DNA from: Archangium violaceum
GTDB taxonomy: Bacteria; Myxococcota; Myxococcia; Myxococcales; Myxococcaceae
NCBI RefSeq assembly: GCF_016859125.1
Contig: NZ_CP069338.1
Span: 62,001 to 126,000 of the forward strand
Length of the DNA: 64,000 bases
Reading direction: 5' to 3'
In this document: one piece after another, positions 1-64,000 of the stretch
Position numbering within the stretch: the stretch's first letter is position 1
How the letters are laid out: every line of letters begins with the position of its first letter
Translations under genes and position numbers: made by a program
Notes under the pieces: generated by a model
What the model saw: the letters and a program-made list of their open reading frames with translations, nothing else
Told to the model about the DNA's origin: nothing
The model's database searches: none

Positions 1-507
1 GCGCGCTCCCGCCCTCCTGGCTCGTGAAGAGGCCCAGCTCGACTACTGGCGCCGCCAGCTCTCCGACGCTCCCCGCCTCCTCCAGCTTCCCACCGATAAG
101 CCCCGGCCCTCCGTCCTCTCCGACAAGGGCGCCTCCACTTCTTCCTTCCGCCTCCCGGACTCCCTCTCCCTGGCCCTGGGTGCCCTGTGCCGCCAGCACC
201 AGGTCACCCCCTTCATGGTCCTCCACGCCGCCTTCTCCGCCCTGCTCTTCCGCTACTCCGGTCAGCAGGACATGTGCGTCGGCGTCCCCGTCTCCGGCCG
301 CACCCACCCTTCCTCCGAGTCCGTCGTCGGTCTCTTCGTCAACACCGTCGTCCTCCGTTCCCACCTCCACCCCGACGCCTCCTTCTCCTCGCTTCTCTCC
401 CAGGTTCGCTCCACCTCTCTCGACGCCTTCGCTCACCAGGACGTCCCCTTCGAGAAGCTCATCAACTCCCTCGGCGTCGAGCGCAGCACCAGCCACTCCC
501 CGCTCTT
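1..507 (+). repeat. Copy 1 of near-identical C-domain segment in the NRPS gene
   Basis: This segment aligns without gaps to 3148-3654 at an offset of 3147 bp (1049 codons) and is almost base-for-base identical, including synonymous positions. Identity drops sharply after about base 507, where the two C domains diverge. It looks like recent module duplication or gene conversion. A shorter second homogenised stretch lies at the A/PCP junctions (about 2330-2530 and 5465-5665). Confidence 0.85.
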
Positions 508-3500
508 CCAGGTGATGTTCGACCTCAACCGGGCCGAGCACTCCCTCGCCGACGCGCTCCCCGGCCTCCAGGTGCACCCGCTGAGGCAGGACATCCTCAG
601 CAGCCCCTTCGACCTGTCCCTCACGGCCGTCGAGTCCCCCGAGGGCTACGAGTTCTTCTTCCAGTACAGCACCGAGTTGTTCGAGGCCGGCACCGTGCAG
701 CGCATGCTGGAGCACTATGTGCGGTTGCTCGAGCATGCCCTGCGCGCCCCCGACACGCACGTGGGCGCTCTCTCCCTGCTCTCGCCCTCCGAGCGCCAAC
801 AGGTCCTCTTCTCCTTCAACGACACCGAGCGGCCCTTCGACTCCGAGGCCACCCTCGTCTCCCTCTTCCTCGCCCAGGCCGAGCGCACGCCCGATGCGCC
901 AGCGGTGGTGGCTCCCGCGGGGACCCTCACCTTCCGCGAGCTGGCCGAGCAGTCCTCGCGCCTCGCCGCTCATCTGGCCGCCGCTGGAGCCCGGCCCGAG
1001 TCCATCATCGGCCTGTGCCTGGAGCGCTCGCTCGATGCCGTGGTGTCTCTGCTGGCCATCTTCATGAGCGGCGCTGGGTGCCTTCCGCTGGAGGCCTCGC
1101 ATCCCGCTGCCCGCCGTGCCGCGCTGCTGCGACAATCCGGTGCGCACCTCGTCCTCTCACGCCCCGTGCTGTTCTCCGGCGTGGAGCTTCCGGTGCCCCT
1201 CGTCTCCCCGGATGTGCGGGCCCAGGAGGCCGTCCTCGCCTCGCCACCTCCGCGCGCCCGCGCGGAGAACCTCGCCTACCTGCTCTACACCTCCGGCTCC
1301 ACCGGCGAGCCCAAGGGCGTCGAGCTCACCCACCGCAACGTCGTCCACTGCTTCGCGGCCTTCGACCCGTACTACGCCACCCAGCCCGGTGACTGCTGGG
1401 CCTGCTCCGGCAGCCTGTCCTTCGACATCCACCTGGAAGAGGTGCTCTTCAGCCTCACGCGTGGCGCTCGCACCGTGCTGCGCGAGGTCGGCCCCCTGGG
1501 GCTGGGACGCGACATCGTCCGCCATGGCATCACCCATACCGTCATCACCCCCTCCTCCCTCGCCACGGCGCTGGAGGAGCCCGATGCCCTCGCGGCCTTC
1601 CGCTCGCTGAAGGTGCTCGTCACCGGAGGAGAGGTGCTGCCGGATCCGCTGGTCCAGCAGCTCGCGCTGACGAAGACGAAGCTGGTCAACACGTATGGCC
1701 CCACGGAGACGAGCATCAACGTCGTCGCGGAGCACACCCTGCCAGAGCGACCCGTACGGCTGGGGCGCCCGCTGGACCGGTGCCGCATCTACGTCCTCGA
1801 CGAGAGAGGCGAGCCCGTTCCTCCCGGCGTCCCGGGCGAGCTCTATATTGGAGGTACGCCCCTGGGCCGTGGCTACCGAGGCCGCCCCGACCTCACCGCC
1901 GAGCGCTTCGTCCCCGATCCCTTCTCCGGTACTCCGGGTGCCCGCCTCTACCGCACCGGCGACCGCGTCCGCTGGAACTCCGATGGCTCCCTGAGCTTCC
2001 TGGGCCGCTCCGACTTCCAGGTGAAGGTGCGCGGTGTGCGCATCGAGCTGGAAGAAGTGGAGGCCGCGCTCCTGCGTCAATCCGGCGTCCGTCAGGCCGC
2101 GGTCATCACCCGGGGCTCCGGCCGCGACATGCGCCTGGAAGCCTTCCTCGTGCTGGAGAACGACTCCGCCCTGGCCTCCCTGCGCCAGTCCCTGGCCCGC
2201 TCCCTGCCCGAGGCCATGGTTCCCTCGCGCTTCCACGCGCGCACCTCCCTCCCCTTCACCTCCAGCGGCAAGGTCGACCGCAAGGCGCTCGCGGCCCTGC
2301 CCGTGGATGCCGCCCCCGAGGCGCTGACCCAGGGAGAGCCGCCTCGTGGACCCGTGGAGGAATTGCTGGCGCAGCTCTTCCGCCAGGTGCTCGGCGTGGA
2401 GACCGTGTCCCGCGAGGATGACTTCTTCCACCTCGGCGGCCACTCCCTGAGCGCCACCCGCCTCGTGGCCCGCGTGCGTCAGGCCTTCGGCGTCGAGCTG
2501 CCCCTCACCACGCTCTTCTCTTCTCCCTCGGTGGCCGGACTCGCCCACGCGCTGTCCCTGCTCCAGGGCCATGGCTCGGCCGAGCTGCCCGCCCCTACGC
2601 CCCGCCCAGCCGATGCGCCTCCCGTGCTGTCCTTCGCCCAGGAGCGCATGTGGTTCCTGCAACAGCTCCAGCCGGACTCGCACGCCTACCACATCGATGG
2701 AGCCCTGGAGGTCGAGGGGCCGCTCCAGATCGACGCTCTGGAACAGGCCCTGCACTGGTTGCTGGAGCGCCATCCCGTGCTCCGCCTCGCCGTCTCCGCA
2801 TACGAGGGCCAACCTCTGCCGCGCGTGCTGCCGGTGCCCGACCGGGTGCTGCAACAGGAGTCACTGGCCGAGCGACCCGATGCGTCCTCGCGCCTGATGG
2901 CCCGGCTCCGTCTAGAGGTGGACCGGCCCTTCGACATGGCCCAGGGCCCGCTCTTCCGCTTCTGGCTGTGGCGGCTCTCCCCCGAGCGCCATGCACTGCT
3001 GCTCGTCTTCCACCACCTGCTCGTCGACGGCCTCTCCCTCGACATCCTCATGCGTGAGCTGGGGCAGGCCTACTCCGCCTTCCTCCAGCACCAGCCGCCC
3101 ATCCTGCCCGCCGTCCTCCTGGACAACTCGGACATCGCCTCCTGGCAGCGCGCTCCCGCCCTCCTCGCACGTGAGGAGGCCCAGCTCGACTACTGGCGCC
3201 GCCAGCTCTCGGACGCTCCCCGCCTCCTCCAACTCCCCACCGACAAGCCCCGCCCCTCCGTCCTCTCCGACAAGGGTGCCTCCACTTCTTCCTTCCATCT
3301 CCCGGAGTCCCTCTCCCAGGCCCTGGGCGCCCTGTGCCGCCAGCACCAGGTCACCCCCTTCATGGTCCTCCACGCCGCCTTCTCCGCCCTGCTCTTCCGC
3401 TACTGCGGCCAGCAGGACCTCTGCGTCGGCGTCCCCGTCTCCGGCCGCACCCACCCCTCCTCCGAGTCCGTCGTCGGTCTCTTCGTCAACACCGTCGTCC

Positions 3501-6500
3501 TCCGTTCCCACCTCCGCTCCGACGCCTCCTTCTCCTCGCTTCTCTCCCAGGTTCGCTCCACCTCCCTCGACGCCTTCGCGCACCAGGACGTCCCCTTCGA
3601 GAAGCTCGTCAGCACGCTCGGCGTCGAGCGCAGCACCAGCCACTCCCCGCTGGTGCAGGTGGCCTTCGTCTGGAATCGACTCGGCCACGCCATGGCCGAT
3701 GCGCTCCCCGGGCTCACCACCCGAGCCATCGAGCTTTCCAGCACCGCGTCCAAGTTCGACCTGGCGCTCATCGTCCTGGAGAACGGCCCCTCGCTGGAGA
3801 TCTCCGCCGACTTCAGCACCGAGCTGTTCGAGCCCGGCACGGTGCGGCGCATGCAGGAGCACTATGTGCGGCTGCTCGAGCACGTGCTGCACGCCCCGGA
3901 CACGCGCCTCGATGCACTGCCCCTGCTCTCCGAGCCGGAGCGCGAGCAGGTGGTGCGCTCCTTCAACGAGACCTGGCGCCCCTTCGACACCGAGGCCACC
4001 CATGCCTCGCTCTTCCAGGCCCAGGCCGCGAGCACTCCCGAGGCGCTCGCCCTGAGTGCCCGCGACGGCACCTTCACCTACCGCCAGCTCGACGAGCGAG
4101 CCACGGCCCTCGCTCACCACCTCGCGGCTCTGGGAGCGGGGCCGGAGAGCGTCATTGGCGTGTGTCTGGAGCGCTCCAGCGAGCTGCTCGTTTCGCTGCT
4201 GGCCATCCTCAAGGCCGGCGCGGCCTACCTTCCCCTCGAGGTGGCCCACCCGGCCTCCCGCCGCACGGCCCTGCTGCGCTCCGCGGGCGCCCGGTGGGTG
4301 GTGGCCCGCCCCGAGTCCTTCCCCGAGCCGCTAGAGGGACTCACCCGAGTGGCCCCCGATGCACGCGGGGCCTCTGCGCCGCTGCGTCCGGCCGCGCCGG
4401 AGAACCTCGCGCTGGTCCTCTTCACCTCCGGCTCCACGGGCGAACCCAAGGCCGTCGCCCTCACGCACCGCAACCTCTGCCACCTCTTCGCCGCGGCCGA
4501 CACCGGCTACCCCTCGCGGCCCGGAGACACCACCCTGGCGGCGGCTTCCGTGGCCTTCGACGTCCATGTGGCGGAGCTGCTCTACCCGCTGGCTCGCGGC
4601 GCTCGCGTCGTCCTGCGGGAGACGGGCCCGCTGGGCATGGCTCGGGACATCCTCCAGCACCGGGCCACGCACCTGCTCGCCACGCCGTCCGTCATCACCG
4701 CGGCGCTCGAGGAGCCCGAGGCCCCGGACGCCTTCCGCCAGCTCACCCACCTCCAGCTCGGTGGCGAGGCGCCTCCCGAGTCCCTCGTGCAACGGCTCGC
4801 CACGGGCCAGCTCCGGCTGCTCAACGGCTACGGCCCGAGCGAGAACACCTGCTTCACCACGCTCTCGCCGCTGGTGCCGGGTGTGCCCATCCGCCTGGGC
4901 CGCCCGCTCGACAGGGTGCGCCTGTATGTGTTGGATGGGCTCGGCCAGCCCACGCCGCCGGGCGTCCCGGGCGAGCTCTATATCGGTGGCGAGGGCCTCT
5001 CGCGCGGCTACCAAGGCCGCCCGGCGCTCACCGCGGAGCGCTTCGTCCCTGATCCGTTCTCCGGCACTCCGGGTGCCCGTCTCTATCGCACGGGCGATCG
5101 CGTCCGCTGGAATGACGACGGCACGCTCGGCTTCCTGGGCCGCACCGACTTCCAGGTGAAGGTGCGAGGCGTGCGCATCGAGCTCGAGGAGGTCGAGGCC
5201 GCCCTCCTGCGCCAGCCCGGTGTCCGCCAGGCGGTGGTGCTCGCACGCCCGCACGGGAGGGAGCTGCGCCTGGAGGGCTTCGTTGCCTTCGCGGACGACA
5301 CGGCCCTCACCGGGGAGGCGCTGCGCCAGGCACTGGCCGCGGTGCTGCCGGACGCGATGGTGCCCTCGCGGCTCACCGTGCTCTCCACCCTGCCCCTCAC
5401 GCCCAACGGCAAGGTGGATCGCAAGGCATTGGCCGCCCTGCCCATGGAGGCTCCCGAGGCCCTGCCCCAGGGCGAGCCACCTCGTGGCCCCGTGGAGGAG
5501 TTGCTGGCACAGCTCTTCTGCCAGGTGCTCGGCGTGGAGACGGTGCGCCGCGAGGACGACTTCTTCCACCTCGGCGGCCACTCCCTGAGCGCCACCCGCC
5601 TCGTGGCTCGCGTGCGCCAGTCCTTCGGCGTCGAACTGCCCCTCACCGCGCTCTTCTCCTCGCCCACGGTGGCCGGCCTCGCGGCACGGCTCGGCACCGC
5701 GCCGGGGCGGAAGACGGAGCGGTTGCTACCTCCCACCGGAGAGCGGCCCTCGCGAGTCCCCGCCTCGCTGGTGCAGGAGCGGCTCTGGTACGCATTGCAG
5801 CTCCCGGAGGCTCCGCCCTTCGTGGTCCTGCTCGCGTCCGTGCTCGAGGGCGCGCTCGATGCCGACGCGCTGGAGACAGCACTGGCGGCAGTGGTGGAGC
5901 GCAACGAGACACTGCGGACCACCTTCCTCCTGCAAGGCGAGACGCTCTTCGCCCAGGTGAACGCGGAGACCCGCCCACGGCTGTCGCGGATGGACCTGTC
6001 GCACCTGCCACCCGAGGAGTCCCTGTCGGTGGCCAATGACATCGCGACGCGCCACGGCCGACAGCACTTCGACCTGGCCCGAGGGCCGCTGTACCGCTTC
6101 GAGCTCCTCCAGATGAACGCGGAGGGCACGCGGCACGTGCTCATCGCATCCCTCAGCCACCTGGTGATGGACGGCCTGGGCATGCAGGCCTTCCTGGACG
6201 AGCTGGCGACGGCCTATCGCGCCACGCTCGCGGGCCAGTCCCCCGCGCTCCCACCGGCGGTGGTGCAGTACTCGGACTTCGCACGCTGGCAGCGAGCCCC
6301 CGAGCACCTGCGGCAGTTGGAGGAGAGCCTCGAGTCCTGGAAGCAGGCCCTGGCGAACGCGCCGCCGGTGTTGGACCTGCCCCTGGACTTCCCGCGCCGG
6401 GCCCCCGCGCTCAACGCCAACATGAGGCCGGTGCGGCTCACGCTGCGCGCCGAGCACGTGACGGCACTCAAGGCGCTGGCCCGTCAGGAGGGGGTATCCA

Positions 6501-9500
6501 CCTTCACCGCCCTGCTGGCGCTCACCCAGGCGTGGCTGCACCGGCTGAGCGCGCAGGAGCACGTGGTGGTGGCCTCGCCGTTCTCGGGCCGCCTCCTGCC
6601 GGAGACGGAGCGCATGGTGGGCTACTTCGCCAACGTGCTGCCGCTGTGCACGGACGTCTCGGGCAACCCGTCCTTCCGCACGCTGTTGAAGCGCTCGCGG
6701 GACGTGGTGCTGCACGCCACCACGCACCAGGAGGTTCCCTTCAAGCGCATCGTGGACGCCGTCCAGCCCGATGCCGACCGCACCGCGCCGCCGCTGGCCC
6801 AGGCCCTGCTGATGCTCGACACCTTCAGCGCGCCCGGCTTCGCGGGGCTCGCCATGTCGGACCTGGAAGGCGAGGGCATCATCCCGGCCTACGACGTGGT
6901 GGTGCACCTGCTGGAGAAGACGGGCGGCACCCTGGAATGCACGCTCGCCACGGACGGGGCCCTCTTCACCCCGCGCACGGCCGAGCGCATGAGCGGGGCC
7001 TTCGAGCAACTCCTCTCCGAGGTGGTGCGAGCCCCGGACGCGCCGCTGTCCCGGCTGTCCCTCCTGTCGCCGAGTCAGCGCGCGCAGGTGCTGGAGTCGC
7101 TCGACGGAGGGACACACCAGGTGCCGGCCGGAGCCTGCGTGCACACGCTCTTCGAGGCCCAGGTGCGCCGCACGCCCGACGCGCCCGCGGTGGCCCATGG
7201 CCCCCTCACCTGGAGCTACGCCGAGCTCAACGCCCGCGCCAACCTGCTGGCCTCGCGCCTCGTCGCCCAGGGACTGCGGCCCGAGGAGCGGGTGGGCGTG
7301 GTGATGGAGCCGTCCGCGCAGGGGCTCGCGGTGCTGCTGGGCATCCTCAAGGCTGGCGGCGCCTACGTCCCGCTGGATCCGGGTTGGCCGGAGCCTCGTA
7401 AACGGCTGGCATTGGAGCGCGCCGGGGTGAAGCGCCTGTGGGTGGACGCGGCGCTGAAGGAGGCCCATGAAGGGCTCGTGCCGCTCGTGGAGGTGCCGCC
7501 CCAGCCCGAGCAGCTCGCCGGGGAGTCCGGCCCGGGGCCCCGAGCGGTGCCCGACTCGCAGCTCGCCTACATCATCTTCACCTCGGGCTCCACGGGCGAG
7601 CCCAAGGGCGTGATGGTGGAGCACCGCTCGGTGGTGAACCACAACCTGGCGATCGCCGTGCGCTTCGGCCTGCGCCCGGGCGATCGCATGTTGCAGTTCG
7701 CTCCGCTCAGCTTCGACGCGGCCGCCGAGGACCTGTACCCACCGCTGGCCGTGGGAGCCACCGTGGTGATGCGCAACGGGCTGCTGCCGGCGCACGCGCT
7801 GACGCCCTACCTGGAGCAGGAGGACATCACCGTCATCAGCCTGCCACCCACGTACATCGAGGAGTGGATACGGCAGATGGACGCGCTGGGTCAGCGGGTG
7901 CCCGCGAGGCTGCACCTGCTGGCGCCCGGTGGCGACGTGCTCAAGCGCGAGACGTACGAGGGCTGGTTGCGCGTGGGCGGTGCACACGCGCCGTGGCTCA
8001 ACGTCTACGGACCCACCGAGTGCACCATCACCTCGGCCACCTGCGACATCCCCGGAGCCGAGGGCGTGGGCACGGCGGCCACGTTCCCGATCGGCCGTCC
8101 CATTCCCCGTGTCCGCATCTACCTGCTGGACGAGTACCTGGAGCCGGTGCTCCCTGGACTGCCGGGCAAGGTGTACATCGGAGGAGCGGCGCTCTCGCGC
8201 GGCTACCTCGGAGCCCCGGAGATGACGGCCGAGCGCTTCGTGCCAGATCCCTTCGCGGCCGAGCCGGGCGCGCGCATGTACCACACGGGAGACCTGGCCC
8301 GGATGCAGTCGGACGGCCGCCTGCGCTTCCTGGGGCGAGCGGACCACCAGGTGAAGATCCGCGGCTTCCGCGTCGAGCTGTCGGAGATCGAGAACTGCCT
8401 GCGGCGCTTCCCGGAGGTAGAGGAGGCGGTGGTGCTCGCCCGCACGTCGGCGGCGGGCCTCCAGCAACTCTGCGCCTGGGTGCAGGCGCCCACGTCGGTC
8501 CGGGCGGATGCGCTGCGAGCACACGTGGCGGCGGAACTCCCCGCGTACATGGTCCCCGCGGCCTTCGTCGTCCTGGAGCGGCTGCCGGTGAACAACAACG
8601 GCAAGGTGGACCGGCAGGCCCTGCCGTCCCCGGAGTCCGTGCCCACGACGGAGCCCGAGAATGCGGAGGCGATGCAGGAGATGGCCTTCCGCTCGACGCT
8701 GGAGATGCGGCTGCAGCGCCTGTGGAGCGAGCTGCTGCACCAGCCCGACGTCGGGCCCGAGGACGACTTCTTCCAGCTCGGCGGAGACTCGCTGCTGGCG
8801 ATGCGGATGCTGGGGCGCATGGAGGAGGAGTTCGGGATGCCGGTGCCACTGGCCACCCTCTTCCAGACACCGGTGCTGAAGGACACGGCGGACGCGCTGC
8901 AGGAGTTGCTCGCGGAGGGGGGCTCGCCCTCGAGCGTGGTGCGCCTGCACGGCCCGGACGTCCCGGCGGACGCCCCGGCCCTCTTCCTCTTCCACCCGGG
9001 AGACGGCGAGCTGCACTACTACCGCCACCTCACCCCGCTGCTGGAGCCGCGCCTGCGCTGCTTCGGTATCCAGGCGCCCGAGACGATCTCCCAGCGGACC
9101 TTCGCCACCTTCGCCGAGCGCATCGAGGCATACGTGGCGGACATCCGCGCCGTACAACCCCACGGGCCATACCGACTGCTCGGCTATTCGTTCGGCGGCT
9201 ACCCGGCGTACGGCGTGGCGGCGGCGCTCGAGGCCGCGGGCGAGCGGGTGGAGCTGCTCGCGATGATCGACACCATCACCACGGACATCATGAAGGAGGT
9301 GGAGCCGGTGCGGCTGGCGCCCGAGTTGGGGATCGCCACCATGTTCGAGGTGATGGATGCGAACCTGGAGCGCGAGCTGGCACCACTGTCCCAGGAGGCA
9401 CGGTGGGAGCACGTGGCGGCCCGGGCGCGCGAGCGAGGCGCGGTGGCCGCGCACTTCACGGGGAAGGACCTGGCGCGCATGTCACGGATGATCGACGAGG

Positions 9501-9727
9501 TGCTTCCGCCCCAGATTTCGGGCTGGCCAGTGCCTCGGCTCGAGCATGCGCGGCTGCTCTTCTTCCGGGCCTCGAGCACACCGACGAAGGACGAGACGCT
9601 CGGGTGGAGCCAATACGTCCCCCGGGAACGCATCGAGTTGGTGGTACTCCCGGGCGGACACTCCAGCGCGCTGGAGCAGCCTGGGGTGCGCGAGTTGGTG
9701 TCCCGGCTGCTCGCCGCGCTGGGGTGA
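2..9727 (+). CDS. Non-ribosomal peptide synthetase, terminal modules (5'-truncated by window)
   Basis: The frame is open from base 2, so the gene starts outside the window; 3241 codons are visible. Domains in order: end of a condensation (C) domain (to ~830), A1 (~846-2290, TSGSTGEPKG near 1290), PCP1 (LGGHSL, phosphopantetheine Ser at 2444-2446), C2 (HHLLVDG at 3011-3031), A2 (~4000-5440), PCP2 (Ser 5582-5584), C3 (SHLVMDG at 6155-6175, first His replaced by Ser), A3 (~7140-8610), PCP3 (LGGDSL, Ser 8789-8791) and a type I thioesterase (~8940-9720, GYSFGG with Ser 9188-9190, late His in GGHSS). No epimerase or methyltransferase domain is seen. The last three residues are therefore added by these modules and the chain is released by the TE, by hydrolysis or cyclisation. 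Hand-aligned specificity residues: A1 D-I-E-T-V-G-T-I-N-K, A2 D-V-A-T-Q-G-G-C-F-K, A3 D-A-E-S-A-G-V-I-T-K. I cannot name substrates confidently; A3 is loosely lysine-like. The product is unknown. Confidence 0.97.
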   Translation, partial: RAPALLAREEAQLDYWRRQLSDAPRLLQLPTDKPRPSVLSDKGASTSSFRLPDSLSLALGALCRQHQVTPFMVLHAAFSALLFRYSGQQDMCVGVPVSGRTHPSSESVVGLFVNTVVLRSHLHPDASFSSLLSQVRSTSLDAFAHQDVPFEKLINSLGVERSTSHSPLFQVMFDLNRAEHSLADALPGLQVHPLRQDILSSPFDLSLTAVESPEGYEFFFQYSTELFEAGTVQRMLEHYVRLLEHALRAPDTHVGALSLLSPSERQQVLFSFNDTERPFDSEATLVSLFLAQAERTPDAPAVVAPAGTLTFRELAEQSSRLAAHLAAAGARPESIIGLCLERSLDAVVSLLAIFMSGAGCLPLEASHPAARRAALLRQSGAHLVLSRPVLFSGVELPVPLVSPDVRAQEAVLASPPPRARAENLAYLLYTSGSTGEPKGVELTHRNVVHCFAAFDPYYATQPGDCWACSGSLSFDIHLEEVLFSLTRGARTVLREVGPLGLGRDIVRHGITHTVITPSSLATALEEPDALAAFRSLKVLVTGGEVLPDPLVQQLALTKTKLVNTYGPTETSINVVAEHTLPERPVRLGRPLDRCRIYVLDERGEPVPPGVPGELYIGGTPLGRGYRGRPDLTAERFVPDPFSGTPGARLYRTGDRVRWNSDGSLSFLGRSDFQVKVRGVRIELEEVEAALLRQSGVRQAAVITRGSGRDMRLEAFLVLENDSALASLRQSLARSLPEAMVPSRFHARTSLPFTSSGKVDRKALAALPVDAAPEALTQGEPPRGPVEELLAQLFRQVLGVETVSREDDFFHLGGHSLSATRLVARVRQAFGVELPLTTLFSSPSVAGLAHALSLLQGHGSAELPAPTPRPADAPPVLSFAQERMWFLQQLQPDSHAYHIDGALEVEGPLQIDALEQALHWLLERHPVLRLAVSAYEGQPLPRVLPVPDRVLQQESLAERPDASSRLMARLRLEVDRPFDMAQGPLFRFWLWRLSPERHALLLVFHHLLVDGLSLDILMRELGQAYSAFLQHQPPILPAVLLDNSDIASWQRAPALLAREEAQLDYWRRQLSDAPRLLQLPTDKPRPSVLSDKGASTSSFHLPESLSQALGALCRQHQVTPFMVLHAAFSALLFRYCGQQDLCVGVPVSGRTHPSSESVVGLFVNTVVLRSHLRSDASFSSLLSQVRSTSLDAFAHQDVPFEKLVSTLGVERSTSHSPLVQVAFVWNRLGHAMADALPGLTTRAIELSSTASKFDLALIVLENGPSLEISADFSTELFEPGTVRRMQEHYVRLLEHVLHAPDTRLDALPLLSEPEREQVVRSFNETWRPFDTEATHASLFQAQAASTPEALALSARDGTFTYRQLDERATALAHHLAALGAGPESVIGVCLERSSELLVSLLAILKAGAAYLPLEVAHPASRRTALLRSAGARWVVARPESFPEPLEGLTRVAPDARGASAPLRPAAPENLALVLFTSGSTGEPKAVALTHRNLCHLFAAADTGYPSRPGDTTLAAASVAFDVHVAELLYPLARGARVVLRETGPLGMARDILQHRATHLLATPSVITAALEEPEAPDAFRQLTHLQLGGEAPPESLVQRLATGQLRLLNGYGPSENTCFTTLSPLVPGVPIRLGRPLDRVRLYVLDGLGQPTPPGVPGELYIGGEGLSRGYQGRPALTAERFVPDPFSGTPGARLYRTGDRVRWNDDGTLGFLGRTDFQVKVRGVRIELEEVEAALLRQPGVRQAVVLARPHGRELRLEGFVAFADDTALTGEALRQALAAVLPDAMVPSRLTVLSTLPLTPNGKVDRKALAALPMEAPEALPQGEPPRGPVEELLAQLFCQVLGVETVRREDDFFHLGGHSLSATRLVARVRQSFGVELPLTALFSSPTVAGLAARLGTAPGRKTERLLPPTGERPSRVPASLVQERLWYALQLPEAPPFVVLLASVLEGALDADALETALAAVVERNETLRTTFLLQGETLFAQVNAETRPRLSRMDLSHLPPEESLSVANDIATRHGRQHFDLARGPLYRFELLQMNAEGTRHVLIASLSHLVMDGLGMQAFLDELATAYRATLAGQSPALPPAVVQYSDFARWQRAPEHLRQLEESLESWKQALANAPPVLDLPLDFPRRAPALNANMRPVRLTLRAEHVTALKALARQEGVSTFTALLALTQAWLHRLSAQEHVVVASPFSGRLLPETERMVGYFANVLPLCTDVSGNPSFRTLLKRSRDVVLHATTHQEVPFKRIVDAVQPDADRTAPPLAQALLMLDTFSAPGFAGLAMSDLEGEGIIPAYDVVVHLLEKTGGTLECTLATDGALFTPRTAERMSGAFEQLLSEVVRAPDAPLSRLSLLSPSQRAQVLESLDGGTHQVPAGACVHTLFEAQVRRTPDAPAVAHGPLTWSYAELNARANLLASRLVAQGLRPEERVGVVMEPSAQGLAVLLGILKAGGAYVPLDPGWPEPRKRLALERAGVKRLWVDAALKEAHEGLVPLVEVPPQPEQLAGESGPGPRAVPDSQLAYIIFTSGSTGEPKGVMVEHRSVVNHNLAIAVRFGLRPGDRMLQFAPLSFDAAAEDLYPPLAVGATVVMRNGLLPAHALTPYLEQEDITVISLPPTYIEEWIRQMDALGQRVPARLHLLAPGGDVLKRETYEGWLRVGGAHAPWLNVYGPTECTITSATCDIPGAEGVGTAATFPIGRPIPRVRIYLLDEYLEPVLPGLPGKVYIGGAALSRGYLGAPEMTAERFVPDPFAAEPGARMYHTGDLARMQSDGRLRFLGRADHQVKIRGFRVELSEIENCLRRFPEVEEAVVLARTSAAGLQQLCAWVQAPTSVRADALRAHVAAELPAYMVPAAFVVLERLPVNNNGKVDRQALPSPESVPTTEPENAEAMQEMAFRSTLEMRLQRLWSELLHQPDVGPEDDFFQLGGDSLLAMRMLGRMEEEFGMPVPLATLFQTPVLKDTADALQELLAEGGSPSSVVRLHGPDVPADAPALFLFHPGDGELHYYRHLTPLLEPRLRCFGIQAPETISQRTFATFAERIEAYVADIRAVQPHGPYRLLGYSFGGYPAYGVAAALEAAGERVELLAMIDTITTDIMKEVEPVRLAPELGIATMFEVMDANLERELAPLSQEARWEHVAARARERGAVAAHFTGKDLARMSRMIDEVLPPQISGWPVPRLEHARLLFFRASSTPTKDETLGWSQYVPRERIELVVLPGGHSSALEQPGVRELVSRLLAALG
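3148..3654 (+). repeat. Copy 2 of near-identical C-domain segment in the NRPS gene
   Basis: Partner of 1-507. It lies in the C2 domain between modules 1 and 2. Scattered single-base differences are mostly synonymous. Confidence 0.85.
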
Positions 9728-9756
9728 GACGGAATGAGGGAGAGACCACGAAGCCA

Positions 9757-9778
9757 TGGGGCTGAAACACGAGCCCCA
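9757..9778 (+). terminator. Hairpin after the NRPS stop, possible weak terminator
   Basis: Arms TGGGGCT (9757-9763) and AGCCCCA (9772-9778) form a perfect 7-bp stem with an 8-nt loop, 30 bp after the NRPS stop. Only a short T stretch follows, so termination strength is doubtful. Confidence 0.4.
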
Positions 9779-9896
9779 GCAGGTTTAAGCATCTCGCTAC
9801 GGGGTTCTTGAAGCTGTGGGACGAGAGCGGGAGGCGTGTCGTCACCCTCGGCAACGTGACCTTCCCCTGAGTCCTGGCGCTTCGGCGCGTGTCAGA

Positions 9897-9933
9897 CCTG
9901 ATGGGTATTCCCTCGAATTGGCAACCCATCAGG
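9897..9933. promoter_or_regulatory. Perfect 10-bp inverted repeat upstream of the toxin lipoprotein gene
   Basis: Arms CCTGATGGGT (9897-9906) and ACCCATCAGG (9924-9933) are exact reverse complements separated by 17 nt. They end 27 bp before the ATG at 9961, so the element could be an operator or a leader hairpin near the ribosome-binding site. Function is inferred from position only. Confidence 0.45.
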
Positions 9934-9960
9934 GGATGGCCATCACCAAGGGGAATTCCC

Positions 9961-10620
9961 ATGAAGCTGGCCGGAGCAGTGGTGCTGCTGGTGCTCCTCA
10001 CCGGATGCGCGACAACCCAGGGGACAGGAGGCTCTGGCCCTTCACCCTCACCGGGGATCAAGCCCGCAGTGAAGAAGGAACTGCCCTGGTTGAACGTGCC
10101 GGGCGGACGGATGAAGACGACCCTCTTCTACGGCCCCTGGCAGTGCCGCCGGGAGTTCATGAACGGGTGTCAGCGGGAGTGCGCCAGCAAGGGCCATACG
10201 CGAAAGGGGTGCATGTGGCTGGCCGACTTCAAGTTCGATTGGGAGGGAAGGCTCGCCCTTCTACCCGTTCCCGTCAAAGCCGGGAGCCGCTACGGCATCT
10301 ATCACTGCTGTTGCGACTACCCTACGTTGACGAAGGAGCAGAACAAGGCCAGGCGTGACCAATGGAAGGCCGCGATGGAGTCCTTCCGTCAGAGTTGGAG
10401 TAAACGGTTCGGTGACTGGCCCACGGCCAGCACCGGCGTCAACTGGCCGGGGCACCATATCCGCGACCTCTGGCACGGCGGCGATCCGGTGGACCCTAAC
10501 AATATCTTCCCCGTGCAGCCGGGCGTTCACGACGAGTACAACAGGGAATACCCCGCTTGTTACAGCGGCCAGTTCCCCTGGAATACAGTGGGTCCCGACT
10601 TGCCCTACACGGACAATTGA
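9961..10620 (+). CDS. SitA-like lipoprotein toxin with C-terminal GHH-type nuclease signature
   Basis: 219 aa. The ATG at 9961 was chosen over one at 9889 because it follows an AAGGGGA ribosome-binding site and begins a clear lipoprotein signal (MKLAGAVVLLVLLTGCATT; lipobox LTGC, so Cys15 would be lipidated). Residues ~45-125 form a Cys-rich region (QCRREF, CQREC, GCMWLADFK, YHCCCDYP). The C-terminus carries WPGHHIRDLWHGG...NNIFPV...VHDEYN, the signature of the GHH branch of HNH/endonuclease VII-like toxin nucleases. The SUKH immunity gene starts within the stop codon. Known family: myxobacterial SitA toxins are lipoproteins with variable C-terminal toxins, passed between siblings by TraA/B outer-membrane exchange and followed by a SitI immunity gene. 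Assignment to SitA is inference from lipidation, size and linkage. No SitB-like gene is present upstream. Confidence 0.72.
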   Translation: MKLAGAVVLLVLLTGCATTQGTGGSGPSPSPGIKPAVKKELPWLNVPGGRMKTTLFYGPWQCRREFMNGCQRECASKGHTRKGCMWLADFKFDWEGRLALLPVPVKAGSRYGIYHCCCDYPTLTKEQNKARRDQWKAAMESFRQSWSKRFGDWPTASTGVNWPGHHIRDLWHGGDPVDPNNIFPVQPGVHDEYNREYPACYSGQFPWNTVGPDLPYTDN

Positions 10621-11117
10621 TGATGCCCACCCCTCTCAGCAGCCTGCTCGAAGAGGTCTCCCGCGAGCACTTCCCCCATCCTCCCGCCACGCCTGGGGAG
10701 ATTGAAGAGTTCGAGCGCCGGGTGGGCTGGAAGCTAGACCCCGACCTGCGGGCCTTCTACCTGCATTGCAATGGAGCCGAACTGTTCAAGCGGCTACCGA
10801 ACACCCCGTATCGTCTCCTTTCCCTGGCCGAGATCATCCGGGCACGGGTGGCTATCTACGGGGAAGATGATGACAAGTGGGGCCCGGCCACGATGTACAC
10901 CCTCTGTGACGTACAGGACGGGGATTACGTACTGGTGGACGTAGCCCGCCAGGAGAACGATCGCTATCCCCTGACGGACGGCTACCATGAGGCGTGGCCG
11001 AATCCGGAGTACTGCGGTCCGGTCGCCAGTTCCTTCTCGGAGTTCTTGGAGAAGGCGCTGCGCAGCAAGGGCCGCTTGTTCTACTTGCAGTCGACCAGCC
11101 AGGAGCAGCCCGGCTGA
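10620..11117 (+). CDS. SUKH (SMI1/KNR4) family immunity protein
   Basis: 165 aa, cytosolic, with no signal peptide. Start codons ATGATG at 10620/10623 overlap the TGA of the lipoprotein gene, so translation is probably coupled. SUKH features: an N-terminal helix followed by TPGEIEEFERRVGWKLDPDLRAF, then YLHCNGAELF, LLSLAEI and a C-terminal SFSEFLEKAL helix. Length is normal for SMI1/KNR4 domains. SUKH proteins commonly neutralise nuclease toxins encoded immediately upstream, which fits the GHH lipoprotein here. The partner relationship is inferred from the overlap. Confidence 0.8.
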   Translation: MMPTPLSSLLEEVSREHFPHPPATPGEIEEFERRVGWKLDPDLRAFYLHCNGAELFKRLPNTPYRLLSLAEIIRARVAIYGEDDDKWGPATMYTLCDVQDGDYVLVDVARQENDRYPLTDGYHEAWPNPEYCGPVASSFSEFLEKALRSKGRLFYLQSTSQEQPG

Positions 11118-11194
11118 CGAGCCGAATCTTGTTGTTGAGCTCAGCTCCGTCGGCACGTGCGTGAGGACCAGCTGGCACCGTGGCGGTGCTGTGA

Positions 11195-11980
11195 TTACCG
11201 CAGCCGTCCCTCGAGCCACGTCTTGGTGAAGATGTTGGTATCGAGGGGCGCGAGCTGCACATCCTCGTAGCGCACGATGATCTGCGTGCCCTCCTCCTCC
11301 TCCAGCTCGAGCACCTCACGGTAGTGGTAGACGGACTCGCCCGTGGCCGGGTCCTTGAGCCGCTGGTAGCTGCGGACGACATCGGTGCGCAGCGTCCGGC
11401 CCGACGGCGCGTACCCCACGCGCTTGACGATGTTGTTGTCCGCGTCGAGCCACAGCCGCAGCAGGGGGAAGCTGACCTCGGCGCTCTCCTTCGCCGTCAG
11501 CAGGAGCTTGCGGAAGGGGGTGCCGCGGATCGTCTCCACGCCGTCATCCTTCGCGGTGTAGTCCTCGGCCAGACGCGAGCGATCGAAGTCCCCCTCGCAC
11601 GCGATGGTGCCCACGATGTTGGCGCGCCGGGTGGTGCGTACCCACTGGCCCGTCGAAGCGCTGTACTCCCACAGGTTGCCGCCGATGCGCAGGTACCCGC
11701 CGCCCGCCAGGTTGCGCGGCTGGGTGATGAGCATGAGGAAGTTCTGCGCCGAGTCGCGGCGGTAGACGTGCATCTCGATGGCTCGCTCGACGCCGTCCTT
11801 GCGGATCTCCCGGATGCGCACGACGCCCTTGTAGTCACTGGCCATGGACATCCGCTTGTCGATGAGGCGCAGGATCTCATCCGGCGAGGGCGGTGGCTTC
11901 GCATCAGCGGCGCCCGCCACGGCCGGCAGCAGCAGGGCGAGCACGAGGGCACAGGCGGACACCAGGGCACGCGGGTTCAT
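11195..11980 (-). CDS. LolA-like outer membrane lipoprotein-sorting family protein
   Basis: 261 aa with a cleavable signal peptide (MNPRALVSACALVLALLLP...AGA). The body has the incomplete beta-barrel pattern of the LolA-like COG2834 family: KGVVRIREIRKDG, MHVYRRDSAQNFLMLI, LRIGGNLWEYSASTGQW, then VSFPLLRLWLDADNNIVKRV and a late IIVRYEDVQL strand. Known relatives bind lipid or lipoprotein acyl chains in the periplasm. The ATG at 11980 overlaps the stop of the permease gene before it (ATGA), so this is the last gene of a coupled permease-permease-carrier operon reading on the minus strand. It probably shuttles a lipidic cargo handed over by those permeases. The cargo is unknown, but the upstream biosynthetic gene is a candidate source. 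Confidence 0.8.
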   Translation of the reverse strand: MNPRALVSACALVLALLLPAVAGAADAKPPPSPDEILRLIDKRMSMASDYKGVVRIREIRKDGVERAIEMHVYRRDSAQNFLMLITQPRNLAGGGYLRIGGNLWEYSASTGQWVRTTRRANIVGTIACEGDFDRSRLAEDYTAKDDGVETIRGTPFRKLLLTAKESAEVSFPLLRLWLDADNNIVKRVGYAPSGRTLRTDVVRSYQRLKDPATGESVYHYREVLELEEEEGTQIIVRYEDVQLAPLDTNIFTKTWLEGRLR

Positions 11981-13278
11981 CACAGGGACTCCATGGCGGA
12001 TCGGGGAGGGAGGGAAGCGGCACGGGCCGCGGGGAGGATGGAGGCAAGGGCCGCGCCCACGGTGACGAGCACCACGGCGGACACGGCCTGCGACAGCCGA
12101 GGTGCCAACGGGAGGGTGTCGCTGAAGAGGAAGCCGGCGAGCGCCTCGGGCAGGGAGACGGAGCCCTGGAGGAAGGTGCACAGGGCCGCGGCCACGCCAG
12201 CCCCGAGGCTGGAGGCCAGCAGCCCCAACAACAGGCCCTCCAGCATGAACATGCCCACCACGGCGGTGCGCTGCATGCCCATGGCGCGCAGCGTGCCGAT
12301 CTCCCGCGTCCGCTCGCGGACGGCCACGCTCAGTGAGACGAACAGTCCCACCACGACGATGCCGAAGACGATGGCGCCCACCAGCACCGTCAGGGCGGAG
12401 AGCCCGTCGGTGATGAAGGCGAGGAAGGAGGACTCGTCCTCCCAGGTGGAGACGTCCAGCCGCTGGCCGGCCCAGCCCTCGCGCAGCAGCGGCGTCAGCT
12501 TGTCCCCGTACGCCTCGTTCGAGGCCGGCAGCACCTCGAAGCCCGCCTGGCGCAGCGCCTCGCGGAGACGTCCGCCCAGGGCGTCCACGTCCGTCGTCTC
12601 ACCACAGGCGAGCTGGAACACGCCCGCGGCCTCCGGGCGGTACCCGCCGAGCTCCCGCAGAGTGGCGTTGGAGACGAGGATGCCGGCGGACTCGCCCAAC
12701 AACCCGGCCCGCTCGGTGATGGCGACCACCTCGACGTCCAGCGCGTTGCGCTTGCCCCCCGCCGTCTGCGTGAAGAGGGTGGTGATGTCCCCGCGCTTGA
12801 CGCGGAGCCGCTCGGCGAGCTGCGTGGAGAGCGCCACCGTGCGCGGCTTCTCCAGCGACTGGAGCGCGCCGTCCTTCACCTTGAAGTGGGACAGCGAGTC
12901 CTGCTCGCGCGCCACGTCCAGGCCCATCATGAAGGAGCCCACCCGGTGGCGTCCGGCGCCCGCGGTGGCCTGACCGCGGCCCCGCTCGCGCAGGCGGCAC
13001 TCCGCTGGGAGCAGGGGCTCGACCACGGCGCGAACCCGGGGGGCCTCGCCGATGACCGGGGCGATGGAGTCGGGGTGCACCTTGAAGTAGCCGCCGATGT
13101 TGAGGTCCCCGCTGAGGAACGTCGTCACCACCTCGCGCTGGGTGGCGGCGACGCCCGTCTTCAGGGCCATCACCCCCACGAGCAGCGCGCTGGCGCCGGA
13201 GATGACGCACAGGAGCAACAGCCCCCGCTCGCGGTGGAGCAACAGGTTGCGAAGGGCGATCCGGAGCACGGCCAGCAT
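11980..13278 (-). CDS. FtsX/LolC-E-like ABC transporter permease
   Basis: 432 aa. Topology is one N-terminal membrane helix (LLLLCVISGASALLVGV), a large periplasmic domain (~residues 45-285) and three C-terminal helices. The coupling motif REIGTLRAMGMQR is the FtsX/MacB signature. The start at 13278 (MLAVLRIALRNLL) was chosen because it overlaps the preceding stop (ATGA). It probably forms a heterodimeric permease with the 13278-15320 product, as LolC/LolE or MacB-like pairs do. No ATP-binding subunit is encoded next to it or elsewhere in the window, so an ATPase must come from another locus. Downstream gene: LolA-like carrier. Confidence 0.88.
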   Translation of the reverse strand: MLAVLRIALRNLLLHRERGLLLLCVISGASALLVGVMALKTGVAATQREVVTTFLSGDLNIGGYFKVHPDSIAPVIGEAPRVRAVVEPLLPAECRLRERGRGQATAGAGRHRVGSFMMGLDVAREQDSLSHFKVKDGALQSLEKPRTVALSTQLAERLRVKRGDITTLFTQTAGGKRNALDVEVVAITERAGLLGESAGILVSNATLRELGGYRPEAAGVFQLACGETTDVDALGGRLREALRQAGFEVLPASNEAYGDKLTPLLREGWAGQRLDVSTWEDESSFLAFITDGLSALTVLVGAIVFGIVVVGLFVSLSVAVRERTREIGTLRAMGMQRTAVVGMFMLEGLLLGLLASSLGAGVAAALCTFLQGSVSLPEALAGFLFSDTLPLAPRLSQAVSAVVLVTVGAALASILPAARAASLPPRSAMESL

Positions 13279-15320
13279 CAGTCCTCCCTCTGGCGCATGG
13301 CCACGATGGGGGTGACCGAGCTGCCGCGCCACGCGGGCACCAGCGAGGCGCCCATCACCACGGCCGAGCACCCCAGCCCGACCACGAGCGCATGCCAGAC
13401 CTCGAGCCGCGGGTACAACACCGGGCCTCCCAGGAAGAATTGGAGGGACTCGTCGCGCACGGCGAGCCCCTGACCCGCGACGCCCAGCAGCACGGCGGCG
13501 CCCAGGGCGATGCCGAGCACGCTCCCCAGCGCGCCCAGCAGCAGCCCCTCCACGAGCAGGCCGGTGAACACCTCACCGCGCTGCATCCCCACCGCGCGCA
13601 GGGTGCCCACCTCACCGACCCGCTCCCGCGCCAGCAGCAGCAGCGTCCCGGTCGACACCAGCAGCACGAACAGCCCCACCAGCAGCGCGAGCACGAACAG
13701 CAGCACCCTCAGCATCCCCACCAGGCCACTGACGAAGCCGCCCACGTCCTCCCAGCTCGCGAGCTCCAGCGGAAGCTTCTGCTCCTGGGCGAGCAGGCGG
13801 ATGCGCTCGGCGACGGCCTCCGACTGCGCGCCGGGCTTCAGCACGAGGGCCGCATGCAGCACCCCCTCCTTCTGCTCCGCGTCGGTGAAGCGATCCGCGG
13901 GCCCCACGTCCTGGCGCTCGAAGACAGGCTCCGCGCCACCGGGAGCCACGGGCTCCTCGTCGATCACCGTCGGCAGACCGAACTCCGTGGCCGACACCTC
14001 CTGCGCGGGGCCGGACATGCCGAGCGAGTCCAGCAGCCGCCGGGCCTCCTCCGTCTGGGAGCGCGTCATCCGGTCGGCCAGCAGGCGCGCGGTGACGAGG
14101 TCCACCAGGCTGGTGGCGTTGGCCCGGCTGCCATCCCCACCGAGCCCGCGGAAGCGGAACGTCCCCCACACGCGCACGGGCACACCGGCCCCCATGGCCA
14201 GGGCACCTCGCAGCACGAGCGTGTCTCCAGGCCGGACGCGGTACAGCGGCAGGTGGGGCGCCAGCTCTCCATGGAAGAGCGTGTAGCGCGTGTCGAAGTT
14301 GCCATCGTCGAGCGTGAGGAACTCCTTCAACAGTGCCTCCAGCGCTCCCTCGTGCCCCAACTGGCGCGCGAGCACGGCCCGCAGCGCGGAAGCCCGCTCC
14401 ACGTCGAGCCGGGACAGCAGATCCGGAATCTCCGCCAGGTTGCGCTCCACCAGCGTCCGGGCCCGCTCATCGTCGGCGAAGGTGCTCCCCCGCTCGCGCT
14501 CGCGCTTCAGCTCGTCGAGCCGGGAGGCGATGGAGAGCTTGAAGTGCTGCTCGTAGGCCCCGTGCCCCAACAGCAGTCCACGGGCGCCCGGGGGCGGCAG
14601 CTCGCCCGTGACCAGCTCGAAGCGAGAGAAGGCCCGCGCGAACAGCGGCATGTCCGTGCCCAGGTAGTCCACGTCGATGGAGGCGCCCTCCCCCGCCTGC
14701 CGCGCCACGCGGTTCTCGAGGAACTCGAGCGCCGGAAACGGCTCCTCCGCGAAGCGCGCCCAGAACCGCTCCGAGACGGCCTCCTCCAGCGCGCGGAAGT
14801 CCTCCTGGGCGGACGCATCGTTCGCGAACGCCTCCTCCCGCCGGTGCGCGTCCCGGGCCACGCGCTCCAGGGTATGCCGCAGGTCCTCCGCGAGCCGACC
14901 CAGCCGGGCCCGACGCTCCTCGGAGGCGGGCTCCCTCGCCACGGCCCGCACCGCGGCGAACCGGTCATCCAGGTAGTTGCCGCGGAACACCGTGGCCCCA
15001 CCTCCCTCGAGCGGCACCACCTCGGCCACGCCCTCCACCGCGCGCAGCCGCGTCTCGAGCGCGGCGTAGTCGGGCAGCGGGACGAGCTCCGGCGAGCCTC
15101 CGGGGCCCGGCAACATCTGGGGCACCCCGGCCGAGGCGGAGTTGAACACCTGCAGATCGCCGGCTCCGCTCTCGATGAGGCTCTTGCGCGTCCCATCGGC
15201 GATGCTGCCCACGAGCGCGAGCCCCAGGGTGAGCAGGCCCGCCATCCAAGCCGCGAGCAGCGCGACGAGCCAGCTCCGAGGGCGCGCCAGGATGCTTCGC
15301 AGCGCGAACGACAGCACCAT
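13278..15320 (-). CDS. FtsX/LolC-E-like ABC transporter permease with large periplasmic domain
   Basis: 680 aa, much longer than its 432-aa partner. One N-terminal helix (LVALLAAWMAGLLTLGLAL) is followed by a ~400-residue extracytoplasmic region with charged, coiled-coil-prone stretches (ELKRERERGSTFADDERART), then three C-terminal helices with the FtsX motif GEVGTLRAVGMQR. The ATG at 15320 (MVLSFALRSILARPRSW) begins the conserved N-terminus. It is the first of three ATGA-overlapping genes. It starts 91 bp after the 1314-aa A-KR-ACP gene on the same strand, so both could share a transcript. Confidence 0.87.
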   Translation of the reverse strand: MVLSFALRSILARPRSWLVALLAAWMAGLLTLGLALVGSIADGTRKSLIESGAGDLQVFNSASAGVPQMLPGPGGSPELVPLPDYAALETRLRAVEGVAEVVPLEGGGATVFRGNYLDDRFAAVRAVAREPASEERRARLGRLAEDLRHTLERVARDAHRREEAFANDASAQEDFRALEEAVSERFWARFAEEPFPALEFLENRVARQAGEGASIDVDYLGTDMPLFARAFSRFELVTGELPPPGARGLLLGHGAYEQHFKLSIASRLDELKRERERGSTFADDERARTLVERNLAEIPDLLSRLDVERASALRAVLARQLGHEGALEALLKEFLTLDDGNFDTRYTLFHGELAPHLPLYRVRPGDTLVLRGALAMGAGVPVRVWGTFRFRGLGGDGSRANATSLVDLVTARLLADRMTRSQTEEARRLLDSLGMSGPAQEVSATEFGLPTVIDEEPVAPGGAEPVFERQDVGPADRFTDAEQKEGVLHAALVLKPGAQSEAVAERIRLLAQEQKLPLELASWEDVGGFVSGLVGMLRVLLFVLALLVGLFVLLVSTGTLLLLARERVGEVGTLRAVGMQRGEVFTGLLVEGLLLGALGSVLGIALGAAVLLGVAGQGLAVRDESLQFFLGGPVLYPRLEVWHALVVGLGCSAVVMGASLVPAWRGSSVTPIVAMRQRED

Positions 15321-15411
15321 TGCCGATGACTCCTGAAAGCGCGCCGCCGCCGCACCCGGACCGCATGGAGCCCCCGGGCGCGTGGCGGAACTGGGGGGGA
15401 CCGAAATCCTA

Positions 15412-18400
15412 TCAGGGGGCGTGCAGCGCGTGCAGCAGCAGGGCCACCTGTTCATCGGACAGACGGGTCACGTCCACCTGACTGGGGTCCACGGACTGGC
15501 GGATGTAGGCCGCCAGCCGGGAGACGGAGGGGTATTCGAACACGGCCACCTCGCGCAGCCGCAGCCCGGTGCGCTCGTTGACGCGCGCCATCACCCGGGA
15601 GGCCTGGAGCGAGCTGCCCCCGAGGGAGAAGAAGTCCGAGCCCGCGCCCACCGCGTCCACGCCGAGCACCTCGCGGAAGGCCTCCGCCACCACCTGCTCG
15701 AAGGGCCCCAGGGGCGAGTCCGCCGCCCCACCGAAGGCCTCCGCGGCGAGCGCCTGGCGATCCACCGTCCCCTCGGGAGACCTGGGGAGGGAGGGCACCG
15801 GGTGGAGCACCGCGTCGGCGCGCAGCCCTTCCTCCGGGAGCCGTCCACCGGCCTGGGGGACGACGAAGAGGTGGGCCTGCTCCAGGGGCACGCCGGAGCC
15901 CAGACCGGCCCCGCGCCAGGGAAGGGCCGAGCCCTCCACGCCCGCCAGCACCTGCGAGGCACCCGACTCCACCGCGAGCAGCAGGGCGGCCAGCGCCTGG
16001 GGCGGCTCGAGCATGCGATAGCCCGGGGGCGAGGCCTTCAAGTCCCTCGCCATGCCCGTGCCCCGGATGGAGCTGAACGACACCGCCACCGCGGACCGGC
16101 CCTCGGCGGCGAGCGCCTGCGCGAAGCGATCGATGAAACCCGAGGCGGCGCAGTAGCTCGCATGCAACCCCGCCCCGAGCGTTCCCATCAGCGAGGAGGT
16201 GAAGACGAGCGGGGAGCGTGGCCGCACGCGGAAGACCTCGGCGAGGGCCACCGCGCCGAGCACATGCGCCGCCGCGTCCCGCACGAGTGTCTCCGCCGTC
16301 TGGCTCTCCAGGGGAAGAGGCTCCAGGGTGCCGGCGAAGTGGAAGGCACCGTCGAGGGGACGGCCCCGCCGGAGCTCCGCCTGACGCACCACCTCCTGGA
16401 GCTTCGCCGCGTCCGTGATGTCCACCGGCACGTACTCCGCCGCGCCGAGCTCGCGCTCGACCGCCTCGGCGACGGCATCCCGCTCCCGCCGTCCCACCAG
16501 CAGCAACCGGGCACGGAGGCTCCGCCGCAGGTAGCGGGCCCAGGCCTGCCCCACCCCGCCGAGCGCGCCCGTCACCAGATAGAAGCCCTCGCGCTGGAGG
16601 CGGCGCGGCGACTCCACCCGCGAAGGCACCCAGGGCGAATAGGCCCGCTCCCAGCGCCGGCCGTCGTGCCAGGACACCTCGCGCGCGGCACGCGGAATCG
16701 CGAGCTCCCCGGCCACACACCGGGCGGCGGCCTCCTCGCCAGGAGGAACCCAGAGGACCCGAGCCTCCAGGCCGGACACCTCGGCCATGGCGGACCAGAG
16801 CAGCCCTGGCACCAGGAGGTGGGCCGAACCCGTGGCGAGCGCCCCTTCCGGAGACGGGACCACGGCCCAGAGCCGGACGGGCCCATCCGCGGCGGGACGA
16901 GCCAGGGCCCGCACCAGACGCAGCAATGGCGCGACGGCCTCCACCAGGGTGGTCCGGTCCATGCGCCGCGTCCCCTCGCTCCTGCCCACGGCGTACACCA
17001 CCTCCGCGACGGACTGTCCTCGCGCCGCGCTCGACTCGAGGGCTTGCGTCAGGGCCTCACCGGAGCCCGGCTCCACGTGGAGGAGCTGCCTGCCGGCGAC
17101 GTGCGAACGAAGGGCCCCGGCGAAACCGGCGTCGGAGACCACCAGGAGGGGACCGGATCCAGCCACCGTCTCCGAGGCCCGCCGGGCGCGAGGTACCCAA
17201 CGCGGGACGGCCAGACACCGGGGAAGGGTCGCGGGACCACCGAGGTAGCGCTCGGCCTCACGGCGCTCCGCGGCCAGCTCCCCGGCCTCGAAGCGGCGCC
17301 GCACCTCCGTGCGCCCGCGCTTGCCCAGCTCCGTCTTGGGAATCTGATGACGGGCGAGTGGCACCAGGTGACGGACCTGGAGTCCGAGTGTCCGGCCCAC
17401 GTGCTCGCGAATGGAGCGCAGCAACACCCCGAGCGGGGGCGCGTCCGGAGAGGGAACGAAGCCGACGAGGAGCTCATCCGTCTGCGTCCCACCCACGCGC
17501 GTGGGGCACGCCACGGAGAACGACGGCAGCACGCCCGGCACCTGCTCCACCACGGATTCGATCTCCTGGGGGTAGACGTTGTTGCCGTTGATGATGAGGA
17601 CTTCCTTCTGCCGCCCGGTGATGGCCATCTGGCCGTCATGGATGATGGCGAGGTCCCCCGTGCGCAGCCAGCCGTCCGGAGTGAAGGACTGGGCGTTGAT
17701 GGCCGCGTCATCCATGTACCCGGTCAGCACGGTGACGCCGCGCACCTGGAGGTGGCCCACCGCGCCCTGGGGCACCACCGCGTCCTGCTCATCGACGATG
17801 CGGAGCATCGAGCCCGCGGGAGGCGGACCGAGCAGGACGCAGGACTCCTCCTCGGGAGTGCGCACCCCGCGCGTCAGGGTGTGGAACGAGGAGGTTTCCG
17901 CCATGCCCCACCCGGGGCAGATGGCATCCTGGCGCAACCCCTCACGCTCGAGCAGCGAGGTGAAGCGCCGCAGGGTGTCGGGGATGATGGGCTCACCCCC
18001 GCAGGCCAGCACGCGAACGCGCGAGAGATTCCAGGCGCGGCGCTCGCCGCGGGAGAGCCGGTCCACGACGAGGCCATAGGCGAAGTTGGGAGCCCAGCTC
18101 ATGGTGCCGCCGAGCTCGGAGAGCAGGTCCAACCACCGCAACACGTCGCCCAGCACGTAGTCGCGCGAGACGAGCACATGAGACGTGCCCATGCGCAGAC
18201 TCGTGAGGTGGGGGTAGGCCAGTCCGGCGACATGGTCGAGCGGCATCCAGCTCACGCCGAGATCCTCCTCGGTGTACCAGCCGCCGGCCCGCATCGCATC
18301 GCACATGGCGAGCAGGTTGTCCTGGGTGAGGAGCACGCCCTTGGGGCGCCCGGTGCTGCCGGAGGTGAACGACAGCACGGCGGGAGAGGACGGAGCGTGC

Positions 18401-19356
18401 GCCACCGGCTCACCGGCGGTGCTCCGGTCCAACGACGAGAACGAGACGGCTCGCAGGCCCAGGGACTCCAGGGCGGAGACGGCCTGGGAGCCCGTGAGCA
18501 CGAGCGGTCCCCCCAGACGCTCCGACACGGAGAGGATGCGGACGACACCGGCATGCGAGCGCTCGAACGAGGAGGGCCACGCCATGGGCACGGGCACCAT
18601 GCCGCCGAGGGTGCAGCCCCAGAAGGCGCGCACGTAATCACCGGGCCGGTCCATCACGAACATCACCCGCTCGCCCGGCTTCAACCCCAGCGCCCGCAGC
18701 CCACCGAGGAGCCGGAGCGCCTCCTGCCAGAGCTCGGCATAACGCAGCGTCTCGCGCCGCCCCTCCAGGTCGATGAAGGTCACGGTGCGATCGGGATGGA
18801 CCTCCGCCGCATGCCGCAACAGCCCGCCGAGGTCGTCCGGGGCACCCGGAGGAGAACGACGAGGCTCCCCCACGAGGAAGGACGGCTGCCCAGCCCCCCC
18901 GCCAGCGGGACGGGAGGAGACATGCGCCGCCGAGGCCTCGCTCGCTTCACCTGCCCCTGGCCGAAGGGACTCGGGAAACAGCTCGTCGAAGGGCTCGAAG
19001 CGCTCGCTTCTCGATGCGGGGCCGGCCAGCGCCACCGCTTCGTGACCGGCCTGATGGAGCCGCGCCTCCAACCACTGGAGCCGGAGCGAGGTGGCGGGAG
19101 TCAAACGGCAGAGGGCTTCCCGATCGGGCTCCCCCGACTCGAGCACGGGAAGCGAATCCATGAGCGCGACGCACGGGGAGTCCTCGCCCAGGCGCTCCCG
19201 GAGAAAAGCCTCCAACGCCTCCGCCCGGAGCGCGCGCCACGGCACCACCCAGGCCACCGCCGCCTCCCCCACCTCCGTCACACAGACATCCTGCACTCGG
19301 GAGTCCGTCAGGAGGAGCTGCTCGACTGCGCCGGCCGACATCGTTCGTGGAGCCAT
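15412..19356 (-). CDS. Stand-alone adenylation-ketoreductase-carrier megasynthase (A-KR-ACP)
   Basis: 1314 aa. Residues 1-~85 resemble an extra A-domain C-terminal subdomain (VLESGEPDREALCRL). Residues ~165-690 are an acyl-AMP ligase: SFTSGSTGRPKGV at ~325, WMPLDHVAGL, GWGMAETS, DGWLRTGDLA and GRQKEVLIINGNN. Residues ~700-1170 are a PKS-type ketoreductase with its structural half; the NADPH motif TGALGGVG is at ~927, followed by FTSSLMGTLGAG and the ASYCAAS Tyr at ~1068. Residues ~1220-1295 are a carrier domain with SLGGSSL (Ser ~1248). There is no ketosynthase, condensation, reductase or TE domain. By domain logic it activates a carboxylic acid, loads it on its own carrier and reduces a keto group. 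Substrate and release are unknown. It is divergent from a methyltransferase and lies 91 bp upstream of the permease/LolA-like operon. Confidence 0.88.
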   Translation of the reverse strand: MAPRTMSAGAVEQLLLTDSRVQDVCVTEVGEAAVAWVVPWRALRAEALEAFLRERLGEDSPCVALMDSLPVLESGEPDREALCRLTPATSLRLQWLEARLHQAGHEAVALAGPASRSERFEPFDELFPESLRPGAGEASEASAAHVSSRPAGGGAGQPSFLVGEPRRSPPGAPDDLGGLLRHAAEVHPDRTVTFIDLEGRRETLRYAELWQEALRLLGGLRALGLKPGERVMFVMDRPGDYVRAFWGCTLGGMVPVPMAWPSSFERSHAGVVRILSVSERLGGPLVLTGSQAVSALESLGLRAVSFSSLDRSTAGEPVAHAPSSPAVLSFTSGSTGRPKGVLLTQDNLLAMCDAMRAGGWYTEEDLGVSWMPLDHVAGLAYPHLTSLRMGTSHVLVSRDYVLGDVLRWLDLLSELGGTMSWAPNFAYGLVVDRLSRGERRAWNLSRVRVLACGGEPIIPDTLRRFTSLLEREGLRQDAICPGWGMAETSSFHTLTRGVRTPEEESCVLLGPPPAGSMLRIVDEQDAVVPQGAVGHLQVRGVTVLTGYMDDAAINAQSFTPDGWLRTGDLAIIHDGQMAITGRQKEVLIINGNNVYPQEIESVVEQVPGVLPSFSVACPTRVGGTQTDELLVGFVPSPDAPPLGVLLRSIREHVGRTLGLQVRHLVPLARHQIPKTELGKRGRTEVRRRFEAGELAAERREAERYLGGPATLPRCLAVPRWVPRARRASETVAGSGPLLVVSDAGFAGALRSHVAGRQLLHVEPGSGEALTQALESSAARGQSVAEVVYAVGRSEGTRRMDRTTLVEAVAPLLRLVRALARPAADGPVRLWAVVPSPEGALATGSAHLLVPGLLWSAMAEVSGLEARVLWVPPGEEAAARCVAGELAIPRAAREVSWHDGRRWERAYSPWVPSRVESPRRLQREGFYLVTGALGGVGQAWARYLRRSLRARLLLVGRRERDAVAEAVERELGAAEYVPVDITDAAKLQEVVRQAELRRGRPLDGAFHFAGTLEPLPLESQTAETLVRDAAAHVLGAVALAEVFRVRPRSPLVFTSSLMGTLGAGLHASYCAASGFIDRFAQALAAEGRSAVAVSFSSIRGTGMARDLKASPPGYRMLEPPQALAALLLAVESGASQVLAGVEGSALPWRGAGLGSGVPLEQAHLFVVPQAGGRLPEEGLRADAVLHPVPSLPRSPEGTVDRQALAAEAFGGAADSPLGPFEQVVAEAFREVLGVDAVGAGSDFFSLGGSSLQASRVMARVNERTGLRLREVAVFEYPSVSRLAAYIRQSVDPSQVDVTRLSDEQVALLLHALHAP

Positions 19357-19458
19357 GTGCCGGACATCGTAGCGCCACCGTCACGCCCACGCACCCGAGC
19401 GGGATTGCACGAAGCCGGGAGGAGAAGCGACACTCGAGTTCCCCCGAACGAGGTTTCG
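19357..19458. promoter_or_regulatory. Divergent promoter region of the A-KR-ACP locus
   Basis: This 102-bp gap separates the two divergent arms of the biosynthetic locus and must carry both start regions. I see no convincing -10/-35 pair or operator. The plus-strand start has GAACGAGG shortly upstream of ATGATG at 19459/19462. Confidence 0.4.
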
Positions 19459-20970
19459 ATGATGGCTCCGCGCAGCGCCACGCCCCCCGCCCTGGCGAAG
19501 TCCCTGCATTTCTGGGCGCGCAACGCCTCGAATGAATCGGCGCTGCTGCGCACCTCGCTGAGCGTGGGTCTCTTCGACGCACTGCCAGTGGAGGGCGAGG
19601 GCACGCCGGTGACGGTGAGACAGCTCGCGGAGCAGGTGGGGGCCACGGTCCGCGGCGTGCGCTCACTGGTTGAACTGCTGGTGTGCCTGGGACTGGTGCA
19701 CATGGACGATGCGCGTGGCCTCACGCTGGCCCGTCCGGTGGCGGCCTTCCTGAGGGACGCCCCCTTCAAGGAGAGGCTCCACGACGTGGCGCGGTGGTGG
19801 GGGCCCGTGGGCCTCCTGGAGGACGCGGTGCGGAGCGGCGAGGCGGTGGAGCACGGAGGCCAGCGCTGGGACGTGCTCGACCACTACCGGCGGCTCTTCC
19901 TGGAAACGACGCCCGCCCCCTCACCGGAGGCGGAGGACTTCTTCGACCGCTTCGCGCGCAGCAGCGCACGCACCTGGCTCCTGGTAGCCGTGGGCCGGAT
20001 GGGACTGCTCGATCAGCTCGCCACGGGCCCTCAGGAAGAAGCGACGCTCCGAGCGGCGATGGGAGCCAGCGAGCGGGGCCTGCGCACGGTGCTGGACGTG
20101 CTGGCCCACCTGGGGCTCACCCGGACCGAAGGCACCACGGTGCGCTTCACGGACGAGGCCCGGCAGGTGCTCGAGGGCAAGGCATTGCAGTACCTGCTCC
20201 GCTCCTTCTCCGTCTCCGCGCAGTACTGGGAGGCGCTGGAGCGGCTCGACGAGACGGTGCGGCACGAGCGCTTCATCCTGGACCTGAAGGATCCCGAGGT
20301 GAGCCGGCGCTTCTACGCGGACAACTCGAACCAGATCACGGCGGTGTTCGCCTCGCACTTCCAGCTCAGCCGGCGCGCGGCCTCGACGATTGCCCAGGTA
20401 CGGCCGCTGACGGGCGCCTCGGTGCTCGACATCGGCACGGGCTCGGGTGTGTGGGGCGTGGCCTTCGCGAGGACGGAGCCCACGGCGCACGTCACCTACT
20501 TCGACCAGGAGGCGGTGCTCGCGCAGGCGAAGCGCAATGTGGAACAACTCCAGGCGTTGAGCCGGGCACGCTTCTGGGCGGGCAACCTCTTCACCCAGGA
20601 TTTCGGGAGCGCCGCGTACGACTTCATCATCCTCCCGCAGGTGCTCAACGTGCTGCGGCCCGAGTCCCTGCCGGACATGTTCCGCCGCGTGGCGCGCGCG
20701 CTGAAACCAGACGGCATCCTCGTCATCGCCGAGTACGTGCTCGACGAGCGGCGCGACGGCCCGCTGGACCACCTCTACTTCGGGCTGCGGCGCTTCCTCA
20801 CCAACGAGGGGGATCTGCTCTCCCACTCGGAGTACCGCGAGCTGTTGGCGGACGTGGGCCTCACCGCGTCGGTCTGCCTGCCGCTCCCCACGCAGGAGCT
20901 GCTCCTCGCCGCGCGCTCCGGGGTGACGCTGCCCACGCGGCTCGCGCCTACCACGCGCACGGGCGTCTGA
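19459..20970 (+). CDS. SAM-dependent methyltransferase (plant-type O-methyltransferase fold), paralogue 1
   Basis: 503 aa, about 150 longer than the usual 340-350 aa of this family. Two winged-helix/dimerisation-like segments precede the catalytic part: residues ~15-100 (SLHFWARNASNESALL... QVGATVRGVRSLVELLVCLGLV) and ~170-250 (LLVAVGRMGLLDQLATG... ERGLRTVLDVLAHLGL). The SAM site is VLDIGTGSGVWG at ~321, followed by VTYFDQEAVL and DFIILPQVLNVL. Its closest visible relative is the product of 23225-24721, which has the same order of segments. It probably methylates the product, or an intermediate, of the adjacent A-KR-ACP enzyme. The start ATGATG follows a GAGG site; no in-frame ATG nearby gives a more coherent N-terminus. 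Confidence 0.87.
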   Translation: MMAPRSATPPALAKSLHFWARNASNESALLRTSLSVGLFDALPVEGEGTPVTVRQLAEQVGATVRGVRSLVELLVCLGLVHMDDARGLTLARPVAAFLRDAPFKERLHDVARWWGPVGLLEDAVRSGEAVEHGGQRWDVLDHYRRLFLETTPAPSPEAEDFFDRFARSSARTWLLVAVGRMGLLDQLATGPQEEATLRAAMGASERGLRTVLDVLAHLGLTRTEGTTVRFTDEARQVLEGKALQYLLRSFSVSAQYWEALERLDETVRHERFILDLKDPEVSRRFYADNSNQITAVFASHFQLSRRAASTIAQVRPLTGASVLDIGTGSGVWGVAFARTEPTAHVTYFDQEAVLAQAKRNVEQLQALSRARFWAGNLFTQDFGSAAYDFIILPQVLNVLRPESLPDMFRRVARALKPDGILVIAEYVLDERRDGPLDHLYFGLRRFLTNEGDLLSHSEYRELLADVGLTASVCLPLPTQELLLAARSGVTLPTRLAPTTRTGV

Positions 20971-21069
20971 CGCACCCCGTCATCCGCACGCCAGGGCGCT
21001 GCTCACTTGCTCAGAATCCGAGCGGCGGATTAGACTCGAATTACACTTTTTTGCCCCCCCGGAAGCTCC

Positions 21070-22158
21070 ATGCGCCTGGCGCCGCTGGACAGCCCTCCCC
21101 GTACGAGCGATGGCCTGGCGCCCGCCGAGCGGGAGCGCTCCACCTCGGTGGCGGCACGGCTGAGAGCGACGTATGCGCGAGAGGTGGCCCGGATGGGCAA
21201 CCACGCGCACTCGACAGCCGGGGGAATCGGACACCTGGCCTTGCACCTCGGGCTCGGCCTGGGAGCGGCCCTCGGAGCCCACGCGCTGCTGGAGACGTGG
21301 CCCGTGGCGGGCTGGACGCTCTACCCGCTGGTGGCCTTCTTCATCGCCACCCGCTTCCGTGCGCTCGGCAACATGCTGCACGAGGCGTGTCACGGCATGT
21401 TCGTGCGCGGCAAGCGCTTCAACCGCGTCTTCGGGCACCTGCTGGCCATCATCGATCTGACCGCGCTCGAGCCCTACACGCGCGAGCACTTCACGCACCA
21501 CCAGCACCTGGGAGACCCGGAGAGGGATCTGGACTTCGTGCCGCGCCGCCCGTTCGGGTTCGCCGAGCCCACGGAACACTTCGCGCGGCGCCACCTGTTG
21601 CGACCGCTGCTGCTCATCCACCTCCCGTCCTTCGTGCGCCCGGTGCTCTTCAGCCGCACGGATCCATGGCCGGTGACGCTGTGCAGGTGGGCCTTCGTGG
21701 CGGGGCTGCTCGCGCTGGCGCACTGGGGCGTGGGCTGGAGGGCCTTCGGGCTCTTCTACGTGCTGCCCTACTTCGTGGCCTACCAGATCATCCGCTACTG
21801 GTCGGACGCGGCGGATCACGCGGGCATCATCGGCTCGGCGGACGAGTTCCACCGCTCGCGCAACCACATCTTCGCGTGGGGGTGGCTCAACCGGATGCTC
21901 TTCCCACGCAATGACCAATACCACCTCACGCACCACCTCTTCCCGGCCGTGCCCACCACCGCGCAGGGCCGGGTGCACGAGCTCCTCATGAAGGATCCGG
22001 AGTACGCGGAGCGCCCGCACTCGCTCTCCGCGCTGCTGTCTCGAGCGCGTCCAGGGCTTCGGGGAAGTGGTCCGGAGACATGCCCAGACCCAGACGGAAA
22101 CCGTGGCCACGCTCCAGCGGGTGGGCCCCCGCGGGGTCGCCGTGCTCCATGGCGCTGA
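21070..22158 (+). CDS. Membrane fatty acid desaturase/hydroxylase family protein
   Basis: 362 aa. The three histidine boxes of membrane di-iron desaturases are present: HEACH (~104), HFTHHQH (~140) and HLTHHLFP (~285). There is an additional SDAADHAG at ~240, with hydrophobic helices between the boxes. Such enzymes insert a double bond or hydroxyl into an acyl chain using O2. The Arg/Pro/Gly-rich tail after ~325 is unusual and is encoded antisense to the end of the convergent aminotransferase gene (173-bp overlap), so the tail may have arisen by stop-codon loss. It lies 99 bp downstream of methyltransferase 1 on the same strand. In context it probably modifies the acyl part of the locus product; a role in general lipid metabolism is the alternative. 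Confidence 0.86.
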   Translation: MRLAPLDSPPRTSDGLAPAERERSTSVAARLRATYAREVARMGNHAHSTAGGIGHLALHLGLGLGAALGAHALLETWPVAGWTLYPLVAFFIATRFRALGNMLHEACHGMFVRGKRFNRVFGHLLAIIDLTALEPYTREHFTHHQHLGDPERDLDFVPRRPFGFAEPTEHFARRHLLRPLLLIHLPSFVRPVLFSRTDPWPVTLCRWAFVAGLLALAHWGVGWRAFGLFYVLPYFVAYQIIRYWSDAADHAGIIGSADEFHRSRNHIFAWGWLNRMLFPRNDQYHLTHHLFPAVPTTAQGRVHELLMKDPEYAERPHSLSALLSRARPGLRGSGPETCPDPDGNRGHAPAGGPPRGRRAPWR

Positions 22159-23188
22159 GCGGCAGGACGAACACCCCGGCCTCGCCGAGCGCCTGGAGCT
22201 TCGCCTCGAACTCCTTCGGGCCGGCCACGCCGCTCACGCCGATGCAGGTGACGAGTCCTCCCACCGGAGCCACGCCGTACACGCCTTGGGAGCGCTCCAG
22301 GAACGAGGAGAGGAGACGCCGGTTCCGCATCCACTCCTCGCGGGCCTGACGCAAGGCGGGACTGCCGAGATCCTTGAGCACCTCGAGGGAGATCCACTCG
22401 GCGACCGGGTTCACCGTGTGCGTGGTGTAGTTCTTCTCGTTCTGCACGCGCGCGAGCATGGCGGTATCGCCCACGCACCAGCCGATGCGCAGACCGGGGC
22501 AGCCCAGACACTTGATGAAGGAGCCGGTGACGAAGGTCCTGGCGCCGGGCCGGTACACGGTGGCGCCCAGAACCTCCGTGTCCGAGGAGAGGAAGCGATA
22601 GTGCTCGTCACCCACGAGCGTGGCGCCGGAGCGCTCCGTCCAACGGGAGATGCGCTCCAGCAACTCCGGGTCCAGGACCAGGCCACTCGGGTTGTGGGGG
22701 TTGTTGATGACAACCACGTCCGGGGAATCGCGCTCGAGCCGTGCGAGCCACTCGTCCGCGTCGATGGAGGGCACGCCGCGCAAGTCCCAGCGCACGGGCA
22801 GGCGGACGAGCTCCGCGCCCTGCCGCATGGGGAGCTCATAGAGGAGCTGGAAGGCCGGCCAGGCGAGGGCCACCTTGCGAGGGCGGAGCTGCCGGAAGAG
22901 GAGCAGCAGGGCCTCGCTGGTGCCGGTGGTGATGAGGACGTTGTCGCGCGTGGCGCCGGGGTGCATGGCGGCCACGAGGTCGCGCAGGTCGGCACGGCCC
23001 CAGTTGGGGCTGTCACGCAGCAGGGTGGAGAGGAACGTGTCCAGGGCGCGCTGGGGGCTGACACCGGAGCCGGTGAGCAGCTCTCCAACGGTGCGGGGCC
23101 GGGCTCCGGACTCGCCAAGGTTGTAGCGCGCGGTGAAGCGCGAGCCCTCGAGGTAGTCCTCCATGAAGAACGAGCGAAGGAGTTCCAT
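21986..23188 (-). CDS. PLP-dependent class I/II aminotransferase-fold enzyme
   Basis: 400 aa. Fold-type I features: TTGTSEALL (phosphate-binding region), NNPHNPSG (pyridine-ring Asn), GDEHYRF (Asp/Tyr), the Schiff-base Lys in GSFIKCLGCPGLRIGW (~226), and the substrate Arg region FRLGLGMSP. The general plan (a short N-terminal segment ending in YNLGESG, then LRDSPNWGRADLRDL) resembles small-molecule biosynthetic members such as capreomycidine-synthase-like enzymes. That resemblance is from memory and weak; transaminase, decarboxylase or cyclase activity cannot be told apart. It lies 36 bp downstream of methyltransferase 2 on the minus strand, so it is likely co-transcribed, and its 3' end overlaps the desaturase gene. 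Confidence 0.85.
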   Translation of the reverse strand: MELLRSFFMEDYLEGSRFTARYNLGESGARPRTVGELLTGSGVSPQRALDTFLSTLLRDSPNWGRADLRDLVAAMHPGATRDNVLITTGTSEALLLLFRQLRPRKVALAWPAFQLLYELPMRQGAELVRLPVRWDLRGVPSIDADEWLARLERDSPDVVVINNPHNPSGLVLDPELLERISRWTERSGATLVGDEHYRFLSSDTEVLGATVYRPGARTFVTGSFIKCLGCPGLRIGWCVGDTAMLARVQNEKNYTTHTVNPVAEWISLEVLKDLGSPALRQAREEWMRNRRLLSSFLERSQGVYGVAPVGGLVTCIGVSGVAGPKEFEAKLQALGEAGVFVLPLSAMEHGDPAGAHPLERGHGFRLGLGMSPDHFPEALDALETAARRASAGAPRTPDPS

Positions 23189-23224
23189 GTTCCTCCAGAC
23201 GGGACGGTGGAAGGGAAGACAGCG

Positions 23225-24721
23225 TCAGCGGACCGGGGCTCCGTCCGCCCAGGAGACGTCACCGCGCGAGGCGATGACGACCTGCTGGATGGGCATCTCG
23301 AAAGCACGGGAGGACAGGAGTCCCACGGGCTCGAGCAGCCGCCGGAAGTCGGGCATGGACAACACATCGCCCTCGTTCGACACGTAGCGGCGCAGTGAGA
23401 AGTAGAGCGCGTCCAGGGGACCATCGCGCCGGTCGGTGAGCAGATAGCCCGAGATGACGAGCAACCCCTGGGGACGCAGGGCGCGGGCGAGCTTCGCGAA
23501 GAGTCCCGGCAGCGCCTCGGGAGGAAGCGCGGGGATGACCTGGGGCAGGAGGATGACGTCGTACTGGGACTCGCCGTAATCGACGGAGAGGCAGTCGCCG
23601 GCCCAATAACGCGCACGCCCCTCCAGCTTGAGCTTCGCGATGTTGGGCTTCACCTGCTCCAGGACGTGCTCGGAGTCCAGGTAGGTAACGTGGAGCGAGG
23701 GCTCGGTCAACCCGAAGGCGGCGCCCCAGACACCCGAGCCGGTGCCCACGTCGAGAACACGTGCGTCCTTCAGGGGGCGCATGCGGGCGACGAGCTCCGC
23801 GGCCTTGCGACCCAGCTTCACATGCGAGGCGAAGATGCCGGTGATGCGCGAGGCATTGCGCTGGTAGATGCGCCTGGCGGTCTCGGGGTCGCGCAGATCC
23901 AACCGGAACACGCGTTGGGTCACGGCCTCATCCAGGTGCCCGAAGGCCTCCCAGTAGTCCATGGTGGCCGGGAACGAGCGCAGGAAATACGGCAGGCTGC
24001 TCGCGTCCAGGGAGCGGCTGGCCAGCTCGGAGAAACCGAGGGCCTCGCCCTCCTGCCGGACGATCCCCATGGACCCGAGGACCCCGAGCAGGACGCACAG
24101 CGCCTCGGGCTGGGAGCCGGTTGTCTTCGCCAGCTCCACGAGGGGCCGGGGCCCGGACACCAGCGCCTCCAACAACCCCACCTCACCGCTCGTCACGAGC
24201 GCCTGGGTGCGCAGGAAGTTGCGGGCGGCACGATCGTCGTAGTCCGCGGCGAGGACATCCTGCTCGGGCACGCGAGGCGCCAGGAACTCCTGCCGGTACC
24301 ATCCGAGCAGCTCACGGGACCCACCAGACCCATCCACTGGCGCACCGGTGCGAACGGCCTCGGGCAGCAACGCGGACACGGACCACCAGCTCCGCGCCTC
24401 GCGCATCCGGGCGACGAACTCGGGCCGACGAAGGAAGGCACTCGCCGCAGGGAGCGAATAACCCCTCCCCTCCTCCAGCCGGACGAAGCCGAGCCCCACC
24501 AGCGGCTCGATGACGGAGCGAGTCCCTCGCACGGTGCCACCGATACGCTGAGCGAGCTCCTCCAGGGACACAGGAGTGGGGCCCTCGTCCGGGAGGTGCT
24601 CGAACATTCCGAGCGCGAAAGCGCCCAGGAGCGCCGCCGACTCATTGCTCGCGTCACGAGCCCAGAAGTTGAGTTGCTGGACGAAGGCTGTCTGGGAGGA
24701 CGCGGGGGTGGACTCGGCCAA
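23225..24721 (-). CDS. SAM-dependent methyltransferase (plant-type O-methyltransferase fold), paralogue 2
   Basis: 498 aa. It has the same layout as the 19459-20970 product: FWARDASNES near the N-terminus, a first winged-helix segment (IGGTVRGTRSVIEPLVGLGFV), a second one (LVTSGEVGLLEALVSG), a DYWEAFGHLDEAV linker, then SAM motif VLDVGTGSGVWG, VTYLDSEHVL and DVILLPQVIPALP. The shared stretch RRDGPLD-LYF-LRR and many other positions show a duplication within this locus. Two methyltransferases suggest two methylations, or O- versus C/N-methylation, on one scaffold; regiochemistry cannot be read. It is the first gene of a minus-strand pair with the PLP enzyme. The ATG at 24721 is the only start giving the paired N-terminus. 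Confidence 0.87.
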   Translation of the reverse strand: MAESTPASSQTAFVQQLNFWARDASNESAALLGAFALGMFEHLPDEGPTPVSLEELAQRIGGTVRGTRSVIEPLVGLGFVRLEEGRGYSLPAASAFLRRPEFVARMREARSWWSVSALLPEAVRTGAPVDGSGGSRELLGWYRQEFLAPRVPEQDVLAADYDDRAARNFLRTQALVTSGEVGLLEALVSGPRPLVELAKTTGSQPEALCVLLGVLGSMGIVRQEGEALGFSELASRSLDASSLPYFLRSFPATMDYWEAFGHLDEAVTQRVFRLDLRDPETARRIYQRNASRITGIFASHVKLGRKAAELVARMRPLKDARVLDVGTGSGVWGAAFGLTEPSLHVTYLDSEHVLEQVKPNIAKLKLEGRARYWAGDCLSVDYGESQYDVILLPQVIPALPPEALPGLFAKLARALRPQGLLVISGYLLTDRRDGPLDALYFSLRRYVSNEGDVLSMPDFRRLLEPVGLLSSRAFEMPIQQVVIASRGDVSWADGAPVR

Positions 24722-24924
24722 GATGCATGCCTCGAGGGGTCACGCCAGCGGAGCCTCGGCCACCGGCGATTCTGCGGGGGGACCCGAAGTATGACCCAGC
24801 GGACCACCGGTTTGCACCTGGGCCTCGGCAACCGAGCCGGGTCCCTGGCGCGTGTGAGCAATTCCCCTCGGGGTGGCACCACACTCACCGTGCGCCCCAG
24901 TCCTGTGAACCGCCGTTGAACCGA

Positions 24925-24944
24925 TCCTCCCGGCCGCGGGAGGA
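24925..24944 (-). terminator. Hairpin downstream of cysteine desulfurase
   Basis: Arms TCCTCCC (24925-24931) and GGGAGGA (24938-24944) form a perfect 7-bp stem with a 6-nt loop, 30 bp after the cysteine desulfurase stop. No U-tract follows on the minus strand. It may still protect or end that transcript before the methyltransferase gene. Confidence 0.35.
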
Positions 24945-24974
24945 GAAGGACAAACTCGAGGCACTGCGCCTGTT

Positions 24975-26138
24975 TCAAGTGTGGCTGGCCTGAGCACCCA
25001 CCGACAGGCGCTTCCACGCGGCGGCGAGCGCGTCCGCGGCCACCACCACGTCCTCGTGTGTCGTCGTCCGTCCCAGGGACAGGCGCACCGAACCGAGCGC
25101 CGCGGAGGGTTCCACACCCATGGCCGTGATGATGGAGGAAGCGGACTCCTCACCCGCGTGGCACGCCGAGCCCGTGGACGCGGCCACCTCGGGCGCCGCC
25201 GCCAGCAGCGCGGAGCCACTCACGCCGGGGAAACGCACGTTGAGCGTATTGGGCAGCCTCTCTTCCGGATGACCATTGAGCGCCAGCGCCGGAACACGCG
25301 CTCGCAGCCGCTCCCAGAGTTCGTCCCGGAGCCCACGCACCCGCGCCGCATCCTCCGCCACCGTGCGAAGCGCCACCTCGCAGGCGACCCCGAGTCCCAC
25401 GATGGACGCGACGTTCTCCGTCCCCGGCCGCAGGCCACGCTCGTGCCCCGCGCCGAGCAGTACCGGGCGCAGCGGCGTGCCCCGCCGCACGTACAGGGCC
25501 CCCACGCCCTTGGGCGCGCCGAACTTGTGACCCACCACGGTGAGCAGGTCCACGCCAAGCGCGTCCACGGACACGGGCAGCTTGCCCACGGACTGGGCCG
25601 CGTCGGTGTGCACCCACACGCCCCGAGCCCGAGCCTCGCGGGCGATCTCCGCGATGGGCTGCAACACCCCCGTCTCATTGTTGGCGTGCATGAGGGTGAC
25701 GAGCGCCGTGTCGCCATGCAGCGCGGCCACCGCCTCGTGGACGCGGACACGGCCTTCCGCGTCCACCGGGAGCCAGGTCACCCGCCAGCCCTGCTTCTCC
25801 AACTCGTGGCAGGGCTCGGTGGTGGCCGGGTGCTCGATGACGGAGGTCACCACGTGACGCTTGTCCGGGAGCGCCGCCGCCACACCACGGATGGCGAGGT
25901 TGTTGGCCTCGGTGCCATGCGCGACGAAGAAGATCTCCTCCGCCGCCGCGCCGAGCAGCGCCGCCACCTGGGCCCGGGCGCGATCGACGGCCTCGCGAGC
26001 CCGGCGCCCGTAGACGTGAGCACTCGACGGATTGCCGAAGTGCTCACGCAGGTAGGGCACCATGGCATCGACCACCTCGGGCAGCAGCGGCGCGGTGGCG
26101 TTGTGGTCCAGGTAGATGGGCTCGTTTGGCACGGTCAT
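24975..26138 (-). CDS. Cysteine desulfurase (NifS/IscS family)
   Basis: 387 aa from the ATG at 26138 (MTVPNEPIYLDHNAT). An ATG at 26150, with a GGGAG a little further upstream, would add four residues. It is a PLP enzyme that releases sulfur from L-cysteine onto its own active-site Cys for Fe-S clusters or tRNA thiolation. Motifs: YLDHNATAPLLP, HGTEANNLAIRG (PLP phosphate), VIEHPATTEP, HANNETGVLQP, the Schiff-base Lys in GHKFGAPKG (~205), RPGTENVASIVG, and the catalytic Cys in STGSACHAGEES (~326). The short loop around the Cys is NifS-like. No iscU, iscA or suf gene is nearby, so its client pathway is not shown by context. Confidence 0.92.
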   Translation of the reverse strand: MTVPNEPIYLDHNATAPLLPEVVDAMVPYLREHFGNPSSAHVYGRRAREAVDRARAQVAALLGAAAEEIFFVAHGTEANNLAIRGVAAALPDKRHVVTSVIEHPATTEPCHELEKQGWRVTWLPVDAEGRVRVHEAVAALHGDTALVTLMHANNETGVLQPIAEIAREARARGVWVHTDAAQSVGKLPVSVDALGVDLLTVVGHKFGAPKGVGALYVRRGTPLRPVLLGAGHERGLRPGTENVASIVGLGVACEVALRTVAEDAARVRGLRDELWERLRARVPALALNGHPEERLPNTLNVRFPGVSGSALLAAAPEVAASTGSACHAGEESASSIITAMGVEPSAALGSVRLSLGRTTTHEDVVVAADALAAAWKRLSVGAQASHT

Positions 26139-26227
26139 ACGGCCCGGCATTCTCGCCCATCTCCCAGGACTCCGGCGAGGCTCACGGGACGTCCGTTGGA
26201 TCCCACCCCGTCCCATCGAGAACACGC

Positions 26228-26485
26228 CCCCGTCAGGGGGCCGTAATCATAGGTGATCATGATCCTGTCGATCGTCTTGCCCGCGAGCCACTGACCGATC
26301 CGGGACTTCGTCTGTGTCCACGCGTTGACGGTGCCACGGCTGGCGCCAGGGTGCATGCTGATGCCGTTGACGTCCGTCGCCCCCGAGTCCCGGAGCGTCG
26401 AGCCGTCCGTCATCACGAGCTCCACGGTCACGTGCTGGGAGAGGCTGTTCAGTGGGTACGTCCAGAAGGACAGCTGGGTCGAGGA
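26228..26485 (-). pseudogene. Relic of a glycoside-hydrolase accessory (NPCBM/GH92-like) domain
   Basis: About 86 codons in one frame read as a recognisable fragment: FWTYPLNSLSQHVTVELV, TDGSTLRDSGATDVNGISMH, IGQWLAGKTIDRIMITYD and YGPLTG. This resembles the 'F-TDGT-L-DSGA-DQNG ... GKTIDR--VAYD' beta-sandwich segment seen in secreted glycosidases (my recollection of the family, not a search). Upstream the frame turns into nonsense under the WYL gene, and downstream it runs into the desulfurase promoter without a proper end. It appears to be the residue of a deleted gene. Confidence 0.5.
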
Positions 26486-26513
26486 CTGAACCGGGCGAAT
26501 AGAGCTTGGAAAT

Positions 26514-27221
26514 TCATTGCCGCCGCGGGGACGGACGCGCGCGTGCCTCCAGCGAGCGGCGCCACCGGGCGCGCAAGGCGGCGGGACGCTCCGGATGGAG
26601 CTCGTCCAGGAAGTCCGCGCCCACCACCCGGTCCGTGCGGAAGCTCCGAAAATCCCTTCGCAGCTCGCACCAGGCAATCAGCAGGCGCACGGTGTCCATG
26701 TAGCCGACGATGACGGGCCAGACGGTGCGCTCGCTCGTGCGGCCCTGCTCGTCGCGATAGCGCAGGACGATCTTCCGCCCCTCGCGAATGGAGGCGCGCA
26801 CCCGGGCGACGTCCAGCCCATCCGGAGTAACGTTCCAGACGGGTGGCGTACCGGAGGCCGGCTCGAGAACGTAGGGTTGCAGGCGCTCGGGTACGGTGGC
26901 GCGGATCTTGGCGATCAAATCCCTCGCGGCCCGGGCCAGGGCGGGATCCGCGCGCCCGGCCACCCATTGGGCACCCAGCACCGCCGCCTCGATCTCGTCG
27001 GCTGTCAGCATCAGGGGTGGCATGTCGAAGCCAACATCCAGCACATAGCCCACACCCGCCTCGCCGCGGATCGGCGTGCGCTGGTCCATCAGCGCGGCGA
27101 TGTCGCGGTAGACGCTGCGCTTGGAGGTCTCCAGCTCGGCGGCGATGGCATCGGCGGTGACCGGCCCCCGGGCCCGCCGGAGGATCTGGATGATCTGGAA
27201 GAGGCGTTCGGCGCGTCTCAT
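26514..27221 (-). CDS. YafY-like HTH/WYL-domain transcriptional regulator
   Basis: 235 aa. An N-terminal DeoR-type winged helix (residues ~1-60: LFQIIQILRRARGPVTADAIA, then TSKRSVYRDIAAL) is followed by the PLMLTADEIEAAVLGAQWV linker and a C-terminal WYL-type fold (~130-215: IREGRKIVLRYRDEQG, LLIAWCELRRDFRSFRTDRV). The literal Trp-Tyr-Leu is not conserved, as in many YafY proteins. ATG 27221 (MRRAERLF) was chosen over a start 33 bp upstream because it matches the family start. It is divergent from a glutathione S-transferase gene with a palindrome between them, so it probably regulates that gene and itself. The ligand is unknown. Confidence 0.9.
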   Translation of the reverse strand: MRRAERLFQIIQILRRARGPVTADAIAAELETSKRSVYRDIAALMDQRTPIRGEAGVGYVLDVGFDMPPLMLTADEIEAAVLGAQWVAGRADPALARAARDLIAKIRATVPERLQPYVLEPASGTPPVWNVTPDGLDVARVRASIREGRKIVLRYRDEQGRTSERTVWPVIVGYMDTVRLLIAWCELRRDFRSFRTDRVVGADFLDELHPERPAALRARWRRSLEARARPSPRRQ

Positions 27222-27242
27222 GAAACCATCATCGTGAATCGA

Positions 27243-27264
27243 TGCTGACAGCATGCTGGCAGCA
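27243..27264. promoter_or_regulatory. Near-perfect 22-bp palindrome, candidate WYL-regulator operator
   Basis: Arms TGCTGACAG and CTGGCAGCA flank a central CATG. Ten of eleven base pairs are complementary, with one A/G mismatch at 27248/27259. It lies in the 96-bp gap between the divergent WYL regulator and GST genes, 22 bp from the regulator ATG and 54 bp from the GST ATG, a natural place for an autoregulatory operator. Confidence 0.55.
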
Positions 27265-27317
27265 GGGTGGCGGTAGCAAGGGGGCGTTTATTGGCGATGC
27301 TGTCCAGGAGGATTGTC

Positions 27318-27950
27318 ATGAAGCTCTACTTCCACCCCATGTCCGGAAACTCGCGCCGCGTGCTGCTCGTGGCCACCCACCTCAACGTGCCCCTCGAGCG
27401 CATCGTGGTCGACCTGCCCAAAGGAGAGCAGCGCGGGGCGCCGCACCTGGGGCGCAACCCCAACGGGCGCGTCCCAGTCCTCGATGACGACGGCTTCGTG
27501 CTGTGGGAGTCGCGCGCCATCATGCAGTACCTGGCCGAAAAGACGCCGGGGCAGACGTTGCTCCCGACGGACGCGCGCGACCGCGCCGATGTGAGCCGCT
27601 GGCTCTTCTGGTGCGCGACCCACATGGCCCCGGCGAACACGATCCTGGTCTTCGAGAACTTCGTGAAGGCGCTGACGGGCGGCGGGCCGGATCCCGCCGA
27701 GGTCGCGCGGGGAGAGGCGCTCTTCGCGCAGCACGCGCCGGTCCTGGACGCGCACCTCGCGGGCAGGACGTGGGTCACGCAGGATCGCCTGACACTCGCG
27801 GACTTCTCCCTGGCCGCGTCGTTCGCCCTCGCCGGTCCAGCGCGCCTGCCGATCGGGGACTACGCGAACATCCAGGCCTGGCTCGGGCGCGTGCAGGAAC
27901 TCGAGGCGTGGAAGCGCACCACGCCGCCTGCGCCGCCGCCCGCTGCCTGA
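27318..27950 (+). CDS. Glutathione S-transferase family protein
   Basis: 210 aa. The start at 27318 follows a consensus AGGAGG (27306-27311) and begins the thioredoxin-like GST N-terminal domain: MKLYFHPMSGNSRRVLLVA, NPNGRVPVLDDDGFVLWES (cis-Pro and the ES glutathione-binding pair), then IMQYLAEK. The all-helical C-terminal domain follows with WVTQDRLTLADFSLAASF, the N-capping/D motif of GSTs. A Ser in the MSGNSRR loop could be the catalytic residue. It is likely a detoxification enzyme controlled by the divergent WYL regulator. The 3' end is only 8 bp from the convergent GNAT gene. Confidence 0.92.
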   Translation: MKLYFHPMSGNSRRVLLVATHLNVPLERIVVDLPKGEQRGAPHLGRNPNGRVPVLDDDGFVLWESRAIMQYLAEKTPGQTLLPTDARDRADVSRWLFWCATHMAPANTILVFENFVKALTGGGPDPAEVARGEALFAQHAPVLDAHLAGRTWVTQDRLTLADFSLAASFALAGPARLPIGDYANIQAWLGRVQELEAWKRTTPPAPPPAA

Positions 27951-27958
27951 GAACGGCG

Positions 27959-28768
27959 CTACGGCGTCAGGGGATGGGAGAGCTCGAGCTGCGAGAGGGC
28001 CAGCGGTGAAAACCCCGCGCCGAGGAAGAAGCGCTCGCACCGTCCCTCCGGGACGATGGCACCTACCGCCAGCGACTTGCCGGGCCAGGCCGCCGCCAGC
28101 GCGCGGAGCAGCCGACGTCCGGCCCCCTGCCCTCGCGCTTCTGGCTCCACGGCGATGGCCCGCAGCGCGAGCGTGGGCGCGGAGACATCTCCGAGCACCG
28201 CCACCGCGGGCCCCACCCGGAACGCCCGGGTGGGGAGCGACAGCCCCGCGATGGTGGCCGGCGCCAACTGCCAGGGCAGCCCCTCGGGGAGGAGCCGCGC
28301 GCAGGCGATGGGCTCCACCTCCTCCAGCGAGGCCGGCTCCGGAATGGGAGTCCCCACGAAGCCCACCAGCCGGCGCACGCGCTGGAAGCCCAGACGCTCG
28401 TAGAGCTTCACCGCGGGGAGGTTCTGCTCGATGACCTCCAGCTGCATCCGCGTGTCCCCACGGGCGCGCGCCTCCTCCATCAATGGCAGCAGCATGGCAC
28501 CCCCGAGCTTGCGGTTGCGGTGCGTGGGCACGATGCCCATGCCCGCGACCCGGCTCTCCCTCCCCCGCCGGGCCATCAACACCAGCCCCACCGGCTCACC
28601 GTCCACCCGCGCGATGCGGCTGTCCGCCAGGGAGATGTGCTCGCCACGCACGCGCGCATCGAACAGCAGGGGCGCGTCGGGAATGGTGACGAAGTAGCCC
28701 TCGAAGACGCGGGCGAAGAGCGTGGAGAGGGAATGGAGCGGCAATTCGGAGGCGGGCGTGAGGTCCAT
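27959..28768 (-). CDS. GNAT acetyltransferase with two tandem GNAT domains
   Basis: 269 aa. The first GNAT domain (~1-150) has VAGMGIVPTHRNRKLGGAML (acetyl-CoA P-loop, degenerate) and LQLEVIEQNLPAVKLYERLG followed by FQRVRR. The second, shorter one (~185-265) has LRAIAVEPEARGQGAGRRLL, the better Q/R-x-x-G-x-G/A loop, and CERFFLGAGFSPLALSQ. Start ATG 28768 (MDLTPASELPLHSL) is preferred because upstream codons are low-complexity and non-coding in character. Double-GNAT proteins acetylate small molecules or protein N-termini; the substrate is unknown. Convergent with the GST gene. Confidence 0.88.
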   Translation of the reverse strand: MDLTPASELPLHSLSTLFARVFEGYFVTIPDAPLLFDARVRGEHISLADSRIARVDGEPVGLVLMARRGRESRVAGMGIVPTHRNRKLGGAMLLPLMEEARARGDTRMQLEVIEQNLPAVKLYERLGFQRVRRLVGFVGTPIPEPASLEEVEPIACARLLPEGLPWQLAPATIAGLSLPTRAFRVGPAVAVLGDVSAPTLALRAIAVEPEARGQGAGRRLLRALAAAWPGKSLAVGAIVPEGRCERFFLGAGFSPLALSQLELSHPLTP

Positions 28769-28998
28769 GAGGGCGGCTCGGAAGGGAGACACTACCAGGC
28801 GGCCTCGAAGCTGGATCTTCAGGAGTGACGTGGGGCCACCCACCCTTTGGGAGGATCCACCGCCGTAAGTCTTACTGCCCTCGGGGGCAGTACCGCCCGC
28901 AGCCCACGCACAAGTCCCTGAAATCACAGGGGCTCGACTGAGGAAGGGCATGGCACACGGACTGCTATAGCCCTCCGGCAGGAAGTCGATGGGTGGAT

Positions 28999-29041
28999 CG
29001 GGGCAGGACGGGCGGGTCGGGGAAGGACGGGCGGGTCGGGG
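28999..29041 (+). repeat. 19-bp G-rich tandem repeat with G-quadruplex potential
   Basis: Units CGGGGCAGGACGGGCGGGT (28999-29017) and CGGGGAAGGACGGGCGGGT (29018-29036) differ at one base; a third partial unit starts at 29037. Seven runs of at least three G with short loops lie on the plus strand within 43 bp. Confidence 0.75.
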
Positions 29042-29105
29042 TCGGTCGTTTCGGGGGGATGGGGCAGAGCAGCAGCACTTCGGGGGAAGTGGGTTGGGGA
29101 ATGAG

Positions 29106-29145
29106 TCGGGGAGGAGCTGGGGGCAGCTCCTCCCCGATTTGTTTT
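29106..29145 (+). terminator. Strong intrinsic terminator with no upstream plus-strand gene
   Basis: Arms TCGGGGAGGAGCTG (29106-29119) and CAGCTCCTCCCCGA (29124-29137) are perfectly complementary over 14 bp with a GGGG loop, followed by TTTGTTTT. The polarity is plus-strand. The nearest plus-strand gene (GST) ended 1.15 kb earlier and a minus-strand gene intervenes, so it may end an unannotated plus-strand RNA. Confidence 0.7.
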
Positions 29146-29222
29146 GAGAAACCAATCCCTACCACGCCCACCTGTCAGCAATCCCCGAGGCCTCGACGCA
29201 CCGCGTCTCCTGCTCGTGGAGC

Positions 29223-29351
29223 GCTCAATCCTTGACGCACCGTCAGGGGATCGCCCGGTGGGACGTCCGCTTCCAGACGCCCTGCCGCCATGCAGGCGCG
29301 GCTCGGTTCCTGCTCGGTTGACCGACCGCACACAGGGTCAAAGGATTGAGC
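29223..29351. repeat. Inverted repeat pair flanking the rnk leader
   Basis: GCTCAATCCTTGAC (29223-29236) is repeated in reverse complement as GTCAAAGGATTGAGC (29337-29351), with one extra A. The 100-bp interval lies immediately before the rnk start. It could form a long stem in the leader or mark a small mobile or regulatory element. Confidence 0.4.
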
Positions 29352-29355
29352 CGTC

Positions 29356-29760
29356 ATGAGCACGCAAGAGCCGAGAATCGTGGTCACGTCGACGGATATG
29401 GAGCGGCTGCGGACTCTCATCGACACGACCGCCGGAGACAAGGCGGAGACGCTCGATGCGGAGTTGCTGCGCGCGGAAGTCGTCGACCCTACCCAGATAC
29501 CGCCTGACGTGGTCACCATGAACAGCCGGGTGGTGTACCAGGACGAGGACTCGGGGGAGACGCGCGAGGTGACGCTCTCCTATCCCCAGGACGCGTCCCT
29601 GGAGCATGGGCGGGTATCCGTGCTGGCGCCCGTGGGAGCGGCGCTGCTCGGGCTCTCCGTGGGGCAGGAGATCGAATGGGAGTTGCCCGGGGGCAAACAC
29701 AAGCGCCTACGCATCGTCTCGGTCACCTACCAGCCGCAGGCGGCCGGCCACTTTCACTGA
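29356..29760 (+). CDS. rnk: Rnk-like regulator of nucleoside diphosphate kinase (GreA C-terminal fold)
   Basis: 134 aa, the normal Rnk length. The N-terminal part (ITSTDMERLR-type start: VVTSTDMERLRTLID) is a short coiled coil, and the C-terminal FKBP-like GreA/GreB domain has VTMNSRVVYQDEDSGE, VTLSYPQDASLEHGRVSVL, PVGAALLGLSVGQEIEWELP and RLRIVSVTYQP. Known role: Rnk binds RNA polymerase near the secondary channel and influences NDP-kinase and alginate-type regulation in gamma-proteobacteria. The exact role in this lineage is inferred. It is monocistronic, with the start directly after the inverted repeat and no strong SD. Confidence 0.88.
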   Translation: MSTQEPRIVVTSTDMERLRTLIDTTAGDKAETLDAELLRAEVVDPTQIPPDVVTMNSRVVYQDEDSGETREVTLSYPQDASLEHGRVSVLAPVGAALLGLSVGQEIEWELPGGKHKRLRIVSVTYQPQAAGHFH

Positions 29761-29874
29761 GCCCGCTCTCCCCCGGAGGGGTGAGGGGGGACGGCGGCTG
29801 CCCGGTCCTCCTGGGAGGTACGGCGGACAGGCAGTGAACAGGGGTGGGTGGCCTCTGTTACAAGCCCTCCGCCC

Positions 29875-31350
29875 ATGTCGGTGTCCCCCTCCCCTCCTCT
29901 GGTTCCCCCGAGCCGTGAGCGCTTCGAGGCGCTCGTGGCCGAGGGCTATGATCAGGTCCCTCTCTTCCGCTCGGTGGAGCTCCAGGGCTTGCGGCCACTG
30001 GAGTTGCTGCGGGCACTCCCCCCGGGACATCGCTTCCTGCTGGAGAGCACCCGGACGTCCAGCGAGGGACGCTACTCCTTCGTGGGAGCGAAGCCGTTCC
30101 TCACCTTCCGTGCCTGGGGCGGTCGGTGCGAGGTGAACGGGGAGCCGCGCCCCGGCCCTCCCCTCGCGACCCTGCGCGAGCTGTTGAAGCGCTCACGAGG
30201 CATCCGGCTGCCGGGGATGCCGCTTTTCTGCGGCGGCGCGGTGGGCTTCTTCGCCTACGAGGCCGCGCATTATTTCGAGTCCCTGCCGCGCCACCCGAAC
30301 GCCGACCTGGGCCTGCCGGACATCGCGCTGGACTTCGTGGACACGTTCGTGGCGGTGGATCACCTGGAAGGCCGCGCGCTCGTGGTGGCCACGGGAAGAG
30401 ACTACGACGACTGCGACCGGCGGGTGGCGGAGTTGGAGCGCGTGGTGCGTGAGGTCGATGCCCGGGAGCCCACGGCTCCGGCCTGGCGCCTCGGGAACGA
30501 GCAGACTCCGAACGTGGCGTGGCGGTCCAACTTCACACCGGAGGACTACCTGCGCGCGGTGGAGCGCGTGCGGGAGTACATCCGCGCGGGGGACACCTAC
30601 CAGGTGAACCTGTCGCAGCGGCTGGAGGTGGAGCCGAGGCTGCCCGCGCTGGAGCTGTACGAGGCCCTGTCCACCCTCAACCCCGTGCACTTCGCCAGCT
30701 ACCTGGAGGTGGACGGAGTCGAGGTGGTGAGCGCCTCGCCCGAGCGGCTGGTGCGGGTGGAGGACGGCCGTGCCATCACGCGGCCCATCGCGGGCACCCG
30801 CCGCAAGGGGACGCCGGAGGAGAACGCCCGCTTCATCCACGAGCTGCGCACCAGCGAGAAGGAGCGCGCCGAGCACGCGATGCTGGTGGACCTGGAGCGC
30901 AACGACCTGGGGCGTGTCTGTATCCATGGCAGCGTCCAGGTGACGAAGCTGATGGAGATCATCGAGTACACCCACGTCATCCACATCGAGTCCGAGGTGG
31001 TGGGCCAGCTGGCGCCGGGGGTGGAGCCGCTCGACGTAGTGGCGGCGGTGTTCCCGGGAGGCACCATCACCGGCGTGCCGAAGATTCGCACCCTGCAGAT
31101 CATCACCGAGCTGGAGCCGCACGCGCGGGGCCTCTACACGGGCTCGCTCGGATACCTGGGCTTCACGGGAGAAATGGACCTGAACATCGTCATCCGCACG
31201 ATGGTGTTGAAGGGCGGAAGGGCCTGGGTGCAGGTGGGCGCGGGCATCGTCCACGACTCGGAGCCGAGGCGCGAATACCAGGAGACGCTGCACAAGGCGC
31301 GCTCGCTGTTGCTCGCGCTGTCCGCGCGCCCGGTGGGAGACGCGTCATGA
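29875..31350 (+). CDS. pabB: Aminodeoxychorismate synthase component I
   Basis: 491 aa. With glutamine-derived ammonia from PabA it converts chorismate to 4-amino-4-deoxychorismate (folate pathway). The N-terminal TrpE-type domain has [18 protein letters not shown] and [16 protein letters not shown]. The chorismate-binding domain has [67 protein letters not shown] and [10 protein letters not shown]. The PIAGT (not PIKGT) active site is shared with TrpE, so sequence alone does not exclude anthranilate synthase; the PabC gene at the end of the operon decides for PabB. Start ATG 29875 (MSVSPSPP); a GTG at 29848 is an alternative. It overlaps pabA by ATGA. Confidence 0.88.
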
Positions 31351-31919
31351 TGTTGCTCATCGACAACTTCGACTCCTTCACCTTCAACCTCGTGCAGGCG
31401 TTGGGTGGACTCGGGGCGGAGCTGAAGGTGGTGCGGAACAACGCCCTCACGCTCGCCGAGGCGGAGGCGCTGCGGCCGGACCACCTCGTCATCTCCCCGG
31501 GCCCGTGCACGCCGAACGAGGCTGGCGTCTCCCTGGAGCTCCTCCGCGCCTTCGCGGGCCGGGTTCCCATCCTCGGGGTGTGCCTGGGCCATCAGTCCAT
31601 CGGGCAGGTCTTCGGAGGGCGCGTCGTCCGGGCCCCGGTTCCCGTGCACGGAAAGACGGGCGACATCCACCACGATGGCCGGGGCGTCTTCCGCGGGATG
31701 CCGGCGCCCTTCGTCGCCGCGCGCTACCACTCGCTGGTGGTGGACCGGGCGAGCCTCCCGGACTGCCTGGAGGTCTCGGCGTGGTGTGGGGACCTGGTGA
31801 TGGGCCTGCGCCACCGCGAGTACCCGTGGCTGGAGGGCATCCAGTTCCATCCCGAGTCCTTCCTCACGCCCCACGGAAACCACCTGCTCGCCACGTTCCT
31901 GGAGGCGCGCATCGGATGA
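31347..31919 (+). CDS. pabA: Aminodeoxychorismate/anthranilate synthase glutamine amidotransferase
   Basis: 190 aa, class I glutamine amidotransferase. It hydrolyses glutamine and channels ammonia to PabB. Visible motifs: [29 protein letters not shown], the nucleophile Cys (~79) in [15 protein letters not shown], and the catalytic His/Glu in [13 protein letters not shown]. The ATG overlaps the pabB stop and its own stop overlaps pabC, so all three are translationally coupled. Such subunits can serve both PABA and tryptophan synthesis; no trp genes are in the window. Confidence 0.92.
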
Positions 31920-32740
31920 TGGACACGGTCGCGGTGAACGGCGAGGTACGGCGGCTGGAGGAGCTGCGCCTCCAGGACTTCCTCCAGTCCTTCTTCTTCG
32001 GCGCGGGATTCTTCGAGACGTTCCTCGTCGAGGAAGGCGCCCCGATGTTCCTCGAGCGGCACCTCGCGCGGCTCCGCTCGAGTCTCACGGCCCATGCGAA
32101 CTGCGTGCACGCACCTCCGCCGGAAGTGCTCACCGCCGGCGCCGTGCGCGAGGCGCTGCGCCGCTGTCTGGAGGCGGATGCCCACCTGGGGCCGCGCTTC
32201 ACCGGCGTGGGCAAGCTGGTGGCGGGAGACGGCCGGCTGCTGCTGTCCTTTCGAGCCCTGGCGCCCCAACACGAGCGCACCCTGCGCGAGGGGTGTGTCC
32301 TCGACGAGGTGGAGGACCGAGGCTATCGCCGGGGAGATTCTTCCCTGAATCACAAGAGCGTCTCGTACCTCCGGCAGTACGCGCACCTCGGGCGGGGGAC
32401 CGTCTTCGTCAACGAGGCCGGGGAGCTGTGCGAGGTTCCGAATGGGAACCTGTTCTTCCTCGTGAGGGACATGGTGGTGACTCCGCCCCTGGAGGCCCCG
32501 TGTCTGCCGGGTGTCATCCGCTCCGTGCTACTGGAGCAAGGACGGCTCGGGGGACTTCCTGTCGTGGAGCGTGCGTTGACCCGGGCGAGGCTCGAGGACG
32601 TGCGGGGTTGTTTTCTCACCAACTCCGTCAGCCTGGTCCTCGCCGTTCCCCGGCTGCTCGGGCACGTGCTGACTGGGAGCTCGGAGTGGGCCGGGGATGC
32701 GCGTGGCGTGGTGCGGGAGTACGCACGGAGAGAAGGGTGA
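31916..32740 (+). CDS. pabC: Aminodeoxychorismate lyase (class IV aminotransferase fold)
   Basis: 274 aa. It eliminates pyruvate from aminodeoxychorismate to give 4-aminobenzoate. Fold-type IV PLP features: [27 protein letters not shown], the PLP Lys in [22 protein letters not shown] (Glu and phosphate loop), [11 protein letters not shown] and [14 protein letters not shown]. The start ATGATG at 31916/31919 overlaps the pabA stop. D-amino-acid or branched-chain aminotransferases share the fold, but operon position supports PabC. The 3' end meets a REP-like repeat and the convergent pseudouridine synthase gene. Confidence 0.88.
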
Positions 32741-32742
32741 CG

Positions 32743-32778
32743 ACCCTCACCCTCGCCCTCTCCCAGAGGGAGAGGGAA
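32743..32778. repeat. REP-like hairpin repeat between convergent genes
   Basis: The element starts with CCCTCACCCTCGCC and ends in the hairpin CCCTCTCCCAGAGGGAGAGG. It resembles the dispersed CCCTCACCC...CTCTCCC-AGAGGGAGAG elements common at 3' ends in many GC-rich proteobacteria (general knowledge). It begins 3 bp after the pabC stop and provides the last ten codons of the pseudouridine synthase gene. Confidence 0.65.
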
Positions 32779-33571
32779 TCGCGTGGAAGCCGAGGCCCTG
32801 CTCCACCTCGGCCTCCGTGAGCAGGCGAAAGGACCCCTCCGGTACGTCAAGGGTGAGCTCGCCCACGGCCTCGCGGTGCAGCGTCCGCACCGGGTGTCCC
32901 ACCGCCGCCAGCATCCGCTTCACCTGGTGGTGCCTGCCCTCGGTGAGCACCAGCTCGACCCGGCTGGGAGCCAACAGCCGAGCCCCCGCCGGCCGTGTCG
33001 GTCCATCCTCCAGCACGAGGCCCTCGCGCAGTCGTTGGAGCGCCGCCTCCGAGGGGTTCCCCTCGACCTCCGCCACGTAGCGCTTGGGCACGTGGGTCTC
33101 CGGAGAGGTCGCGTGCGCCACCAGTCGCTCCTCGTTGGTGAAGAGCAACAGGCCCGTGGTGTCCCGATCCAGCCGTCCCACCGCGTACCACTCGTAACCT
33201 CGCAACTCTGGCGTCAGCACCGCGCGCAGACGTTCGAAGACGGTGCCGATTCCCTCGGGATCGCTCCCGTGCACCACCACGCCCGCGGGCTTGTGGAACA
33301 TCAACGCGAGCGTCCGCGCCTCCAGCACGCGCGGCTGTCCATCCACCCGCACCACGCTCCCCGCGTGCACCGGTGCGAAGGGATCCGTCTCCACCCGCCC
33401 GTCCACCTCCACCCGCCCCTCGCGCAGGGCCCGCTCCGCCTTGGCCCGGGGCAGCACCCCCGCCCGGCCCAGTGCGCGCACCAACCAGTCCGCACGCTGC
33501 CCCTCCGGCACGGGCTCCTTGCGTCGCCGCGCGGCCTCCAGCCACCTCGGTGTCTTCGCCTTCCTCGCCAT
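32747..33571 (-). CDS. RsuA/RluB/RluE-family pseudouridine synthase
   Basis: 274 aa. An N-terminal S4 RNA-binding domain (~25-85: WLVRALGRAGVLPRAKAERA, REGRVEVDGRV) is followed by the catalytic domain with FHKPAGVVVHGSD, YAVGRLDRDTTGLLLFTNE (catalytic Asp), HVPKRYVAEVEG, VLTEGRHHQVKRMLAAVGHP and LHREAVGELTL. It isomerises uridine in 16S or 23S rRNA; the target position cannot be read. The C-terminus FHAIPSPSGRGRG is encoded by a REP-like intergenic repeat, so the original stop was probably lost to the repeat. Confidence 0.9.
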   Translation of the reverse strand: MARKAKTPRWLEAARRRKEPVPEGQRADWLVRALGRAGVLPRAKAERALREGRVEVDGRVETDPFAPVHAGSVVRVDGQPRVLEARTLALMFHKPAGVVVHGSDPEGIGTVFERLRAVLTPELRGYEWYAVGRLDRDTTGLLLFTNEERLVAHATSPETHVPKRYVAEVEGNPSEAALQRLREGLVLEDGPTRPAGARLLAPSRVELVLTEGRHHQVKRMLAAVGHPVRTLHREAVGELTLDVPEGSFRLLTEAEVEQGLGFHAIPSPSGRGRG

Positions 33572-33765
33572 CAGCGCACCCGCTCCCGCTTCACGGACTT
33601 CCCATTCCTATTCCCCACCGCGCGAGCACCCTCCTCCGCCGCCTGCTTCGCGAGCGTTCCCCCTCCCTGTCCTGGCGCATTCCTGAGCGTGCCTAGCTTG
33701 AGCCATGTGTGGGGCATTCCTGCATGAGCAGCACAACGTATCCAACAGACTCGGAGGGAGACCGT

Positions 33766-34203
33766 ATGGCAACCGTGACTGAAGGAGGAATTCAAGGGGC
33801 CAGCTTCGGCGGCACCGGCTCGAACATCGGGGCGGGTGATGTGTCGTCCCAGGGCTCCGACACCGGCTTCTCTGCCCAGGGCAAGGAGCAGGTGAAGCGC
33901 TTCACCGGCGCGACCCGGGATCGGGTCTACCACCAGGTGGACAGCCGGAAGGACGAGCTCGTCAAGGGTCTGCAGGGATTCATCTCCACGCTGGAGAACG
34001 CCTCGCAGAACGCCGATGGCATGTCGCAGCAGGTGCTCCATGGCGCCGTGGGCTACATCCGCAAGTTCTCCGACCGCATCGAGAATGGCACCACCGAGGA
34101 GTTGCTGCAGGACGCGCGGCAGTTCGTCCGCGAGAAGCCCGCGCCCTTCTTCGCTGGCTGCGTCGCCCTGGGGTTCCTCGCCGCCCGCGTCCTGAAGGAA
34201 TAG
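33766..34203 (+). CDS. Tail-anchored helical stress/envelope protein
   Basis: 145 aa. Start ATG 33766 is placed by the strong GGAGGGAG at 33753-33760; earlier in-frame ATGs lack this. A Gly/Ser-rich N-terminus is followed by amphipathic helices (QVKRFTGATRDRVYHQVDSR, VKGLQGFISTLENAS) and a C-terminal hydrophobic segment (APFFAGCVALGFLAARVLKE) that would anchor it in the inner membrane with the bulk in the cytoplasm. The layout recalls YqjD/ElaB-type DUF883 proteins, but I do not claim family membership. It is the first gene of a three-gene operon with the YqjE-like and DUF3618-like proteins. Confidence 0.75.
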   Translation: MATVTEGGIQGASFGGTGSNIGAGDVSSQGSDTGFSAQGKEQVKRFTGATRDRVYHQVDSRKDELVKGLQGFISTLENASQNADGMSQQVLHGAVGYIRKFSDRIENGTTEELLQDARQFVREKPAPFFAGCVALGFLAARVLKE

Positions 34204-34213
34204 GGAGGCCACC

Positions 34214-34690
34214 ATGCGACCTGGCAATCCAGAGACTCGCGGTAGCTACACCTATGAAGAACGCACCGTCTCCGGCGACGGCATGTCGGAGCGTGCCTTC
34301 GGCTCGCTCGTGAGCGAGTTCTTCGATCAGGCCAAACGGCTGATCCGCGCGGAGATCACCCTCGCGAAGACCGAGCTGAGTCAGGAAGCGACGAAGTTCA
34401 AGTCCGGCGGCGTAATGGTGGGAGTGGGCGGCGTGCTGCTCCTCATCGGCGGTATCGCCTTCATGCTCACCGCCTGCGCCTTGTTGGACCTGGTGCTGCC
34501 CTTCTGGGCCGCGGCGCTGATCGTCACGGTGGCCTTCCTCGCCATCGGCGCGGGTGTCGCCCTCGCGGGCATCAAGAGCATGAAGAAACTCCACGCACCC
34601 ACCAAGACAATCCAAACCCTCAAGGAGGACGGGCAATGGGCGAGCAGGACGTTCCAATCCGTGAAATCACAGATGCACGGGCACGCATGA
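34214..34690 (+). CDS. YqjE-like putative holin-superfamily (phage_holin_3_6) membrane protein
   Basis: 158 aa. A cytoplasmic helix (SLVSEFFDQAKRLIRAEITL, AKTELSQEA) leads to two transmembrane segments (VMVGVGGVLLLIGGIAFML and LPFWAAALIVTVAFLAIGAG) and ends with a basic helix. Despite the Pfam holin label, this is a common host family linked to membrane stress in yqjCDEK-type operons and is not evidence of a prophage; no phage gene is near. It is the second gene of the operon, 10 bp after the first, and its 3' 55 bp overlap the third gene. Confidence 0.78.
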   Translation: MRPGNPETRGSYTYEERTVSGDGMSERAFGSLVSEFFDQAKRLIRAEITLAKTELSQEATKFKSGGVMVGVGGVLLLIGGIAFMLTACALLDLVLPFWAAALIVTVAFLAIGAGVALAGIKSMKKLHAPTKTIQTLKEDGQWASRTFQSVKSQMHGHA

Positions 34691-35610
34691 GCGAGCTCGC
34701 CGATGAGCTGGCCCGTCGCATGGAGCCAGAGCACATCAAGGCGCTCGCCACGGACAAGGTCACGGAGATCAAGGATCAGGCCCGGGAACGGGTCACCGAG
34801 AAGGCAGACGAGCTGAAGACGCATGCCAAGGAGGCGGTGATGCGCAGGACCCATGACATCAAGGATCGGGCTGATACGCCCAAGGGATGGAGCATGCTGG
34901 GGGCGATCATCGGCGCCGGAGTGGGCTCCGTGCTGATGAAGAAGGCCTTCGACGCGCGCCATGATGGATCGGACATCGGCGGACGCCGCATGTTCAGCAG
35001 GTCCGACCTGGATACGCCCTCGCTCGTGCCAGCACCCGAGGGCGGCCTGATGAGGCCCACCGGAGACGTGCGGGGCATGGGAGGCAGTGACGTCGGCGTG
35101 CGGACCAGCACGGACGTGGGTGACGTGAACACCGGGGAGAGCAACCTGAAGGGTCGCGCCTCGGAAGCCATGGACACGGCCAAGGGCAAGGCCTCCGATA
35201 TCAAGGAGCGCGCCAGCGGCCTGGTGGACCGGGCCGTGGACAGGGCCCATGGGCTTCGCGAGCGCATCCCGGACCGGGGCGAGATGAAGCACCAGGCCTC
35301 GGACTGGTACAGCACCGTGACCGACAACCCGATGCTGCTGGCCATCGGCGGCCTCGCGATCGGCGCGCTGTGCGCCAGCCTCATCCCGGTGACCAACCGC
35401 GAGCGCCAGCTCATCGAGCCCGCCAAGAGCAAGGTGAAGGAGCGCATCTCCACCCTCGGCGATCAGCTCGAGAGCAAGCTGTCGGGACAGTCCGGGGACG
35501 AGAGCGGCCAGGAGGAGGAGCACCGATCCTCCGCCTCCTCGGAGAGCGAGCGGGAGCGGGGCTCCATCCCGCCACTGCCGCCGCTCGATGACTACACCTC
35601 CGTGCACTGA
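34636..35610 (+). CDS. DUF3618-like membrane-associated protein
   Basis: 324 aa. ATG 34636 has a perfect AAGGAGG seven bases upstream (34622-34628). It supplies the I--ARARMSELADELARR motif typical of DUF3618 N-termini, so it is preferred over the ATGA-overlapping ATG at 34687. Features: an N-terminal helix, charged repeats (KDQARERVTEKADELK, KGKASDIKERASGLVDR), a short hydrophobic Gly-rich segment (MLGAIIGAGVGSVLM), a second one (LLAIGGLAIGALCASLI), and a Ser/Glu-rich acidic tail. It is probably an inner-membrane structural or stress protein acting with the two preceding genes. Function is unproven. Confidence 0.72.
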   Translation: MGEQDVPIREITDARARMSELADELARRMEPEHIKALATDKVTEIKDQARERVTEKADELKTHAKEAVMRRTHDIKDRADTPKGWSMLGAIIGAGVGSVLMKKAFDARHDGSDIGGRRMFSRSDLDTPSLVPAPEGGLMRPTGDVRGMGGSDVGVRTSTDVGDVNTGESNLKGRASEAMDTAKGKASDIKERASGLVDRAVDRAHGLRERIPDRGEMKHQASDWYSTVTDNPMLLAIGGLAIGALCASLIPVTNRERQLIEPAKSKVKERISTLGDQLESKLSGQSGDESGQEEEHRSSASSESERERGSIPPLPPLDDYTSVH

Positions 35611-35664
35611 GCGACGGAGCGCACGAGGCCGGACGGGGCGGCGAACGCCTCGCCCGGCCTTGCT

Positions 35665-35925
35665 CTATCCATTGCTGGCCGGAGTGCGAGCCCGCCACTC
35701 GCGCTCGAGCAGGGCGTAGATGAGGAAGTCGCACCACTCGCCCTTGATGAACGCGTTCTCCCGGAAGTGGGCCTCCTGGCGCATGCCCAGCCTCTCCATC
35801 AGGAGCGGAGGCGGGGTTGCGAGGGTCGCCTCGGGAGTACGGACACCATGGGACTGGTAACGCACCACCTCCTCGAATTCGCGCAGCAGCAGGCGGGGCG
35901 TGGACAGGGGCGCGGTGAGCAGCAT
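35665..35925 (-). pseudogene. RimJ-type GNAT acetyltransferase with its core deleted
   Basis: The 86-codon frame starts as a normal RimJ/RimL-type protein (LSTPRLLLREFEE). It then jumps after about 30 unrelated codons to the family C-terminus (LLMERLGMRQEAHFRENAFI, KGEWCDFLIYALLEREW). Full-length relatives have ~170-190 aa, so about 90 residues including the acetyl-CoA loop are missing, while the frame stays open. It cannot be a working acetyltransferase. An internal deletion is the simplest explanation. Confidence 0.7.
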
Positions 35926-35930
35926 GGCGG

Positions 35931-36512
35931 TCAGGATTCCTGGCCCGGGTGGGAGGGGAAGAAGGGATGGGCTTTTCCCTGCTCATCGACGAAGAGGAAG
36001 CCCTGGAAGCGCGCGGCGTCCGGAGCCCCCGGGTGTTGGCGGGCCTCCGCCAGCCGCGCGAAGGACAGGGAGGCGATGTCGTCCTCCTTCACGCCGGCGA
36101 GCGCCAGGAATCCGGGGCGGCTGTCCCCGTCGCGCAGCAGCGTGGGCCGGTGCCCCTTGAAGTCGATGGCGGTGGACACGCGTTGGAGGGCGGCATGGGC
36201 CTGGGCGAGCTGCTTCGCGGTGCGCATGCGCAAGGCGACCTCCTCGCGGGTCTGGCAGGCGCCGTCCACATGGACACCGATCTTCAACGAGTCCTCACCC
36301 GTGGAGAAGACGAGGACACGGCTCCCCGGCAGCTCCCGGGAGAGCGCATTCGCGGCCTCCTCGGCGGCCTCGCCCTCGACCTGGGGCCATAGCCTCAACG
36401 CCTTGCCCGGACCGGTGGCGAGGAAGGCCGCCAATCGACGCGAGCCGAGCGAACGCTGCACCTTGGTACGCGCCGCTCCCAACACGATGAATCCCTGCGC
36501 GGAGTCACTCAT
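35931..36512 (-). CDS. Hypothetical protein (not recognised)
   Basis: 193 aa from ATG 36512 (MSDSAQGFIVLGAART). No signal peptide or membrane segment. Mixed alpha/beta composition with VLVFSTGEDSLKIGVHVDGA, KQLAQAHAALQRVSTAIDF and a C-terminal FQGFLFVDEQGKAHPFFPS. I see no catalytic motif. It ends 5 bp before the truncated GNAT gene starts on the same strand, so the two were probably co-transcribed before the GNAT gene decayed. Confidence 0.65.
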   Translation of the reverse strand: MSDSAQGFIVLGAARTKVQRSLGSRRLAAFLATGPGKALRLWPQVEGEAAEEAANALSRELPGSRVLVFSTGEDSLKIGVHVDGACQTREEVALRMRTAKQLAQAHAALQRVSTAIDFKGHRPTLLRDGDSRPGFLALAGVKEDDIASLSFARLAEARQHPGAPDAARFQGFLFVDEQGKAHPFFPSHPGQES

Positions 36513-36598
36513 GGGCCGCAAGAGCACGGGGAACCGGGGCTTTCGTCAAGAGGGAGCGCTCGGAGGGGTGCCGCGGGGCAGGCAACCTGACAGCGCGA

Positions 36599-37891
36599 GT
36601 GACGGAGGCTTCGTTTGACTCCCCAGGGGGCCTCTGCCATGTGCGCCCCGTGCTTCCGGCAGAACAGCTCGTCACCTTCCAACCGCCACCGCCAGGGCCC
36701 TCGGTGGCGTTCACGCTGCGCCTCGGACAGGCGCTGCACCGCTATGGCACTCCCGCCCACCGGTTGGAGGAGCAGATGCGGCTGGTGTCGCAACGGCTGG
36801 GGCTCGAGGCCCGCTTCTTCTCCACGCCCACCTCCATCTTCGCGTCCTTCGGTCCTCCCGAGGCCCTCCAGACCAGCCTCATCCGCGTGGAGCCCGGGGA
36901 GCTGGACCTCGGCCGGCTGGCGAGCCTCGATGCGCTCGCGGAAGAGGTCATCCGGGGTGCGCTCTCCCCCGAGGAGGGCGCCGAGCGCGTGGAGGCCGTC
37001 CTCGCCGAGCCCCCTCGCTACGGCAATGGCCTGCACCTGTTGTGCTGGGCCCTGGCCGCCTCGGGCGGAGCACGGCTCTTCGGCGGCGGCCCTCGGGAGA
37101 TGGGCGTGGCGGCGCTGATCAGCCTCCTCATCGGTGGGCTGGACCTGTGGACGCGGCGGCAGGCGTCGACGGTCTGGGTGCTGGAGCCGGTGGCCGCCAT
37201 CCTCTCCTCGGCGCTGGCCGTGGTGGCGGCGAGCCTCGTGGGCCCGCTGTCGGTCCAGGTCGTCACGTTGGCGGGCCTCATCGTGCTGCTGCCCGGCCTG
37301 AGTCTGACGGTGGCCCTCAACGAGCTCGCCACACGCAACCTCATCTCCGGGACGTCACGGCTCACGGGCGCGGCGCTGGTATTCCTGGAGCTCGGCTTCG
37401 GCGTGGCGCTCGGCACCCGGCTGACGGAGTGGCTCCCGCTGCCCGCGAAGCTCGGCCCGCTCCCGGCGCTTCCGGCCTGGACGGAGCCGCTGTCCATCGT
37501 GCTGATGATGTCCGGAGTGAGCGTCCTCTTCCGCGCCCGGCCCCGCGACTGGGGGTGGATCGCCCTCGCCGGAATGCTGGCCTACGAGGGCTCGCGCCTG
37601 GGCTCCCAGCTCCTGGGACCGCAGCTCGGCGCGTTCCTCGGAGCGCTCGTCGTGGGCATGGGCACCAACCTGCTCTCCCGCGTGCGCAGCCGCCCGGCCA
37701 CCATCACCCTCGTGCCCGCCATCATGCTCCTGGTGCCGGGCAGCATCGGGTTTCGCAGCATGGAGTCCCTGCTCGCCCGGGACGTGCTCGCGGGCGTGGA
37801 CACCGCCTTCTCCATGCTCATGGTGGCCGTGGCCCTCGTCGCAGGCCTCCTGTTCGCCAACGCCCTCCTCCCGCCGCGCAAGGTGCTCTGA
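36599..37891 (+). CDS. Threonine/serine exporter family protein (ThrE N + C domains fused)
   Basis: 430 aa. The cytoplasmic N-terminal part (~40-140: AFTLRLGQALHRYGTPAHRL, LGLEARFFSTPTSIFASFG) matches the ThrE/YjjP domain. Then come ten or so hydrophobic segments in two blocks, including LLPGLSLTVALNELATRNLI, GWIALAGMLAYEGSRLG and MLLVPGSIGFRSMESL, typical of a YjjP-YjjB fusion. It is an inner-membrane exporter of threonine/serine or small acids such as succinate in relatives; the substrate is not readable. The start is uncertain: GTG 36599 has no SD, while GTG 36641 follows AGGGGG. Confidence 0.87.
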   Translation: MTEASFDSPGGLCHVRPVLPAEQLVTFQPPPPGPSVAFTLRLGQALHRYGTPAHRLEEQMRLVSQRLGLEARFFSTPTSIFASFGPPEALQTSLIRVEPGELDLGRLASLDALAEEVIRGALSPEEGAERVEAVLAEPPRYGNGLHLLCWALAASGGARLFGGGPREMGVAALISLLIGGLDLWTRRQASTVWVLEPVAAILSSALAVVAASLVGPLSVQVVTLAGLIVLLPGLSLTVALNELATRNLISGTSRLTGAALVFLELGFGVALGTRLTEWLPLPAKLGPLPALPAWTEPLSIVLMMSGVSVLFRARPRDWGWIALAGMLAYEGSRLGSQLLGPQLGAFLGALVVGMGTNLLSRVRSRPATITLVPAIMLLVPGSIGFRSMESLLARDVLAGVDTAFSMLMVAVALVAGLLFANALLPPRKVL

Positions 37892-37985
37892 CGCACGCTC
37901 CGTCCGGACGCGCACGTCCGGACACCCTTTCCCGCCCCTCGGGCTTGACCGCCTGCCTTCCGTCTGGCATCTTGATTTTGAAAAC

Positions 37986-38004
37986 GAAAATCAAAATCAT
38001 TTTC
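37986..38004. promoter_or_regulatory. Fur box upstream of the small CxC protein / heme oxygenase unit
   Basis: GAAAATCAAAATCATTTTC matches the 19-bp Fur consensus (GATAATGATAATCATTATC) at 15 of 19 positions. It sits in a strikingly AT-rich 40-bp island. An overlapping inverted repeat (TTGATTTT 37972-37979 / AAAATCAA 37987-37994) adds a second possible half-site register. It is 29 bp before the ATG at 38034, consistent with iron-dependent repression. Confidence 0.75.
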
Positions 38005-38033
38005 AACATTCGACGAAACTCCGAGGAGGACCC

Positions 38034-38261
38034 ATGCCGACCAACCCCTGCTGCCGCACCCTCCTGGCCCGTAGCCCCAGCGCGGAGGTGACGCGCTGCA
38101 CCTGCGGCCACATCCACCTGAGCCTCGGGCCGATGACGATCCGAATGGACGAGGCCGCGCTGCACGCCATCTGGCTCACGATGGGGGATGCGGTGCGGGC
38201 CCTGTCCGCGGGACCCGAGCAGCCCTCCAAGGAGGCCACCGTCGGAGGGTGGAAGCAGTGA
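38034..38261 (+). CDS. Small cysteine/histidine-containing protein in iron-regulated unit
   Basis: 75 aa with a strong GAGGAGG site upstream. Possible metal ligands are CC near the N-terminus and a CTCGHIHLSLGPMTIRM segment (CxC plus two His), then an amphipathic helix (EAALHAIWLTMGDAVRAL). The 'CxC-x-HL-LG' pattern occurs in small proteins near iron/heme genes (recollection), but I do not recognise a named family. The coupled downstream gene is heme oxygenase and a Fur box precedes it, so a role in heme or iron handling is a reasonable inference. Confidence 0.7.
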   Translation: MPTNPCCRTLLARSPSAEVTRCTCGHIHLSLGPMTIRMDEAALHAIWLTMGDAVRALSAGPEQPSKEATVGGWKQ

Positions 38262-38968
38262 GCACGCTAACGGAGCTGCTGCGGCGGGCCACCGCCAACG
38301 AGGTACACGCCGCGACGCGGACGGCGTTCGCCGGACGGCTCGCGCGAGGAGAGCTGGAGCGGGCGAACTACGTGCGGCTCCTGTCCTGCCTCCAGACGGT
38401 CTACGCGGAGCTGGAGTGGGCGCTCATGTGGAATCGCCTGCACCCGGCGGTCGGCCCCCTGTGTCTCCCCGAGCTGTGGCGGAACGAGCTGCTGCAGGAC
38501 GATCTGCGAACCCTGCTCGGCCCGGGCTGGTATTCGAACGCGCCACGCCAGGAGGTGGCTGCCTATGTGGAGCGGCTCGGCCTGCTCTGCGACGAGGCTC
38601 CCGAGCTGCTCGCCGCGCACGCCTGGGTACTCTACGCCACGGACCTGCCCGGAGCCGGCCAGACCGGCGCGGGGATTGCCCGTGCGCTCGGGCTGCGCGG
38701 GAAGATGGGAACGGTCTTCCTCCGCCATGCCACCCACCTGGACGGGGAGGCCTACCGGGCCCACCTGCTCGAGACGATCGACCAGATGCCCTTGGACGAG
38801 AGCTCAAGAGAGGCTCTCGCCAACGAAGCACGGCGCGCCGTGCGTGGGGTGCACCTGCTCTTCGAGGCGCTGGGCCGGAACCTCACCGCGGCCCACGGGC
38901 GGCGCGAGAGCTCGAGGACGGGAAGCTGGCTGCCACGACTGTGGGTGCCAGCACGCGGGATGTCCTGA
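38258..38968 (+). CDS. Heme oxygenase family protein (biliverdin-producing)
   Basis: 236 aa from the GTG at 38258, which overlaps the preceding stop (GTGA) and lies nine bases after GGAGG; a GTG at 38249 is an alternative. All-helical heme oxygenase pattern: LLRRATANEVHAATRTAFAG (proximal His region), NYVRLLSCLQTVYAELEWAL, and the distal helix AHAWVLYATDLPGAGQ in place of the usual Y-GDLSGGQ. Known reaction: heme + O2 to biliverdin, CO and Fe2+. It supplies iron from heme or the bilin for phytochromes. Fur control of the unit supports iron acquisition. Confidence 0.82.
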   Translation: MSTLTELLRRATANEVHAATRTAFAGRLARGELERANYVRLLSCLQTVYAELEWALMWNRLHPAVGPLCLPELWRNELLQDDLRTLLGPGWYSNAPRQEVAAYVERLGLLCDEAPELLAAHAWVLYATDLPGAGQTGAGIARALGLRGKMGTVFLRHATHLDGEAYRAHLLETIDQMPLDESSREALANEARRAVRGVHLLFEALGRNLTAAHGRRESSRTGSWLPRLWVPARGMS

Positions 38969-38990
38969 GGCGTCTCGACGGACAGTCGCG

Positions 38991-39794
38991 TCAATGAAGC
39001 GGCTGGCCGAGGGAGTCCAGGACGGGACGGCGGGTGGGGAGGGTTCGGCGCTCGTGATCGTAGAAACACTCGGGGCCGAGCAGCGAGATGAGCTCGCGCT
39101 CGCGGGCGATGCCCGTTTCAGTGCTGGCATCGGTGGGCAGTTCGTAGGGCTGGACGAGGACGATGTCCTCCCCGAATCGCTCGAGGCACTCAGCGGGCAA
39201 GGCGCCAAGGCGCTGGCCGAACATGCGAATGAAGGGGGGCCCGTAGAAGTTGCGCCAGACGAGACCCGGGAGACCCTCGCTGTAGTCGCGAACGGTGAGC
39301 TCGTCTGTCGAATAGGTAAACTCCCCTCCCTCCGTGGGAAGGCTCTTGTGGACGCGCCGCCGTTGCTTTCCTTCGAGGTCCGTTTCCAGCCCAGCCAGGG
39401 TCAGGGGTGATTGAACGAGACGCATGAGCTCCGCCACCTGGGGTGCAAGTGATGCGCGCCAGGAAGCTTTCGAGGCGGAGCTGACCGATGTCATCCAGGA
39501 AATGGAACCCGCGTAGGGGAATGGTGGGTTGGGAAGGATGGGCGAGAACCAGATGAAGTCCCGATCTGTCCTGGCCGCGACGCACAGGCTCCTGTGCTCC
39601 TCGTAGTGAGCGACGAGTGGAGCGAGGTCAATGCGATTCGGCTCGATGGCTTTATCGAGCGCAGCGGAACCATAGCGCCGAGGCTCGAACCATCTGTATT
39701 TGAGAAGAATGAGGCCGAGGAACTCCCTTACAACAGCGCCCGAGGGACGTCTTGGGGGAAGGCTCAGCTTGGCTTTTAGATACTTGACAGTCAT
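38991..39794 (-). CDS. Hypothetical protein, probable immunity partner of the pre-toxin TG protein
   Basis: 267 aa, no signal peptide. I do not recognise the fold. The N-terminus is basic (MTVKYLKAKLSLPPRRPSG), followed by FLGLILLKYRWFEPRRYG, SLCVAARTDRDFIWFSPILP and a C-terminal RMFGQRLGALPAECLE ... VLVQPYELPTD segment. It starts 28 bp after the polymorphic toxin gene on the same strand, where immunity genes normally sit. The area around 39400-39830 is visibly less GC-rich than its surroundings, as expected for exchanged toxin/immunity modules. Function is inferred from position. Confidence 0.6.
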   Translation of the reverse strand: MTVKYLKAKLSLPPRRPSGAVVREFLGLILLKYRWFEPRRYGSAALDKAIEPNRIDLAPLVAHYEEHRSLCVAARTDRDFIWFSPILPNPPFPYAGSISWMTSVSSASKASWRASLAPQVAELMRLVQSPLTLAGLETDLEGKQRRRVHKSLPTEGGEFTYSTDELTVRDYSEGLPGLVWRNFYGPPFIRMFGQRLGALPAECLERFGEDIVLVQPYELPTDASTETGIARERELISLLGPECFYDHERRTLPTRRPVLDSLGQPLH

Positions 39795-39821
39795 ATATAT
39801 CTCTTGGAATCAAGGAGTACA

Positions 39822-41432
39822 TCACGGGTAGTATCTCACGCGCGCATTACCGAGTTGGTCCAAGGCTCTCAGGCGTTCGAGAAGCGAGCCTGAAAGACGC
39901 GTAGGACCATCGGCGTGCTGGGCAGAGCGAACCCAGAGTTCGAGATGCCCGCCGTATTTCTCCACATACTCAATCATGGCTTTGATGTTCCCAGAGAGGG
40001 ACAACTCCTTGCGCGCCTTGGCCTCGACGAAGGGATAGGGCTGGCCCCACACCAGCTCCACTGGGCTGCCCTTCACCGAGTCGGCGACGAAGCCCTGCGC
40101 GCGGCTGCCCGGCGGCGGCATCACCATCGCGGTGTTTCGCTCGTACTGATTGATTTTGAGGATGGTATCCTCGAAGGCATTACCCGCCGGTTTGTTCTTG
40201 AGAATGGTCTCGTACATGCGCTCCCAATCCGCATCCGGCTGGAAGGAGAAGCGACGGTACTTCTCCGGGTGGCGGAACTGGTAGTCCACCCAACGTTGTG
40301 CCTTGTGGGCTCGGGTGCCGGGCAGAAGCCGACTGCCGTCGGGAAGTGTTCGTACGCCCAGCAGCGGCATCTTTTGACTCGCCCGCAGCGCCTTGGACGC
40401 CTCGCGCAACGGCGCCTCCAGTCCGCGCGCCACCCGGTTGAGGAATTGCACCTCCTCCTCGGTGAAGGTGTGGCCCCGGGAGGCCGCTGCCAGCAGGCGT
40501 TCAATCTCCCTCACATCCCCTGGAGACAGGTGCGAAGCCACGCGCGAGAGCACCTCCACTTCGTCCAGGCTCCGGCCGGTGAGCAGCGCCAGCCGCTCCG
40601 CGCCCTCCTCGCCGGCTTTCATCAGCACGGCACCGGTCACGAAGGGCAGCAGCACGCCCAGCGCACACACCACCCGCTCGGTGCGTGTGAGCGAGTGGCC
40701 AGTGATGCTCTGGCCGGTAACGGCCGCCCGTGCGTCCGTCACCTCGCCCACGCCCGGTGTCAGACCCACCAGCAGTTCCAGCACCAATTCCTCGGAGGAG
40801 TACACCTCCGGATCCAGGGCCTCGCTGTAATCCAGGTGCACCGGAGCCAGGCGACCCAATTGCACCGCGCTCGCCAGAGCGGAGCGGCTCGCCAGCAGAT
40901 AGAGCGCCACCTCATCGGGCGTGCGCTTCAGGAAGTCAGGGTCCTCCGTGTGGGCGTATGCCCAGGCGAGTGTGGCGTTGCCCAGGGCCCGCAGCGACTG
41001 TTCGCGAAGAGGAGATTCCGTGAGCAGGTATCCCGGAGCCACACGGCGCGGAGGCGCCAGGTGCGTTTCCAGCAGCACGCGCCCCCAGGCCTCATACTCC
41101 GCCAGCTTGCGCTGCACCGCCCGCCAGCGAACCTCACGCGCCCGCTCCTCCTCCAACAACTCCACGTATCGCGCCAGGGGCGAGGGGGCCTCATCAAGCG
41201 CTGCCTCCGGTTGCCGCAGCACCCATGCCTCCAGCTTCGTCAGCGCCGCCAATCCCTCGCGGAGCTCCGCCTCGGAGAGGACAGGAGCCTGGAGCTTCGT
41301 CCTCTGGTGGCGAAGGAATGCCTCGTAGGGAGCCTGGGGTGGCACGGCCGAGAGCACCGGGCCCGAGGACTCCACCTCCTCCCGCCATATGCCTTCGCCC
41401 CGCCTCAGGGTCAGGGCCGAGTCGCAGCGCAC
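39822..41432 (-). CDS. Polymorphic toxin: pre-toxin TG domain plus PD-(D/E)xK nuclease C-terminus
   Basis: 536 aa from a GTG at 41432, the only start after the XDH stop 40 bp upstream. A helical N-terminal part (~60-190, EELERAREVRW-type coils) leads to a pre-toxin TG segment (~225-275: LTPGVGEVTDARAAVTGQSI, then LPFVTGAVLMKAGEEG). The last ~150 residues look like a restriction-endonuclease-fold toxin: WVDYQFRHPEKYRRFSF, AFEDTILKINQYE, GFVADSVKG...PYPFVEAKARKEL (D-x(n)-ExK) and YGGHLELWVRSA. Translation upstream of the GTG (PCDFTEGAVRCDS) still reads like protein, but no signal peptide or lipobox is encoded before the stop. The gene may have lost its secretion N-terminus or be fused to the XDH 3' end by deletion. 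Confidence 0.72.
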   Translation of the reverse strand: MRCDSALTLRRGEGIWREEVESSGPVLSAVPPQAPYEAFLRHQRTKLQAPVLSEAELREGLAALTKLEAWVLRQPEAALDEAPSPLARYVELLEEERAREVRWRAVQRKLAEYEAWGRVLLETHLAPPRRVAPGYLLTESPLREQSLRALGNATLAWAYAHTEDPDFLKRTPDEVALYLLASRSALASAVQLGRLAPVHLDYSEALDPEVYSSEELVLELLVGLTPGVGEVTDARAAVTGQSITGHSLTRTERVVCALGVLLPFVTGAVLMKAGEEGAERLALLTGRSLDEVEVLSRVASHLSPGDVREIERLLAAASRGHTFTEEEVQFLNRVARGLEAPLREASKALRASQKMPLLGVRTLPDGSRLLPGTRAHKAQRWVDYQFRHPEKYRRFSFQPDADWERMYETILKNKPAGNAFEDTILKINQYERNTAMVMPPPGSRAQGFVADSVKGSPVELVWGQPYPFVEAKARKELSLSGNIKAMIEYVEKYGGHLELWVRSAQHADGPTRLSGSLLERLRALDQLGNARVRYYP

Positions 41433-41471
41433 CGCGCCCTCCGTGAAATCACAGGGGACGCGGGAGCCGCT

Positions 41472-43859
41472 TCACTTCGAGCCCTCGGGGAGAGCGCACC
41501 CGCCCCGCGCCATCTCCACGGCGCGCAGAATGGCCTCCGGCGTCGCGGGCGAAGCCAGCTCCACCGGAGTGCACGGCTGCCCGAAGGCGGCCACCGCATG
41601 CCGCAGCGCCGTCACCGCGCCAATGGCCAGCATGAACGGAGGCTCACCCACTGCCTTGCTGCCGTGGAGGGTGTTGTCCTGCGACGCACGCTCCAGCAGG
41701 GCGACACGGAAGTCCTCGGGCGCATCCCCCACCGCCGGAATCTTGTACGTGTCCGGTGAGTGTGTGACGAGCCGGCCCTTCGCGTCGAACAGCACCTCCT
41801 CGCACGTGAGCCACCCCAGGCCCTGGATGAAGCCTCCCTCCACCTGGCCCCTGTCGATGCTGGGCACCAGCGAGGAGCCCACGTCGTGCAGGATGTCCAC
41901 GCGGCGCACGCGGTGCTCGCCGGTGAGGCCGCTCACCTCCACCTCCACCACGGCGGCGCCGAAGGCGTAGTAGTGGAAGGGTTTGCCACGTCCGGCCACC
42001 CGGTCGTACGAGATGTCCGGCGTGCGGTAGTAACCCGTGGCCGACAGCGACACCTGGGCCAGGTACGCGGCATGGACCACCTCGGCGAAGGACACCGAGC
42101 GCTCGGGACGCGCGGGAAGGAAGACGCGGCCCCCGGTGAAGACGAGCGAGTCCACCTCGCCACCCCGCTCGAGCTGCAACAGACGCGCGGCCACCGGGCG
42201 CAGCCGATCCCGGAGCACTTCGCACGCCTGCTTCACCGCCTGGCCGTTGAGGTCCGCGCCGCTGGAGGCGGCCGTGGCCGAGGTGTTGGGCACCTTGTCC
42301 GTGGCGGTGTTCATCACCCGCACGCGCTCGGGAGGAACGCCCAGCTCGTGGGCGCACACGGCCCGCATCTTGGTGTGCAGCCCCTGCCCCATCTCGGTGC
42401 CACCGTGATTGAGCTGCACGCTACCGTCCGTGTACACCACCACCAGGGCGCCCGCCTGGTTGAGGAAGCTCGTGGTGAAGGAGATGCCGAACTTCACCGG
42501 CTGGAAGCCAATGCCCCGCTTCGTCCATCGCGAGGAGGCGTTGAAGGCGTCGATCTCCGCGCGCCGCCGGACGTAGTCGCTGGAGGCCATCAGCTCGGCG
42601 TGGATGCGCGGCAGGCGGTTGCCCTCCACCGGCTGCCCGTACGGGGTGACGTTCGAGGGGGCGTCCCGGTAGAAGTTGCGCTCGCGTACCACGGCCGGAT
42701 CCAACCCGAGCCGCTCGGCGGCGCGGTTGAGCACCTCCTCCATCACGAACATGCCCTGGGGCCCGCCGAAGCCGCGGAAGGCCGTGTTGGAGGGCAGGTT
42801 CGTCCGGGCCACCCGGCCGACGAACTGCAACGCCGGGACGAAGTACGCGTTGTCCAGGTGGAAGAGCGCCCGGTCCAGGATCGCGTGCGACAGGTCCGTG
42901 CTCCACCCGCCGTCGGAGAACAGCTCGACCTTCAGCGCGAGCAGCCGCCCCTCCGCGTCGAAGCCGGCGTCATAGTGGCCCCAGAAGGGGTGACGCTTGC
43001 CCGTGAAGGCCATGTCCTGGTCGCGGTTGAGCCACACCTTCACCGGCCGCCGGGTGGCGCGCGCGCCCAGGGCCGCCAGGGCCGCGAAGGGCGCCGCCTG
43101 CGTCTCCTTGCCGCCGAAGCCGCCTCCCATGCGTGGCACCTCCACCACCACCTGGTGCCGCCCCACGCCCAGCACTCCGGCGACGATGGCCTGCACCTCC
43201 GAGGGGTGCTGGGTGGAGCTCCACAGGTGCACCGCGTCGTCCTCGCCGGGCACCGCCAGCGCCACCTGCGTCTCCAGGTAGAAGTGGTCCTGGGCGCCCG
43301 TCATGCACTCGCCCGCGAGACGCACCGGGGCCGCCGCGAGTGCCGCCTCCGGCTCTCCCCGGCGGATGGTATGCGGGGTGGTGTGGAAGGAGCCGGCCTC
43401 CACCGCCGCCTTCAGGGTCAGCAGCGCGGGCAGTGGCTCGTACTCCACCTCCACCAGCGCGGCGGCGCGGCGGGCCAGGTCGGCGCTCTCCGCCAACACC
43501 AGGGCCACCGTCTGTCCCACGAAGTGCACCTCGCCGTCGGCGAACAGGGGCTCGTCGTGGATGACGGGGCCCACCTGGTTCTCCCCGGGGATGTCCTCGG
43601 CGAAGAGCACGGCGTGGACTCCGGGCAGGGCCCGGGCGCGCGAGGCGTCCTTGCGCGACAGACGTGCGTGCGCGTGCGGCGAGGTGACGAGGTGCCCCGC
43701 CAGCATCCCCGGCGGCGCGGGCATGTCGTCCACGTAGAGGGCCTCGCCGCTGGTGTGCTTCAGGCCGCTCTCGTGAGGGGCCGGGGCGTGCAGGGGCGTA
43801 CGGGCCGGCTCGATCTGCTGGGCGAGGGTGGAATCGGGAGAAGAAGGAAGCGTGCTCAT
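41472..43859 (-). CDS. xdhB: Xanthine dehydrogenase, molybdopterin-binding large subunit
   Basis: 795 aa from ATG 43859. Oxidises hypoxanthine/xanthine in purine breakdown, with Mo-cofactor in this subunit. Motifs: GEALYVDDMPAPPGMLAGH, FYLETQVALAVPGEDD, MGGGFGGKETQ (Mo-pterin), NLPSNTAFRGFGGPQGMF (substrate Arg), NHGGTEMGQGLHTKM, TATDKVPNTSATAASSGADL, GGFIQGLGWLTCEEVLFD and the catalytic Glu region GSKAVGEPPFMLAIGAV. Length matches bacterial XdhB. It starts 5 bp after the small-subunit gene, so the two are one operon. The Mo-cofactor sulfuration factor XdhC is not in the window. Confidence 0.94.
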   Translation of the reverse strand: MSTLPSSPDSTLAQQIEPARTPLHAPAPHESGLKHTSGEALYVDDMPAPPGMLAGHLVTSPHAHARLSRKDASRARALPGVHAVLFAEDIPGENQVGPVIHDEPLFADGEVHFVGQTVALVLAESADLARRAAALVEVEYEPLPALLTLKAAVEAGSFHTTPHTIRRGEPEAALAAAPVRLAGECMTGAQDHFYLETQVALAVPGEDDAVHLWSSTQHPSEVQAIVAGVLGVGRHQVVVEVPRMGGGFGGKETQAAPFAALAALGARATRRPVKVWLNRDQDMAFTGKRHPFWGHYDAGFDAEGRLLALKVELFSDGGWSTDLSHAILDRALFHLDNAYFVPALQFVGRVARTNLPSNTAFRGFGGPQGMFVMEEVLNRAAERLGLDPAVVRERNFYRDAPSNVTPYGQPVEGNRLPRIHAELMASSDYVRRRAEIDAFNASSRWTKRGIGFQPVKFGISFTTSFLNQAGALVVVYTDGSVQLNHGGTEMGQGLHTKMRAVCAHELGVPPERVRVMNTATDKVPNTSATAASSGADLNGQAVKQACEVLRDRLRPVAARLLQLERGGEVDSLVFTGGRVFLPARPERSVSFAEVVHAAYLAQVSLSATGYYRTPDISYDRVAGRGKPFHYYAFGAAVVEVEVSGLTGEHRVRRVDILHDVGSSLVPSIDRGQVEGGFIQGLGWLTCEEVLFDAKGRLVTHSPDTYKIPAVGDAPEDFRVALLERASQDNTLHGSKAVGEPPFMLAIGAVTALRHAVAAFGQPCTPVELASPATPEAILRAVEMARGGCALPEGSK

Positions 43860-43864
43860 CCGTT

Positions 43865-45316
43865 TCACCTCACCTGCACCGTGGCCGGGTGACGCTCCGC
43901 GAGCCGTGGCATCGGCTCCGAGAGCGTTTCGTGGAAGAAGCCGCGCAGGAGGTTCTTCGCCACCCGCGCGCGGTACCACGCCGAGCCCCGGTGGTCGGAC
44001 AGCGGCTTGAAGTCCTCGTCCAGCGAGGAGAGCGCCTCCTCCACCGTGGCCTCCGTCCAGGGACGGCCCACCAGCGCGGCCTCGGTGCGCCGGGCCCGCG
44101 AGGGCGTGGCCGCCATGCCTCCGTAGGCCAGCCGCGCCTCGGCCACCTTCCCCTCCCCGTCCACCACCACCCGGAAGCCCGCGGACACGGCGCTGATGTC
44201 CAGCTCGCGCCGCTTGGACACCTTGTACGCGAGCGCCCTCGTCCCCTCCGGCTGTGCCGGCACGTCCACGAAGGCCAGCACCTCGCCACGCCCGAGCGCC
44301 GTGCGCCGGTAGCCCTGGAAGAAGTCCTCCAACGGCACCCGCCGCTCCCCCGCCCGCGAGCGCAGCACCGCCTCGGCCCCCAGCGCGAGCAGCACCGGCG
44401 CCAGGTCTCCAATGGGCGAGGCGGTGCACAGGTTGCCACCCACCGTCGCGCGGTTCTTGATCTGCCGAGAGCCGAAGTAGCGCAGCATCCGCTCCAGGGG
44501 CGGGCACGTGGCGCGCGTGTAGTCCTCCAGGTCCGTCAGCCGCACCGTGGCACCCAGGCGATGCCCGCCGCCGCGCGGCTCCAGCACGCGCAGCTCGGAC
44601 AGCGCCTCCAGCGACACCAGCAACGGGGGCTCCGCGTAGCGCTTCGTCACCTCCAGCGACAGGTCCGTCCCCCCCACCACGAAGCGGGCCTCCGGGTGCT
44701 CGTCCAACACGTCCCAGAGGGCCTCGAGAGAGCCCGGGGTGAAGAAGCGCTGGGCACCCGCCTCGTAGGCCAGCGCCATGGGCCCGGGCTGCGTCTCCGC
44801 GAGCGCACGGGCGAAGCGATCCGGGGGACGAAGGCCGGCCACCCGGCCCGCGGCTTCACGGATGGGCCGGTAGCCGGTGCAGCGGCAGAGGTTGCCACAC
44901 ATCTGCGCGTCCAGCTTCCAGGGCTCGTCCAGATCGCGGCGGTGACAGGCCTCCAGCATCGCCATGGCGACGCCCGGGGTGCAGTAGCCGCACTGAGAAC
45001 CCAGCTCGCGCGCCAGCGTCTCCTGGACGACGTGGTACTTCCCGCCCTCCTTGAGCGCCTCCACCGTGTACACGCGCTTGCCCTGCACCATGGGCAGCAG
45101 CACGAGGCACGCGTTCACCGCTCGCAGCGCGGGGGTGCCCTGGCCATCGTGCTCCAGCACGGCGACGCTGCAGGCCCCGCAGTCGCCCTCGGCACAGCCC
45201 TCCTTGGTACCGGACAGGTGGGCCCTGTCGCGCAGGTAGCGCAACAGCGTGGTGGTGGGAGCGAGTCCCGTCTCCTCGACGGGCCTGTCATTCAGGAAGA
45301 AGCGCAGGCGTTCCAT
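43865..45316 (-). CDS. xdhA: Xanthine dehydrogenase, Fe-S/FAD small subunit
   Basis: 483 aa. The N-terminal [2Fe-2S] ferredoxin domain has GCAEGDCGACSVAV and an earlier NDRPVE strand. The second Fe-S domain has QCGYCTPGVAMAMLEA and CGNLCRCTGYRPI. The FAD domain (~170-380) has FVVGGTDLSLEV, FGSRQIKNRATVGGNLCTAS and SPIGDLAPVLLALGAE. The CO-dehydrogenase-type C-terminal domain has KRRELDISAVSAGFRV. It passes electrons from the Mo site to NAD+ through Fe-S and FAD. The start at 45316 is the family start (MERLRFFLND). First gene of the xdhAB operon. Confidence 0.94.
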   Translation of the reverse strand: MERLRFFLNDRPVEETGLAPTTTLLRYLRDRAHLSGTKEGCAEGDCGACSVAVLEHDGQGTPALRAVNACLVLLPMVQGKRVYTVEALKEGGKYHVVQETLARELGSQCGYCTPGVAMAMLEACHRRDLDEPWKLDAQMCGNLCRCTGYRPIREAAGRVAGLRPPDRFARALAETQPGPMALAYEAGAQRFFTPGSLEALWDVLDEHPEARFVVGGTDLSLEVTKRYAEPPLLVSLEALSELRVLEPRGGGHRLGATVRLTDLEDYTRATCPPLERMLRYFGSRQIKNRATVGGNLCTASPIGDLAPVLLALGAEAVLRSRAGERRVPLEDFFQGYRRTALGRGEVLAFVDVPAQPEGTRALAYKVSKRRELDISAVSAGFRVVVDGEGKVAEARLAYGGMAATPSRARRTEAALVGRPWTEATVEEALSSLDEDFKPLSDHRGSAWYRARVAKNLLRGFFHETLSEPMPRLAERHPATVQVR

Positions 45317-45428
45317 GGGCCTCCTCCGGTCCCTCCATTCCGGAAGGCCGGGGGTTCAGCCTACTACGGTCCACGTCGGGGGCGCTGCCCCGGCCCTGCC
45401 CGGAGGGAAGTGCCCGCCACCTGACGGT

Positions 45429-45842
45429 TCAGCCGCGCAGGGTGAGGAGGGCCACCAGACTCACGAGGAAATAGGGCACGAGGCCCCCGGCCCCCGCGTA
45501 GTCCTTGGCCATGCGCTGGCCGAAGAAGAGGGCCACGAAGGAGAGTCCGGAGAGGGCCGCGCCCCACATGGCCACCCGCGTGGCGCCGGAGAGCACCAGG
45601 AACACCAGCCCGGCCGCGCTCACCGCGCCAGCGGCCAGCTCCAGCACCGTGAGGGTCGCCAGCAGCAGCGGCACCACTCCGCGCAGGGGGCTCTTGGCGA
45701 AGTGTCCGGTAAGCCACCCCAGGTTGCCCTTCCAGTCGATGACCTTGTCCAGTCCGGACTGGAGGAAGGTGATGGCGAGGAAGAGGGCGCACAGCACCTG
45801 GACGAGCCAGAGGGGGAAGAGGTTCGAGTCGAGCGACGGCAT
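45429..45842 (-). CDS. DoxX-family membrane protein
   Basis: 137 aa from ATG 45842 (MPSLDSNLFPLWL). Four hydrophobic helices: VQVLCALFLAITFLQSGLDK (with the F--SGL-K DoxX signature), VVPLLLATLTVLELAAGAVS, GLVFLVLSGATRVAMWGAAL-region, and LVPYFLVSLVALLTL. Proteins of this fold are small inner-membrane components linked to redox or stress functions; none can be assigned here. Divergent from the AI-2E transporter gene, 119 bp away. Confidence 0.8.
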   Translation of the reverse strand: MPSLDSNLFPLWLVQVLCALFLAITFLQSGLDKVIDWKGNLGWLTGHFAKSPLRGVVPLLLATLTVLELAAGAVSAAGLVFLVLSGATRVAMWGAALSGLSFVALFFGQRMAKDYAGAGGLVPYFLVSLVALLTLRG

Positions 45843-45961
45843 ATGGGGTGGGCACTCTAACCCGCCTGCCTGCTTCCCCAAGCACCGGGCGACGGCAATA
45901 GCCAGAGCACGGCCGCTCCCTCCCCCTTCCGACAACCCGGGAGCGCCCCCATTGTCCGTCC

Positions 45962-47146
45962 ATGGCCACTGAACAAGGAGCCCGGCGTGTCCTCGTGGGG
46001 CTCATCCTCGTTTCCATTGCCCTGTTGTTGATGGTCGCCTCCCCGTTCTTCAACGCCTTCTTCCTGGCCGCGGTGCTCGCCGGAGCCTTCCAGGGCCTGC
46101 AGCGGTGGTTGACGCGGCGCTTCCGGGGGAGGAGCGGGCTGTCGGCCGGTATCATCTGCGTGGGGACCATCCTGGCCCTGCTCGCGCCCCTGGCCGCCCT
46201 CACCGCCTTCATCGTCTCCCAGGTCATCGAGGGGGTGAACTTCATCTCCACCACGGTGCAGCAGCGGGGATTGCAGGGACTGGTGGCCTACGTGCCCGGC
46301 CCCCTGCGGGACCAGGCGGGGCGGATGCTCGAGCGCTTCCAGTCCGAGAGCGCCGGGGTGTGGCAGACCCTCCAGGAGCAGTTGACCTCCCGGGGCGCCA
46401 CGGCGGCCCAGACGGTGGGCGGGGTGGTGGTGACCACGGGCTCGGTGATCTTCCAGGTCGTGATGATGCTCATCGCGCTCTATTTCCTGCTGGTGGATGG
46501 GCAGCGGCTCGTCGCGTGGATGGAGAGCGTGTCCCCCCTCAAGCGCGGGCAGACGACGGAGCTGCTGACCGAGTTCCGCCGCGTCACCAAGTCCGTGCTG
46601 GTGTCCAGCGTGGCCACCGCGGGCGTGCAGGCCGTGGCGGCCCTGGTGGGCTACCTCATCACCCGCGTGCCGGTCCCCATCTTCTTCGCGGCGGTGACGT
46701 TCTTCTTCGCGCTCATCCCCGCCGTGGGCGCCGCCGTGGTGTGTCTGGCCGCCGCCCTGCTGCTGCTCGCCACCGGCCACCCCGTGGCCGCCCTCATCCT
46801 GGCCATCTGGGGCGTCGTCGTGGTGGGGCTCGCCGACAACGTCGTCAAGCCCATACTCGCCAAGCGCGGCATGCACATGCACGGCGCCATCGTCTTCTTC
46901 GCCCTGCTCGGCGGCCTGGCCGTCTTCGGCGCCATCGGCCTGCTCCTGGGGCCGCTCATCGTGGCCTTCTTCCTCGCCGTGGTGCGCATCTACGAGCGCG
47001 ACTACGGCCGGCCCTCCGCCCGTCCCGGAGACCCGGGCACCCCGCCGCAGAGCAAGCCCGTTCTAGCTGAGCCCTCCGTGCCCGAGGGCGAGGAGTGGGA
47101 GGCCTCGGGGTTCCACACGGAGCGTGGGGTGGACGAGCACCACTGA
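45962..47146 (+). CDS. AI-2E family transporter (TqsA/PerM-like)
   Basis: 394 aa with about eight membrane segments. Pattern: two N-terminal helices (VLVGLILVSIALLLMVASPF, FNAFFLAAVLAGAFQGLQRW), an amphipathic middle region (GRMLERFQSESAGVWQTLQE), then a helix cluster including YFLLVDGQRLVAWM, the family signature FFALIPAVGAAVVCLAAALL, and the C-terminal GAIGLLLGPLIVAFFLAVVRI. The Pro/Glu-rich tail (~350-394) is cytoplasmic. The name is historical; members export or exchange diverse small molecules or Na+/H+, and the substrate is not predictable. Confidence 0.9.
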   Translation: MATEQGARRVLVGLILVSIALLLMVASPFFNAFFLAAVLAGAFQGLQRWLTRRFRGRSGLSAGIICVGTILALLAPLAALTAFIVSQVIEGVNFISTTVQQRGLQGLVAYVPGPLRDQAGRMLERFQSESAGVWQTLQEQLTSRGATAAQTVGGVVVTTGSVIFQVVMMLIALYFLLVDGQRLVAWMESVSPLKRGQTTELLTEFRRVTKSVLVSSVATAGVQAVAALVGYLITRVPVPIFFAAVTFFFALIPAVGAAVVCLAAALLLLATGHPVAALILAIWGVVVVGLADNVVKPILAKRGMHMHGAIVFFALLGGLAVFGAIGLLLGPLIVAFFLAVVRIYERDYGRPSARPGDPGTPPQSKPVLAEPSVPEGEEWEASGFHTERGVDEHH

Positions 47147-47200
47147 CAGGACTCCCGGGAGCCACGCGCGCCCGGGAGCCCTCGCGTCACCGCGCTGGGA

Positions 47201-48832
47201 CTACGGCTGGACGCCAGCGCCCGTCACGGTGAGCGTGTAGCTGCTCATCGCGCCCGCGTAGCCCACCACCTTCACGTAGTAGGTGCCCACGGTGCTCGCG
47301 GAATAGCTGCCCACCTCCGGGTTGCTCGAGCTGTAGCCGCGCGCCGCGTACAGGTTCACGTCATCCGCGGTGTACAGGTACCAGTCCAGGTCCGCGACGC
47401 CGGGCATGACCAGCTTCACCGTGACGGTACCGGGCGTGGTCACCGTGAACTTGAACCAGTCCACGTCCGTGCTGGTGGAGAGGGTCCCGCTCACGCTGGT
47501 GCCCGCCGCCACCCGCCCATTGGCGGTGGCCGCGGTGTCGTTGTTCTCGGTCTCCTTCGTGATGACGGTCGACGAATCCGGCGGAGGGGTGGACGAGGTG
47601 ATGGAGAAGGCCGCGTCGCTCGAATCGGTCACGGCCGCGTTGCCCGCGTCGCTCACCCGCACCTTCGCCGCCGTGGTCACCGTGTCCGGCACCGTCCAGG
47701 TGTAGCTGCCCGCGGAGGCCGGCGTGCTGGCGGAGATGACGTTCCACGTACTCCCGTCCGTCGTGTACTCGAGCTTCACGTTGCTCACGTTGCTCGCCGT
47801 CCAGGTGAGGGACCGGCTGCTGCCCGCCGTCCAGCTCTCCCCGCCGTTGGGCGCCACCACCATCACGCTCCCCACGGGCGTCGGCTCATCGCCACCCGGG
47901 AGGAGGAAGTCCTTGATGACGGCCATGTGCTGCATGTTCGACGCGCCGCTGTCACCCGACAGCGCGGGGGAGATCTCCGAGAGGGGCGAGTACACGCGCG
48001 TGTCCACCACCAGGCCCGCGCTGAACGAGCTGGAGCCGATGACCGTGGCCGTCTGGTAGGCCCGCAGATCCGCGTCCACCAGCACGTGGTCGTACGGCTT
48101 GCTGCGGCCGGCGTTGGTGTTGGTGTTGTTGTTCCGGTCCGCCGGGTGCGGGCCGCTCGTGGTCACCACCTGGCTGAACGTGGAGAGGCAGCTCTCGGAG
48201 CGGCTGTCGGTATTGAAGTCACCGCCGATGGCCAGGTAGTCCCCCGCGGGGATGTTGGCCTTGACGTAGTTGACCAGGCTGTTCGCCTCGCTGTTGCGGA
48301 CGGAGCTGCCCGAGGTGAGCAGGTGCACGCTCACCACCCAGAGATCCTTGGGGCCCGGGATGTCGATGCGCGCCCAGGCGAAGTCGCGATTGGAGACGTA
48401 GGGATCGGTCCACTCGCCCGAGGCGATGATGGGCCAGCGGCTGATGACGCCGTTCGGGATCTGCGCCCCGCTCTCGCGGTAATAGTAGAAGCCCGTCCCG
48501 AAAGCCTCGTCCACGAAGCCCCGGATGGCGGTGGCCGAGTTGTTGCCGTAGTTGAACTCCTGGATCATCACCACGTCCGGCTTCGTGCCCTGGAAGATGC
48601 GGGTGCCGTGGCCCGGGTCGTAGCTCTGGCTGTTGCCACTGGTGATGTTGGCGGCCATCAGCCGCACCCGGACTTCCGTGAGCGAGGCGCCACTGGAGGA
48701 CACGCTGTCCCGCGTGGGCTCCGGCGAGTCCACGGAGGAGCCCTCACCGCACGCGGCGAGCACCAGGGTGAGCAGAGGGACCAACAACCAGGAGCCGAAG
48801 GCTGCGCGCTTCGAGGGAGGGAACTGATGCAT
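47201..48832 (-). CDS. Lipoprotein endonuclease/exonuclease/phosphatase-fold enzyme with Ig-like and PPC domains
   Basis: 543 aa from ATG 48832. Lipoprotein signal WLLVPLLTLVLAACGEGS (Cys ~27). The EEP domain (~50-310) has MAANITSG, VVMIQEFNYG (metal Glu), YYRESGAQIPNGVISRW, WVVSVHLLTSG, LAIGGDFNTDSR (Asp/Asn) and KPYDHVLVD...QHMAVIKDF (catalytic His). Next is a 'PNGGESWTAGSSRSLTWTAS' adhesive beta domain (~320-400), then a PPC domain (~430-540: ETENNDTAATANGRVA, DVDWFKFTVTTPGTVTVKL). PPC domains help secretion or are trimmed. It is a likely surface or secreted DNase or phosphodiesterase, fitting a predatory scavenger. Confidence 0.88.
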   Translation of the reverse strand: MHQFPPSKRAAFGSWLLVPLLTLVLAACGEGSSVDSPEPTRDSVSSSGASLTEVRVRLMAANITSGNSQSYDPGHGTRIFQGTKPDVVMIQEFNYGNNSATAIRGFVDEAFGTGFYYYRESGAQIPNGVISRWPIIASGEWTDPYVSNRDFAWARIDIPGPKDLWVVSVHLLTSGSSVRNSEANSLVNYVKANIPAGDYLAIGGDFNTDSRSESCLSTFSQVVTTSGPHPADRNNNTNTNAGRSKPYDHVLVDADLRAYQTATVIGSSSFSAGLVVDTRVYSPLSEISPALSGDSGASNMQHMAVIKDFLLPGGDEPTPVGSVMVVAPNGGESWTAGSSRSLTWTASNVSNVKLEYTTDGSTWNVISASTPASAGSYTWTVPDTVTTAAKVRVSDAGNAAVTDSSDAAFSITSSTPPPDSSTVITKETENNDTAATANGRVAAGTSVSGTLSTSTDVDWFKFTVTTPGTVTVKLVMPGVADLDWYLYTADDVNLYAARGYSSSNPEVGSYSASTVGTYYVKVVGYAGAMSSYTLTVTGAGVQP

Positions 48833-48925
48833 CAGCGAATTCCTGCCCGCGGAGGGCGGGCGATTGAGGGGTACAGCGGCCCCATCATCTTCCATCCACC
48901 CCCTCGCTGTCTCGCAACCCCACTG

Positions 48926-49408
48926 TCAAATTCCAGTACGGTTCGCCGCGATAGCGGATAACGCGACGAAGAGGTAGCGCAGCCCCTTCCCCAGAGTGAC
49001 GAAGCCGACGAAGGGCCCCCAGCGCACGCCCACGAGGCCGGCGGCGAGGACGAACACGTCTCCCACCACGGGAATCCAGGCGAGGACGAGCACCGGGGCG
49101 CCCCAGGTGGCCAGCCGCGCCCGGGCCCGCTCCAACCGGGGTCCCTCCCTGGCACTCCGGCGTTGTACCCAGCGCCCCATCGCGCCACCCCCTCCACGTG
49201 CCACCCAGCGGCCCAGCAGATAGACGGTGAGGGCCCCGAGCACGTTGCCCCCGGTGGCCACCGCCACGGCCAACGCCGGAGGTACCCCGCCGTAGACGAG
49301 CGCGGCCAGCACCGCCTCGGAGGGCGCCGGCAGCACCGAGCCGGCCACCAGCGCCACGAGGAAGAGCCCCGGCAATCCCCATTCGGCGAGCATGGACGCG
49401 TCCGGCAT
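48926..49408 (-). CDS. VTT/SNARE-associated (DedA-superfamily, YqaA-like) membrane protein
   Basis: 160 aa from ATG 49408 (a GTG at 49420 is an alternative). Helices: LPGLFLVALVAGSVLPAPSE (the E/P-rich first half of the VTT motif), ALAVAVATGGNVLGALTVYL with GRW, a basic cytoplasmic loop (RRSAREGPRLERARAR), VLVLAWIPVVGDVFVLAAGL and a last helix with GKGLRYLFV (the second Arg/Lys-bearing VTT segment). YqaA-type members are ~140-190 aa. Probable lipid scrambling or membrane homeostasis role from family knowledge. Confidence 0.85.
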   Translation of the reverse strand: MPDASMLAEWGLPGLFLVALVAGSVLPAPSEAVLAALVYGGVPPALAVAVATGGNVLGALTVYLLGRWVARGGGGAMGRWVQRRSAREGPRLERARARLATWGAPVLVLAWIPVVGDVFVLAAGLVGVRWGPFVGFVTLGKGLRYLFVALSAIAANRTGI

Positions 49409-49503
49409 CGTGGCGCCCACTCTAGGACGTCCCGGGACCCGTCAAGGCAGATACGAACTCCCTGCACCTCCGGGAGGGCTGGAGGCCTGCCCGCCCATTC
49501 CTA

Positions 49504-49529
49504 CCTTCCAGTCAACCCTTCCAGTCAAC
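49504..49529. repeat. Perfect 13-bp tandem duplication upstream of a secreted-protein gene
   Basis: CCTTCCAGTCAAC occurs twice with no gap (49504-49516, 49517-49529), ending 24 bp before the ATG at 49554. It could be a slippage product or a pair of regulator half-sites. Confidence 0.55.
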
Positions 49530-49553
49530 TCCCACCCCGTACCGAGGTCCCCC

Positions 49554-50240
49554 ATGAAGTCGCTCCTCGCCCTCGTGGCCACGGGCACCCTGCTCGCCAG
49601 CGGGCCCGGTCTGGCCCAATCCGCCAGGCACACCGTGAGGCTGAGCGAGCTGCTCCTGCTGCCCCGGGTCTCCACCCTCACCACCAACCAGACCGCCAGC
49701 GGCGAGTGGAAGGACCTGCTCCACACCACCCTGACGACGCAGCAGCGCAAGAACCTGGTGATGGTGGTGGCGCTCGAGACCGGCCTGCATACGGAGGCCC
49801 CCCCTCCCGCGCGCGGCGGGCCCGCCCCTGGAGACGGTCCCTCGGCCCGGGGCACCCTGGAGCTCCGCCTCCTCCTGGATGGCACCCAAGTGGCCCCCGG
49901 CCCGCTCGTCCTCGCCGAGAACACCCAGAACTTCATGACCCGTTACGGCGACATGCTCGGCACCTGCGGGGATATCGACAAGGACGGCACCGTCTACTCC
50001 AGCGAGTGCATCTTCTCCGACGAGGAGCGGCGGCGCGTGCTGCGCGCCCTCGAGCTCCACGCGGTCTCCTTCGCCCTGGATGACATCGATACCGGCACCC
50101 ACGACCTGCGCGTGCAGGCGCGCATCACCGTCACCAGTCAGGGCGCCAGCGGCTCGGCCTCCGCGGGCGCGTGGATCGGCCGCGGCTCCATCACCATCGA
50201 GGAAGTCCGGCTGGTGAAGAGCTTCGACATCAACAACTGA
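49554..50240 (+). CDS. Secreted hypothetical protein
   Basis: 228 aa with a Sec signal peptide (MKSLLALVATGTLLASGPGL, cleavage after AQ). The mature part is mostly beta-strand: ARHTVRLSELLLLPRVST, LRLLLDGTQVAPGPLVLAEN, a Cys-containing acidic loop (GTCGDIDKDGTVYSSECIFS, Asp-rich, possibly Ca2+-binding and disulfide-bonded), ALELHAVSFALDDIDTGTHD and RITVTSQGASGSASAGAWIG. No known family is recognised. Likely periplasmic or secreted. The next plus-strand gene, a lipoprotein, begins 152 bp later. Confidence 0.75.
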   Translation: MKSLLALVATGTLLASGPGLAQSARHTVRLSELLLLPRVSTLTTNQTASGEWKDLLHTTLTTQQRKNLVMVVALETGLHTEAPPPARGGPAPGDGPSARGTLELRLLLDGTQVAPGPLVLAENTQNFMTRYGDMLGTCGDIDKDGTVYSSECIFSDEERRRVLRALELHAVSFALDDIDTGTHDLRVQARITVTSQGASGSASAGAWIGRGSITIEEVRLVKSFDINN

Positions 50241-50392
50241 AAGCGCTCCCCGCCCGCCTCCTCTCCTGTCGGGTACAGGAGATTCGCGGTGGGGGTCCCG
50301 TCACACCGGGAGCACGCTCTGTCATCCTCCTGGAGCGCCCTGGCATTCCGGCGCGACAGCCGCCCATCGACCCCGGTGGGCCGGGGGAACGT

Positions 50393-51094
50393 ATGAGCGC
50401 GGCAAGGAGACAGGGCCCATCGAGCCCGCTGCGAGGTCGTTCGCCAGGACTCCTGGTGTGCATGGCGCTCACCGCAGTGCTGGGTGGCTGCCTGCCCAAG
50501 CCCCACATCCACCACTTCACCGTGACACCTCCGGTGGCGTGCCCCGGCGACGAGGTCACGCTGCGCTGGGAGACGAACGGACCCGTCCGCATCGAGGCCT
50601 CCCCCGAGGTTCCCGCGCTCGGCAGGAAGGGAAGCACGGGGACCCAGACGGTCACCATCAGCGGGCCCACGCGCTTCCACCTGGAGACCTACCGCGTCTT
50701 CGGCCTCAAGAAGGAGCTCACCGAGGGCGAGGTGCTCTCCCCGCCCAAGGACCTCGAGTACGGCGTCGTCGATGCCGAGGGCCAGAGCCACTTCACGTGC
50801 TCGGCGCAGCTGGGGGCCCTGGAGTCCTCCTTCCAGCTGGACGACAGCCGCCTGTCGCCCAACGTGCGCATCGGGCAGGTGACGAACATGAACGCGCGCC
50901 CGCTGGTCATCGGAAAGGGAGAGCGCTCCGAGACGGTGGCGGAAGGCGCGAAGGCATCGGGCTTCGAGGGACAGCCCGCCCAGGGGCCGTGGAAGCTGCG
51001 CGTCCCGCTCGACGCGGGCGAGAGCTGCGAGGACGCGCTCGAGTCGGTGGATGGCCGGTTGATCATCAAGTTCCAGCTCTCATGCCCGAGGTGA
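50393..51094 (+). CDS. Hypothetical lipoprotein upstream of the phosphoesterase
   Basis: 233 aa from ATG 50393. A basic N-terminus precedes a lipoprotein signal (LLVCMALTAVLGGCLPKP, lipobox LGGC). The rest looks like one or two beta-sandwich domains: HHFTVTPPVACPGDEVTLRW (Ig-like start), TQTVTISGPTRFHLETYRVF, then SFQLDDSRLSPNVRIGQVTN and WKLRVPLDAGESCEDALES. The gene ends 4 bp before the phosphoesterase start, so they form an operon and may act together in the envelope. No named family is recognised. Confidence 0.75.
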   Translation: MSAARRQGPSSPLRGRSPGLLVCMALTAVLGGCLPKPHIHHFTVTPPVACPGDEVTLRWETNGPVRIEASPEVPALGRKGSTGTQTVTISGPTRFHLETYRVFGLKKELTEGEVLSPPKDLEYGVVDAEGQSHFTCSAQLGALESSFQLDDSRLSPNVRIGQVTNMNARPLVIGKGERSETVAEGAKASGFEGQPAQGPWKLRVPLDAGESCEDALESVDGRLIIKFQLSCPR

Positions 51095-51098
51095 AGTC

Positions 51099-52454
51099 AT
51101 GGCCGCAATCGACGAAATCCGGACGATCGTCATCCTGATGCAGGAGAACAGGTCGTTCGACCACATGCTGGGTCACCTGTCGCTGGAACATCCGGGGTGG
51201 GATGTGGACGGGCTGCGCAACCCCGACACCCATCCGCGCTACGCCAACTTCTTCGAGCAGCGCTTCTTCCGGCCCTTCCTCATCGAGGACGAGGCGCTGG
51301 TCATCCGGGATCTCCCCCACAGCCGCTACCACGTGAACATGCAGATGGCCCGGAGCTCCAACGGCAAGAAGTTCCGGATGTCTGGCTTCGTCGAGGCCTA
51401 CGTCGACTACACCCAGCACCGGGCGGGAGAGCACTTGCCCCCCATGGGGTACTTCGATTCGACCGCGGCCTGGATGACGTCCTTGCTGGCCAGGGAGTAT
51501 TGCGTGTGCGATCGCTGGTTCACGCCCCTGCCCACGGATACGCAGCCCAACCGCTGCATGGCCTTCACCGGAACCACGTTGATCGATGACACCGGCTCGC
51601 GGCTCATCGAACACCAGGAGCACGTCTTCGACTGGTTGGACGACAGGAAGGTCCGCTGGCGCGTCTACCATGACGGCCCGCCCTTCTTCCTGCTGTTCGG
51701 ACGGTTCCACGAGCTGGTGGGGGCGAAGTACCGCCCCATCAGCGAGCTCGCGGACGACATCCAACGCGAGCCCGCGGAGGAGGCGCCAGAGGTCATCTTC
51801 ATCGAGCCGCGCTACTTCGACTTCTTCTGGTCGGACGCGCCCTCCAACTGCAACCATCCGACGGCGCGCCTCTGCCATGGCGAGCTGCTCCTGCACCGGG
51901 TCTATACGGCGCTCACGAGCAACCCGGAGAAGTGGGCACGGACACTGTTCATCCACACCTACGACGAGCACGGCGGTTTCTTCGACCACGTGCCACCGCT
52001 GCCCATCGACAACCTCCTGCCGCCGAAGGCGAAGTACACGGAACGCTTCACGACGACGGGGCCCCGGGTCCCCGGCCTGCTCATCTCGCCCTGGGTCCAG
52101 CCGGGGAAGGCCTTCCACGGCCACCTCGACCACACGTCCATCCTTCAGCTGTTCGCCGAGAAGTTCGGGTCGGGCCCGGAGGGCTATTCGGACTCGGTCA
52201 CCCACCGGAGGAACCAGGAGCAGGGAATCCGGAGCGTGTCCGAGGCACTCGCGGACGCGCCCACCCTCCGGCCCGTTCCCACCGTGGCGCCACATGCGTG
52301 CCCCCCCGCGACCTCGACGAAGCGGCAGCCCAAGGCCCCCAACGAGCGCGCCTTCCAGGAAGCGGCCCGCGAGCTCCTGAAACACGAGGGGCCCATCGCG
52401 ACGGGAGCGAAGTACCCCGACCTGATCGGAGCGCCCCTGACGCCCGCCCCTTGA
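51099..52454 (+). CDS. Phospholipase C / acid phosphatase-like phosphoesterase
   Basis: 451 aa. The alkaline-phosphatase-superfamily 'phosphoesterase' family signature is clear: IVILMQENRSFDHMLG at the N-terminus (metal and nucleophile region), WMTSLLAREYCVCDRWF, PTDTQPNRCMAFTGTT, and TYDEHGGFFDHVPPLP (metal-binding Asp/His). Known members cleave phospholipids or phosphomonoesters and are usually exported by Tat. Here the protein starts directly at AAIDEIRTIVILMQENRS with no signal peptide, and no in-frame upstream start supplies one before the lipoprotein stop. It is therefore cytoplasmic or exported by another route. Confidence 0.88.
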   Translation: MAAIDEIRTIVILMQENRSFDHMLGHLSLEHPGWDVDGLRNPDTHPRYANFFEQRFFRPFLIEDEALVIRDLPHSRYHVNMQMARSSNGKKFRMSGFVEAYVDYTQHRAGEHLPPMGYFDSTAAWMTSLLAREYCVCDRWFTPLPTDTQPNRCMAFTGTTLIDDTGSRLIEHQEHVFDWLDDRKVRWRVYHDGPPFFLLFGRFHELVGAKYRPISELADDIQREPAEEAPEVIFIEPRYFDFFWSDAPSNCNHPTARLCHGELLLHRVYTALTSNPEKWARTLFIHTYDEHGGFFDHVPPLPIDNLLPPKAKYTERFTTTGPRVPGLLISPWVQPGKAFHGHLDHTSILQLFAEKFGSGPEGYSDSVTHRRNQEQGIRSVSEALADAPTLRPVPTVAPHACPPATSTKRQPKAPNERAFQEAARELLKHEGPIATGAKYPDLIGAPLTPAP

Positions 52455-52455
52455 G

Positions 52456-53140
52456 TCACGCCGCTCCGGCGTCCAACTCCTGTTGCGTGGGAATGCGAAT
52501 CAACACGCGCAGCCCACGCGATTGATTCTCCAACCAGGCCTCCGCATCCTGCCGGGTCGCGAAGGACTGGAGGGTCTCCTGGTACGCCTCGAAGCCGTGG
52601 TACTCCCCCACGTGCATGACGAAGTGGAAGGCGATCCTGGCGGTTCGGATGGCCTCGAGTTCCTCGGGTGAGGAAATACGCTGCTCCAACTCGAAATCGA
52701 AGAAGTCGAACTTCGCGCCGTGGCGCGGATGGGGAGGACACACCTCATCATCGGCACCTTCACCTCCCTCCTCCTCGTCCCCTTCCATTCGCGCCAATTC
52801 CTCTCTCGAGGGGAGTCGGAGCAACTTCCGGTGCTCGAGCTCGCGCGAGTAGGCGACGGTGTAGAGAGCATCCGCCGCTCCGATCGTGGCTCCATGGGGC
52901 GGGGTGACTCCGCAGCCAGATATCCGCCTCTTCCTTCGTCGCGAAAGAGAGAACGGGAGTCAGAGGTGCCGAATCGAAGCTCTCGACATAATCCGAGAGT
53001 TCACCTGTCTCCCCGCGTCCGTTGATGAAGTGGAGTGTGAGCCTGCGGTTCTCGAGTGCGCCATGTTGCTCCGAAGTGGATGCATGCTTCTCCACCTCAT
53101 GGAGCCAGGTCAGGGTGCGCTTGATGAGATCAGTTTTCAT
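52456..53140 (-). pseudogene. Frameshifted two-repeat hypothetical gene (interrupted CDS)
   Basis: The first frame runs from ATG 53140 (MKTDLIKRTLTWLHEVEKH) to about 52900 (SFATKEEADIWLRSHPAP). Coding then clearly continues one base out of frame (HGATIGAADALYTVAYSREL, EHRKLLRLPSREELARM ... to the stop at 52456). The span is 685 bp, i.e. 228 codons plus exactly one extra base, so a single +1 event in the G-runs at 52896-52904 explains it. The restored 227-aa protein has two copies of one motif (LHFINGRGETGELSDYVESF / FHFVMHVGEYHGFEAYQETL followed by SFAT-EAWL). The family is unknown. It may be a true pseudogene or a sequencing error. Confidence 0.75.
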
Positions 53141-53280
53141 GTCGCCACGAGCACCACAGGAGCCAGAACGGCACGAGGGCGAGCGGCATGGCGAGCACTC
53201 CCGCAGGCCCCCAACAATAGGATGAGAACCGGCGCGAGCAGCCGATAACCAGATGTGCAGGTGCTTGTGGAGCAGCGCAT
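53137..53280 (-). CDS. 47-aa putative lipoprotein, translationally coupled
   Basis: A short frame from ATG 53280 encodes a basic N-terminus, then YRLLAPVLILLLGACGS, a convincing lipoprotein signal with lipobox LGAC (Cys26), and only ~20 residues of mature Ala/Val/Arg-rich peptide. Its TGA overlaps the ATG of the next gene (ATGA), and it starts 36 bp after the stop of the 420-aa gene, fitting a three-gene unit. The SD is weak, and the signal-like stretch could be fortuitous in GC-rich DNA. Confidence 0.5.
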   Translation of the reverse strand: MRCSTSTCTSGYRLLAPVLILLLGACGSARHAARPRAVLAPVVLVAT

Positions 53281-53316
53281 GGGCGTGTGCCCCGAGGCCA
53301 ACGGAATGCAACGCCC

Positions 53317-54579
53317 TCACGCCGCGGCGGCGTGGTCCAACGAGCGCCAGGTGCCCAGCGCCCAGTCCTGCTCCTCCGGGTCGTCGAAGCTGACGACACA
53401 CAGCGCCCGGTGCTTGCCGGATTCGCACAACGCCGTGAGCCGGCAATCTCCCGGCTCCACGTGCAGCGTGGCCCGTCCTCGCACCCGCTCTCCCTGGTGC
53501 TGGAACTCGTACGCCATCTTCTCCTCGGGACCGGGCGCGATGCCCTTCACGTCCTCCAGCGGGACGAAGCGCACGCTGCGGCGGTGATCCCTCGCCACCC
53601 AGCTCCCGTCCGCCAGGCGCTCCTCCGCCAACGAGCCCGGGATGCGAATCTCCCAGCCCTCGGGCAGGGTCACCTGCACCGCGCCACGCCGGTACCCGAT
53701 GAGCGGACCCGGAGGCGCGGCGATGGCCCGCCGGGAGACCTCCTCCGCCAACGTGCCCCCGATGCCGAGGTACCCCAACACCTGCTGCCACTCGCGCCAC
53801 GGGTAGGCCAGCTCCGGATCCTCCCTCCACGCAGACTCCAGCAGCCGCGCCACGTCCCGGAAGAGGTGACGCTCCTCCTCGAGCAACGGTGGGCGCCACA
53901 CCATCTCCGTCCAGATGCGGCTGAGCGCGCGGCCCAGCTTCGTCGGAGCGCCCAGGCCCGGCTCCCACCACGGGAAGATGTCCTGACCGCGCCGGGGATC
54001 CTCGTGCACGGCGCGCAGCCACTCCTCGTTGCGCGGTCCCAGCGGCGTCAGCAGGGCACCGGGGTACTCGAAGCCGTGCCCGGCCCGCAGCGAGAGCGCC
54101 GCGCCCGAGTGGCCCTGTCTCCGGAACTCCAGCGCCCGCCCGGCCATGTTCCCCAGCCATGCGAGCATGCGCGGGGCGATCTCGCTCGCATCCCCCGTGT
54201 GGAAATACCCCGTGGGGTCCCCCACTCCCGCGACGGTGAGCGCCGGGTCGGCCCAGTCCACCTGGAGCGCGTCCCCCAGCGCATGGAGCAGATCGCAGAG
54301 GTAGCGGTGATAGCCGGGCCCCACCATGGAGGTATTGGCCGAGACGACGACCCGCCCCTTCCCAGCGGCCACGATGGCCACGTCCTCCGCGGCCGGGTGC
54401 AGGCGCAGGAACAGGATGGGTCCCTGGGGGCCATCCACCGTGCGCGAGCCCTCCAGCAACTCCCCCGCCGCCTCATGAATCCAGCGCTCCACCCGCCGCA
54501 GCCAGGGCCGGGGAGCCTCGGGCGCACTGAAGAGCTCCTCTCTTCCGTACCAGCCTGCCAGCAGCAGCTTCACTCCCAT
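53317..54579 (-). CDS. Hypothetical protein (not recognised)
   Basis: 420 aa from ATG 54579, which has GAGGAG eight bases upstream. Soluble, no signal peptide. The N-terminal half includes AAEDVAIVAAGKGRVVVSAN, GPGYHRYLCDLLHALGDAL and GDPTGYFHTGDASEIAPRML. The C-terminal half (~300-415) has LPEGWEIRIPGSLAEERLAD, DHRRSVRFVPLED and LCVVSFDDPEEQDWALGTW, resembling a beta-rich domain that compares paired strands. It is the first gene of the minus-strand unit with the small lipoprotein and the frameshifted gene. Function is unknown; it could be an effector or immunity-like protein, but nothing in the sequence decides. Confidence 0.72.
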   Translation of the reverse strand: MGVKLLLAGWYGREELFSAPEAPRPWLRRVERWIHEAAGELLEGSRTVDGPQGPILFLRLHPAAEDVAIVAAGKGRVVVSANTSMVGPGYHRYLCDLLHALGDALQVDWADPALTVAGVGDPTGYFHTGDASEIAPRMLAWLGNMAGRALEFRRQGHSGAALSLRAGHGFEYPGALLTPLGPRNEEWLRAVHEDPRRGQDIFPWWEPGLGAPTKLGRALSRIWTEMVWRPPLLEEERHLFRDVARLLESAWREDPELAYPWREWQQVLGYLGIGGTLAEEVSRRAIAAPPGPLIGYRRGAVQVTLPEGWEIRIPGSLAEERLADGSWVARDHRRSVRFVPLEDVKGIAPGPEEKMAYEFQHQGERVRGRATLHVEPGDCRLTALCESGKHRALCVVSFDDPEEQDWALGTWRSLDHAAAA

Positions 54580-54724
54580 CGCGTCCACTCCTCTCCCACG
54601 GGCCGGGCCTCCATCTCAACGCAACGGGTGGAGTGCGGGGAATATGTCTCGGAACTCGCGGCAATCCACGCTTCCGTGGCGCGAAGAGCCGGGGGCGAGG
54701 AGCCGGACGGGCGCTCGGAGGGCC

Positions 54725-55318
54725 TCACTCCCAACGGAAGTGGTAGTCGACGTCGAGCGGCGCCAGACGATGCCCCTCCACCACGAGCTCCTGGGCCGTC
54801 GAACGCTCCATCGCGGCGGTGAGGACGCCCAGGTTGTACTCCAGGGGCATGAAGTCCCGGCGCGCCTTCAGCCGAGCCTCCTTCTCCCCGAGCCGCTCCA
54901 CGGTGCGCTCGCCGTAGCTCAACGAGGCCCGGAATGAGTTGGGAAAGCTCGCGAGCAACCGCTGTGGATCATTTCCCGCGAGCGCCAACATCGTCTTGCC
55001 CACGGTGGACTGGAAGAAGTCCTCCGTGGCCCGCCTCCCGAGCAGGCGCAGCACGGCGTCCCTCCCCCCCTGTGTCGGGCCGAGCAGCTCCGCGGCGGTG
55101 AAGACGGCCTTGAGCAGATCCGTCACCGGGTAGCTGAAGAAGTCCACGAACCGCTTCTCCCCGGCGGCCACGAAGCACTGCCTCCGGACCTCCTCGTCTC
55201 CGAGCGCGCTCACCGCGTCGAGCAGGCCGTTGAAGAACATGCCGCGGCAGGTGTCCGCGGGGGTGGCCAGGGTCAGCAGTTGCTCCAGGCCGGGGGCGGG
55301 GATGGGGGCGCCGGTCAC
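54725..55318 (-). CDS. DUF2378 family protein (Myxococcus paralogous family TIGR02265)
   Basis: 197 aa from a GTG at 55318 (residues TGAPIPAPGLEQLLTLATPA follow). Characteristic elements of this myxobacterial family: CRGMFFNGLLDAVSALGDEE, FVDFFSYPVTDLLKAVFTAA, LRLLGRRATEDFFQSTVGKT, LASFPNSFRASLSYGERTVE and a C-terminal VDYHFRWE. Members are restricted to Myxococcales and occur in many copies; their function is unknown. It lies 37 bp downstream of the acyl-CoA synthetase gene on the same strand, so it may share its transcript. Confidence 0.85.
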   Translation of the reverse strand: MTGAPIPAPGLEQLLTLATPADTCRGMFFNGLLDAVSALGDEEVRRQCFVAAGEKRFVDFFSYPVTDLLKAVFTAAELLGPTQGGRDAVLRLLGRRATEDFFQSTVGKTMLALAGNDPQRLLASFPNSFRASLSYGERTVERLGEKEARLKARRDFMPLEYNLGVLTAAMERSTAQELVVEGHRLAPLDVDYHFRWE

Positions 55319-55355
55319 GATGGGAGTATTAGAGCGCAAAACCCCGCGCCCCGGG

Positions 55356-56996
55356 TCATGCCGTGCGGATGGACGCCGCGCCCTCCAGCCCCAGCTCAAC
55401 CACAGCTACTTCCCTCATGCGGAATTTCTGGATTTTTCCAGTTACCGTCATGGGGAATTCGTCCACGAACTTCCAGTAGCGGGGAATCTTGAAGGTGGAG
55501 ATGCGGCCCGTGCAGAAGCGGACGAGCTCCTCCTGGGTGAGCGAGGTCCCGGGCTTCGTCTTCACCCAGGCCATCACCTCCTCGCCGTACTTCTCACTGG
55601 GCACGCCGATCACCTGGGCCTCGCTGACGCCCGGGTGCGTGTGGAGGAACTCCTCGATCTCGCGCGGGTACACGTTCTCACCGCCGCGGATGATCATGTC
55701 CTTGATGCGGCCGACGATCCTCACGTAGCCGTCCTCGTCCATGGTCGCGAGATCGCCGGTGTGCATCCAGCCGGCCGCGTCGATGGAGTTGCGGGTGGCC
55801 TCGGGGTTGTTCCAGTAGCCGAGCATCACGCTGTAGGCCCGCGTGCACAGCTCTCCGGGCGAGCCACGAGGCACCACCGCGCCCGTCGCGGGGTCGACGA
55901 TCTTCACCTCCACGTGCGGGTGCACCCGGCCCACGGTGGAGACACGCTTGTCCAGGGGATCGTCCAACGAGCTCTGCGTGGACACGGGCGAGGTCTCCGT
56001 CATGCCGTAGCAGATGGTGACCTCCCGCATGTTCATGCGCGACTGCACCTTCTTCATCACCTCGATGGGGCACGGCGAGCCCGCCATGATGCCGGTGCGC
56101 AGCGAGGAGAAGTCGAACTCGCCGAAGCGCGGATGATCCAGCTCCGCGATGAACATGGTGGGCACGCCGTAGAGCGCGGTGCAGCGCTCGGCGCCCACCG
56201 TCTGCATCACCGCGAGCGGCTCGAACGCCTCGGCCGGAATCACCATGGTCGAGCCGTGGGAGGTGCAGGCCAGGTTGCCCATCACCATGCCGAAGCAGTG
56301 GTAGAAGGGCACGGGGATGCAGACGCGGTCCTCGGCCCCGAGGCGCAGCGCCTCGCCCACGAAGAAGCCGTTGTTGAGGACGTTGTGGTGGCTGAGCGTG
56401 GCGCCCTTGGGGAAGCCCGTCGTGCCGGACGTGTACTGGATGTTGATGGGCTCGTCGAACTGGAGCGAGGCCTCGCGCGCCGCGAGCAGGCTCTCGCTCA
56501 CGTGGGTGCCGTTCTTCAGCAGCAGCTCCCAGTCATCCTCCATCACCAGCGCGACGCGCAGCTCGGGGCAGCGCGGGCGAACCTCCTCGAGCATCTTCCG
56601 GTAGTCCGTCTGGCGGAAGCCGCGCGAGAGCAGCAGCACGCTGGTGCCGGACTGCTTGAGCGCGTACTCCAGCTCCGCCGACTTGTAGGCGGGGTTGAGG
56701 TTCACCAGGATGGCGCCGATGCGGGCCAGGGCGTACTGGGTCACCACCCACTCGAAGCGATTGGGAGACCAGAGTCCCACCCGGTCCCCCTTCTCCACGC
56801 CGAACGCCAGCAGGCCCAGGGCCACCCGCGTCGTCTGCTCCCAGAGCTGGTTCCACGTGGCGCGGTAGCCCTGTGAGACGACGACGAGCGCCTCGCGCTC
56901 ACCATGACTCTCGACGGTGCGGCGCAGGTTCTGGCCGATGGTCTCCCCGAGCAACGGGGTGGTGCTGGTTCCGTGGACGTAGGAAGGAGAAGGCAT
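55356..56996 (-). CDS. Medium/long-chain acyl-CoA synthetase (AMP-binding)
   Basis: 546 aa from ATG 56996 ([20 protein letters not shown]). It activates a fatty acid to acyl-CoA via acyl-AMP. Motifs: [20 protein letters not shown] (P-loop), [80 protein letters not shown] and the catalytic Lys in [13 protein letters not shown]. Size and motif order match the LcfB/YngI-type subfamily. Chain-length preference is not readable. No beta-oxidation partner genes are adjacent. Confidence 0.92.
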
Positions 56997-57068
56997 GGCC
57001 GATGATGTTCGCGAGCCGGCCCGGCTCGCAAGCACGTCCCCTTCAACGCACCGCGCAACTCTTGCGCG

Positions 57069-58880
57069 TCAGTCGCAGCGGTAGCAGAGCGTCCGAGAGC
57101 CGCTCGACACCCACGGGGCGGCGTAGTCCCGGCAGACCTTGTCGGGCCGGGCCTGGAGCTTCCGGACGACGTCCGCCAGCGGCGTGTGGTTGTCATCGGA
57201 GACGCGCTGGTAGCCCTCCCAATCCGTCGCGGAGGCCTCCCAGAAGACACAGAGGCCCGGCCCCTCCCTCACCTGCCCCTGGCTGAACAGCGGCCAGTGT
57301 CCGCCGCTGGCGGACCAGTCATCTGGCACCCAGCCCAACGCGACGTTGGAGAAGTTCGACCGGGGCCAGGAGGGAGTCAGCAGTCCACCGAAGCGCTTGC
57401 CCTCGTCACGCAGCACCCGCCGGATGATCGCGGTGGCTCCTCGGTCCTCCAGCGCCTCCATCGTCTGGAAGGGGGGCTCGCCGCGCACGCGCTCCCAGTA
57501 GCTCGGCTCGTAGACCTCGTAGGCCCGGCCCCACTCGCGCGTCACCTCGAAGAGCCCGATGGCGGCGAGCACCGCCAGTGCGAGCTCCCAGCGCCATGCG
57601 CGCGCCAGCCCCTTCTGGAACACCGCCCCCATCCGGATGCTGGTGACGAACAGGGCCACGCACAGCAGCAGCACCACGCCGTGCAGGCCGTACTTGAGGA
57701 AGTAGTACTCGAGGGGCAGCCCCGCCTTCTTGTAGGCGAACTGCACCAGCGCGTTGACCCCACAGAACAGCAGGGCGAAGTCGAGCAGCCGCCGCTCGAC
57801 GGAGTCCTCGCGAGGGGAGAGGAAGCGCACCGCCAGGAGCCCCGCCAGCGTCCACCACTGCACCCGCAGCGCGCGCACGTGCGAGTGGATCCGGATGCCG
57901 CCGACGAGCGACGCCAGGGGAAGGAGCCGCCAGTACGCGTACGCGGCGGCCCCGAGCAACCCGAGCCCCACGAGCCAGGCCCCCCAGCGGTACCTCGGGC
58001 CGAACGAGCGGGTCCCCTCCACCAGGACGAGCACCCCGCAGGTGAAGAGGAAGTCCCCGAGGTTCAGCCCGTAGGTGAACCGATAGAACACCGTGAACAC
58101 GGCGAGCGCGCCGCAGCGCACCCAGACCGAGCGCGGAAGGCCATAGGCGAGCCACGCCAGCACGAGGGGCACCAGCCCGAAGAGATGGCCATAGAAGCCA
58201 TCCGCCTGGTGGTAGTGCAGCAACCGCAGCAGCAGGAACGGCCACGCCGCGGCGGTGGCCACCAACAGGACGACCTGCGCCGCCACCTGCGCGCGGCCCG
58301 AGCGCCAGAGCCGCCCGGCGACGGACTCGACTCCCGCGGCGAGCGCCACGGCGATGACCGCGGGCACGAGGTAGAAACCGGCGCGGAAGCTGGTGAACGC
58401 ATCCAGGCCGAAGAGCCACTCCAGCCCGTACGTCACCGTGTGGAAGAGGATGAAGCCCTGGTAGACGTGGGGCTCATGGGACACGAAGTCGGCCCGGAGC
58501 GCGACGTGGTTGCCCGCGTCCCCTCCCCCGACCGAGACCAGTCCCTCCATGGCCGGGATGCCCAGCATCCGCCACGTCAGCCCCAACGCCGTGGCGACGT
58601 AGAGCGCCTGGAGGATCGCCAGTGGTACGTGCGTGGGCCAGGGTCGCTCCCGCGAGACAACCTTCCACGTGAGCCCGGCTACACCCGCCACGCCCACGAG
58701 GGCTCCCACCCACAGAGGCAGACCCAGCGCCGCCCGGAACACGCCCGCCAGGGCTCCTGGCAGCAGCCACAGGAGCGCCAGGAAGAACAGCGTGCCGAGC
58801 CCACGGGGTGGTACCGGAAGAGAGGAGGAGGGCTTCACGTCGACGGTGTCCACCGGCGGCGCCCTATACCACCGCGGCAT
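57069..58880 (-). CDS. Polytopic membrane protein, possible glycosyltransferase-C-like or sugar-lipid processing
   Basis: 603 aa from ATG 58880. About 12 hydrophobic segments in the first ~440 residues (e.g. LGTLFFLALLWLLPGALAGV, LPLWVGALVGVAGVAGLTWK, WPLAILQALYVATALGL-region, GLHGVVLLLCVALFVTSIRM), then a ~150-residue soluble C-terminal domain ending in two Cys (SGSRTLCYRCD). An early luminal loop has GGGDAGNHVALRADF and YQGFILFHTVTYGLEWLF, recalling GT-C-type topology with acidic first-loop residues, but the family is not certain. Divergent from the GT2/DUF2304 pair, 92 bp apart, which supports a glycan or lipid-sugar context. Confidence 0.75.
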   Translation of the reverse strand: MPRWYRAPPVDTVDVKPSSSLPVPPRGLGTLFFLALLWLLPGALAGVFRAALGLPLWVGALVGVAGVAGLTWKVVSRERPWPTHVPLAILQALYVATALGLTWRMLGIPAMEGLVSVGGGDAGNHVALRADFVSHEPHVYQGFILFHTVTYGLEWLFGLDAFTSFRAGFYLVPAVIAVALAAGVESVAGRLWRSGRAQVAAQVVLLVATAAAWPFLLLRLLHYHQADGFYGHLFGLVPLVLAWLAYGLPRSVWVRCGALAVFTVFYRFTYGLNLGDFLFTCGVLVLVEGTRSFGPRYRWGAWLVGLGLLGAAAYAYWRLLPLASLVGGIRIHSHVRALRVQWWTLAGLLAVRFLSPREDSVERRLLDFALLFCGVNALVQFAYKKAGLPLEYYFLKYGLHGVVLLLCVALFVTSIRMGAVFQKGLARAWRWELALAVLAAIGLFEVTREWGRAYEVYEPSYWERVRGEPPFQTMEALEDRGATAIIRRVLRDEGKRFGGLLTPSWPRSNFSNVALGWVPDDWSASGGHWPLFSQGQVREGPGLCVFWEASATDWEGYQRVSDDNHTPLADVVRKLQARPDKVCRDYAAPWVSSGSRTLCYRCD

Positions 58881-58972
58881 TCGGTGTGTCACATCTTCAC
58901 GCACATGACGTCCGAGCATCCGAGCGCATCCCCTCTATTGCCCGAGGGGAGTTTCTCGGCGAGAAGGTGGCC

Positions 58973-59668
58973 ATGGAAGCGGGGACCCTCATCATCCTGC
59001 TGGCCTACAACGAAGAGGCCTGCATCGCCGATGTCGTCGCCGAGCTCCGGCGGGAGCTGCCCGGCATCGACGTGGCCGTGGTGGACGACGGCTCGCGCGA
59101 CCAGACGTCGGAGCGGGCGTACGCGGCGGGAGCCCACGTGGTGCGTCACCCCATCAACCTCGGGGTGGCGGCGGCCGAGGCCACCGGTCTGCTGTACGCG
59201 CTGCGCCACGGGTACTCGCGCGCGGTGCGCATGGATGGGGATGGTCAGCATGATCCGCACAGCGTCCCCGCGATGCTGAAGGCCCTGGAGCAGGGCGCGG
59301 AGCTGGTGGTGGGGAGCCGCTTCGCCGGGGTGGCCAGCTTCCGCTCCACGTGGCTGCGCCGCTTCGGCAGCAGGCTCATCTCCGGGCTGCTCTCGTCGCT
59401 GTGCAAGCAGCGCATCACCGACCCGACGTCGGGCTTCCGCGGCTTCGGTCCCAGGGCCATGCGCTTCTTCTCCACGCGCTTCCCACATGACTACCCGGAA
59501 CCGGAGAGCGTGCTGATGGCGTCGCGGCAGCACTTCCCCATCGTGGAGGTGCCCGTGAGGATGCGCTCGCGGCGCGCGGGGGCGAGCTCCCTCACCGCCT
59601 GGCGGTCGACCTTCTACATGGCCAAGGTGTCGTTCGCGCTCTTCATGGAGCGCTTCCGGGCGGTCTGA
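58973..59668 (+). CDS. Family 2 glycosyltransferase (polyprenyl-phosphate sugar transferase-like)
   Basis: 231 aa from ATG 58973; upstream in-frame codons lack family character. GT-A fold: LIILLAYNEEACIADVVAEL, VAVVDDGSRDQTSE (nucleotide Asp), NLGVAAAEATGLLYAL, RMDGDGQHDP (DxD-like), VVGSRFAG, DPTSGFRGFGPRAMRFF and VPVRMRSRRAGASSL. This is the dolichyl-phosphate mannose synthase-like subgroup without C-terminal membrane helices. The DUF2304 gene starts 2 bp after the stop, a common pairing. Likely makes an undecaprenyl-linked sugar for an envelope glycan. Confidence 0.9.
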   Translation: MEAGTLIILLAYNEEACIADVVAELRRELPGIDVAVVDDGSRDQTSERAYAAGAHVVRHPINLGVAAAEATGLLYALRHGYSRAVRMDGDGQHDPHSVPAMLKALEQGAELVVGSRFAGVASFRSTWLRRFGSRLISGLLSSLCKQRITDPTSGFRGFGPRAMRFFSTRFPHDYPEPESVLMASRQHFPIVEVPVRMRSRRAGASSLTAWRSTFYMAKVSFALFMERFRAV

Positions 59669-59670
59669 GC

Positions 59671-60048
59671 ATGAGCCGTTCCAGCATCATCGTCCTCATC
59701 TTCTCGGCCGTGTTCGCCCTGGCCGTCCTGCTGTCGGCGCGGCGCCGCCGCACGTCGGAGCACCACACCTTCAGCTGGCTGCTCGTCTCCGTGCTGACGG
59801 CCTGCCTGGCGCTCTGGCGCAATGTCATCGACGCCCTCTCCAGCGCGATGGGCATCTACTATCCGCCCTCGGCGCTCTTCGCGATCGTGTGCGCCGGGCT
59901 GCTCTGGCTCCTCTTCCGCTTGAGCCTCCAGGTGGCCGAGCAGCGCAAGCAGATCCAACGGCTGGCGCAGGAGCTCGCCGTGCTGTCCGCGCAACACCCG
60001 TCCCTGGCGGAGCGTGTCACCCCGGAGACGCCAGGCTCCGCGGATTAG
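59671..60048 (+). CDS. DUF2304 small membrane protein, GT2 partner
   Basis: 125 aa. Three hydrophobic helices (IIVLIFSAVFALAVLLSARR, TFSWLLVSVLTACLALWRNV, ALFAIVCAGLLWLLFRLSLQ) then a cytoplasmic coiled coil (VAEQRKQIQRLAQELAVLSA). DUF2304 proteins usually follow GT2 genes and are thought to anchor or assist them in lipid-linked sugar transfer; the 2-bp spacing here fits. Direct function is unproven. Confidence 0.85.
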   Translation: MSRSSIIVLIFSAVFALAVLLSARRRRTSEHHTFSWLLVSVLTACLALWRNVIDALSSAMGIYYPPSALFAIVCAGLLWLLFRLSLQVAEQRKQIQRLAQELAVLSAQHPSLAERVTPETPGSAD

Positions 60049-60083
60049 CCCGCCTCCTCGCCGGGCGACCGGGCCCCTCCCGG

Positions 60084-60107
60084 GTCGACGGATCGACGGG
60101 TCGACGG
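60084..60107. repeat. 8-bp tandem repeat (three units) after DUF2304
   Basis: GTCGACGG, ATCGACGG, GTCGACGG follow one another directly, just after a GACCGGGCCCCTCCCGGGTC hairpin-like stretch that could end the GT2/DUF2304 transcript. Confidence 0.5.
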
Positions 60108-60189
60108 CGGTCTCCCTCTCCGGGGATGGGTAGCCGAGCAGCCGCCCCCACCCCGCCCCCTTGCCGTGGGTGCGAGCCGATCAAGACCT

Positions 60190-60203
60190 TGAGATCGATC
60201 TCA
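60190..60203. promoter_or_regulatory. Perfect 14-bp palindrome upstream of the first BON gene
   Basis: TGAGATCGATCTCA is self-complementary and ends 20 bp before ATG 60224, just before the AAGGAGG ribosome-binding site (60212-60218). It is a candidate operator for the BON-domain genes; position is the only evidence. Confidence 0.45.
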
Positions 60204-60223
60204 CATACCCCAAGGAGGCGGTG

Positions 60224-61303
60224 ATGGCCGACAGGCGGCGGCATGGCATCGAGCGACAGGGACTGGGCCAGGACCCGGAACGCGGCAACCGGCGAGACGT
60301 GAAGGAGCGCGGGCGGGACATGGGACGCATGCGGGAATTCCGAGGAGATGACCGGGGACCGGGCCGCGGCTCCCGCGAGGAGAACCGGGATCGGGGCCGC
60401 TTCGGCGGTGGCGGAGGCATGCGGGGTAGCGGCTTCAGCGATCAAGACGTGGGCCGCTATGGCCGGGGCTACGAGTACGGTGGTGACGAGGACCGGGGCC
60501 GCTTCGACCAGGACAGCCGCGAGGAGTACCACCGGGGTGGATTGATGCGGGGCACCCCGGGGGTGCGCCGCGCCGGTGGTCCGGGCGAGGAGTTCGGCGA
60601 GGGCTTCTGGAGCGAGGTGGCGCGCGAGCGGACCCGGGGTGACTTCGATCGCTACGGCGCCCGCGGCGCCCAGCGCAGCCAGCACTACGACACCGACCAG
60701 TGGGGCCAGGGTCAATACGCCCTGGGCGCCTCGGCGGACCCCGAGGACATGCGTCGCTATGGTTGGGGCCAGGGCTGGAGCCAGGACCAGGGCCGCGACA
60801 ACGCCTTCGGCACCCGTGGCTTCGGCGACGACGACTACCAGCCGCCCCGGATCCAGTCCTCGTTCATCGAGCAACGCCCGCGCACCGGCTACGCCACCAG
60901 CCCCACGCGCGACATGGACCGGGAGATGGGTCACGGCGCCGGCCGTGGTGGCATGCAGGGCGCGTATCCCTACTACGAGCAATCCCCCGAGCTGCCCCGC
61001 CGTCAGGGCCGCGGGCCGCGCAACTACCAGCGCTCGGATGAACGCATCCGCGAGGACATCTGCGAACGGCTGATGCGCGGCTGGATGGATGCCGACGACG
61101 TGGACGTCCGGGTGGAGAAGGGCGAGGTCACCCTCTCCGGCACGGTGAAGAGCCGGGACGAGAAGCGCGCCATCGAGGATCTCGCCGAGGACATCCTCGG
61201 GGTGAAGGACGTCCACAACGAGATCCGCGTCGCCCGCCCCCAGCAGCAGGAGGAACGGCGGGACGAGAACCCGGGCGCGCGGCAGGACCAGATGCTGCAG
61301 TGA
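60224..61303 (+). CDS. BON-domain protein with long Arg/Gly/Asp-rich disordered N-terminus
   Basis: 359 aa; ATG 60224 follows AAGGAGG. Residues 1-~265 are low-complexity and highly charged (R, G, D, Q, Y-rich; e.g. GRYGRGYEYGGDEDRGRFDQ), probably disordered. The C-terminal BON domain (~268-345) reads YQRSDERIREDICERLMRG, DVDVRVEKGEVTLSGTVKSR, KRAIEDLAEDILGVKDVHNE. BON domains in OsmY-like proteins bind phospholipid, but here there is no signal peptide, so a cytoplasmic stress role is likely. It is paralogous to the next gene, 39 bp downstream. Confidence 0.85.
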   Translation: MADRRRHGIERQGLGQDPERGNRRDVKERGRDMGRMREFRGDDRGPGRGSREENRDRGRFGGGGGMRGSGFSDQDVGRYGRGYEYGGDEDRGRFDQDSREEYHRGGLMRGTPGVRRAGGPGEEFGEGFWSEVARERTRGDFDRYGARGAQRSQHYDTDQWGQGQYALGASADPEDMRRYGWGQGWSQDQGRDNAFGTRGFGDDDYQPPRIQSSFIEQRPRTGYATSPTRDMDREMGHGAGRGGMQGAYPYYEQSPELPRRQGRGPRNYQRSDERIREDICERLMRGWMDADDVDVRVEKGEVTLSGTVKSRDEKRAIEDLAEDILGVKDVHNEIRVARPQQQEERRDENPGARQDQMLQ

Positions 61304-61342
61304 GACGGCACCCCACGCATCCGACAGGAGAGGAGTCCACGA

Positions 61343-61915
61343 ATGGCACAGCGTGATCAAGACAACCATGAGGGGTCCCGATTTCCCGTGCGCGCACGGC
61401 GGATGGAGCACCCGGTGCGTGACGAGGGCGTCCACCGCGGCGGGCCGGGCCGCCCGGGCTACGCCGCCGGTTCCGGCATCGAGCGCGCCTACAACCAGGG
61501 TGGCCGCGGAGGCCTGGGCGCCTATGAGCGCGGCTACCAGCCCGGCAGCTACGACCGGCTCCTGGAGCGGATGGAGGCCCGTCGCGGACCCGTCCGGCCC
61601 CCGAAGGGCTACCAACGCTCGGACGACCGCATCCGCGAGGATGTCTGCGAGCAGCTCATGGAGGGCCCCGTCGACGTGGGTGACGTGGAGGTCCTCGTCA
61701 AGGACGGCGAGGTGACCCTGAGCGGCTCGGTGGAGGAGCGCTGGGAGAAGCGCGCCATCGAGGACATCGCCGCCAGCGTGCGCGGGGTGCACGACGTCCA
61801 CAACCGCGTCCGCGTGCGGCCCGCGGAGGACAGGCCCGCGGCGCGCGAGGCGGCCGAGCTGCGCGACGAGCGGCCTCGGGAGCAGCGCGGCGACCAGCCC
61901 CACATGGGCACCTGA
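61343..61915 (+). CDS. BON-domain protein, shorter paralogue
   Basis: 190 aa. It has the same plan as the preceding gene: a charged, Gly-rich N-terminus (~1-90), a BON domain (~92-165: YQRSDDRIREDVCEQLMEG, DVEVLVKDGEVTLSGSVEER, EKRAIEDIAASVRGVHDVHN) and an Arg/Glu-rich tail. The near-identical junction (YQRSD-RIRED-CE-LM) shows tandem duplication. Co-transcribed with the larger paralogue; both are probably induced together. No signal peptide. Confidence 0.85.
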   Translation: MAQRDQDNHEGSRFPVRARRMEHPVRDEGVHRGGPGRPGYAAGSGIERAYNQGGRGGLGAYERGYQPGSYDRLLERMEARRGPVRPPKGYQRSDDRIREDVCEQLMEGPVDVGDVEVLVKDGEVTLSGSVEERWEKRAIEDIAASVRGVHDVHNRVRVRPAEDRPAAREAAELRDERPREQRGDQPHMGT

Positions 61916-61954
61916 GCCTCACCGGGGAGGGAGGGCGTGCGGCGGGCCCCGGCC

Positions 61955-63622
61955 TCAGGCCAGGCCTCCCGCGCCCTCCTCCTCCCCATCCAGGTCCAGC
62001 TCCCGGCCCTGTGGCATGTCCACCAGCGCGCCGAGCGGATAGATGATGAGGTGCCGCTGGGGCTCGCTGCCGTGGCTCACCGTCTCCAGGTGGTAGCGCG
62101 AGACGAGCCGGTGCTGCAGTTTGCGCAGCCGGGGAGGCCTCGGGGCCAGGGGCACCACCACGCCCTCGCTCAACACGCGCTGGATGGCGTGCTCGGCCTC
62201 GGCCACCGCCTCGCGGATCTGGTCCTCGTCCACGCCCTCGGCGATGAGGAAGACGTCGCGCAGCACCCGCCGCATCTCCGACGAGCTGTTGCGCTTGATG
62301 GCCAGCACCCGCGCCCCTGTCTTCTCCGACACCTTGCGCAACTTCGGATCATTGGCGCGCGAGCGCAGCGTGAGGACGACGTCCGCGTTCTCCAGCCGGC
62401 CCACCACGCGCGCATCCGCCCCGAGGTCGCGCAGCACGCGCTCGAGCAGATCCCTGCTGGCCGCATGGGCGTAGACGCGCGTGGTGCCCTGGCGCAGGCC
62501 GGGCTCTCGTCGCGGCGTGGGCGCGCCCTCCCGCACGGGGGCCTCGCCCGTCGGGGCGGGCCGTCCGGGCCGCGTGGGCCTCGCGGGCAGTGGGGCCACC
62601 GCCTCGGGCTCCTCCTTCACCTCCACCTGGCCTCCGACGAGCTGGCGCCGCTCGCCTCCCACGTTCTCTCCCGCCAGCAACCGGTCCACCGACTGAGCGG
62701 TGTCGCGATGCACCAGCACCTCGTCGCGCGTCACCATCTCCACCACCACGTCGAAGGTGGGCGGCGCCCGGCGCTCGCTGATCGTCTTCTGCGTGCGGCG
62801 GCGCCGCGCCTCCTCGTCGCTGAGCGTGACGGTGTGCACACCGCCGACCAGGTCCGACAGCGTGGGGTTGAGCACCAGGTTCTCCAGCGTGTTGCCGTGG
62901 GCCGTGGCCACGAGCTGCACGCCGCGCTCGGCGATGGTGCGCGCCGCGGAGGCCTCGGCCGAGGTGCCAATCTCATCCACGATGATGGCCTCGGGCATGT
63001 GGTTCTCCACCGCCTCGATCATCACGTCGTGCTGGCGATCCGGCCGCGACACCTGCATGCGCCGCGCGCCGCCGATGCCCGGGTGGGGAATATCGCCGTC
63101 CCCACCAATCTCGTTGGAGGTGTCCACCACCATGACGCGCTTGCCCAGGTCATCCGAGAGCACGCGCGCCACCTCGCGCAGCTTCGTCGTCTTGCCCACA
63201 CCGGGCCGGCCGAGCAGCAGGATGTTCAGGCCGGTGCCGATGAGATCCTTGAGCATGTCGATGGTGCCATAGATGGCGCGGCCCACGCGCAACGTGAGCC
63301 CCACCACCTTGCCCTGGCGGTTGCGGATGGCGGAGACACGGTGGAGGGTGCGCTCGATGCCGGCGCGGTTGTCCTCGCTCACCGTGCCCACCTGGGCCAA
63401 TACATGCTCCAGGTCCTTGCGGGTGACGGGGGACCCGGACAGGCGCACCACGCGTCCGGTGAGACGGGCCTCGGGCACGCGGCCCAGGTCCATCACCACC
63501 TCGAGGATCTCCCCGGAGGGCAGCTCCCGGACCGCGGTCTGCAACGGCTCGGGGAGGATGCCCACGAGGGACTGGAAGTCGTCATCAGGAACAGGAACGG
63601 CAATGGCGTCGCGTGGACTCAT
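61955..63622 (-). CDS. Ycf45/SpoIIIAA-like AAA ATPase with C-terminal R3H domain
   Basis: 555 aa from ATG 63622 (MSPRDAIAVPVPDDDFQSLV). The ATPase core (~110-320) has Walker A LLLGRPGVGKTTKLREVARV, the strand VMVVDTSNEIGGDGDIPHPG, Walker B PEAIIVDEIGTSAEASAART and sensor VQLVATAHGNTLENLVLNPT. A Pro-rich linker (~375-420) leads to a helical region (SRDLLERVLRDLGADARVVG) and a terminal R3H-like nucleic-acid-binding segment (QHRLVSRYHLETVSHGSEPQ). Cyanobacterial and plastid Ycf45 proteins share this plan; function is unknown there too. It is convergent with the BON pair, 39 bp apart. Confidence 0.85.
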   Translation of the reverse strand: MSPRDAIAVPVPDDDFQSLVGILPEPLQTAVRELPSGEILEVVMDLGRVPEARLTGRVVRLSGSPVTRKDLEHVLAQVGTVSEDNRAGIERTLHRVSAIRNRQGKVVGLTLRVGRAIYGTIDMLKDLIGTGLNILLLGRPGVGKTTKLREVARVLSDDLGKRVMVVDTSNEIGGDGDIPHPGIGGARRMQVSRPDRQHDVMIEAVENHMPEAIIVDEIGTSAEASAARTIAERGVQLVATAHGNTLENLVLNPTLSDLVGGVHTVTLSDEEARRRRTQKTISERRAPPTFDVVVEMVTRDEVLVHRDTAQSVDRLLAGENVGGERRQLVGGQVEVKEEPEAVAPLPARPTRPGRPAPTGEAPVREGAPTPRREPGLRQGTTRVYAHAASRDLLERVLRDLGADARVVGRLENADVVLTLRSRANDPKLRKVSEKTGARVLAIKRNSSSEMRRVLRDVFLIAEGVDEDQIREAVAEAEHAIQRVLSEGVVVPLAPRPPRLRKLQHRLVSRYHLETVSHGSEPQRHLIIYPLGALVDMPQGRELDLDGEEEGAGGLA

Positions 63623-63808
63623 GGCGTGTCTAAAGGTGAATCCTTCCGAGTCGGGTTGCACGTGTTCCCGTGGCCGAGGGGCAACGAGGCACCCGATGCT
63701 AGCGGGCATCCGGGGGCCGCGCCGCTCTCTCGTGGCTGGGTACGGCCCGATGTCCTGCATAGCTCAGCGGGAGGGGCAGAGATGACCCCATCCCCAAGGA
63801 GCGACCCC

Positions 63809-64000
63809 ATGGCCCGGTACGACAAGGACACCGACATTCAAATCAACCCCCCTCTCACCGAGAAGCACCACGCCGACAAGCCCAAGGGCGAGATGAGCGT
63901 CCGAGATGCCGCCGCGATGGAGATGGGGATGTCGCAGCAAACCGTCGAGACCGGCATGCGCGGGGCGCCGGTGCACGGCTTCGGAAATGGGACCGAGACG
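63809..64000 (+). CDS. Small hypothetical protein, cut by the window end
   Basis: An ATG at 63809 follows AAGGAG (63796-63801), and 64 codons stay open to the window end. The visible part is hydrophilic: an N-terminal ARYDKDTDIQINPPLTEKHH, then KPKGEMSVRDAAAMEMGMSQ and a Gly-rich stretch. It loosely recalls small stress or spore-type soluble proteins ('KGEMSVR'), but I do not claim a family. The 187 bp before it hold the promoter region shared divergently with the R3H ATPase gene. Confidence 0.6.
   Translation, partial: MARYDKDTDIQINPPLTEKHHADKPKGEMSVRDAAAMEMGMSQQTVETGMRGAPVHGFGNGTET

Follow-up and report, generated by a model that had tools for sequence, protein, structure and literature searches.

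A Myxococcaceae nonribosomal peptide cluster family with a putative trans-loading A-KR-ACP protein and a GntB/GntC-like arginine cassette

Organization of the locus

The window analyzed here is a 64,000-nt stretch of the Archangium violaceum genome (contig NZ_CP069338.1), in which a stand-alone A-KR-ACP protein of 1314 aa is encoded on the minus strand at 15412–19356. It is followed on the same strand, after a gap of exactly 91 bp, by genes for two FtsX-type permeases of 680 aa (13278–15320) and 432 aa (11980–13278) and for a LolA-like periplasmic protein of 261 aa (11195–11980; PF17131, with the solved LolA-superfamily relative 3buu), these three genes overlapping by 1 bp each. Two plus-strand genes diverge from the A-KR-ACP gene: methyltransferase MT1 (19459–20970), which has a Methyltransf_2 fold with tandem N-terminal dimerisation domains, and an FA_desaturase-fold protein with three His boxes (21070–22158), predicted to be a GntB-like membrane di-iron arginine hydroxylase. 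Facing them on the minus strand are a PLP fold-I enzyme (21986–23188), predicted to be a GntC-like cyclase for hydroxyarginine, and a second methyltransferase, MT2 (23225–24721), a paralogue of MT1 with ~45% identity. The original prediction had described these genes, their strands, the 91-bp spacing and the methyltransferase paralogy correctly.

Profile domains additionally place the C-terminal half of a 6638-aa NRPS at positions 2..9727 of the plus strand, convergent with the LolA gene wherever visible. The gene begins 10,190 nt before the first position of the window and ends at 9727, and the whole protein consists of six C-A-T modules and a TE domain; the original prediction had missed it. 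A large NRPS belongs to the same cluster in every genome where this part is visible. The gene order is kept across Archangium, Myxococcus, Pyxidicoccus and Citreicoccus and is therefore not a product of chance, in agreement with the earlier expectation of one conserved system. On these comparative grounds, the locus is shown to belong to a nonribosomal peptide cluster, of which it forms the tailoring arm.

Domains and residues of the A-KR-ACP protein

A Pfam search of the 1314-aa protein identified AMP-binding (residues 181–547), KR (924–1097) and PP-binding (1222–1285) domains and, as had been proposed, no C, KS or TE domain. In the A domain (17716..18816, minus strand, as are all parts of this protein), the Asp235 position is occupied by Ala in 17/17 orthologues, leaving no anchor for an amino acid. 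A domains of keto acids lack Asp235 (PMC10143770), and the window protein shares this trait with the alpha-keto-acid A-KR-T modules of the StsA/CesA/AerA type. It also shares the placement of the KR (16066..16587) between the A domain and the carrier, with split AMP_C-like remnants: an AMP-binding_C fragment lies at residues 11–59 (31.8 bits versus a cut-off of 24.5), and a second, post-KR remnant, LPRSPEGTVDRQAL, was recognized by direct inspection of the sequence only. The carrier domain (15502..15693), whose Ser is invariant in orthologues where covered, is followed at the C-terminus by a tail, L[ST]DxQVxLLLxxL (15424..15462), with a predicted docking function.

The best PDB match across the A, KR and carrier domains is the alpha-keto-acid module StsA (A-KR-PCP, 6ulw), in which an AMP_C-like remnant likewise precedes the A core and a KR lies between the A domain and the carrier; unlike the stand-alone window protein, StsA is embedded behind a C domain. 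The McyG A-PCP ranks second and is close to StsA in A-domain score; it would fit the loading of a non-keto carboxylic acid, such as a McyG-like aryl acid, with the KR unused. We consider this improbable, as the KR is retained and under selection, and the loading A domains that substitute for the protein in other clusters, whose codes we take to be mostly Val/Ile/Phe-like, would be specific for amino acids matching common keto acids.

Alignment of the KR over the 17 orthologues reveals that the NADPH motif, Ser and Tyr are kept, whereas two residues of the Lys-Ser-Tyr-Asn tetrad are replaced throughout (Lys to His and Asn to Ser/Thr in 17/17), so that reduction by this domain is only putative. 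Both replaced residues are present in StsA, and the KR might be a catalytically dead structural relic, in which case the starter would stay an alpha-keto acyl group and yield an alpha-ketoamide peptide. Such a loss of function seems unlikely given the invariant Tyr, Ser and NADPH motif and dN/dS values of 0.09–0.33 in the catalytic part of the KR versus 0.13–0.42 in the A core, which indicate similar purifying selection. In the preferred reading, the protein would activate a hydrophobic alpha-keto acid, with a branched-chain type as the best guess; the KR may then convert it, on the protein's own carrier, to an alpha-hydroxy acid, and the first C domain of the 6638-aa NRPS would receive the acyl group in trans, with a predicted docking helix at the C-terminus of the loader mediating the transfer.

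The original prediction had pointed to A-KR-ACP arrangements in the alpha-keto acid modules of depsipeptide NRPSs, which have C domains; a stand-alone precedent is already known in AerA of the cyanobacterial aeruginosin synthetases, a separate A-KR-ACP protein without C, KS or TE domains, which supplies an NRPS with a reduced alpha-keto acid as its first unit (PMC10143770). Compared with AerA by description only, the window protein differs in its myxobacterial origin, its altered KR tetrad, a probably different acid, its conserved C-terminal tail and its natural exchange for an A-ACP protein in a sister cluster.

Covariation of the starter with the NRPS

Across 33 Myxococcaceae clusters, A-KR-ACP is present in 17 genomes and absent from 16. 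When it is present, every visible NRPS start begins with a C domain (14/14), and when it is absent, the NRPS begins with a built-in A-T (9/9); in the Myxococcus llanfair... strain, the contig ends before the NRPS start. A-KR-ACP thus occurs only where the NRPS has no loading A-T of its own, over three independent switches.

A third solution is found in Myxococcus sp. RHSTA-1-4, which combines a stand-alone A-T protein with an NRPS starting with a C domain. The carrier and tail of this A-T protein are 52–64% identical to those of A-KR-ACP versus 40–47% to NRPS T domains, whereas its A domain is of NRPS type (42–49% identity versus 25–28% to A-KR-ACP). The L[ST]DxQVxLLLxxL tail is common to A-KR-ACP and the RHSTA-1-4 protein and absent from other proteins of >500 aa in the regions scanned. 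Judged by these identities, the RHSTA-1-4 starter is a natural chimera in which an amino-acid A domain precedes a carrier and a predicted docking tail of the A-KR-ACP type. A-KR-ACP itself appears to be a separate, trans-acting loading module of the neighbouring NRPS, a role shown by the comparison of clusters, and would behave as a plug-in unit.

The GntB/GntC-like pair and its adenylation code

The original prediction had named a desaturase and a PLP enzyme and assigned both to acyl modification. The FA_desaturase and PLP fold-I folds were borne out; the acyl role was not, the proteins being most like the arginine gamma-hydroxylase GntB and the gamma-hydroxyarginine cyclase GntC, respectively. 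GntB is by far the best NCBIfam model for the first protein, although its score of 134.8 bits lies below the equivalog cut-off of 380 (NF041365), and the His boxes expected of a membrane di-iron enzyme are present (HEACH, HFTHH and HLTHH), with histidines invariant in nine orthologues. For the second protein, GntC is the top NCBIfam model, the top PDB sequence and the top structural match, again below the equivalog cut-off (183.9 versus 415 bits; NF041364). Ordinary aminotransferases score 300–380 bits on the same model, so a GntC search by bit score alone is uninformative; model matches in genomes G059, G063 and G066 were discarded as such enzymes. As the AlphaFold model of the GntC-like protein is weak (pLDDT 62.6), only the fold ranking was used, and its structural Z scores are barely separated (GntC 29.2, 3op7 29.0, OrfR 28.1).

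The active-site residues of GntC are E9, S25, N52, T84, K219 and H250 (PMC10367076). The window protein keeps E, S, K and H but not the full set: T84 is replaced by Ser and, in 21/22 orthologues, N52 by Asp. An N52D mutant of GntC loses most of its activity (PMC10367076). Of the 33 clusters, 23 have both GntB and GntC and 10 have neither. In Citreicoccus-type genomes the local GntC has been lost and another GntC is located ~12 kb upstream of the NRPS; in G021 this replacement scores 448.5 bits, above the cut-off of 415, and carries Asn at position 52.

We propose that the GntB-like hydroxylase converts free L-arginine to gamma-hydroxylated arginine, which the GntC-like enzyme then probably cyclises to an enduracididine-type residue; the two-enzyme cassette probably makes a rare, ring-shaped arginine. 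A different hydroxylated or cyclised arginine made within the same cluster and roles (a capreomycidine-type six-membered ring, another diastereomer, or linear gamma-hydroxy- or dehydroarginine) is a less probable outcome that deserves serious weight. It is favoured by the Asp at position 52, to which an Asp of the capreomycidine cyclase OrfR aligns, by both sub-cut-off scores and by the close Z values, but the GntC-specific motifs DEHYRFL, KCxGCxGLRIGW and YTTHT (with H250) are retained here and altered in OrfR, the partner hydroxylase is GntB-like rather than a VioC-type beta-hydroxylase, and the Citreicoccus-type clusters substitute a GntC that is above the cut-off and has Asn52.

Adenylation codes, obtained by alignment-based extraction, tie the GntB/C cassette to the assembly line. 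The code D[IM]EVVGTIN occurs in 19/19 GntB/C-positive NRPSs where it could be seen and in 0/9 GntB/C-negative ones (6 of them complete); the DMEVVGTIN variant is confined to two Citreicoccus-type genomes. This comparison of predicted codes shows that the presence of GntB/C is coupled to a single A-domain code, and the A domain in question would incorporate the arginine product of the pair. The arginine-like last A domain (DAESAGVITK) was rejected as the taker of the GntC product because it is found in every NRPS with a visible end, including GntB/C-negative ones.

In the guanitoxin pathway, GntB and GntC lead from L-Arg via (S)-gamma-hydroxy-Arg to L-enduracididine. The window pair resembles these enzymes, which are its best models, in its His boxes and in the majority of the GntC active-site residues; unlike them, it falls below the equivalog cut-offs, carries Asp for Asn52 and would supply an NRPS rather than the synthesis of a small guanidine compound. 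The actinobacterial MppP/Q/R system of mannopeptimycin supplies the same predicted kind of peptide building block, enduracididine, by different enzymes, whereas the window encodes a membrane di-iron hydroxylase and one PLP cyclase. In the open-access literature, no paper was found that connects myxobacteria to the biosynthesis of enduracididine or to enzymes of the guanitoxin pathway.

Exchange of cassettes within the cluster family

The comparison of predicted gene content and codes shows that both cassettes, the starter and GntB/C, are plugged in and out and that the assembly line changes to match. Each covariation, of the loader and of GntB/C, comprises only three independent phylogenetic switches, all concordant, a number with which a sign test cannot reach 0.05. 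The chances seem evenly balanced that these clusters form a plug-and-play NRPS family, with loaders exchanged on one carrier and tail and GntB/C gained or lost together with its code, and would yield the first non-cyanobacterial enduracididine-type peptides of the GntB/GntC route.

If this holds, about one quarter of the surveyed Myxococcaceae species make an enduracididine-type residue by a GntB/GntC-type route feeding an NRPS. Such residues occur in antibiotics such as teixobactin, and the chemical synthesis of cyclic arginine residues is costly. The family would also represent a natural NRPS-engineering experiment, indicating on which carrier and tail a starter domain can be swapped and how adenylation codes pair with building-block cassettes. 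Carriers of the cluster include culturable species, which makes the reading directly testable.

Methyltransferases and exporter-like genes

As the original prediction anticipated, A-KR-ACP is accompanied by both methyltransferases in 17/17 genomes and by the permeases wherever the contig reaches. The refuting condition it had named, synthetase homologues regularly found without these genes, was thus not borne out. The methyltransferases are, however, also kept in 16 clusters without A-KR-ACP and in 10 without GntB/C. Their proposed action on the A-KR-ACP product, as keto-acid methylases for the starter, was rejected on the former count, and action solely on the GntB/C product on the latter. 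The methyltransferase and FtsX/LolA genes are retained in the absence of either cassette and hence do not serve the starter; the target of MT1 and MT2 would be a feature shared by all products. Their fold matches O- and C-methyltransferases, and the catalytic His of classical O-methyltransferases (Methyltransf_2; VLHxW region) is replaced by Asn in all MT1 and by Pro in all MT2 proteins. MT1, MT2, the exporter-like FtsX/FtsX/LolA genes and the NRPS constitute the invariant core of the family.

This distribution also bears on the earlier view of a stand-alone pathway whose acyl product (methylated, reduced, aminated or unsaturated) would reach the outer membrane through the products of Lol-type genes. 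The FA_desaturase and aminotransferase folds and the FtsX/LolA genes 91 bp downstream are compatible with it. We regard it as highly improbable in view of the covariation of the loading module with the NRPS, the GntB/GntC identity of the pair and its covariation with the NRPS A-domain code, and the retention of methyltransferases and permeases without A-KR-ACP; the fatty-acid or acyl-lipid reading was rejected on the GntB/GntC identity and NRPS covariation. Very likely, the locus instead unites a keto-acid trans-loading A-KR-ACP, a GntB/C arginine cassette and the invariant core of one NRPS cluster.

Two FtsX permeases and a LolA-like carrier are likewise found in LolCDE/LolA and in a paralogous myxobacterial ATPase-FtsX-FtsX-LolA operon (L141). 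Unlike in these systems, no ATPase gene lies within 11195–24721, and the operon thus has no LolD of the kind that characterizes Lol lipoprotein transport; the substrate is probably not a lipoprotein. The paralogous FtsX-FtsX-LolA trio, located elsewhere, does have an adjoining ATPase gene.

Genomic organization and conservation of the cluster

The analyzed window (G000:C1:62001-126000) lies within a 12.68-Mb single-contig genome and contains every element named in the original prediction. The stand-alone A-KR-ACP protein (1314 aa, 15412-19356, minus strand) is devoid of C, KS and TE domains and is followed, after a 91-bp gap and with successive 1-bp overlaps, by genes for two FtsX permeases (FtsXa, 680 aa; FtsXb, 432 aa) and a LolA-like protein. 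Divergent from it are the methyltransferase MT1 (19459-20970, plus strand) and a fatty-acid-desaturase-fold protein (21070-22158, plus strand), faced by the paralogous methyltransferase MT2 (23225-24721, minus strand) and a fold-type I PLP enzyme (21986-23188, minus strand). These genes had been grouped as an acyl-modifying locus, leaving unconnected a non-ribosomal peptide synthetase (NRPS) that occupies positions 1-9727; the region is not an acyl-modifying lipid locus but belongs to a conserved NRPS cluster family. The NRPS is a single 6638-aa ORF that starts 10,190 nt upstream of the window, comprises six C-A-T modules and a TE domain, and is convergent with the LolA gene.

A search for MT1 in 96 family genomes revealed 33 carriers, each with both methyltransferase paralogues, in three genera of the list; the named carriers of GntB-like genes (the desaturase-fold proteins) include Archangium, Myxococcus, Pyxidicoccus and Citreicoccus. 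The conserved neighbourhood that the prediction had offered as a check was found: MT1 and MT2 are present in all cluster regions, FtsXa, FtsXb and LolA occur wherever the contig extends that far, and the NRPS is convergent with LolA in every cluster region read. The A-KR-ACP gene (17 clusters with, 16 without) and the GntB/GntC-like pair (23 with, 10 without) vary independently, with all four combinations found among the 33 genomes (15, 8, 2 and 8). The locus represents an NRPS cluster family that is real, conserved and of a known kind, with two plug-in cassettes. No product assignment was found in the literature searched, and to our knowledge none has been made for this family. A full cluster with A-KR-ACP and the GntB/GntC-like pair is also present in a strain recorded as Myxococcus xanthus AM003 (region L112), which may serve as a convenient genetic host.

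The A-KR-ACP protein as a predicted loading module

A phmmer search against the PDB placed StsA (6ulw) first, with an alignment spanning the A, KR and carrier domains, and McyG next. A remnant of the AMP-binding C-terminal domain precedes the A core, the position of the amino-group anchor Asp235 is occupied by Ala in 17/17 orthologues, the A10 Lys is invariant, and so is the carrier Ser where covered. The same stand-alone architecture is already known, since it has been published for AerA of the aeruginosins, which loads and reduces phenylpyruvate (PMC10143770). Comparative evidence is decisive for the role of the protein as the loading module of the NRPS: among clusters with a readable start, the NRPS begins with a C domain in all 14 with A-KR-ACP (13 plus genome G036, where the start sits on a second contig) and directly with A-T in all nine without it, these being raw counts and not independent observations. 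In regions L055/L056 and L057/L058 (genomes G033 and G040), a relative of A-KR-ACP with 35% identity forms an elongation module (A-T-C-A-KR-T) inside a ~2450-aa protein and thus represents a conventional depsipeptide-type module.

In Myxococcus sp. RHSTA-1-4 (G129, the same as L110 and G148), a 631-aa A-T protein sits between MT1 and FtsXa in place of A-KR-ACP, and the NRPS is C-first. This A-T protein is a natural chimera: its last 115 residues share 52-64% identity with the A-KR-ACP carrier and tail and only 40-47% with NRPS carriers, whereas the A domain resembles those of NRPSs (42-49% identity) more closely than A-KR-ACP (25-28%). The tail motif L[ST]DxQVxLLLxxL, a predicted docking helix, ends this protein and every A-KR-ACP examined, and was found in no other protein above 500 aa within the regions scanned. 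Among the replacement starters, the A-domain codes are DAFFLGVTFK, DAFWLG[CA]VFK and DALWLGGVFK, which we take to be Ile/Val-like, DACTI[AV]AVCK, presumably Phe-like, and DIWEIGADTK in genome G002; these codes suggest that A-KR-ACP accepts the keto acid corresponding to a hydrophobic amino acid.

Relative to StsA, the catalytic Lys of the KR domain is replaced by His and the Asn by Ser or Thr in 17/17 orthologues, which favours a live alternative in which the KR does not reduce and the starter remains an alpha-keto acid. Despite these changes, the KR Ser, Tyr and NADPH motif are retained, and purifying selection acts on the catalytic part of the KR (dN/dS 0.09-0.33) as it does on the A core, so that reduction of the keto acid is likely, albeit not established.

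The GntB/GntC-like pair and the predicted product

The putative desaturase matched best the NCBIfam family GntB (arginine gamma-hydroxylase; 134.8 bits, runner-up 33), below the curated cut-off of 380, and the PLP enzyme matched best GntC (gamma-hydroxyarginine cyclase; 183.9 bits, followed by VioD with 152.8), below the cut-off of 415. The best PDB sequence match of the latter was GntC 8fft (151 bits vs 83 for OrfR); GntC was also the top structural match, not separated from 3op7 and OrfR (Z 29.2, 29.0 and 28.1). Conserved residues comprise E9, S25, F108, D186, K219, H250 and R346; Ser replaces T84, and Asp replaces N52. Because the N52D mutant of GntC lost most activity (PMC10367076), the window-type enzyme may form a product different from that of GntC. 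The best evidence for its predicted GntC-type reaction is a GntC-for-GntC replacement within the same cluster: the Citreicoccus-type genomes G021 and G036 have lost the window-type enzyme and carry another GntC ~12 kb upstream of the NRPS start (448.5 and 446 bits, above the equivalog cut-off; 372 bits to 8fft), with Asn at position 52 in G021. In the window, the GntB-like ORF extends ~38 residues past the point where all orthologues end, and it shares 172 bp with the convergent GntC-like gene; in orthologous pairs there is little or no overlap.

Specificity codes were extracted by alignment. The code DIEVVGTIN (DMEVVGTIN only in G021 and G036) was present in 19/19 NRPSs with the GntB/GntC-like pair where the domain could be seen and in 0/9 without it (six complete, three partial), again as raw, non-independent counts. 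The module position of this domain differs between NRPSs, and two genomes have two copies. On a tree of MT1 and MT2, three independent pairs support the A-KR-ACP/C-first association and three support the GntB/C/code association, every one of them concordant; with three pairs, a sign test cannot reach 0.05. The last A domain, DAESAGVITK, was rejected as the GntC-dependent domain since all NRPSs with a visible end contain it, including those without the GntB/GntC-like pair.

The product of the window strain would have an N-terminal alpha-hydroxy (or alpha-keto) acyl group and then six residues, with the A-domain codes DMEVAGAIC, DVEPIGMLG, DAKDLGVVD (Glu/Gln-like), DIEVVGTIN (the putative GntB/C product), DVALQGGCF and DAESAGVIT (arginine-like); it would be released by the TE domain and may bear up to two methyl groups.

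Methyltransferases, transport and neighbouring genes

MT1 and MT2 (METHYLTRANSFERASES) combine a Methyltransf_2 fold with N-terminal dimerisation domains (tandem in MT1), and the classical O-methyltransferase catalytic His is Asn in MT1 and Pro in MT2 in every sequence aligned. Both are retained in clusters lacking A-KR-ACP, the GntB/GntC-like pair or both; therefore, their target should be something common to all products.

Peptide export by FtsXa, FtsXb and LolA is plausible; the block contains no ATPase gene. A paralogous LolD-like ATPase-FtsX-FtsX-LolA operon lies at L141:6753-11699 (G027:C1, about 2.83 Mb). It comes with a partner protein of 534 aa that shares 37% identity with the protein encoded immediately upstream of the A. 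lansinium NRPS. FtsX paralogues also occur in other Myxococcaceae, and sets of the L141 type are possibly a general myxobacterial export system.

Upstream of the NRPS, the window genome encodes an ABC-2 transporter, cupin/JmjC-like proteins, a Rieske oxygenase and PmbA/TldD-like proteins; some of these genes are conserved across the family and likely belong to the cluster. Several cupin/JmjC-like (Cupin_8) proteins, differing in number and arrangement between genomes, were seen upstream of the NRPS (L059:15566-18342, L060:5738-8289) and are candidates for residue hydroxylation. A PmbA/TldD-like gene (L059:18358-19698) and a companion ('WFVERRE', starting at L059:19922) are found near the NRPS in most clusters, and their products could act as maturation proteases. 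The Rieske oxygenase (L060:4432-5439) is kept in clusters with the upstream side read, often accompanied by two lipoprotein-like genes. A SUKH/SMI1-KNR4-type gene (10620-11117) lies between the NRPS and LolA in the window; in A. lansinium and the relative G003, a homologue is found at the opposite end of the NRPS gene.
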